NCBI GenBank assembly: GCA_016281475.1 | Contig: JAEEIS010000100.1 | Location: forward strand, 1-25,861 | Source of the DNA: Bacteroidales bacterium | GTDB taxonomy: Bacteria > Bacteroidota > Bacteroidia > Bacteroidales > P3 | Length of the DNA: 25,861 nt | Direction: 5' to 3' | Shown: one piece after another, positions 1-25,861 of the stretch | Numbering within the stretch: the stretch's first letter is position 1 | Layout: each line of letters starts with the position of its first letter | Notes under the pieces: model-generated | Database searches by the model: none | The model's input: the letters and a program-made list of their open reading frames with translations, nothing else | Told to the model about the DNA's origin: nothing | Translations under genes and position numbers: made by a program

Positions 1-348
1 ATCATCAATAGCTATAACGGCAAACTGTACCGCATCGGCGGGATGCCCGACCATGTGCATCTGCTGGTATCCTTGCCAGCCACATTGGCTCTGGCCTCTT
101 TTGTGAAAGAGTTGAAAGTGTCATCCAGTAAATGGATGAAAACCACCCCACACTTTCCTAAGTTCACTGGATGGTCGCAGGAGTATGCGGGATTCACATA
201 CAGTATACACGACAGAGACAAGATCATCAATTATATAAAGGGACAGAAGGAGCATCACAAGAAGATGGCTTTTGCTGAGGAGTATAGGCGGTTTATCGAG
301 GCCAATGAGGTGGCTATAGACAACCGGTTCTTCATGAAGGATGCATAG
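1..348 (+). CDS. IS200-like (Y1/HUH) transposase, 5'-truncated by window edge
   Basis: The reading frame is open from base 1, so the true start lies outside the window. The internal ATG at 43 is only the first Met visible. The HUH metal-binding motif is visible as MPDHVHLL at the start of the visible part. The nucleophile-tyrosine helix is visible as YIKGQKEHH, the pattern of Y1 (TnpA_IS200/RAYT) transposases, which nick and rejoin single-stranded DNA at hairpins. The C-terminus (to NRFFMKDA) looks complete. No downstream tnpB is present. An array of palindromic repeats starts 3 bp after the stop, which fits a REP-associated transposase (RAYT) as well as a solo IS200. Which of the two it is cannot be decided without the N-terminus. 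Confidence 0.88.
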   Translation: MINSYNGKLYRIGGMPDHVHLLVSLPATLALASFVKELKVSSSKWMKTTPHFPKFTGWSQEYAGFTYSIHDRDKIINYIKGQKEHHKKMAFAEEYRRFIEANEVAIDNRFFMKDA

Positions 349-350
349 TC

Positions 351-712
351 GCGTTCCTGTCGGGACGCTGGCTCTCAGACAGTCTTGTCACGGCACTGCG
401 AGGACTTCGTCCTCTTGTACCGTGTTATGCAAGGTCGCGTCCCTGACGGGACGTTGGCTCTCAGACAGTCTTGTCACAGCACTGCGAGGACTCTGTCCAC
501 TTGTACCGTGTTACGCAAGGTTGCGTCCCTGACGGGACGCTGGCTCATCGACCGTCTTATCACGGCACTGCGAGGACTTCGTCCTCTTGTACCGTGTTAT
601 GCAAGGTCGCGTCCCTGACGGGACGCTGGCTCTCAGACAGTCTTGTCACGGCACTGCGAGGACTCTGTCCTCTTGTACCGTGTTATGCAAGGTTGCGTCC
701 CTGTCGGGACGA
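351..712. repeat. Tandem array of an 86-bp palindromic (REP-like) repeat
   Basis: Four complete 86-bp units start at 351, 437, 523 and 609, and an 18-bp partial fifth begins at 695. Each unit carries two hairpins. The first is GCGTCCC-tgac-GGGACGC (imperfect in unit 1). The second is GAGGAC-ttc-GTCCTC, framed by CACGG and CCGTG. Unit 3 differs in the middle (CTCATCGACCGTC for CTCTCAGACAGTC). Unit 2 has one substitution in the arm of the second hairpin; unit 4 changes only its loop. The period is not a multiple of three, so the open frames through the array (about 341-835) are artefacts. Its position directly behind a Y1 transposase suggests REP/BIME-like elements mobilised by that enzyme. Confidence 0.9.
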
Positions 713-1030
713 ATCGCCATTTTTCATTCGTTATCGACTCTACGGTTAGTAGATTTTATGGTTCCACAGTTCTTGCAGGAAATGGGTTGCCGGCATGACT
801 TCGACGTTGTTGAATGTGCGGGGTGCGACATCTAGGGATACGATAATGAGACGAAGATAAAAGTCAAAGAGGTTGGTGAATCCTTTGAAAATACGGAGTA
901 ATACTCCGTGTTTTCTTGAAAAATCGGGAGTAGTACTCCATAAATTCACGATGAATGGATATGGCTATTATCGTGAATGATAGTGAGTTGCTTGTTTTGT
1001 AGCTCCCTATTGAAGTAAAATCAAGGATTT
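713..1030. other. Non-coding or remnant region with two small hairpins
   Basis: No convincing gene is seen. A minus-strand frame of 67 codons (949-746) has no recognisable domain and is probably chance or a decayed remnant. Two related hairpins are visible: ACGGAGT-aat-ACTCCGT at 893-909 and GGAGT-agt-ACTCC at 927-939. They share the sequence GGAGTA/TACTCC, so they may be two copies of one small element. The dusB stop lies at the right edge on the minus strand, and no clear terminator follows it. Confidence 0.5.
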
Positions 1031-1999
1031 TTAGGCGTAGTGCTCTGCCACGCGGTCGAGGAGGGTGAAGAGTTCGTCGGGGGAGGTGGTGGTGACCATG
1101 GGGATGCGGAATTGCTTGAAGTCGCGGAGGCCACGGAAGTAGCCGCCGTAGTGTTTGCGCATCTCGAAGATGGCGGTGTGCTCGCCTTTGAAATCGATGG
1201 CGGCGAGGAGGTGGCGGCGGCAGACTTCGACACGTTCTTGGACGGTGACGGGGCGTTCCGCTTCGCCACGGAGCAGGCGTTGGGTCTGCTCGAATATCCA
1301 GGGATTGCCGATGGCTCCACGGCCGATGAGGATGCCGTCGACGCCGTAGCGGCGGCGTGCCTCGAGAGCCTGTTGGGGGGTGGAGATGTCGCCGTTGCCG
1401 AAGATGGGGATGTGCATGCGTGGGTTGTTCTTGACCTGGCCGATGAGGGTCCAGTCGGCGGTGCCTTGGTACATCTGGGTCTTGGTGCGGCCGTGGATGC
1501 TGAGGGCGGCGATGCCGATGTCCTGTAGGCGTTCGGCCAGCTCTACAATGGGCTTATCGTTAGCATCATATCCGAGACGGGTCTTGACGGTGACGGGGAG
1601 ATGGGCGCGGCGGACCAGGGCTTCGGTGATGCGGAGCATCTTGGGAATATCCTTTAGAATGCCGCTGCCGGCACCTTTGCCTGCCACCTTGCGGACGGGG
1701 CAGCCCCAGTTGATGTCGATGAAGTCGGGCTGTTGCTGCTCGACGATGTCGAGGCATTGCAGCAGTTCGTCCTCGTCGGCACCGAAGATTTGGATGCCGA
1801 TGGGGTGCTGGGCAGGGGTGAAGAGCATCTTGCGACGGCTTTTCTCGGCATCGCGGTTGAGGGCTTCGGAGGCGATGAATTCGGTGATGAGAAGGTCAGC
1901 ACCGAACTCCTTGCAGAGCTGGCGGAAGGGGATGTCGGTGATGTCGTCCATGGGTGAAAGGCCAAGAACACAATATTTTTCGAAATTCAACGTTTCCAT
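1031..1999 (-). CDS. dusB: tRNA-dihydrouridine synthase (DusB-like)
   Basis: The 322-aa protein has the normal length of a bacterial Dus enzyme, which reduces uridines in the tRNA D-loop using FMN and NADPH. The TIM-barrel starts with LSPMDDITDIPFR. The catalytic cysteine is C100 in INWGCPVRKV. Later barrel motifs are TVKTRLGYD, SIHGRT and GNGDI, and the FMN-phosphate site ILIGRGAIGNPWIF. The assignment to the DusB subfamily rests on overall pattern and is less certain than the Dus call. The gene is divergent from cdd, with only about 77 bp between the two starts. A minus-strand -7 box at 2017-2010 lies so close to the ATG that the leader must be very short. Confidence 0.95.
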   Translation of the reverse strand: METLNFEKYCVLGLSPMDDITDIPFRQLCKEFGADLLITEFIASEALNRDAEKSRRKMLFTPAQHPIGIQIFGADEDELLQCLDIVEQQQPDFIDINWGCPVRKVAGKGAGSGILKDIPKMLRITEALVRRAHLPVTVKTRLGYDANDKPIVELAERLQDIGIAALSIHGRTKTQMYQGTADWTLIGQVKNNPRMHIPIFGNGDISTPQQALEARRRYGVDGILIGRGAIGNPWIFEQTQRLLRGEAERPVTVQERVEVCRRHLLAAIDFKGEHTAIFEMRKHYGGYFRGLRDFKQFRIPMVTTTSPDELFTLLDRVAEHYA

Positions 2000-2009
2000 A
2001 ATCAGTTTG

Positions 2010-2017
2010 CAAAGATA
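2010..2017 (-). promoter_or_regulatory. Bacteroidota -7 box for dusB
   Basis: On the minus strand the sequence reads TATCTTTG, matching the TAnnTTTG consensus. No clear -33 TTTG is seen in the AT-rich DNA upstream. The implied start lies within a few bases of the dusB ATG at 1999. Confidence 0.5.
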
Positions 2018-2076
2018 AAAAGAAATTAAAAAATAAAAATTAAAATTTGGGGAATACCCCTAATAAACTATTTGTC

Positions 2077-2550
2077 ATGGAAGAAAAGAGGCTTGTAATC
2101 AACTATGCCGAGTATGGGTCGCTGGCGGAGATGCCGGAGGGGGAGCGGAGGTTGATGGAATGCGCCATGGAGTCGGCGCATAAGGCGTATGCCCCCTATT
2201 CGAAGTTTCATGTGGGTGCTGCGGTGCTGCTGGCCGACGGCACGATGGTACAGGGCAGCAACCAGGAAAATATAGCCTATCCGTCGGGGTTGTGCGCGGA
2301 GCGGACGGCCCTGTTCAGTGCATCGGCCCAATATCCCGAACAGGCGGTCGTGGCGTTGGCGGTGGTGGGACATTTTGAGGGAGAATACACCGAGGCTTCG
2401 CCTTGTGGAGCCTGCCGTCAGGTGATGGCGGAATATGAGTTGCGGTATGGCAACAAGTTGACAATTTATTGCTATCTGAAAGGAGGGCGAATTCGGCGAA
2501 TTGAGGGCGTAGAAAGCCTGCTTCCATTCGGTTTTGGTGCCGATTTATAA
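2077..2550 (+). CDS. cdd: Cytidine deaminase
   Basis: The 157-aa protein from ATG 2077 is a homotetrameric-type cytidine deaminase that converts cytidine or deoxycytidine to the uridine form in pyrimidine salvage. Visible motifs are FHVGAAV, the substrate-binding NQENIAYP, the first zinc ligand with the catalytic Glu in C73-A-E75, and the PC110-GAC113 pair of zinc cysteines. An upstream in-frame TTG at 2047 would add ten residues that are not part of the family; the ATG before EEKRLVINYAEY is preferred. A small GGGG-aata-CCCC hairpin lies just upstream (2049-2060). No neighbour shares its pathway, and it is probably monocistronic. Confidence 0.95.
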   Translation: MEEKRLVINYAEYGSLAEMPEGERRLMECAMESAHKAYAPYSKFHVGAAVLLADGTMVQGSNQENIAYPSGLCAERTALFSASAQYPEQAVVALAVVGHFEGEYTEASPCGACRQVMAEYELRYGNKLTIYCYLKGGRIRRIEGVESLLPFGFGADL

Positions 2551-2591
2551 TATTTTTGCATCGATACAAGGTGTTGATATACATTGTAGTA

Positions 2592-2620
2592 TTGCCAAAT
2601 TGCTAAAAAAAATTTGGCAA
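2592..2620. repeat. Perfect 10-bp inverted repeat abutting a promoter
   Basis: TTGCCAAATT (2592-2601) and AATTTGGCAA (2611-2620) are exact reverse complements separated by nine bases. The right arm ends five bases before the -33 box of the foldase promoter. There is no T-tract after the right arm, so it is a poor intrinsic terminator for cdd. An operator-like site is equally possible. Confidence 0.65.
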
Positions 2621-2625
2621 AAAGC

Positions 2626-2655
2626 TTTGTACACGGAAATTTCTTTGTACTTTTG
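2626..2655 (+). promoter_or_regulatory. Bacteroidota sigma-type promoter for the foldase gene
   Basis: A -33 TTTG at 2626-2629 and a -7 TACTTTTG at 2648-2655 are separated by 18 bp, a near-canonical match to TTTG-N19-TAnnTTTG. The predicted start is around 2660, about 48 bp ahead of the ATG at 2708. Confidence 0.75.
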
Positions 2656-2707
2656 CACGCTTAAAATGGCAAAAAAATAATAAATAATATAACTAAAATA
2701 CTCACAA

Positions 2708-4825
2708 ATGGGAATCATAGGAAGTATTAGAAAACACTCGTGGATAGCCGTTGCCGTCGTTGGCGTGGCTATCGTTGCATTCATTATTGGTGACTTAACC
2801 AAGAACAACCGTGGCATCCCCGACATGGGCAAGATTAACGGCACTACCATCACTTATCAGCACTTCAACGAACTTATGGAGGAGATGGAGAACAACTATA
2901 AACGCCAGCAGGGTGTCAGCCAGGTGCCTGCCGATGTGGATTATCAGATCCGTGAGCAGGTGTGGCAGAACCTTGTGACGGAGACTCTGACCGACGAGCA
3001 GTTTGAGAAACTGGGTCTTACGGTGAGTCCTGCCGAGATGAGCGACATGTATGTGGGTACCTTCATCCACCCCTATCTCCGTCAGTCGTTTACCGACCCC
3101 AAGACGGGCGTGTACCAAGTGCAGGCCATTCAGTACTATGTGGACAATTTCGAGAACCTCGATACCGCCCAGCGCATGGAATGGGTTGAGTTGGAGAAGG
3201 CTGTGAAGAACGACCGCAAACAGCAGAAGTATAGCGCACTGATTGCTCGCGGCATGTATATGCCCAACGCCATTGCCAAGCAGATTGCCGAGATGGGCAA
3301 CAAGCTGAGCAATGTGACGGCAGTGAACTGCTCGTTCCAGTCGGTGGACGACAGCGAGATTACGCTCGACGAGTCTGACTATCAGAAATACTATAACAAG
3401 CACAAGGCTGAGTTCCGTCTGCGTGACGAGATGCGTGAGATTGAGTATATCGTCTATCAAATTGCTCCTACGCAGAAGGATATGGCCGACATTCAGGCTT
3501 CGGTGGCACAGACCTGGGAGGAGTTCCAGACGATTGACCCCGACGAGCTGGTTTTCTTTGTCAATGCTGAGTCGGACCGCAGCTATGACTCCACCTACCG
3601 TAAGGCTAGCGAGTTTGCTTCCCCGATGGATTCTGCCCTGATGGCAGCTGGCGAGGGCAGCTTTATCAGCCCCCGTATTGCCGGCAACGAATGGATGATG
3701 GCCAAGGTGCTGAAGGTCGCCAACCGTCCTGACAGCCTGCGTGCCAGTGCTATCTACATCTTCAACGACAAAGTGGGTGGCAACATCACCCGTGGCGACG
3801 AGCAGGCCAAGCAGCTTGCCGACAGTGTGTTGAATGTAGTGAAGAGCGGAGCCATGACCTTTGAGCAGGCCGTGGAGCAGTATTCAGACGACCCCCAGAA
3901 GGCTAACAACAATGGCGACATGGAGTGGCAGCTGGACGGCAACTACGGTTTCCTCAACGAGGAAATTGTCAACACTCCTGAGGGTGGTGTCTTTGTGATG
4001 CGTCACCCCAACGAGGTGGGCTACTTTGTTGTCAAGGTCACTGGCAAGACTACTCCTCACAGAAAGTATCGTGTTGCCACGATCGCCCGCACTATTGCTG
4101 CCTCGGAGGCCACGACCCGCAATATATATAATGAAGCCAATAAGTTTGCTGGCAACAACCGCACTTACGCTGAGATGACCGCCGGTGCACAGCAGGAAAA
4201 CCTGCAGGTGCGCAACGCCATGGTTACCCCGATGCAGTATTCGGTCAGCGGCATCAGCAATGCCCGTAGCATCGTGCAGTGGGCCTTCAACGAGAAGACT
4301 GAGAAAGGTGCCGTTGCCGACCAGATTTTCGAGGCTGACGACATGTATGTCGTGGCTGCTTTGAAGGATGTGTACAAGGTGGGTTATGCCACCCTCGACC
4401 AGGTGCGCAACATGATTGAGAACCAGGTGCGCAACGAGAAGAAGAGCGAACTGCTGATGTCCCGTATGGAAGAGGCTAAGAACGCCAATGCCGACATCTA
4501 CGCCATTGCCACCAAGGTGAACGCCAGCGTGGACACCCTCGACAGCATCTCGTTCAACGACTACTTCCTTGGCAAGTATGGTATGGAGCCTAAGGTTCAG
4601 TCCGCCATCGCCGCTGCCGCCGAGAATACCCTTGTCGGTCCCATCCAGGGCGCACAGGGTGTGTATATGGTCAAGGTCAACGCCAAGATGGACAACCCCA
4701 CATCCGTCGACCCCGCCAACATCCGCAGCCAGAAAGAGCAGAGCTTCATGCAGGGTCTGCGTAGCGTGCAGCAGGTGCTGAAGGACAAGGCTAAGGTCAT
4801 TGACCAGCGCAACAAGTTCTTCTAA
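2708..4825 (+). CDS. Membrane-anchored SurA/PpiD-like peptidylprolyl isomerase
   Basis: The 705-aa protein starts with a short cytoplasmic stretch and one membrane helix (about residues 11-31), then a SurA_N-like chaperone region. A parvulin-like rotamase segment spans roughly 340-445 and contains FEQAVEQYSDDPQKANNNGD. A long C-terminal region follows. The layout is that of PpiD-type foldases, which help outer-membrane and periplasmic proteins fold at the inner membrane. The usual parvulin entry pattern (HILF) is altered to AIYIFND, so isomerase activity may be weak and chaperoning may be the main role. The stop overlaps the next ATG by one base, which suggests translational coupling with the 180-aa membrane protein downstream. 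Confidence 0.85.
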   Translation: MGIIGSIRKHSWIAVAVVGVAIVAFIIGDLTKNNRGIPDMGKINGTTITYQHFNELMEEMENNYKRQQGVSQVPADVDYQIREQVWQNLVTETLTDEQFEKLGLTVSPAEMSDMYVGTFIHPYLRQSFTDPKTGVYQVQAIQYYVDNFENLDTAQRMEWVELEKAVKNDRKQQKYSALIARGMYMPNAIAKQIAEMGNKLSNVTAVNCSFQSVDDSEITLDESDYQKYYNKHKAEFRLRDEMREIEYIVYQIAPTQKDMADIQASVAQTWEEFQTIDPDELVFFVNAESDRSYDSTYRKASEFASPMDSALMAAGEGSFISPRIAGNEWMMAKVLKVANRPDSLRASAIYIFNDKVGGNITRGDEQAKQLADSVLNVVKSGAMTFEQAVEQYSDDPQKANNNGDMEWQLDGNYGFLNEEIVNTPEGGVFVMRHPNEVGYFVVKVTGKTTPHRKYRVATIARTIAASEATTRNIYNEANKFAGNNRTYAEMTAGAQQENLQVRNAMVTPMQYSVSGISNARSIVQWAFNEKTEKGAVADQIFEADDMYVVAALKDVYKVGYATLDQVRNMIENQVRNEKKSELLMSRMEEAKNANADIYAIATKVNASVDTLDSISFNDYFLGKYGMEPKVQSAIAAAAENTLVGPIQGAQGVYMVKVNAKMDNPTSVDPANIRSQKEQSFMQGLRSVQQVLKDKAKVIDQRNKFF

Positions 4826-5367
4826 TGGATAGCGACAATTCAAATAGAATAAAGGAGAAAGGCGCGGCCATGCGGCTGCGCCTTTCTGACAAATGGCAGG
4901 ACTTTCGTGAGCGAATGCGCCACAAGCACCGTCTTGTGGTGTTGGATACCGACACGCTGCAAGAGAAGTTCTCCATGGAGTTGACTGGCCTCAACCTGTT
5001 CACGTATGTGGGCATCAGTGCCATTGTGCTTGTTATCCTCACCTCGCTCCTTATCGCCTTTACACCGCTACGCAACCTTGTGCCGGGCTATATCAAGCCG
5101 GAGTTGAAGGAAGAGACAATACGTAATGCCCAGATTATCGACTCGCTTGAGGTCATTATAGACCAACACGAGCAGCATATTGCCATCATCCAAGATGTCC
5201 TCAACGGAAAGGTATTCCGTGTAGAAAAGGACACCACGACTCAGGCGGTGGAGGATGAAGAAATAGTCTACCGCCATACTCGTGCCGACTCGCTGCTGCG
5301 TAAGGAGATTGAGCAACAGCGCAAGGAGGCAAAAGAGAAACAAAAGAAGAATAAGAAACGCAAATAG
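4825..5367 (+). CDS. Single-pass membrane protein resembling the N-terminus of Bacteroidota M23 peptidases
   Basis: The 180-aa protein has a basic cytoplasmic segment with RHKHRLVVLDTDTLQEKFS and LTGLNLFTYVG, one membrane helix (about 57-80), the stretch FTPLRNLVPGY, and a charged coiled-coil-like tail ending in Lys/Arg. From memory, the segment from HRLVV through PGY matches the N-terminal anchor of Bacteroidota M23 (LytM-type) peptidoglycan peptidases. Here no peptidase domain follows, so it is a stand-alone anchor or paralogue rather than an enzyme. The gene begins inside the stop codon of the foldase and is probably cotranscribed with it. A regulatory or scaffolding role in the envelope is an inference. 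Confidence 0.75.
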   Translation: MDSDNSNRIKEKGAAMRLRLSDKWQDFRERMRHKHRLVVLDTDTLQEKFSMELTGLNLFTYVGISAIVLVILTSLLIAFTPLRNLVPGYIKPELKEETIRNAQIIDSLEVIIDQHEQHIAIIQDVLNGKVFRVEKDTTTQAVEDEEIVYRHTRADSLLRKEIEQQRKEAKEKQKKNKKRK

Positions 5368-5642
5368 ATATTTAATGTTTAGAGGTTAGAGGTTAGTGTT
5401 TAGAGTTTGTTTTTGTTGCGTCAGTAAACCTTAAACTAATAAATTACCCCAGAGAGGTGAGCCCTTTAATAACACCGTACAAGCAGTCTTGTACGGTGCC
5501 GCGACTAGAAGGGAGCAACACCTAAAAAAGTGCAGTGCGGTGATTATCAAACCACAGAAAAACTGCGTCTCGAAGAGACGCGACAATGAAAACAACTTAA
5601 TATAACCCACCTTTAATCTTTAACCCACAAGTTTTATCCCAA
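5368..5642. repeat. Intergenic region with GTTTAGAGGTTAG repeats and two strong hairpins
   Basis: The stretch begins with degenerate direct repeats of GTTTAGAG/GGTTAG (5378-5408). An 11-bp perfect hairpin CACCGTACAAG-cagt-CTTGTACGGTG lies at 5473-5498. A 7-bp perfect hairpin GCGTCTC-gaa-GAGACGC lies at 5565-5581. Both arms recall motifs of the 86-bp array at 351 (CTTGTACCGTG; GCGTCCC/GGGACGC), so this may be a dispersed relative. No clear promoter for dxr was found here. Confidence 0.75.
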
Positions 5643-6770
5643 ATGAAAAGAATAGCGATACTAGGATCCACCGGCTCTATCGGCACTCAGGCACTCAACG
5701 TCATCCGCCGCCATCGTGACGAGATGGCCGTGGAAGTGCTGTGTGCGGGCAGCAATGCCGACCTATTGATAGCCCAGGCACTGGAGTTCGACCCCAATGT
5801 GGTGGCAATTGCCGACGAGAGCAAGTACCAGCAGGTGCAGGAGGCTCTTTCGTCCCACGACATAAAGGTGTTTGCCGGCATGGACTCAATTGCCGATTTG
5901 ATGGAAATGGAGACTATCGACATGGTGCTGGCATCAATCGTGGGTTTTGCTGGTCTGCGACCCACCCTTCGTGCCATCGAGCACCATAAGCCTATAGCCC
6001 TTGCCAACAAGGAAACTATGGTGGTGGCGGGGCAGATAGTGACCGATGCGGCGGCACGCAACCATGTGCCCATCCTGCCCGTCGATTCGGAGCATTCGGC
6101 CATCTTCCAGAGTCTCGTTGGCGAAGTGGGAGGGGTGGACAAGATACTGCTCACCGCCTCGGGTGGTCCATTCCGTGGATGGAAGCGCGAACAGCTGGAG
6201 AAGGTGACACTCGCTGACGCCCTCAAGCACCCCAACTGGAGCATGGGTCGCAAGGTGACGATTGACTCGGCCTCGTTGATGAACAAAGGATTGGAAGTAA
6301 TTGAGGCGCGCTGGCTTTTCGACATCCCTGCCGAACGCATACAGGTGTTGGTACACCCCCAGTCGGTGGTGCATTCGATGGTGCAGTATGTCGACGGCAG
6401 CATCAAGGCACAGCTGGGCATTCCCACCATGGAGACCCCTATCCAATATGCTTTCAGCTTCCCACAGCGCATTGAGAGCCATTTGCCGCGCCTTAGCTTT
6501 GAGAAATACGCTCAGCTCACTTTCGAGAACCCTGATACCGAAACATTCCGTTGCCTCCCCTTGGCATACGAAGCTATTGCCCGTGGGGGCAATATGCCTT
6601 GCATTATGAATGCCGCCAACGAAGTGGCAGTGCAGCAATTTATCGAAGGAAAGATCTCGTTCCTCCAAATTGCCGATACTGTTGAGCATCGGATGCAAAC
6701 AGCTTCATTTATAGCCAATCCCACGCTCGAAGACCTCTTCCATACAGATGCCGAAGTAAGAGGATTGTAA
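5643..6770 (+). CDS. dxr: 1-deoxy-D-xylulose 5-phosphate reductoisomerase
   Basis: DXR converts 1-deoxyxylulose 5-phosphate to methylerythritol 4-phosphate with NADPH, the committed step of the MEP isoprenoid pathway. The 375-aa length is slightly short but normal. Motifs visible in order are the NADPH loop GSTGSIG (residues 8-14), LANKETMV, the metal/substrate site PVDSEHSAIFQ, ASGGPFRG, HPNWSMGRKVTIDSASLMNKGLE, and the C-terminal NAANEVAV. No other MEP gene is in the window. The ECF sigma gene starts 53 bp downstream and probably has its own promoter. Confidence 0.97.
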   Translation: MKRIAILGSTGSIGTQALNVIRRHRDEMAVEVLCAGSNADLLIAQALEFDPNVVAIADESKYQQVQEALSSHDIKVFAGMDSIADLMEMETIDMVLASIVGFAGLRPTLRAIEHHKPIALANKETMVVAGQIVTDAAARNHVPILPVDSEHSAIFQSLVGEVGGVDKILLTASGGPFRGWKREQLEKVTLADALKHPNWSMGRKVTIDSASLMNKGLEVIEARWLFDIPAERIQVLVHPQSVVHSMVQYVDGSIKAQLGIPTMETPIQYAFSFPQRIESHLPRLSFEKYAQLTFENPDTETFRCLPLAYEAIARGGNMPCIMNAANEVAVQQFIEGKISFLQIADTVEHRMQTASFIANPTLEDLFHTDAEVRGL

Positions 6771-6823
6771 ATTTTTTTTAGGTGCATGTAACAAATCGAC
6801 CACTTTTTGCTACATACTATTAG

Positions 6824-7342
6824 ATGGACCAGAGAACGCCAGCCGAGGAACGTCTTCGCCAGCAGCAGTTCGTAGCAGAAGTGCAAAAGTGCGATGCGCT
6901 GATATACAGTGTATGTCGGCTCTATGGCTGTCGCCGTGACGAATCGACAGAAGATCTCTATCAGGAGATTGTCTGCACCTTGTGGGAGTCCTACGATTCA
7001 TTCAAGGGCGACAGCAGTTTCAGCTCGTGGCTTTATTCTGTTGCCCGCAACACGGCGGTGGCCTACTATCGGCGTAACCAATTGCGTCATCCCGAAATCA
7101 GCCTCACCGACGTGGAGCGCGACTTTCCGGACTGGCACGAGACGCCCAACCCCCTCCTCGGCGAACTCTACTATCTGATAGACCAACTGGGTGCAGACGA
7201 CCGCAAGCTGGTGGGTCTTTATATTGAAGGATATGAATATGACGAGATAGCGGAACAGATGAACCTCAGCCAACAGGCTGTCCGTACACGGATGAGCCGC
7301 ATCAAGGTTCGTCTGAGAGAATTAAAAGACCGTCAGAAGTGA
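6824..7342 (+). CDS. ECF-type RNA polymerase sigma factor
   Basis: The 172-aa protein has a sigma-2 region with the core-binding DLYQEIVCTLWESYDSF and FSSWLYSVARNTAVAYYRR, and a sigma-4 helix-turn-helix with YEYDEIAEQMNLSQQAVRTRMSRI. It lacks extra N-terminal domains, as ECF sigmas do. The next gene starts 11 bp after the stop and encodes a membrane protein with a cytoplasmic N-terminus, the normal position of an anti-sigma factor. Upstream, TGTAAC (6787-6792) and CTACAT (6810-6815) could be an autoregulatory ECF promoter, but this is unproven. If real, it would give a very short leader before ATG 6824. Confidence 0.93.
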   Translation: MDQRTPAEERLRQQQFVAEVQKCDALIYSVCRLYGCRRDESTEDLYQEIVCTLWESYDSFKGDSSFSSWLYSVARNTAVAYYRRNQLRHPEISLTDVERDFPDWHETPNPLLGELYYLIDQLGADDRKLVGLYIEGYEYDEIAEQMNLSQQAVRTRMSRIKVRLRELKDRQK

Positions 7343-7343
7343 A

Positions 7344-7348
7344 AGGAG
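7344..7348 (+). promoter_or_regulatory. Strong Shine-Dalgarno site (AGGAG) before the anti-sigma-like gene
   Basis: AGGAG lies five bases ahead of ATG 7354 (aaaggagatattATG). Such sites are rare in this window, and this one decides the start over the upstream GTG at 7339, which overlaps the sigma-factor stop. Confidence 0.75.
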
Positions 7349-7353
7349 ATATT

Positions 7354-8436
7354 ATGAACGAAGAACTAAATCTAGAGCCTTATCGGCAGGCATGGCAGGC
7401 GGAGAAAGAACGCCTGCAGTCTGCCCCTCCTCGACACACGGAGCAGGACATTGCTGCCATGCTGTCGCGCCACGACGCGAAAAAAGCCATTGCTCCAGTA
7501 CCGCCACAACGCCGTCGCACACTGCCTATCTGGTTTGGCAGTGCTGCTGCCAGTGTTGCCATCCTTTTGGGTGTAGCATGGTTTTTATGGCTGCGCCCCA
7601 CTTCTGGCCCTAACACCCTTCCCTCCCTTGCTGAACTGCGTCCTCAAACCTCCTCTCAGATTCCTTCAACAATTCCGACTACCCCGATGATTCCAATCAC
7701 TCCGAATCATCTGAATAGTCCAATTACTCAGATTAACCTGACAACCCCGCCATCATCCAATATCTCAGTAGTCACCGACACACCGATTATCACTACCGAA
7801 GATACTCAATCCTCAATTATTAATCCTCCAACCTCTATTCCAGCCGACCAGCCTGTCGCGCAACCCTCAATCAATTCCTCCGCCACGCAGCCACAATTGC
7901 AGGCTTTTCAAGAAACGAGCATCACTCACAATATCAAAAAGCAGAAAACACCCAAAGATCCTCTTGTGAGGACCGTGAATACAAGGCCAGTTTGGACCTC
8001 TCTTCGTTCACAAAGCACTCAAATAGCCCTTTCGTGCGGTGTCTCTTTCGCACAGGGTCGCAATCCACAGCCCCTCTTCGGCATTAGCGTGACCCATCAT
8101 GATGCCGAGAGCAACGGAATAATTGGTGCCAACAAACAAGGAGCCATATATCTGCGCACGTCGCTCCCATCCGATACTGCCAGCATGGCAGTCAGCATCC
8201 AATATGGCTACGGCCTTAACTATCGTCCCTCTGAGCGTCTCATCCTGCGTGTCAATTGTGGAGCCTTTGTTCAGTTTGTTGATTTCGACCTTGGATTGCG
8301 TTTCAATGCCGTGGCAGGCTACCAACTTAATGACGACTTTACCCTCACTGCAGGTTATCAATATTGTATGCCCGGCATCGTCTCAGGCGAAAGTTGCCAT
8401 GCGGCCATTCTTTCGATAGGATATATAATCAACTAA
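7354..8436 (+). CDS. Anti-sigma-like single-pass protein with barrel-like C-terminal domain
   Basis: The 360-aa protein has four visible parts. Residues 1-58 are a charged, helical cytoplasmic region with no zinc (HCC) motif. Residues 60-80 are a membrane helix. Residues 82-210 are a Thr/Pro/Ile/Ser-rich linker. Residues 215-360 alternate polar and apolar residues with many Gly/Tyr (for example IQYGYGLNY, LTAGYQYCM) and end in GYIIN, as in small outer-membrane beta-barrels. Its place directly after an ECF sigma gene suggests it restrains that sigma factor. The fusion of an inner-membrane anchor to a barrel-like domain is unusual. The C-terminal part could instead be a periplasmic beta-domain. 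Function is inferred from position and topology only. Confidence 0.7.
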   Translation: MNEELNLEPYRQAWQAEKERLQSAPPRHTEQDIAAMLSRHDAKKAIAPVPPQRRRTLPIWFGSAAASVAILLGVAWFLWLRPTSGPNTLPSLAELRPQTSSQIPSTIPTTPMIPITPNHLNSPITQINLTTPPSSNISVVTDTPIITTEDTQSSIINPPTSIPADQPVAQPSINSSATQPQLQAFQETSITHNIKKQKTPKDPLVRTVNTRPVWTSLRSQSTQIALSCGVSFAQGRNPQPLFGISVTHHDAESNGIIGANKQGAIYLRTSLPSDTASMAVSIQYGYGLNYRPSERLILRVNCGAFVQFVDFDLGLRFNAVAGYQLNDDFTLTAGYQYCMPGIVSGESCHAAILSIGYIIN

Positions 8437-8461
8437 ATATTAACAAAAATCTTTTCAACTT

Positions 8462-9229
8462 ATGAAAAAACAAATCATCCTCTTCGTTCTGATGCTCATG
8501 GCAGGCATTGCCAGCGCACAGGAAATTCGTTACATCTACCGCCCTGGTGAAGGCGAACGCCAGATGGGTGTCATTCTTGGTCCCACAATTGGACAGCAGT
8601 TCATGGAAATCCAAATGGGAGAGGACAATTCGCAGCGTATCAACAACCTTATGGGCTTCTCCGCAGGCTTCTTCTGGGGTTATGAGACCGACCACGGCCG
8701 TGCCATTGATTTTGGCAACCATGCTATGCTCAGCTACTCCTTCATCCCCTTCAACGGCAAGGTAGACTACACTGATGCCAACGGCTCCAAAGCCACTTCG
8801 AACATCGGTTTCAACGCCCAGCAGGTGCGTTTCTACGAGAACCCCTTTCTTGCCTATCGCATCAACCAGCAGTTCATCATCAATGCAGGTGTAGGTCTGG
8901 GCATCAACGCCGGTATTCCCAGCAAGTACCGTCGCGACGGCGTGTCGGCCAAGGCCAACTACAACATCCTCACTCAACTGTATGTCGATTTCGACGCCAA
9001 CATCGGTGCCAAATACTACATCACCGACGACCTCTTTATCGGCTTGCACGTGCATTGGGCTTTCTATAAGTTTGACATCCGCGACCTTATGGAAGCTGAC
9101 GAAAGTTGGACAAAAGGCCTCGTGGGTGGTATCTCCTTCCCCGTTGACCCTGAAAAAAGTCCGAATTGCGTCTATCTCCCCACCGCCAAGCCCTTCCAAG
9201 TGCTATTCTCCTTCGGCTACACGCGGTAG
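8462..9229 (+). CDS. Outer-membrane beta-barrel-like protein (exported, hypothetical)
   Basis: The 255-aa protein begins with a clear signal peptide (MKKQIILFVLMLMAGIASAQ). The mature chain is rich in alternating aromatic and polar residues typical of small porin-like barrels (for example VGLGINAG, IGAKYYITDDLFIGLHVHWAFYKF) and ends in LFSFGYTR. The gene follows the anti-sigma-like gene by 25 bp and likely belongs to the same transcription unit, so it may be a product or sensor partner of the sigma system. No specific family is recognised. Transcription probably ends in the hairpin at 9251-9328. Confidence 0.75.
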   Translation: MKKQIILFVLMLMAGIASAQEIRYIYRPGEGERQMGVILGPTIGQQFMEIQMGEDNSQRINNLMGFSAGFFWGYETDHGRAIDFGNHAMLSYSFIPFNGKVDYTDANGSKATSNIGFNAQQVRFYENPFLAYRINQQFIINAGVGLGINAGIPSKYRRDGVSAKANYNILTQLYVDFDANIGAKYYITDDLFIGLHVHWAFYKFDIRDLMEADESWTKGLVGGISFPVDPEKSPNCVYLPTAKPFQVLFSFGYTR

Positions 9230-9250
9230 GCCGCTAGGAATTTGAAAATT

Positions 9251-9328
9251 GAAAGGTGAAAATTGAAACTTCGCAGCGGCGGGCATTTGCTCGCTCCCGC
9301 GAGATTTCAATTTTCACCTTTCCCTTTT
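9251..9328. terminator. Bidirectional terminator-like inverted repeat between convergent genes
   Basis: GAAAGGTGAAAATTGAAA (9251-9268) is perfectly complementary to TTTCAATTTTCACCTTTC (9305-9322). The loop contains a GC-rich inner stem. CCCTTTTTT follows on the plus strand. It separates two convergent genes, so it can stop both. The GAAAATTGAAA core recurs before the symporter gene near 19665-19690, so it is a dispersed sequence type. Confidence 0.8.
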
Positions 9329-11398
9329 TTATCGTGCGGTTGTGCTTTGGCTGCTACCCGAGGTGGTGGGGGTGCTGCCAATGTAGTAGCCGTGCCAGCT
9401 GCTGCCACCGCTGAAGGTGCTGGTGGTCCAGTACTGGTAGGTGCCGTCCACCACATCAGGCGAGGAGAATACTATTGTGTTGCCACCTCCCGGAGGGGGT
9501 GGGGGCTTGGCACCGGGGTCGGTATAGTCCTCGGTGAAGCCGCTGCCCGTGGGGGCGGTGTTGAGGTACATCAGTATCACGTCGCCCGCACTATTCTTGA
9601 TGCAGAGGCCATTGGTGCCATTATTGTTTATTTGCAGATAGCGTTGCGAACCGCTCACGTTGGGGCGGTCCCACGCGCCCATGCGGTCGCCTTGGGTGAT
9701 GATAATGCCGCCGTCCACCGAGAAGTGTCCGCCTGCGTCTGTGGCAGCATCGATGCCCACCTCTTGGCCTTTCACGATGATAAGGCCACCGTGGATATTG
9801 GTGTTGCCGTTGCAGTCGATGGCATCGTTGCCACGAGAGTAGCACCATAGCTTGCCATCGTTGATTTCAAGATAGTTGGCAGCGTTAATCGCGTCGTCGA
9901 AGGCGTTAGCCTCGATGATGCCGCCGTTGACGAAGAGGCTGTCCTTACTTTCGATGGCCTCGCCGTTGGGGTCACCGCTGGTCTGTGAGCAGTAGGCACC
10001 CACATGCCCACTGTTGAAGTAGATGTTACCCTCCACCTTGATACCTTTTGGCAGGCCTTTGAAATAGTCGTCGTTGCCACCCCAGGAACCGCCGCCACTG
10101 CTGACAGGATTGATAGCATTGCCGCTGGTTTGGACATAGACGTAGATGAGGTCGTCGTCAGCACCCACGGTGCCTACTACGAGCTTGCCGTCGGCCTTGA
10201 TGCCGCGACCGCCCAATCCAGTGCTGCGGGCATCGAGACGGCCGCCGTTGATGTAGATGTTGCTGTCGGCAGAGATGCAGGTGCTAGCGTAGCCGTCAAC
10301 GGCGTTGCGACCCGTACCACCCACACAGGTACCGTCGCCAGCAGTAGTGAGCACAGTGTAGCCACCATTGACGATGAGGTCGTAGTCGCTCGACAGGCAG
10401 CGTCCGCCGTGGTTCGAGGCAGGACAGCTGACGGTGAGGTTGCCACCGTTGATGACGATGTTGCCAACTGTCCCTTCGTCGGCATCGCCGGTCTTGATGC
10501 CAGTGCAATACGAGAAGTCGTAGCCTGTGGCGTAGTCGCTGGAGGTGTCTATCTCAATTGAGCCGGATGCCACAACGTTCAGACTGCCACCATTCATGTA
10601 GAAGTGCTGGTCGGTCTTGATGCCCTTCTTGGTGTCGCCACTGACGGTGACGTTGGTGGTGCCTTGGTTGATGGTTACGCCCCGCTTGCCTTGCAGGCCG
10701 TTGGCGTAGGCGGAGGTGATGTCGAGTGTGCCAGAGCCTTGCACGGTGAGACTGCCCTTACCGTAGACCATCGCCTTATCAACATTGCTGTCGGCATCGA
10801 TAAAGGTGTTGGTGGTGCCTCTTACGAGATGCAGGAGGGCGTTCTGATTCTTGTCGATGTTGATGGCGGCATTGCCCACGGAGGTGAGCTGCACACCGTC
10901 CATGCGCAAGATGACGGGAGTGCTGAGCTTGCTGAACAGCAGCCAGCCGTCGTTGCTGGTGCCACTGAGGTTATATACCACGTTGTTGAGTGTGGTGCAG
11001 TTCGATTTGACGGTCACATGCCCGCCTTCGGAGGTAATCTTGATGCTGTCGTTAGGGTAGGGGTTGTTGATGGTGACGCTGCTGCCGTTCCACTCAATGC
11101 GAATCATGCCCACAGTGTCCACTGCCACCGTGTCGGTGATGATGGTGGTGTCGGTGTCGCTGCTCATGGCAAAGGTGAGGCTGTCGAGCATCTCCACTGG
11201 GCGACTCCAGGTGGCATCGCTATAGTGGAAGGTAAGGTAGTTGTCATTGGTGTATTTGATGCTGTCGAGTGTGCGGACGGGAGTCTGGAATATGACGTTG
11301 CCAGCATAGTGGACGCGGGCGACACGCTGTTCTTGGGCGTAAGCGGACGAGATGCCGATGAGGGCAAACAAGGCTATGATAATCGTGTATTTCTTCAT
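9329..11398 (-). CDS. Secreted Cthe_2159-like carbohydrate-binding beta-helix protein
   Basis: The 689-aa protein has a signal peptide (residues 1-22, ending AYAQ). An N-terminal region with the DSIKY/DSLTF pattern is common in Bacteroidota surface proteins. A long right-handed beta-helix-like array follows, built from repeated turns such as INGGNLTVSC, VNGGYTVL, INGGRLDARS, VNGGIIEANAF and IHGGLIIVKG. The repeat style and motifs such as GIKADGKL and DDAINAAN match the Cthe_2159 (DUF4353) family, described as polygalacturonate/cellulose-binding. The last 60 residues follow a PPPPPGGG linker. No T9SS tail is seen on this protein, but the gene 12 bp upstream has one. An adhesin or glycan-binding role is inferred. 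Confidence 0.8.
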   Translation of the reverse strand: MKKYTIIIALFALIGISSAYAQEQRVARVHYAGNVIFQTPVRTLDSIKYTNDNYLTFHYSDATWSRPVEMLDSLTFAMSSDTDTTIITDTVAVDTVGMIRIEWNGSSVTINNPYPNDSIKITSEGGHVTVKSNCTTLNNVVYNLSGTSNDGWLLFSKLSTPVILRMDGVQLTSVGNAAINIDKNQNALLHLVRGTTNTFIDADSNVDKAMVYGKGSLTVQGSGTLDITSAYANGLQGKRGVTINQGTTNVTVSGDTKKGIKTDQHFYMNGGSLNVVASGSIEIDTSSDYATGYDFSYCTGIKTGDADEGTVGNIVINGGNLTVSCPASNHGGRCLSSDYDLIVNGGYTVLTTAGDGTCVGGTGRNAVDGYASTCISADSNIYINGGRLDARSTGLGGRGIKADGKLVVGTVGADDDLIYVYVQTSGNAINPVSSGGGSWGGNDDYFKGLPKGIKVEGNIYFNSGHVGAYCSQTSGDPNGEAIESKDSLFVNGGIIEANAFDDAINAANYLEINDGKLWCYSRGNDAIDCNGNTNIHGGLIIVKGQEVGIDAATDAGGHFSVDGGIIITQGDRMGAWDRPNVSGSQRYLQINNNGTNGLCIKNSAGDVILMYLNTAPTGSGFTEDYTDPGAKPPPPPGGGNTIVFSSPDVVDGTYQYWTTSTFSGGSSWHGYYIGSTPTTSGSSQSTTAR

Positions 11399-11410
11399 AA
11401 GGCAGTCCTC

Positions 11411-11869
11411 CTATTGTTGTTTGATTATTTTAGCCACTTTGTCGCCACAGCGCATTACATATACCCCTTCAGGCAGGCGACTGAGGTCGATATGGCTGCC
11501 GTCGGCTGCCATCTGTTCGTGTAGTTTCACACCGGCGACGCTATAAATAGTCACCATTTGGGGCTGCTGCCCAATGCCCTGTACCATGACAAAGTCCATA
11601 GCAGGATTGGGAGTAAAGGTTACGGGAGCATCAGTCACGTTGTCGATACCCAGCTGGGGAGTAAAGGTGACGACATGCACATCGTCGAGGGCGTATTCTG
11701 CCACGCCCGCAGTGCTGACGACAGTCATGCTATCATTAGCAAAATAAAGCCCGCCCGCCTCGGTGAGGTCGAAGCTCTGGCTGCCGTTAATCTGTACGCG
11801 CACTTGCGCCTGCAAACCTCCCCACCCGAAGGCAAGGACGGCTACGATAAGGAATAAGAGTTTTTTCAT
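11411..11869 (-). CDS. Small secreted protein with T9SS type A sorting tail
   Basis: The 152-aa protein has a signal peptide (MKKLLFLIVAVLAFGWGGLQAQ). A short middle region follows with the AGGLYFANDSMTV and DDVHVVTF pattern. The C-terminal sorting domain (about 83-152) contains FTPNPAMD, IYSVAGVKL, and DLSRLPEGVYVMRCGDKV. Such tails direct export through the type IX system. Nearly half of the mature protein is sorting domain, so little cargo is carried. The gene precedes the Cthe_2159-like gene in the same operon. The middle region resembles the N-terminal part of that larger protein, so the two may act together at the surface. Confidence 0.82.
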   Translation of the reverse strand: MKKLLFLIVAVLAFGWGGLQAQVRVQINGSQSFDLTEAGGLYFANDSMTVVSTAGVAEYALDDVHVVTFTPQLGIDNVTDAPVTFTPNPAMDFVMVQGIGQQPQMVTIYSVAGVKLHEQMAADGSHIDLSRLPEGVYVMRCGDKVAKIIKQQ

Positions 11870-11966
11870 TGGATGAACAATTCAGTTAATAATAATTAAG
11901 TATATTCGTTTAGTCGAAAATTGCAGTTTTTTTTTGTAAAAAACACGCAGGATAAAAAAATAGTTG

Positions 11967-11974
11967 TATCTTTG
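11967..11974 (+). promoter_or_regulatory. Bacteroidota -7 box for the structured RNA unit
   Basis: TATCTTTG followed by CA matches TAnnTTTG. A -33 TTTG at the correct spacing is not obvious; the nearest one is about 30 bp upstream. The predicted start is near 11980. It is the only promoter motif recognised ahead of the accessory operon. Confidence 0.65.
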
Positions 11975-11979
11975 CATCG

Positions 11980-12314
11980 TCGAACACCCGAAGCGTCGAC
12001 GGGGTATAATGCAGATAAATTTCTTGATATTTACCGCATTATATTATCCTAGTGGAGTAGAGGGTGGGAGATAGGATATTGAAAAAGAAACGTTGAGCGA
12101 AACGTTTTATCTGCGGCGTACAGAACTTCGCAACTTCAGAACCCGTCTGCATGATAAAGCAATTGCCACCGTTCATGGTATGGTACACCATAGTTTTATG
12201 TTGTACCTACAGCGTGGGCTTCGGCATTGCTTATCTTCAGACGGTAGGCAATGCGAAGGCCTTGTACGCGGGATAAGTGATGAGCTATGATACCCGCGCT
12301 TCTTTTTTCTTCTT
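11980..12314 (+). ncRNA. Candidate structured non-coding RNA or long attenuating leader
   Basis: About 330 bases have a promoter motif at the left and a terminator at the right but no credible ORF. Hairpins include TATAATGC/GCATTATA (12004-12045 region), AAACGTT/AACGTTT (12089-12107 region), GGTACACCATA-gttt-TATGTTGTACC (12182-12207, one mismatch) and GGGCTTCGGCATTGC paired with GCAATGCGAAGGCC (12216-12261, one bulge). GCAGATAAA at 12011-12019 can also pair with TTTATCTGC near 12107-12115. The two ends are complementary: GAAGCG (11990-11995) with CGCTTC (12297-12302), and GGGTA (12002-12006) with TACCC (12291-12295). It does not look like RNase P RNA, tmRNA or SRP RNA. It may be a stand-alone RNA or the leader of the operon that starts at 12368. 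Confidence 0.65.
12267..12314 (+). terminator. Intrinsic terminator at the end of the structured RNA
   Basis: CGCGGG (12267-12272) pairs with CCCGCG (12293-12298) and is followed by CTTCTTTTTTCTTCTT. The 3' arm can alternatively pair with the 5' end of the same RNA, the layout of an attenuator. Confidence 0.7.
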
Positions 12315-12367
12315 AACAAAGAATAGATTAATTGGCATAGGTATCTGCCACAGTGAAATGGGTACTT

Positions 12368-12844
12368 ATGTGTACAAGGGAGTATAAAAGTAGGCGGAGG
12401 ATAGGAATGTTAGCCGTTTTGGTGTTCACTTCACTATCTATGAATAATGTGCAAGCTCAGAAAAATGTCATGATGGAAATATCGTGGTATGCTTATGGTG
12501 CTACGTATAGTGGATTGATGACAACATATGCCGATAACACGGGTGATTTCATTGTCAATTATTATCGTCCCAATGTTGGGTATATACAGGTACATCAGGA
12601 TGTTCGTGTAAACACGAAATGTGACGGTTGGGGTAATTGCATCACATATCTTTATGGATACAATGTAACATCAGATCCACCCGTTGCCTACATCCCAGAC
12701 AATTTTGTAATATACCCTAATGGGACTGTGTACACGCAAGACTATAATGGTATGTGGTCTATACCTGTAACTGCACGAATTGTTCCTGTAAATCAGTGGA
12801 GAGCAACTTTGAGGAGATACGGAATTAATTTAAAAAATAATTAA
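12368..12844 (+). CDS. Small exported protein of unknown function, first gene of the accessory operon
   Basis: From ATG 12368 the product is 158 aa. An in-frame GTG at 12353 would add five residues. The N-terminus is basic (REYKSRRR), then hydrophobic (MLAVLVFTSLSM), then has a likely cleavage site after NNVQA, so export is expected. The mature part is Tyr/Asn-rich and probably beta-stranded, with two close cysteines in KCDGWGNC. No known family is recognised, and it does not resemble a beta-grasp ubiquitin-like protein. It lies 10 bp before the E2-like gene and is AT-rich like the rest of the operon, so it is probably a component of the same system working outside the cytoplasm. Confidence 0.75.
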   Translation: MCTREYKSRRRIGMLAVLVFTSLSMNNVQAQKNVMMEISWYAYGATYSGLMTTYADNTGDFIVNYYRPNVGYIQVHQDVRVNTKCDGWGNCITYLYGYNVTSDPPVAYIPDNFVIYPNGTVYTQDYNGMWSIPVTARIVPVNQWRATLRRYGINLKNN

Positions 12845-12854
12845 AACTAACAAT

Positions 12855-13667
12855 ATGCAAAAGACTTTATCAATTCCTTGTGGTAGATTTGCAGCAGATG
12901 ACGATGCTGCAGCAAAAGCCAAACGAGAAGAGTTGCGCCGTAAACTTTTAGGCGGTGATACCATCACCCTAAAAAATGATGGTTCCGCAACCAATACTCA
13001 AGGTGACAACTCAACAATCAGCATTCCGAAAGGCAAACTGGCAGATGACGATGCTGCGGCAAAAGCCAAACGAGAAGAGTTGCGCCGTAAACTTTTAGGT
13101 GGCGATACGATCACCTTGAAAAACGATGGCTCAGCAACAAATAGCCAAGGTGACAATTCAACAATTAGTATTCCCAAAGGGAAACTGGCTGCACAATGGT
13201 ATGAAGCTAATCCCCAATTGCTTGCTTTGGAACGTATCGCCATGCAAAAAGCCTTTCCTAATTTCAAACTAGAGACACTAGATGATGGTCGTAAAGCGTG
13301 GGTTGGTAAGCTCAATGTCGGTGTTTATGAAACCAAATTCCACCAGCCAATGGAATACCATGTCATGGCCATATACATGAACAACCATCCGCACCAACAA
13401 ATGGGTTCTTCTGTGCGGGTTTATCCTATCGTACCTAATGTACAAGAACTGATTAATAAATGTGGATTCCGCCCATACCACCTTCTTACAGATTCAATAG
13501 GTGATTTGTATTTATGCACCAACGAAGCCGATAACCAAAGGACAGGAAATGATATCACTAGTGCAGCTTCGGTTCTTGGATGGGCATGCAAGTGGTTTCT
13601 CGGCTATGAACTTGTCTTGACTGGTGATTTGGACAAAGACAAGTTTAATCAACATGGGGGGATATGA
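12855..13667 (+). CDS. E2-like (UBC-fold) protein with two N-terminal 49-residue repeats
   Basis: The 270-aa protein has two parts. Residues 14-62 and 63-111 are near-identical repeats, each with an acidic start (ADDDAAAKAK), a basic helix ending RRKLLGG, and a Thr/Ser/Asn-rich stretch ending SIPKGKL. Residues 113-258 look like a prokaryotic E2 domain: W149-G151, YHVMAIYMNNHP, VRVYPIVP, then H209 and C221 in HLLTDSIGDLYLC, and a later GWACKWF helix. In E2 enzymes, the Cys after the His accepts an activated modifier as a thioester. C221 is a candidate, although its spacing differs slightly from eukaryotic E2s. The chain ends in HGGI. The stop overlaps the JAB start by four bases (ATGA). The E2 call is by pattern and genomic context. 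Confidence 0.72.
   Translation: MQKTLSIPCGRFAADDDAAAKAKREELRRKLLGGDTITLKNDGSATNTQGDNSTISIPKGKLADDDAAAKAKREELRRKLLGGDTITLKNDGSATNSQGDNSTISIPKGKLAAQWYEANPQLLALERIAMQKAFPNFKLETLDDGRKAWVGKLNVGVYETKFHQPMEYHVMAIYMNNHPHQQMGSSVRVYPIVPNVQELINKCGFRPYHLLTDSIGDLYLCTNEADNQRTGNDITSAASVLGWACKWFLGYELVLTGDLDKDKFNQHGGI
12894..13187 (+). repeat. 147-bp in-frame tandem duplication inside the E2-like gene
   Basis: Unit 1 (12894-13040) and unit 2 (13041-13187) encode 49 residues each that differ at one position (Thr/Ser), while the DNA differs at many third-codon positions, mostly in the second half. This shows an old duplication kept by selection on the protein. A short leading copy of the linker motif (SIPCGRF) precedes unit 1. 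Confidence 0.9.
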
Positions 13668-14593
13668 TTATGAGCCATAATTGCAGTGCAGTTGTATTCT
13701 CGAATAGAGCATACAACGCAATTATCCGTGAAACTTTTGAGAAACATCCGGTTGAGACAGGGGGTATCCTGCTAGGACATATTATTGACGACACCTGGGT
13801 TGTAATGGAGGTGTTACCGCCGGGTAGTCATAGTATTTTTCAGACAGCATACTTTGAGTATGACGAGCGTTTTGTCAATTATCTTGCACAATCTGTTGCC
13901 AATCAGTACAAGCGTCCTTTGTCCTTGTTGGGTTTGTGGCATCGTCATCCGGGGCACATGGATGTGTTTTCAGGAACTGATGACCAGACCAACAGCACGT
14001 TTGCAAGACAATTGCCGAAAGGCGTTATATCTGGATTGGTAAATGTGGATCCTACTTTCAGGTTTACGATGTACTATCTTGATTGTGCTCGGATTGTTAC
14101 TAATTATCGCCCAGAATATGAGAAAGTAGATGTTGAAGTTGGAGACGATATTATTCCTCCCTCTTTTTTTGAGTTGAAATATGTTGTGCCAGGTGCCGAA
14201 AATATTCATCCGCTACCACCTGAAAACAATATGGAAGTAAGTCATTCTGTAGAACGACAGACTTTTCGTCAAGAGAAATCCATTATTGACGATTATGAGG
14301 ATACTATAGAACTATCGAGATTCAAAACAAGGGAGTTGATGGGAGAATTGTTGAAACGTATGTTTCTGTGGATAAGAAAGCGATGGAAAGAAATTCTTAT
14401 AATATTGTTAATCTGTGCCTTGACACTTTCTTTCAGTAATGTTATAAAAGTATGTGTACTTGGCATTAAGGAGAAAATTGAAAAAGTGGTAAAGGACGGT
14501 GATGAGATAGGTATTCCTGCTATTCCAGCACACGAGATTAAAAATGAGACATCCTCTGATGAGTCAAATAATGATAATGTTGAACAGAAATAG
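13664..14593 (+). CDS. JAMM/JAB-family metallopeptidase with C-terminal membrane anchor
   Basis: The 309-aa protein starts with a JAB/MPN domain (about 1-145). All catalytic residues are visible: E31 in VETGGILLGH, and the zinc motif H93-x-H95-x7-S103-x2-D106 in LWHRHPGHMDVFSGTDD. JAMM enzymes remove or mature ubiquitin-like modifiers. Residues 145-240 are a linker. A membrane helix lies at about 242-260 (ILIILLICALTLSF), followed by an acidic tail. This places the peptidase at the inner membrane, unlike the soluble Cap3 and BilC enzymes. ATG 13664 overlaps the E2 stop; ATG 13670 is an equally possible start. Confidence 0.9.
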   Translation: MIMSHNCSAVVFSNRAYNAIIRETFEKHPVETGGILLGHIIDDTWVVMEVLPPGSHSIFQTAYFEYDERFVNYLAQSVANQYKRPLSLLGLWHRHPGHMDVFSGTDDQTNSTFARQLPKGVISGLVNVDPTFRFTMYYLDCARIVTNYRPEYEKVDVEVGDDIIPPSFFELKYVVPGAENIHPLPPENNMEVSHSVERQTFRQEKSIIDDYEDTIELSRFKTRELMGELLKRMFLWIRKRWKEILIILLICALTLSFSNVIKVCVLGIKEKIEKVVKDGDEIGIPAIPAHEIKNETSSDESNNDNVEQK

Positions 14594-14599
14594 AAGAAG

Positions 14600-15757
14600 A
14601 TGGAGAATAAGGAGTTATCAATGAATGATGTTTTGGCAAAGTTTAGTCAAAAGAAACGTCGTCGACCTACGGTATGTTTTCCTAATGAGCTGTCAAAAAT
14701 GGATTCATGTGAATTGTATGGGTATTACCAGAAGGAAAGTAATTATTACAATATCACGTCTATAGGAGAATCTAAAATGTCATTAGGTTGTCAAGATACG
14801 ATATTATTAGGAAAGTATGTGGGAGAAGTAAGCGAGCCCCCTATTAATCTTCTTGAGAATTCAGATAAGTTGCTTGGATATAAATATAATGATAGTCTCT
14901 TTTTTGTTGCTGATGGTGAGGAATGTGAGCAAGAGCCATTTTGCCTTAAGATGGACATCTTTTCTCGCAATACAGGTATTCTTGAATCTGACACAATGTT
15001 GAAAAAGGGTGCTATTATTATTGGGTGCGGTTCTGTTGGCTCTTTGGTGGCTTTGGAGTTAGCAAGGGCTGGTGTTGGACGATTCTTTTTGATAGACATG
15101 GATATTATGAGTTATCACAATATCTGCCGTCACCAATGTGGAGTTCAAGATGTAGGAAAGTTCAAAACCACAGCAATTAAAGAAAGGATATTACAGATTA
15201 ACCCTACTGCCGAAGTACATACTGAGAACAAGATGATTCAGGAAATAGCACTTGGCGCGTTCGAAGATTTCTGCAATGAAGATTGCATAATGATTGGTTG
15301 TGCTGATAACAGAGAAGGTGATTTGTATGCTGATGCAATGATAGCAAAGCCTTACAAAATGCCATTCGTTTCTATCGGTTGTTGGGAACGTGCTTTTGCA
15401 GGAGAGATATTCTATTGTCTACCAGAAGGAATGCCTGCATATTCCGATTTTGTGGCAGCATTGGGCGAAAGCTCTGGACGTACAACAGCTAATACCCACC
15501 TTTATATGGGTGAGGTCGGTACTTTTGAACCAGGTATATCAGTCGATATTAATTTTGTCACCACTATAGCCATAAAACTGATTCTAGACCTATTGAATCG
15601 AGACAATGATGGATACACGCAACGTCTCATAGGTAGTCTGACTCAGTATACACTTATCTGCAATACGAACAATCCCAAAATTGGAGGTGAAATGGCGGAG
15701 ATTTTTTCGTATCCACTCCAAGTAACAAGAAGCATTAAAGTAGAATACGCAAATTAA
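14600..15757 (+). CDS. ThiF/E1-like adenylating enzyme
   Basis: The 385-aa protein has an uncharacterised N-terminal region (1-130) and a Rossmann adenylation domain (about 135-335). The nucleotide loop is G142-C-G-S-V-G147. The acidic residue that holds ribose is in FLIDMDIM (D166/D168). The N174, R177 and Q179 set in NICRHQCG and K187 in VGKFKT are the usual ATP/Mg residues. A236-type DNREG follows at about 235-240. C261 (SIGCWERAF) or C273 may be the thioester cysteine. The zinc CxxC pairs of MoeB/ThiF are absent. E1-like enzymes adenylate a modifier C-terminus and pass it to an E2. The gene starts six bases after the JAB stop. Confidence 0.9.
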   Translation: MENKELSMNDVLAKFSQKKRRRPTVCFPNELSKMDSCELYGYYQKESNYYNITSIGESKMSLGCQDTILLGKYVGEVSEPPINLLENSDKLLGYKYNDSLFFVADGEECEQEPFCLKMDIFSRNTGILESDTMLKKGAIIIGCGSVGSLVALELARAGVGRFFLIDMDIMSYHNICRHQCGVQDVGKFKTTAIKERILQINPTAEVHTENKMIQEIALGAFEDFCNEDCIMIGCADNREGDLYADAMIAKPYKMPFVSIGCWERAFAGEIFYCLPEGMPAYSDFVAALGESSGRTTANTHLYMGEVGTFEPGISVDINFVTTIAIKLILDLLNRDNDGYTQRLIGSLTQYTLICNTNNPKIGGEMAEIFSYPLQVTRSIKVEYAN

Positions 15758-15772
15758 TAAACATAAAAGTAT

Positions 15773-16225
15773 ATGTATCAGTTCTATGTTAAATTAGATG
15801 GGCAGCAGTATGGGCCGTATACTGCCACCCAAATAGTAAATATGGATTTGCCTGACAATACCGAAGTTATGGAAGCAAGTATTGGCTCATGGGAAATTGC
15901 TAGTAATTATCCATGGTCTGACTTGGTTATGAAAGAATCTGGTGCAGCGATTGGGCCAAGTGGCAATATTGTTGCAGGCAATTCTGGTTCGTATGTTCCT
16001 CCAGGAGGGTATCAGACTCCTCATGTCCAGCAGCCTCAGTCAAGTCTGGGTGACGAACCCAGTACAGGGTTAAACATTCTATCGTTTTTATTCCCTCTTG
16101 TAGGCTGGATACTCTATTTTGCACTCAACAAGTCTGAGAAGGGAAAGGCTTGCGCAAAGTGGGCGTGGATTGGTTTTGCCGTCGGCTTCATCTTTAATCT
16201 TATTGTTGTTGCTGCGGGTTCATAA
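15773..16225 (+). CDS. GYF_2-like domain membrane protein
   Basis: The 150-aa protein starts with a GYF_2/DUF4339-like domain (1-52: FYVKLDGQQYGPYTATQI, then a Trp-containing WEIASNYPWSDLV). A flexible Gly/Pro/Gln linker follows (55-97), then two membrane helices (about 100-118 and 129-148) separated by a basic loop. GYF domains bind proline-rich peptides in other proteins. In bacteria these adapters are often found with membrane partners. The next gene also begins with a GYF-like domain, so the two may share a ligand within this system. The partner is not known. Confidence 0.82.
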   Translation: MYQFYVKLDGQQYGPYTATQIVNMDLPDNTEVMEASIGSWEIASNYPWSDLVMKESGAAIGPSGNIVAGNSGSYVPPGGYQTPHVQQPQSSLGDEPSTGLNILSFLFPLVGWILYFALNKSEKGKACAKWAWIGFAVGFIFNLIVVAAGS

Positions 16226-16229
16226 TTGA

Positions 16230-17279
16230 ATGGCATATATAATAATTCGAGACGAGGGAAACCTCGGTCCGTTTGACGAACAAGAAGTTGCTGAGTTTGT
16301 CTGTAACGGCCTTGTGCTTACACGTGAGAAATGTTATGATACATTACATCCGGGTTCCATTACGACTGTCGGTGAAGTGTTGCATAGTAAAGGTTTCTCT
16401 ACAAGAGTTCAACAAAGCGGGTCATTCTTGAATCAGTTGAAAACAATTGGGGGCAATTTGTTGTTGCCCAAAGCAGTTTTCTCGTCAGAACCATGGAAAA
16501 GAGACCGCAGGCTTTTGTTGATGGCAGTTGTTGGATTGTCACTTTCGGTACTGATAAACATATCTGGCATTCTACCAGATTTGGTAATATTTTATGTGGT
16601 GTCACTTTATTTTGCCATTATATGGGGATTATTTTTCTATTATTTGTTCTGTACAGAGCAGGTAAGGCTAAAGCCAACAATAATAACTATTTTTTTTACT
16701 CAAATTACCACTGTGATATTGTTCTCAATAGTGGGTGTTGGTGGGCTTACAGGACTAATTGGTTATAACATTCTTGGATGTACAATTGGAATAGGTGTTC
16801 CTGAGGAGTTTACAAAACTTTTAATCATATTAATTATTCTTTCAAGGTCCAAAGAGATTCTTACACCAGACACTGTGGTATACTATGGGCTAATGTCGGG
16901 AATTGCTTTCGGTGTTTTTGAGGGTGTACAATATCAAACTACAGTGAATTACGCGTTACTGCTTGAAGGTGGGACTTCATCCACAGTATATACACAATCG
17001 TTTCTAATGAACATTATACGACTTACATCATTGCCATTCCTTCATGCAGTTTGGTGTGGCATTGGAAGCTATTATGCTGCCTGCTCATGGATATTCCCTC
17101 ATTATAGAAACACACTCATTACATTGGCAATATTGATACCAGCTTTACTTCATGGGTTGTACGATTATCTTGTCTTCAATGGGATGTCTGTCTTAAGTAT
17201 TGCTGTTGTATTTCTGTCAGTTGTATTGTTAATGGTGTATCTAGCAAGCCATTATAAACTAGTTCAAAAAATACGGTAA
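16230..17279 (+). CDS. PrsW-family intramembrane protease with GYF-like N-terminus
   Basis: The 349-aa protein has an N-terminal GYF-like domain (1-55: IIIRDEGNLGPFDEQEVAEF) and about eight membrane helices from residue 95 on. The PrsW (M82) signature residues are visible: E192-E193-x2-K196 in VPEEFTK, E231 in FGVFEGVQY, H272 in LHAVWCG, and H308 and D312 in HGLYDY. PrsW proteases cleave membrane proteins; in Bacillus subtilis one cleaves the anti-sigma factor RsiW. The gene starts four bases after the previous stop, inside the E1/E2/JAB operon. A role in cutting a membrane substrate within this system is inferred. Confidence 0.88.
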   Translation: MAYIIIRDEGNLGPFDEQEVAEFVCNGLVLTREKCYDTLHPGSITTVGEVLHSKGFSTRVQQSGSFLNQLKTIGGNLLLPKAVFSSEPWKRDRRLLLMAVVGLSLSVLINISGILPDLVIFYVVSLYFAIIWGLFFYYLFCTEQVRLKPTIITIFFTQITTVILFSIVGVGGLTGLIGYNILGCTIGIGVPEEFTKLLIILIILSRSKEILTPDTVVYYGLMSGIAFGVFEGVQYQTTVNYALLLEGGTSSTVYTQSFLMNIIRLTSLPFLHAVWCGIGSYYAACSWIFPHYRNTLITLAILIPALLHGLYDYLVFNGMSVLSIAVVFLSVVLLMVYLASHYKLVQKIR

Positions 17280-17281
17280 TA

Positions 17282-17953
17282 ATGCAAAGAGACTGTCAAT
17301 TAATGGATAATGGAGATGTCTATGAGATTCTCAAAGATGGCACAATCCATAAAGTTGGAAATGTCAAGAGTAGTGCGTTAAATCCTGTTGATGATAATCT
17401 GATAAAGTGGATATGGGTTTTAGCAATAGGGTGTATGGGCCTTTGTATAGCATTTCTTGTTGTTCGGTCAAACTTGAGCGATACTAAAGTCCAAGAAGAA
17501 CACTATCGGTCTTTGTATAACGAAGAATATAAAGAGAATAGAGAGTTATTGCAGATCAAACAAGAGGTTGCGGCAACCTATCCGATTATCATTAATGAAA
17601 TAGAGATAGGAAATGTGCATGGTGATGGAATGATAGCAACATATTATGGGAATACCATTTATAGTTACAATACGATGTATCTAAAGCCGAAGATTTCTTA
17701 TATAGGTCTTCGTGATGGAAGTTGTACGTTAAAGGTGAAATTATATGATAATTATGGAAACCTTCGTAGCGGAACTGGTTCGCCAAGAGGTTATTCGTAC
17801 TCGTGTAATGAAACTATTTGTGAGGGGAATAATGTCTTATACCTTGATGGTTGGGGGAACGATACAAAGGGGTATTGGTCTTCAGGTACATACCGAATAG
17901 AGGTATGGTATAATGATATGTGTCTAAAATCCGATAGGTTTACGATATATTAG
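17282..17953 (+). CDS. Membrane-anchored protein with C-terminal beta-domain, unknown function
   Basis: The 223-aa protein has a short cytoplasmic N-terminus (YEILKDGTIHKVGNV), a membrane helix (about 41-62), a charged coiled-coil-like segment (65-95), and a C-terminal beta-rich domain (about 103-223) with YLKPKISYIG, SPRGYSYS, YLDGWGNDTKGYW and GTYRIEVWYNDMCL. The last part has the rhythm of an Ig-like sandwich exposed outside the cytoplasm. No named family is recognised. It is the last gene of the accessory operon and starts two bases after the PrsW stop. A sensing or effector role is only a guess. Confidence 0.75.
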   Translation: MQRDCQLMDNGDVYEILKDGTIHKVGNVKSSALNPVDDNLIKWIWVLAIGCMGLCIAFLVVRSNLSDTKVQEEHYRSLYNEEYKENRELLQIKQEVAATYPIIINEIEIGNVHGDGMIATYYGNTIYSYNTMYLKPKISYIGLRDGSCTLKVKLYDNYGNLRSGTGSPRGYSYSCNETICEGNNVLYLDGWGNDTKGYWSSGTYRIEVWYNDMCLKSDRFTIY

Positions 17954-18226
17954 CCACTCTAGTATATAGTATGACTGATTTTGTCGTCTCTTCGAGGTGT
18001 TGAGTAGTAGGGCTGTCCTTAACCCTACATTGCACGAAAACTGGGCAAAAGTTTACAGAACTTTTGCTATCCTTTTGGTCGCGACCCCATTCCCGTTTGT
18101 GAGGTTTTTTTTCGAGACGTTGCTGAATTTAGGCAAAGCAAGCGAGCTTGCTCTGTGCTCGGCTTTTACAACATTATTAAGAATCAGCATTTTCGATGCT
18201 ATTGAAATTATTAGTCCTATACCAAA
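17954..18226. other. Remnant DNA right of the accessory operon
   Basis: No gene is supported. GTCGTCTCTTCGAGG at 17983-17997 resembles the reverse complement of the hairpin element at 5565-5584. GTAGGG and CCCTAC near 18006-18027 can form a small hairpin. AGCAAG-cgag-CTTGCT lies in 18139-18155. A plus-strand frame of 77 codons at 17997-18230 has no domain and is rejected. The region looks like decayed repeat or mobile-element debris. Confidence 0.5.
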
Positions 18227-18430
18227 CTAGAACCAATATTGTTTCTCAATCCATGGCATCAAGGCTTCTGTAGCATATAATGGGTAGTTGGTCGTCCACG
18301 ACTGCTCGCGGTAGGGGGCCATAGAAAAACGGATGCCGTGCAGATTCTCGTTTGCCCTGACAAAATAGCGCAGACTTTTCGACTGGAGATTGTCCTTGGC
18401 TTTCACCTATATCGGTATGATATTGTCTTC
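18227..18430 (-). pseudogene. C-terminal fragment of a DUF4143-type AAA ATPase
   Basis: On the minus strand, the frame that ends at the TAG of 18229-18227 reads VKAKDNLQSKSLRYF, then IRFSMAPYREQSW and TNYPLYATEALMPW. This is the C-terminal signature of DUF4143 ATPases (typically IPIEVKA...SLR.F...IRTS...W.TN.PLYA). Upstream, DNIIPI is followed by an in-frame TAG (18409-18407) where the family has Glu, and the rest of the gene is missing. A TATCTTTG promoter-like motif (minus, 18444-18437) lies just beyond the break. This is a dead remnant. Confidence 0.75.
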
Positions 18431-18495
18431 ACATTGCAAAGATACAAATATTATACAAAACTCCGACTAATAAGTACATTCTTTCTTCCTAGGTT

Positions 18496-19659
18496 TTACT
18501 CCGTCTTCTCGCCGCGGATGCGGTCGACGATGAGGGCGATGGCGCCGTCGCCGGTGACGTTGCCGGCGGTGCCGAAACTGTCCATGGCGATGTAGATGGC
18601 TATCATCAGTCCTTGCATGTTGGAGTCGAAGCCGAGCATGCTGCTCAGGAGCCCCAGGGCTGCCATGATGGCTCCGCCAGGCACGCCGGGTGCGGCGACC
18701 ATGGTGATGCCGAGCATCATGATGAAGCCCATGTAGGTGCCGAAGTCGCTGGGCAGACCCATGCTGAGGGTGATGGCGTAGGCCACGGCAGTAATCTTAA
18801 GAATACTGCAGGGCATGTGGATGGTGGCGCAGAGGGGCACGGTGAAGCTGGCCGTCTCGGAGCGCACGCCGTTCTTGATAGCCTGCTGCAGGGTGACGGG
18901 AATGGTGGCAGCCGACGAGGCGGTGCCCAGCGCGGTGACGTAGGCGGGCAGCATGGTGACGAGTGCTTTGAAAGGGTTCTTGTGGGATATGGGTCCCGCC
19001 ACGAGGAAGAGGAACACCAACTCGGTGACATGCAGCAGGAAGATGAAGCCGACAATCTTGAGGAAGGCTCCCAGTACGGCTCCTACATGGCCCTCGGCTC
19101 CCATCTGTAGGAAGATGCCAAATATGTAGAGCGGCAGGCAGGGGATGATGACCTTGGTAATGACGGTGGTGATGATGTCGCGGAAGTCGGCAAGGAATCC
19201 TCTCATGGTGGTGCCGCTGATGGTGGCGGTGGTGAGGCCCAGCATAAAGGCGATGACCAGTGCTGTGGTGACAGAGATGAAGGCGGGCATCTCGATGGTG
19301 AAGTAGGGCGTGAGGGCATTGGTCATGTCCATATTGCCGAGGACCGTCAGCCCGTCGCCTAGGATATGGGGGTAGGCAAAATAGCATGAGAAATAGGTGA
19401 ATACCCCCGAGAGCACAGTGGAACTATAGGCCAGCACCACGGTGATGAGCAGCAATTTGCCAGCCCCCTTGCCGAGGTCGGCAATGCCGGGTGCCACCAA
19501 TCCGATGATGAGCAGCGGGATGAACATCCCGAGGAAATTGCTGAAGATAGAATTGAACGTGAGGAACACACGCACAGCCCATCCGGGGAAAAAGAACGAG
19601 CAGCCTATGCCGAGGGCTATAGCAATAAGGATTTTTGGGAGAATACCTAGTTTCTTCAT
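18496..19659 (-). CDS. Dicarboxylate/amino acid:cation symporter (DAACS family)
   Basis: The 387-aa polytopic membrane protein shows the DAACS transporter signatures: the serine-rich hairpin in LGTASSAATIPVTLQ, GVPGGAIMAALGLL, and the substrate/sodium-binding helix DSFGTAGNVTGDGAIALIVD. Members import glutamate, aspartate, serine/threonine or C4-dicarboxylates with sodium or protons. The substrate cannot be fixed from sequence. The gene lies downstream of kal on the same strand, but two hairpins separate them. Uptake of an amino acid to feed fermentation would fit the neighbours. Confidence 0.92.
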   Translation of the reverse strand: MKKLGILPKILIAIALGIGCSFFFPGWAVRVFLTFNSIFSNFLGMFIPLLIIGLVAPGIADLGKGAGKLLLITVVLAYSSTVLSGVFTYFSCYFAYPHILGDGLTVLGNMDMTNALTPYFTIEMPAFISVTTALVIAFMLGLTTATISGTTMRGFLADFRDIITTVITKVIIPCLPLYIFGIFLQMGAEGHVGAVLGAFLKIVGFIFLLHVTELVFLFLVAGPISHKNPFKALVTMLPAYVTALGTASSAATIPVTLQQAIKNGVRSETASFTVPLCATIHMPCSILKITAVAYAITLSMGLPSDFGTYMGFIMMLGITMVAAPGVPGGAIMAALGLLSSMLGFDSNMQGLMIAIYIAMDSFGTAGNVTGDGAIALIVDRIRGEKTE

Positions 19660-19690
19660 GAATTGAAAATTGAAAGTTGAGAATTGAAAT
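19660..19690. repeat. Short AATTGAAAATTGAAA-type direct repeats before the symporter start
   Basis: GAATTGAAAATTGAAAGTTG followed by AGAATTGAAA lies directly upstream of the symporter ATG (minus strand). It is similar to the arms of the inverted repeat at 9251-9322, so it is a dispersed intergenic sequence. Confidence 0.6.
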
Positions 19691-19719
19691 ACTTAACCCG
19701 TCATTATCAGATAAAACAA

Positions 19720-19800
19720 ATCAGTGTACAACTAGCATTGTGGCACTAATTGTACACTGATAGGTATACAAGACGTGTCAGCGTGCTTCGAGGACGCTGA
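19720..19800 (-). terminator. Two hairpins after kal, probable terminator
   Basis: On the minus strand, TCAGCGT/ACGCTGA (19800-19778) directly follows the kal stop. A perfect 12-bp stem ATCAGTGTACAA/TTGTACACTGAT (arms 19750-19761 and 19720-19731, 18-base loop) follows, and then TTTGTTTTA. This should end transcription from atoD-kal before the symporter. Confidence 0.75.
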
Positions 19801-19802
19801 TA

Positions 19803-20195
19803 CTACTTGTTGTAGCGCTGGCACTCTTTGGGAGTGACGCAGGTGCCGGTGGCACGGCAGACGAGGATGCGCTCCTCGAGCACTTCGGCTGCGCTGGCGC
19901 TGATTTCGGGCAGGGTGCGGATGACCTTATAAGCCTCGAACTTCATCTTGCGCGAGGTGTTGCCCACGTGGGTGATTTCGCCATAGGCTTCGATATAGTC
20001 GCCCGCGTAGACGGGAGCCTTGAATTCGACCATGTCGTAGGCGCAGAAGAGTCCTTCGTCGCCGTCCTGTTTGATAAGGAGTTCGGTCGCCACGTCGCCA
20101 AACAGATGGACCATGTGGGCACCGTCAACCAAGTTGCCACCGTAGTGGGCGTCCTTTGCGCTCATGCGAACGCGTAGCATAGATGTAACAGCCAT
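19803..20195 (-). CDS. kal: 3-aminobutyryl-CoA ammonia-lyase (hotdog fold)
   Basis: The 130-aa hotdog-fold protein matches Kal of lysine fermentation, which removes ammonia from 3-aminobutyryl-CoA to give crotonyl-CoA. Diagnostic stretches are [54 protein letters not shown] and [15 protein letters not shown]. The length is that of the family. It lies about 91 bp downstream of atoD on the same strand, another gene of that pathway. The other lysine-fermentation genes (kamA, kamD/E, kdd, kce) are not in this window. Confidence 0.9.
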
Positions 20196-20224
20196 GTTGT
20201 AGATGGTATTGAGGGTTAGTATTT

Positions 20225-20277
20225 TTCGGAGTAATCAGATTATTCAAATAATTCCGAATCATTCCGATTACTCCGAA
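20225..20277. repeat. Intercistronic inverted repeat between atoD and kal
   Basis: TTCGGAGTAATC (20225-20236) and GATTACTCCGAA (20266-20277) are perfectly complementary 12-mers, with ATTCCGA-type tandem motifs inside. No T-tract follows on the minus strand, so it is unlikely to be a full terminator. It may protect atoD mRNA or lower kal expression. Similar ATTCCGA/ACTCCGAAT motifs occur at 7670-7740 and 21864-21902. Confidence 0.75.
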
Positions 20278-20286
20278 TTCAATTAT

Positions 20287-20934
20287 TTATTTCTTGATAA
20301 TGAAATCGACAAAGATTCCGGGAGTCTTGACGTTCTCGGGGGCGATGGTGCCGGTCTTGACAATCTCCTGCGGCTCCACAATCACCACGTCGGCGGCGGT
20401 TGCCATCATGGGGCAGAAGTTCTGCGAAGTGCCCTTATAGACCAAGTTGCCGCTCTCGTCGCAGATGTTGGCTCCGATAATGGCCACATCGGCGCGGATA
20501 GGCTTCTCCAGCAAGTACTCCTTGCCGTCCACGGTCACCTTCTGCTTGCCGTTCTCAACCACGGTGCCCAACCCGGTGGTGGTCAGCACGCCGCCGAGGC
20601 CTGCGCCAGCGGCACGGATTTGCTCTGCCAGGGTGCCTTGGGGCTGCAGCGTAACGTTCAACTCGCCAGCATTCATCTGGTCGATAGTGTTGTTGTTGGT
20701 GCCGATATGGGTGGCGATGAGGTTCTTCACTTGGTGGTTGGTGATGAGCTTGCCCACGCCCACTTCGGGATAGGCGGTATCGTTGCAGATGATAGTGAGG
20801 TCCTTGACCCCTTTCTCAACCAATGCGTCAATTAAAGCAATGGGATTGCCTACGCCGAGGAATCCGCCTACCATTACGGTCATGCCGTCCTGAATTTTGT
20901 CGGCAGCTTCTTTTACAGATACGAATTTGTTCAT
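20287..20934 (-). CDS. atoD: Acetoacetate/butyrate CoA-transferase, alpha subunit
   Basis: The 215-aa protein is subunit A of a 3-oxoacid CoA-transferase: GMTVMVGGFLGVGNP, LTIICNDTAYPEVGVGKL, GTLAEQIRAAGAGLGG, VLTTTGLGTVVENGKQ and the C-terminal NFCPMMATAADVVIVEPQEIV. It transfers CoA between acyl groups such as butyryl-CoA and acetoacetate. The catalytic Glu sits on the beta subunit (AtoA), which is normally encoded next door but is absent here; kal follows instead. The beta subunit must be elsewhere for activity. The promoter on the minus strand at 21101-21094 implies a leader of about 150 bases. Confidence 0.92.
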   Translation of the reverse strand: MNKFVSVKEAADKIQDGMTVMVGGFLGVGNPIALIDALVEKGVKDLTIICNDTAYPEVGVGKLITNHQVKNLIATHIGTNNNTIDQMNAGELNVTLQPQGTLAEQIRAAGAGLGGVLTTTGLGTVVENGKQKVTVDGKEYLLEKPIRADVAIIGANICDESGNLVYKGTSQNFCPMMATAADVVIVEPQEIVKTGTIAPENVKTPGIFVDFIIKK

Positions 20935-21093
20935 GGTGTTAAATTTATTTCTTCAATTATTATTTTCGTTTTTCTGAGCGATACGGTGGCGACAATCTCT
21001 CTCAGCGACCCCTATAGAAACGGTATTTATTACCTGTATATTAGTGCTTTCCGAGAAAAAATTATCCTCCGTATCACATTCGTTATCAAATTG

Positions 21094-21101
21094 CAAATAT
21101 A
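21094..21101 (-). promoter_or_regulatory. Bacteroidota -7 box for atoD-kal
   Basis: The minus strand reads TATATTTG, a match to TAnnTTTG. The -33 region is AT-rich without a clear TTTG. It lies about 28 bp from, and diverges from, the promoter of the gene at 21207. Confidence 0.55.
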
Positions 21102-21128
21102 AGAATTTTTTCTGACACTGAAAAAAAT

Positions 21129-21160
21129 TTTGTCTATTTTGCAAAATCTATGTACTTTTG
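21129..21160 (+). promoter_or_regulatory. Bacteroidota promoter for the secreted hypothetical gene
   Basis: TTTG at 21129-21132 and TACTTTTG at 21153-21160 are spaced by 20 bp, close to the consensus. The expected start is about 40 bases ahead of ATG 21207. Confidence 0.72.
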
Positions 21161-21206
21161 CAACGATTTTTGAGTTATTATAGGGCAGAGAAAAAAACTG
21201 ATTTGA

Positions 21207-21842
21207 ATGATGAAAAAAACCTTTCTGATATGTGCGATGGCGGTCGCAATGTGCGGCATGGCCAAGGCGCAGGATTATGTTGTCCCGGTCGAGACTTGGG
21301 ACTATGAGGAAATCAATGGCAGCAACTACCATGGCTACAATTTCCATGAGAGCTGGGATGTCGATTTCACCATCGAGAACCAGGACGGTCGCTATACCCC
21401 CACCGAGGAGGATATTGCCGAGGCGGAGCGTCTGATTCAGAAGCGTATCGCCTACGTCAACCGTTACCACATCAACCAAGAGGGATTGTGCCCCGTCATC
21501 GACGAGCACATGCGCCGCTATGAGCGTCAGTATGTCGGCTTCACCGACATCACCGGCTGCCGCATTGTGTGGGCCAATTTCGTCTGGGACGAGAATGCTG
21601 CCGAGCGTCTCACGCAGGACATCGTTCTCACCGAGGGCGGATGCGGCCACTACTGGCACGTCAAGGTGAACCTCACTACGGGCAAGGTCTACGGTCTCGA
21701 GGTCAACTCCGATGGCGACATCAAGTACATCCCCCGCCAGAAGAAGCCCGCCCATCGCATCAGCCGTCCCCGTGCCCCGCAGGCCCCCGGCAAGATACGC
21801 AAGACCGGTATCCCCCACGACCCCAAGGAGGCTCATTTCTAA
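21207..21842 (+). CDS. Exported conserved-type hypothetical protein
   Basis: The 211-aa protein has a signal peptide (TFLICAMAVAMCGMAKAQ); ATG 21207 or the adjacent 21210 may be the start. The mature part has an acidic helix (EEDIAEAERLIQKRIAYV) and then YERQYVGFTDITGCRIVWANFVWDE, a pattern seen in other Bacteroidota secreted hypotheticals. The C-terminal tail is basic and proline-rich (PRQKKPAHRISRPRAPQAPGK). No enzymatic motif is recognised. It has its own promoter and a strong terminator, so it is monocistronic. Confidence 0.75.
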   Translation: MMKKTFLICAMAVAMCGMAKAQDYVVPVETWDYEEINGSNYHGYNFHESWDVDFTIENQDGRYTPTEEDIAEAERLIQKRIAYVNRYHINQEGLCPVIDEHMRRYERQYVGFTDITGCRIVWANFVWDENAAERLTQDIVLTEGGCGHYWHVKVNLTTGKVYGLEVNSDGDIKYIPRQKKPAHRISRPRAPQAPGKIRKTGIPHDPKEAHF

Positions 21843-21863
21843 AAGCCTTGCAACAGTATACCT

Positions 21864-21909
21864 CTGAGTACTCTGAATAATCCGACTATTCTGAGTACTC
21901 AGATTTTTT
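21864..21909 (+). terminator. Strong intrinsic terminator
   Basis: A 16-bp stem with one mismatch (CTGAGTACTCTGAATA / TATTCTGAGTACTCAG) and loop ATCCGAC is followed by ATTTTTTTA. It lies 22 bp after the stop of the secreted hypothetical gene. Confidence 0.9.
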
Positions 21910-21983
21910 TATCAAACAACCCTCAAAAAATCCATCTTAGACAATAATCAAACAGTCCGCTGCAAAAAACCGCATCAGCCGTC

Positions 21984-22013
21984 CCCTCTTGAGAGGGATC
22001 CGCCGTTAGGCGG
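21984..22013. repeat. REP-like double hairpin
   Basis: CCCTC-ttga-GAGGG is followed by CCGCC-gtta-GGCGG. Paired short hairpins of this kind are typical dispersed elements between Bacteroidota genes. It lies between the terminator and the M14 gene. Confidence 0.65.
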
Positions 22014-22069
22014 GGGGTATGTAAAGGCGGTGGCAATAATACAAATAACCTCAAATTGCGTGATTTCCC

Positions 22070-23272
22070 ATGAAAAAAATCTTTACCCTTTTTCTCCTCC
22101 TCTCCTCAGTCGCCGCCATGGCGCAGAAACCCCGTCCCGACGCCTTCCCGCCCGTCCCCGACACCCTCTCGCCCAAGGCAGTAGAGATGGCAACCACCCT
22201 TGAGGAGATGGACGCGTGGAACCGTTACCCCACCTACGAAGTCTACCTTGCCATGATGCAGCGTTTCGTCGACACCTTCCCCACGCTCTGCCACATCGAC
22301 ACCATCGGCACCTCCGTGCAAGGCCGCCTTATCCTCTCGCTGGCCATCACAGGCTCGTCCGACAACGACCTCTACCGCCCCGAGTTCCTCTACTCCTCCA
22401 CCATGCACGGCGACGAGGTGACGGGCTTCTACCTCATGCTCCGCCTTTGCGACACCCTGCTCCGCAGCTACGGCACCTCGCCCGACATCACCAACCTCCT
22501 CGACCGCACCCGCATCTCCATCAACCCCCTCTCCAACCCCGACGGCACCTACCGCGGCGGCAACCACACCGTCGCCCGCGCCATGCGCTACAATGCCAAC
22601 TATGTCGACCTCAACCGCAACTACCCCGACCCCTTCGGCACCGACCCGCTCGACCCCCTGCAGCCCGAAAACGAGGCGATGATTGACTACGTCTCGCAGC
22701 ACAACTTCCGTCTCAGCGCCAACCTCCACGGCGGCTCCGAGGTGATGAACTACCCATGGGACAGCTTCACCTCCCTTCAGCAGCTCAACGAGCACCATGA
22801 GTGGTGGAAACAGGTATGCAAACGCTTCGTCGACACCTGTCGGCTGGTGGACAGCCAACGCTTTCGCGATGTCAATTCCAACGGCTACATCGTCGGTGGC
22901 GACTGGTATGTCATATCCAATGGGCGGCAAGACTATTTCAACTACTACCACAACATGCGCGAGCTCACCATGGAGCTCTCCACCTCCAAAACCCTTTCCA
23001 CCACCCGTCTCAACCACTACTGGCAGTGCCAGTCGCACGCCCTCATCAACTATATCAAGGAAGTCCACAACCTCGACGACCCCTCGACCGAGGGCATCTG
23101 CACCCCCGTCCCGCAGGCGACTGCCGGCATCATAGCCTATCCCAACCCCACCCAAGGGCCCATCACTATCGAAGGCGTTAGGGGCAGCTATCATTACGAC
23201 CTCTCCGACCGTCCCGCAGGTGTCTATATCCTCAATGTTGAGGGTCGCCCAGTGAAGGTTGTCAAGCACTGA
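22070..23272 (+). CDS. Secreted M14-family zinc carboxypeptidase with short T9SS tail
   Basis: The 400-aa protein has a signal peptide (to AMAQ, residue 19) and an M14 catalytic domain. Zinc ligands are H113 and E116 in TMHGDEVTGF and H220 in NLHGG. Substrate-binding residues are in VDLNRNYPDPF (N182, R183). The catalytic glutamate is E302 in RELTMELS. The pattern is that of the N/E (regulatory) subfamily. Residues about 355-400 resemble a shortened Por-type sorting tail (AYPNPTQG, YDLSDRPAGVYILNVEG), so export through the type IX system is likely. The stop overlaps the next ATG (TGATG), which predicts translational coupling to the glycosyltransferase. Confidence 0.92.
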   Translation: MKKIFTLFLLLSSVAAMAQKPRPDAFPPVPDTLSPKAVEMATTLEEMDAWNRYPTYEVYLAMMQRFVDTFPTLCHIDTIGTSVQGRLILSLAITGSSDNDLYRPEFLYSSTMHGDEVTGFYLMLRLCDTLLRSYGTSPDITNLLDRTRISINPLSNPDGTYRGGNHTVARAMRYNANYVDLNRNYPDPFGTDPLDPLQPENEAMIDYVSQHNFRLSANLHGGSEVMNYPWDSFTSLQQLNEHHEWWKQVCKRFVDTCRLVDSQRFRDVNSNGYIVGGDWYVISNGRQDYFNYYHNMRELTMELSTSKTLSTTRLNHYWQCQSHALINYIKEVHNLDDPSTEGICTPVPQATAGIIAYPNPTQGPITIEGVRGSYHYDLSDRPAGVYILNVEGRPVKVVKH

Positions 23273-24408
23273 TGCCCCGCTACGCCCATATCTCGGTGGC
23301 GCTGCCCCTGCTGGCAGAGCGCGACAACCTGTCGCCAATGCTCGAGCGGCTGTGTCGGCAGACCTTTTGCCGTTTCACCCTCTATTGCTGTGTCAACAAC
23401 CTAGAGGGCGGCTACGGCTACGAGGAAAACCAGGCATGCCTCGCCCTTCTGCGTCAGGTGCGCGACATCCCCGTGGTCGTCATCGACCGCAGTTCCCCGG
23501 GCTGCGGCTGGACGGGCAAACGCAAGGGCGTAGGGTGGGCGCGCAAGGTGCTTTTCGAGCGTATCATGGAGGACTGCGACGACAACGAGCTGGTAGTAAG
23601 TCTCGATGCCGACACCGACTTCGACGACAACTATCTCGAAGCCCTCCTCGCCACCATGAACGCCCACCCCGACCATAGCGCCTTCTCCGTACCCTACTAT
23701 CACCCCCTTAATAATGATGACGTTCTCGACCGCCCCATGCTCCGCTACGAATGTTACATGCGGCACTACCTGCTGGGTCTGCTACGCATCGGCAATCCAT
23801 ACGCTTTCAGCGCACTCGGCAGTGCCATGGCGTTCCCCCTTTGGGCTTATAGGCGCGTGGGCGGCATCACCCCCCTGCAAGGCGGCGAGGACTTCTATCT
23901 CCTGCAAAAGTTTGCCAAGACGGGCCGCCTCGTGCGCCAGTTTGTCGAGCCCTACCGTACGCAGGGCATGGTGGTTCGCCCACAAGGACGTGTCTCCGCG
24001 CGCGTCCCATTCGGCACCGGTCCTGCCATCGCCAAGGGGGTTGAAGGCATGGAGGATAGCTACCCTTTCTATTCCGATCAAGGCTTTGCCGCCGTCAAGG
24101 CTACCTACGACCTCTTTCCAGTCCTCTACGACGGCGACATCGAGACCCCCATGACCCCCTTCCTCCGCCAGCAACTTGCCACCGACGACCTTTGGTCGCC
24201 CCTCCGCGCCAACTTCAAGAGCCGCAACCTCTTCGTCCGTGCCTGTGCCGAGCGTGTCGACGGACTCCGCATTCTCCAATACCTCAAAAACACTCCCGCC
24301 TACCGCCTCCCCGCCGAGTCCCTCCCCGTCGACTTCCTTCACGACCCCATCGCCCTCCTCGACGACTACCGCCACAGCCTTTTCACCCAGGAAATGTCTC
24401 TCCGCTAG
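23272..24408 (+). CDS. Family 2 glycosyltransferase
   Basis: The 378-aa protein opens with the GT-A pattern HISVALPLLAERDNLSPMLERL. The nucleotide-sugar/metal DxD is D112-A-D114 in VSLDADTDFDDNY, and the acceptor-side GGEDFYLLQKFA motif follows. There are no membrane helices, so it is cytoplasmic. The acceptor and sugar are not predictable. The start codon shares a base with the stop of the M14 gene, so both are made together. The pairing of a secreted peptidase with a cytoplasmic glycosyltransferase has no obvious explanation. The coding strand is extremely C-rich (many CCC, CTC and ACC codons). Confidence 0.88.
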   Translation: MPRYAHISVALPLLAERDNLSPMLERLCRQTFCRFTLYCCVNNLEGGYGYEENQACLALLRQVRDIPVVVIDRSSPGCGWTGKRKGVGWARKVLFERIMEDCDDNELVVSLDADTDFDDNYLEALLATMNAHPDHSAFSVPYYHPLNNDDVLDRPMLRYECYMRHYLLGLLRIGNPYAFSALGSAMAFPLWAYRRVGGITPLQGGEDFYLLQKFAKTGRLVRQFVEPYRTQGMVVRPQGRVSARVPFGTGPAIAKGVEGMEDSYPFYSDQGFAAVKATYDLFPVLYDGDIETPMTPFLRQQLATDDLWSPLRANFKSRNLFVRACAERVDGLRILQYLKNTPAYRLPAESLPVDFLHDPIALLDDYRHSLFTQEMSLR

Positions 24409-24555
24409 CCACATCCCCCTCTTCACCCCCTCCATCCGTCCTCCATCCGTCCTCCATCTGTTCCCCTTTCATCCCCCTTTTGCTCCCCTTTCGCACCCTC
24501 CGAAGCCCGCGAGTGCTTCCCGCACTTATTCTGTATTTATACCTTAGTTATTCTA

Positions 24556-24606
24556 TATTTATACTTCAGTTATACTATACATAATAGTATAACTGAAGTA
24601 TAAATA
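24556..24606. repeat. Perfect 23-bp palindrome
   Basis: The arms at 24556-24578 (begins TATTTATACTTCAG) and 24584-24606 (ends CTGAAGTATAAATA) are exact reverse complements around a five-base loop, ACATA. Further GTATAAATATAG-like copies on both sides allow alternative stems. It may be a bidirectional terminator or a cruciform-forming element. Confidence 0.92.
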
Positions 24607-24667
24607 AAGTATAAATATAGTATAAATACTGAAGGCGAGGGGCGGGCGAGGTGGCGGGTTGATTGTT

Positions 24668-24699
24668 TTTGGTGGATAGCGCAAAAAGGAGTATCTTTG
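24668..24699 (+). promoter_or_regulatory. Bacteroidota promoter for the TIGR02757-family gene
   Basis: TTTG at 24668-24671 and TATCTTTG at 24692-24699 are spaced by 20 bp. The expected start is around 24705, about 45 bases ahead of ATG 24749. Confidence 0.75.
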
Positions 24700-24748
24700 C
24701 ATTGTCGGACGAAATGACAAATAATACAATAATAAGGTAGTACTAAAG

Positions 24749-25504
24749 ATGATAGAAGAATCTGTGCGTCGAGAATTGATGCGATATGCAGACGAGTACG
24801 AGACGGTGGCGTTCCTTGAGGGCGACCCGTCGTGGTTTATGCACCAGGTGGAGGGCGAGGCGAATCGGGAGGCGACAGCGTTTGTGGCGTCGTGCCTCAG
24901 CTATGGCAGCCGCAGGCAGTTCATGCCTAAGATTCAGTGGCTGCTGGATTGTGCCGGTGGGGAGATGGACGCGTGGGTGCGCGAGGGCAGTTTCGAGGAG
25001 GTGTTGCCCAAGGGGGGCTGCGGTTGCTTCTATCGGCTCAACACAGTGGGGCAGATGAACGCCTTGCTGCGGGCGTACCGACGATTGTTGTTGGAGCATG
25101 GCACATTGGGAGCGTACGTGAAGGAGCGAGCGGACAGCGGCCTAGCTGCGGTGGAGGCGATATGTGGCTATTTCGTGGGCGAGGGGATAGGTGGTCTGGT
25201 GCCGCAGGACGCACGGTCGGCTTGCAAGCGGGTGTGCATGTTTCTGCGGTGGATGGTGCGTAGCGGCTCGCTGGTGGACTTGGGCTTGTGGGCAGACTTT
25301 ATCGACCGTCGTACACTCATCATGCCCTTGGACACACATGTGCTGGCCGAATCACGGAGGCTGGGACTGCTACAATGCGGCTCCGCCACGATGTCGGCGG
25401 CACGCCGCCTCACACAGAAGATGTCCGAAATCTTCCCCGACGACCCGCTGAAAGGCGACTTCGCCTTGTTCGGCTACGGGGTGAGGCATCAGGATGTGCA
25501 GTAG
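24749..25504 (+). CDS. TIGR02757/DUF2400-family protein
   Basis: The 251-aa protein matches the TIGR02757 family common in Bacteroidota. Visible motifs are ANREATAFVASCLSYGSRRQ near the start, SACKRVCMFLRWMVR, VDLGLWADF, LIMPLDTHVLAESRRLGLL and the ending DFALFGYGVRH. The role of the family is unknown; its helical layout recalls HhH-type DNA-repair glycosylases, but no catalysis is shown. The gene has its own promoter and uses many GCG, GTG and GGC codons, unlike the C-rich genes just upstream. Confidence 0.9.
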   Translation: MIEESVRRELMRYADEYETVAFLEGDPSWFMHQVEGEANREATAFVASCLSYGSRRQFMPKIQWLLDCAGGEMDAWVREGSFEEVLPKGGCGCFYRLNTVGQMNALLRAYRRLLLEHGTLGAYVKERADSGLAAVEAICGYFVGEGIGGLVPQDARSACKRVCMFLRWMVRSGSLVDLGLWADFIDRRTLIMPLDTHVLAESRRLGLLQCGSATMSAARRLTQKMSEIFPDDPLKGDFALFGYGVRHQDVQ

Positions 25505-25564
25505 TGGGTTGTATGTGATGGAAGTTAGGTGGTTACAATTGTATGACAGGGGATTAGGTGTGGA

Positions 25565-25843
25565 CTATTTGTCGCTGTAATGCTCATAGGCGGAGATGAC
25601 GATTACGATGACTTCAGTGTCACGAATCTCATATATCAGGCGGTGTTTTTGGCTGATACGTCTTGACCATTGATTGTTGTGACCGCCTTTTAACTGCTCG
25701 GGATGGCCTGTGCCTGTTTTTGGGTGTATGTATAGTTCATCCATCAAGGCCAATGCTTTCTTGAAGGAGAGAGGCTCGCTTCTCGCTAGTTTCTGCAAGT
25801 CTTTCTCAGCACTTCTTTCTAACCTAACTTGATACATTGTCAT
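25565..25843 (-). CDS. YoeB/Txe-family toxin
   Basis: The 92-aa protein is a RelE-superfamily endoribonuclease of the YoeB type, which cuts mRNA at the ribosome when free of its antitoxin. The likely catalytic set is E49 (HPEQLKG), R68 (QKHRLIYEI), and H88-Y89 near the C-terminus (AYEHYSDK), as in YoeB. ATG 25843 overlaps the stop of an upstream frame by ATGA; ATG 25837 is an alternative start. In typical modules the antitoxin gene comes first and the pair is repressed by the complex. The toxin appears intact. Confidence 0.92.
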   Translation of the reverse strand: MTMYQVRLERSAEKDLQKLARSEPLSFKKALALMDELYIHPKTGTGHPEQLKGGHNNQWSRRISQKHRLIYEIRDTEVIVIVISAYEHYSDK

Positions 25844-25861
25844 AGATTTTCAAAATAGCGG
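25840..25861 (-). CDS. Probable antitoxin, only the last six codons in the window
   Basis: On the minus strand the frame reads RYFENL and then TGA, whose bases overlap the toxin ATG (ATGA). This is the expected position of a YefM/Phd-type antitoxin. The rest lies beyond the window, so the family cannot be confirmed. Confidence 0.45.

Follow-up and report, generated by a model that had tools for sequence, protein, structure and literature searches.

Why would a bacterial operon place ubiquitin-conjugation-like enzymes next to an intramembrane protease and other membrane proteins? This question was raised by a contig of a Bacteroidales bacterium, the whole 25,861-nucleotide stretch of which was analyzed (here called the window). 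Seven same-strand ORFs occupy positions 12353 to 17953 with spacing of −4 to +15 bp (Table 1), which confirmed the closely spaced plus-strand operon of the preliminary description, and no published description of the operon was found in the literature searched. The GC content was 0.36 to 0.44 across 12 to 18 kb versus 0.47 to 0.61 in the remaining 1-kb steps of the window. Promoter-like sites were as frequent as in shuffled sequences (21 versus 21.5), and terminator-like sites numbered 11 versus 4.4 in shuffles, with 10 of the 11 lying within genes and one site directly 3' of the operon (18044 to 18068). For a flanking transporter, matches in 50 of 393 Bacteroidales genomes reached no more than 64% identity. 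We tentatively propose that the operon encodes an inner-membrane-linked, reversible E1-E2-JAB conjugation module coupled to a membrane exit machine, which would be PrsW or an ESX-like apparatus.

Table 1. Features of the operon in the window
Feature	Position	Strand	Size or detail	Basis or remark
Small exported protein	12353..12844	+	163 aa; likely start ~12407	ORF; probably passenger
E2-like enzyme	12855..13667	+	270 aa	PADLOC E2 match, UBC-like model, Cys/His columns
E2 N-terminal repeat unit 1	12894..13040	+		Helix and hairpin in model, low confidence
E2 N-terminal repeat unit 2	13041..13187	+		Direct repeat
JAMM/JAB isopeptidase-like domain followed by a single hydrophobic segment at the C terminus	13664..14593	+	309 aa	Prok-JAB; hydropathy
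E1-like adenylating enzyme: beta-rich N-domain and ThiF/Rossmann domain	14600..15757	+	385 aa	ThiF; model
GYF_2-like domain with two hydrophobic segments	15773..16225	+	150 aa	GYF_2 match below cut-off
PrsW intramembrane protease with cytoplasmic-looking N-terminal extension	16230..17279	+	349 aa	PF13367
Beta-domain protein with a short 'DG' motif at the N terminus, a single hydrophobic segment, and the beta domain at the C terminus	17282..17953	+	223 aa	

The three conjugation-type enzymes carried intact signatures, as had been claimed for the full JAMM residue set. The E2-like protein had no Pfam match above the cut-off, and PADLOC E2 models matched it (best E value, 5.5e-8); the Pfam family PF26395 is the assignment given for its homologues. 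Structure prediction yielded a UBC-type core for this protein, with a CBASS E2 (8yjy_B) as the first Foldseek match at a probability of 1.00 and an E value of 5.4e-3; no Foldseek match reached an E value of ≤0.001, and the E2 alignment profile found only three matches among PDB sequences, weak and unrelated. His209 and Cys221 were kept in all 30 rows of E2 alignment A1, as well as in 25 of 25 E2 rows from 24 related loci and the window (the E2 of L025 is cut off). On the basis of the model and these columns, we assign the 270-aa protein to the UBC family. The JAB matched Pfam Prok-JAB (45.1 bits; cut-off, 25; E value, 1e-11), and the residues of its E...HxHx7Sx2D motif (E31, H93, H95, S103, and D106) were invariant in 26 of 26 JAB sequences. 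By a crude hydropathy script, most of these JABs have a membrane segment, the exceptions being those of L005, L013, and L023 and one of the two in L022 (4 of 26). The E1 contains a ThiF domain (83.3 bits; cut-off, 28.1; E value, 1.9e-23) with invariant nucleotide-binding columns (alignment A2), and among its cysteines, as candidates for the thioester position, C143, C180, C225, and C354 were invariant over 22 alignment rows, with C109, C176, and C273 nearly so.

As for the membrane partners, PrsW matched PF13367 (56.4 bits; cut-off, 23.5; E value, 3.8e-15) and scored 18.2 against the NCBIfam PrsW equivalog cut-off of 225. Its EExxK, E, H, and H/D motifs held as described: E192, E193, K196, E231, H272, and H308 were present in 11 of 11 sequences and D312 in 10 of 11. 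The N terminus of this protein had also been called GYF-like, a label that we dropped, with a GYF profile E value of 3.6 for the window's PrsW and of 0.36 to 0.73 for four relatives, none of them significant; the profile matched just one PrsW, the distant stand-alone protein L050 (4.3e-6 over 23 residues). The 150-aa protein gave 21.6 bits with GYF_2 (cut-off, 25.8; E value, 1.9e-4) and hence fell below the threshold, and the sole Pfam match of the 223-aa beta protein was Y_Y_Y at 0.018. Profile searches among the seven ORFs found no CD-NTase, ubiquitin-like, or metallo-beta-lactamase match; the ubiquitin-like Pfam search extended to an E value of ≤1, which divergent members could escape.

We then relied on 25 related loci, located via E2, to determine which genes travel together. 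JAB was found in 24 of them and E1 in 23; in L005, no E1 lies within the 659 bases separating JAB from the contig end. GYF profile matches occurred in 21 loci, the DG-motif profile in 14, and the beta-domain profile in 7. Ten loci encode PrsW, which in six (L007, L016, L018, L019, L024, and L025) carries a C-terminal pseudo-E2; JAB carries one in L015, L017, L018, L019, L023, L024, and L025. The catalytic Cys is absent from all 13 pseudo-E2 domains, 9 of which were already matched by single-sequence phmmer. In 12 loci, an ESX/type VII-like FtsK ATPase and WXG100-like proteins are encoded on the same strand, and most of these ATPases carry one or two GYF domains. That of L011 matched PF01580 (3.4e-24) and two GYF_2 domains, with EccC5 and YukB as PDB matches; the two WXG100 matches of this locus were below the Pfam cut-off. 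PrsW and ESX genes occur together in L007 only, 11 of the 25 loci have ESX without PrsW, and four (L005, L012, L021, and L023) have neither, as is the case for L029, where E2, JAB, and E1 are present. In the E1 tree, ESX appears in both main clades, whereas N-extended PrsW falls in one and PrsW-pseudo-E2 in the other; PrsW is thus linked in two architectures. Neither partner is exclusive to the E2 module: N-extended PrsW occurs without E2 in G327 and as a stand-alone protein of the same type in L050, and of 393 Bacteroidales genomes, 5 had a distant ESX-like FtsK, with E2 found in none of the 5. Among 11 genomes with an ESX-less locus (L016 not included), an FtsK of the ESX-like type was encoded elsewhere only in L025.

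The membrane theme is therefore real, yet no single partner is tied to it. The neighborhood search bore out the expectation that E2, JAB, and E1 travel with membrane genes, and because a UBC core was also found, the part of the preliminary description that saw a distinct, envelope-linked version stands. The exact seven-gene set as a unit does not: the six-gene set E2-JAB-E1-GYF-beta-PrsW was complete in three loci only (L002, L003, and L010), ESX genes replace or accompany PrsW in 12, and none of the 25 has a match to the exported-protein gene. The latter had been counted as part of the system; since it also has only six database matches, itself among them, it is probably a passenger. Read from Met19, its ORF would give 145 aa with a signal-peptide-like beginning.

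Two segments of E2 bear on what the modifier might be. The two N-terminal 49-residue repeats correspond to two 147-nt direct copies that are 88% alike, and the copy number varied from 1 to 3 among the 120 listed homologues (of 292 in the database). We rejected the LLGG of these repeats as a ubiquitin-like tail because the Gly pair is missing there in many of the 120. GYF_2 might bind the repeat motif IPxGKLA, which the E2 of L029 keeps with no GYF match at that locus. At the C terminus, a tail, FNxHGGI, is conserved; position −2 was Gly in 101 of the 120 listed homologues, and position −1 was Ile or Val in 115. This tail may be the modifier, but as a lead only: 19 of the 120 have Arg, Val, Ala, Lys, or Leu at −2, several loci show other ends (HGEI, HGVI, HGVL, HSGI, HRGI, HNGI, and PGVV), and the E2 of L029 is without the tail. 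No conserved C-terminal Gly was seen in JAB, E1, PrsW, or the beta protein. The WXG2 protein ends are loosely GI-rich.

We infer the clients, the modifier, and the function as follows. E1 would adenylate the C terminus of a modifier that is not recognizable as ubiquitin-like, perhaps co-encoded as cGAS is in CBASS, and conjugation of cGAS without a ubiquitin-like protein has been published (PMC10097602). E2, gathered via its N-terminal repeats, would attach the modifier to inner-membrane clients, the ends of which may carry a shared motif, DG/INEFGEIIR; a regular expression for it, devised after inspection of the data, matched 41 of the 138 accessory ORFs in the operon runs versus 3 of 211 ORFs outside (window included), and the window's own beta protein was matched by the profile and missed by the expression. 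Pseudo-E2 and GYF domains could dock PrsW, JAB, or FtsK onto marked clients, which PrsW would cleave or the ESX-like motor would export, and JAB would reset the mark. The fullest form of this idea holds that conjugation determines where inner-membrane proteins go, which would make it a functional parallel to ubiquitin-directed sorting of membrane proteins; the marks would be read via pseudo-E2 and GYF domains and reset by the JAMM enzyme, and the modifier might be the E2 tail FNxHGG-I/V and not a ubiquitin fold. This form is unlikely. For the module in general, a use in conflict or phage defense at the envelope would be likely.

The nearest competitor, which we regard as possible but somewhat doubtful, is a CBASS- or Bil-type anti-phage system, in which the target of E1 and E2 would be either a phage protein or a sensor encoded alongside them; GYF-TM, PrsW, and the beta protein would then serve as membrane-bound abortive-infection effectors, with the ESX-like genes of the relatives as alternative effectors. 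The operon has PADLOC E2, JAB, and E1-E2 matches, it is rare, it lies in the low-GC stretch, and its gene order, E2-JAB-E1, is like that of Bil. Defense-type genes, chosen by eye and without a background rate, also adjoin L001 (AbiLi), L002 (PDC-S01 type), and L010 (dynamin/Hsp70/caspase). However, a CD-NTase or ubiquitin-like match is absent from the seven ORFs, E1 and JAB score far under the thresholds that NCBIfam sets for Cap3 and 6A-MBL, and the ESX-like genes form a multigene set rather than one effector. No phage or plasmid copy was found, either: no E2 relative occurred in viral contigs, phages, or plasmids, and none of the 292 records of an E1 plasmid search reached 80% cover, all being <60% identical. 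A mobile-element origin was likewise rejected on the E2 result, together with the lack of any tRNA found in the window.

Considerably less probable is envelope-stress signaling, in which PrsW would cut the beta protein as a site-1 protease cuts RsiW, with the conjugation enzymes tuning the switch. PrsW has been described as such a protease (PMC3482391), its residues are intact here, and directly 3' of its gene lies that of the beta protein, which has a single hydrophobic segment, but Pfam found no sigma or anti-sigma family match in the seven ORFs and 11 relatives have ESX without PrsW. The E1 model ranked MccB first among PDB structures and PaaA seventh, as would suit a peptide-modifying pathway with subsequent export via PrsW or ESX; the intact E2 Cys and JAMM domain throughout, the second and fourth ranks of Cap2 (7to3) and BubCD, and the failure to see a short precursor gene in the intergenic gaps of the operon make this reading very improbable.

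To our knowledge, the targets of the bacterial ubiquitin-like systems described so far are soluble sensors or proteins of phages. If our proposal of a membrane-coupled conjugation module is true, tagging may govern what is cut from or exported across the bacterial envelope, and its reach would be extended to envelope traffic by a conserved E1-E2-JAB set that is linked, in Bacteroidota, to intramembrane proteolysis as well as to ESX-like export. Such a set would also suggest that gram-negative bacteria have a type VII-like exporter and would illustrate how inactive E2 domains became readers, for example in Dysgonomonas sp. 216 (L019).

Among known systems, type II CBASS, with Cap2 (E2-E1) and Cap3 (JAB), shares E1, E2, and JAB with the operon, and the best E2 model match and an E1 model match (7to3) come from it; conjugation there is possible without a ubiquitin-like protein (PMC10097602). 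In contrast, the seven ORFs lack the CD-NTase that type II CBASS requires, E1 and E2 are encoded separately, a membrane segment is part of JAB, the partners are PrsW/GYF or ESX-like, and the Cap3 equivalog (NF050170) gave 18.9 bits against 200. Bil and Bub likewise have separate E2, JAB, and E1 genes, and the E1 model matches BubCD, but the seven ORFs gave no ubiquitin-like Pfam match, a search that could miss divergent members, and the partners are membrane proteins. 6A-MBL (NF058523) fuses E2-E1-JAB with a metallo-beta-lactamase, whereas the genes are separate here and scored 51.0 (JAB) and 66.8 (E1) bits against 320. The type 6d operon, which we take to be PRTRC related, is a further candidate; the PRTRC ThiF model gave 22.4 bits against a cut-off of 144.75. 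Type 6d was described with JAB, E1, and E2 genes, Bacteroides thetaiotaomicron being listed among others, with a ubiquitin-like protein, and with an E2 without the classical His (Iyer 2006; PMC1779556), whereas His209 is kept in the window's E2. The window's PrsW belongs to its family by profile and active-site residues and differs in an N-terminal extension of unproven fold, or, in six relatives, in the C-terminal pseudo-E2. An EssC-type ATPase and a WXG100 protein are absent from the window operon, unlike the 12 ESX-bearing relatives; a 2024 type VII abstract names Bacillota and Actinomycetota (PMC11217815), whereas the records of these relatives are titled Bacteroidota in 9 of 12 cases, Clostridiales or Clostridium in two, and uncultured bacterium in one.

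The operon of the window comprises, in agreement with the preliminary description, seven plus-strand ORFs lying end to end, spaced at -4 to +15 bp. Its GC content is 36-44%, against 47-61% in the surrounding DNA. The proposed identities of JAB (a JAMM peptidase), E1 (ThiF), and PrsW were supported by Pfam matches above the cut-offs, and that of the GYF_2-like membrane protein was retained with a match slightly below its cut-off. No Pfam match above the cut-off was obtained for the second ORF, which matched PADLOC E2 models (best, 5.5e-8). An AlphaFold model of this protein had a mean pLDDT of 69, with ten-residue means below 60 within the N-terminal repeats and of 74-95 from residue 111 on, except for 59 at residues 221-230. 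Foldseek returned no match to the model at E 0.001; the top match was the E2 of the Serratia CdnG-E2 complex (E 5.4e-3, probability 1.00), TSG101 UEV domains ranked second, and UBE2S and Ube2w were also among the matches. The condition that the preliminary description had set for its refutation, a 270-aa protein lacking a UBC fold, is therefore not borne out by the model.

Among 7998 scored candidates, 292 were E2 homologues, and His209 and Cys221 were invariant in both the E2 alignment (30/30 rows) and the locus alignment (25/25 E2 rows). Among the 120 matches listed of these 292, an N-terminal repeat of about 50 residues, absent from the preliminary description, occurs once in 8, twice in 97, and three times in 15; the window E2 has two copies of 147 nt each, 88% alike. 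In the same 120, the C-terminal seven residues show conservation (position -7 is F in 119, -4 is H in 111, -3 is G in 94, -2 is G in 101, and -1 is I or V in 115), which is not paralleled in the JAB or E1 ends. Two homologues are fusions, the partner being a membrane domain in P0113 and a TerD-like N-terminus in P0092.

Features of the operon and related loci, with positions in each locus
Locus	Positions	Feature
Window	12353-17953 (+)	Seven-gene operon
L002	10816-12441	JAB protein with Ig-like Big_2 domains C-terminal to the membrane segment
L004	7680-8240	Membrane protein starting with a motif like IPKGKLA of the E2 repeats, as do the membrane proteins L020_08 (187 aa) and L015_15 (93 aa)
L010 (Bacteroides nordii)	3929-9957	Upstream of E2: C39-like peptidase, two dynamin-like GTPases (Leo-like), Hsp70
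L010	9992-10800	E2 frame interrupted: two ORFs in the locus ORF set, one internal stop in the genome search
L010	17596-18474	Downstream: caspase-like protein
L050	8806-9864	N-extended PrsW alone amid housekeeping-type genes

One E2-alignment scan of genome contigs (one genome per species, 84,980 species) gave 25 related loci. Their ORFs were delimited by a simple script that takes the longest ORF, so that some are spurious, and were annotated by profiles from window and locus proteins. Leaving the window out of the counts, JAB was found in 24/25 loci (all but L020, which stops at its E2), E1 in 23 (missing in L020 and in L005, where none was found in the 659 bases between JAB and the contig end), GYF-like domains in 21, and the beta domain in 7. 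PrsW was present in 10 loci (L001, L002, L003, L007, L010, L016, L018, L019, L024, and L025), and an FtsK-like ATPase with WXG100-like proteins (ESX-type loci) in 12 (L004, L006, L007, L008, L009, L011, L013, L014, L015, L017, L020, and L022); L007 has both, and L005, L012, L021, and L023 have neither. The exported protein occurs in 0/25. The order E2-JAB-E1-GYF-(beta)-PrsW recurs in L001, L002, L003, and L010; of these, only L001 lacks the beta protein. The observation holds and extends beyond this single operon. The Big_2 domains of the L002 JAB protein come after its membrane segment, suggesting that this C-terminus lies outside. A minimal, divergent version, L029, combines JAB and E1 with a single-repeat E2 and a membrane protein of several segments.

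In 9 of the 12 ESX-type loci, FtsK and E2 are connected by plus-strand ORFs no more than 136 bases apart; the other three, L007, L009, and L015, have a largest gap of 295-378 bases, at a place for which the script chose a minus-strand ORF. In Pfam, L011 matched FtsK_SpoIIIE (3.4e-24), GYF_2 (3.5e-11), and WXG100 (5e-5 and 0.0018, both scoring below the curated cut-off), and PDB sequence matches of its FtsK include EccC5 and YukB. The records of L011 and L013 are titled Clostridiales and Clostridium, and the E1s of these ESX-type operons fall among Bacteroidota E1s; either the records are mislabelled or the operons were transferred.

An E2-family domain is found at the C-terminus of PrsW in L007, L016, L018, L019, L024, and L025 and of JAB in L015, L017, L018, L019, L023, L024, and L025, the position of the E2 Cys being occupied in the alignment by Asp, Asn, Glu, Thr, or Lys. 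Nine of these 13 pseudo-E2 matches were obtained by phmmer with the window E2 alone and four by iterated profile only; further Cys-less E2-like ORFs occur in L004, L006 (a fragment), L011, and L020. These fusions physically tie the protease and the JAMM enzyme to the conjugation machinery. The GYF-like N-terminus ascribed to PrsW was not borne out (GYF profile E 3.6 for the window, 0.36-0.73 for four relatives), so we call this protein N-extended PrsW; the distant PrsW of L050 matches the profile over 23 residues (4.3e-6).

Besides, a short hairpin-like motif (INEFGEIIRE or DDGxIYRINEDGS) opens many accessory proteins and terminates some GYF proteins. Over 26 loci, window included, its regex matched 41/138 accessory ORFs in operon runs (37/94 of those with a predicted membrane segment), 3/135 core ORFs, and 3/211 ORFs outside the runs, counts that describe rather than test, because the pattern was chosen post hoc, spurious ORFs are included, and rows are related. 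The beta protein of the window matches the motif profile, not the regex.

The E1 tree (24 rows, midpoint root, 8/21 inner branches open, L029 a long branch) splits into two main clades; ESX-type operons are found on both sides, N-extended PrsW on one, and PrsW-pseudoE2 on the other. A search of 12 locus genomes, without that of L016, found ESX-like FtsK in L011's own and in that of L025 (2e-197), weak FtsK matches only (2.3e-6 to 3.7e-9) in those of L001, L002, L010, L012, L018, L019, L021, L023, and L024, and none in that of L003. In a sample of 393 Bacteroidales genomes, E2 was found in two, one besides the centre G004, the genome of L010. N-extended PrsW (E < 1e-60) was found in G004 and in G327, which carries it (L050) without E2, and two matches were weaker. 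FtsK (E <= 1e-20) was detected in five genomes, none E2-positive, and WXG100-like small proteins lie beside the FtsK-like ATPase in 4/5 of their loci (L051-L055). The partners are modules that exist independently and have been combined.

The enzymes of the module, their residues, linkage, and membrane partners are shown by these data. We propose that E1 would activate a modifier, E2 would pass it to inner-membrane clients, and the membrane JAMM enzyme would take it off, marked clients being subject to PrsW cleavage or ESX-like export. That ubiquitin-like tagging steers membrane traffic is a bold reading, with gene linkage and domain fusions as its only basis. The E1 model (mean pLDDT 67; below 50 at residues 291-316 and 347-385) has MccB, an E1 homologue modifying a peptide, as its first fold match. 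A precedent is cGAS in CBASS, which is conjugated with no ubiquitin-like protein involved and reacts through its C-terminal Gly or Ala (PMC10097602). Ten hand-picked proteins (L010, five; L001, two; L002, L003, and L011, one apiece) were run against PADLOC, with no background rate; AbiLi adjoins L001 and a PDC-S01 candidate adjoins L002. Together with those of L010, such defence-type neighbours weakly favour a role in conflict.

Among the openly licensed papers listed in the searches, none describes a combination of an E1-E2-JAB operon with PrsW or with a Bacteroidota ESX, which does not imply absence from print. PrsW is a proposed toxin-release peptidase (PMC3482391), and a 2024 abstract gives Bacillota and Actinomycetota as the groups that have type VII systems (PMC11217815). 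A catalogue of E1-E2-JAB operons dates from 2006 (PMC1779556); it connects the ubiquitin-like protein YukD with ESX in Gram-positive bacteria, and its operon type 6d, listed for Bacteroides, includes a ubiquitin-like protein and an E2 that lacks the classical His. The E2 of the window, unlike that of type 6d, keeps His209. We file the present operon as a variant of bacterial ubiquitin-like conjugation operons.
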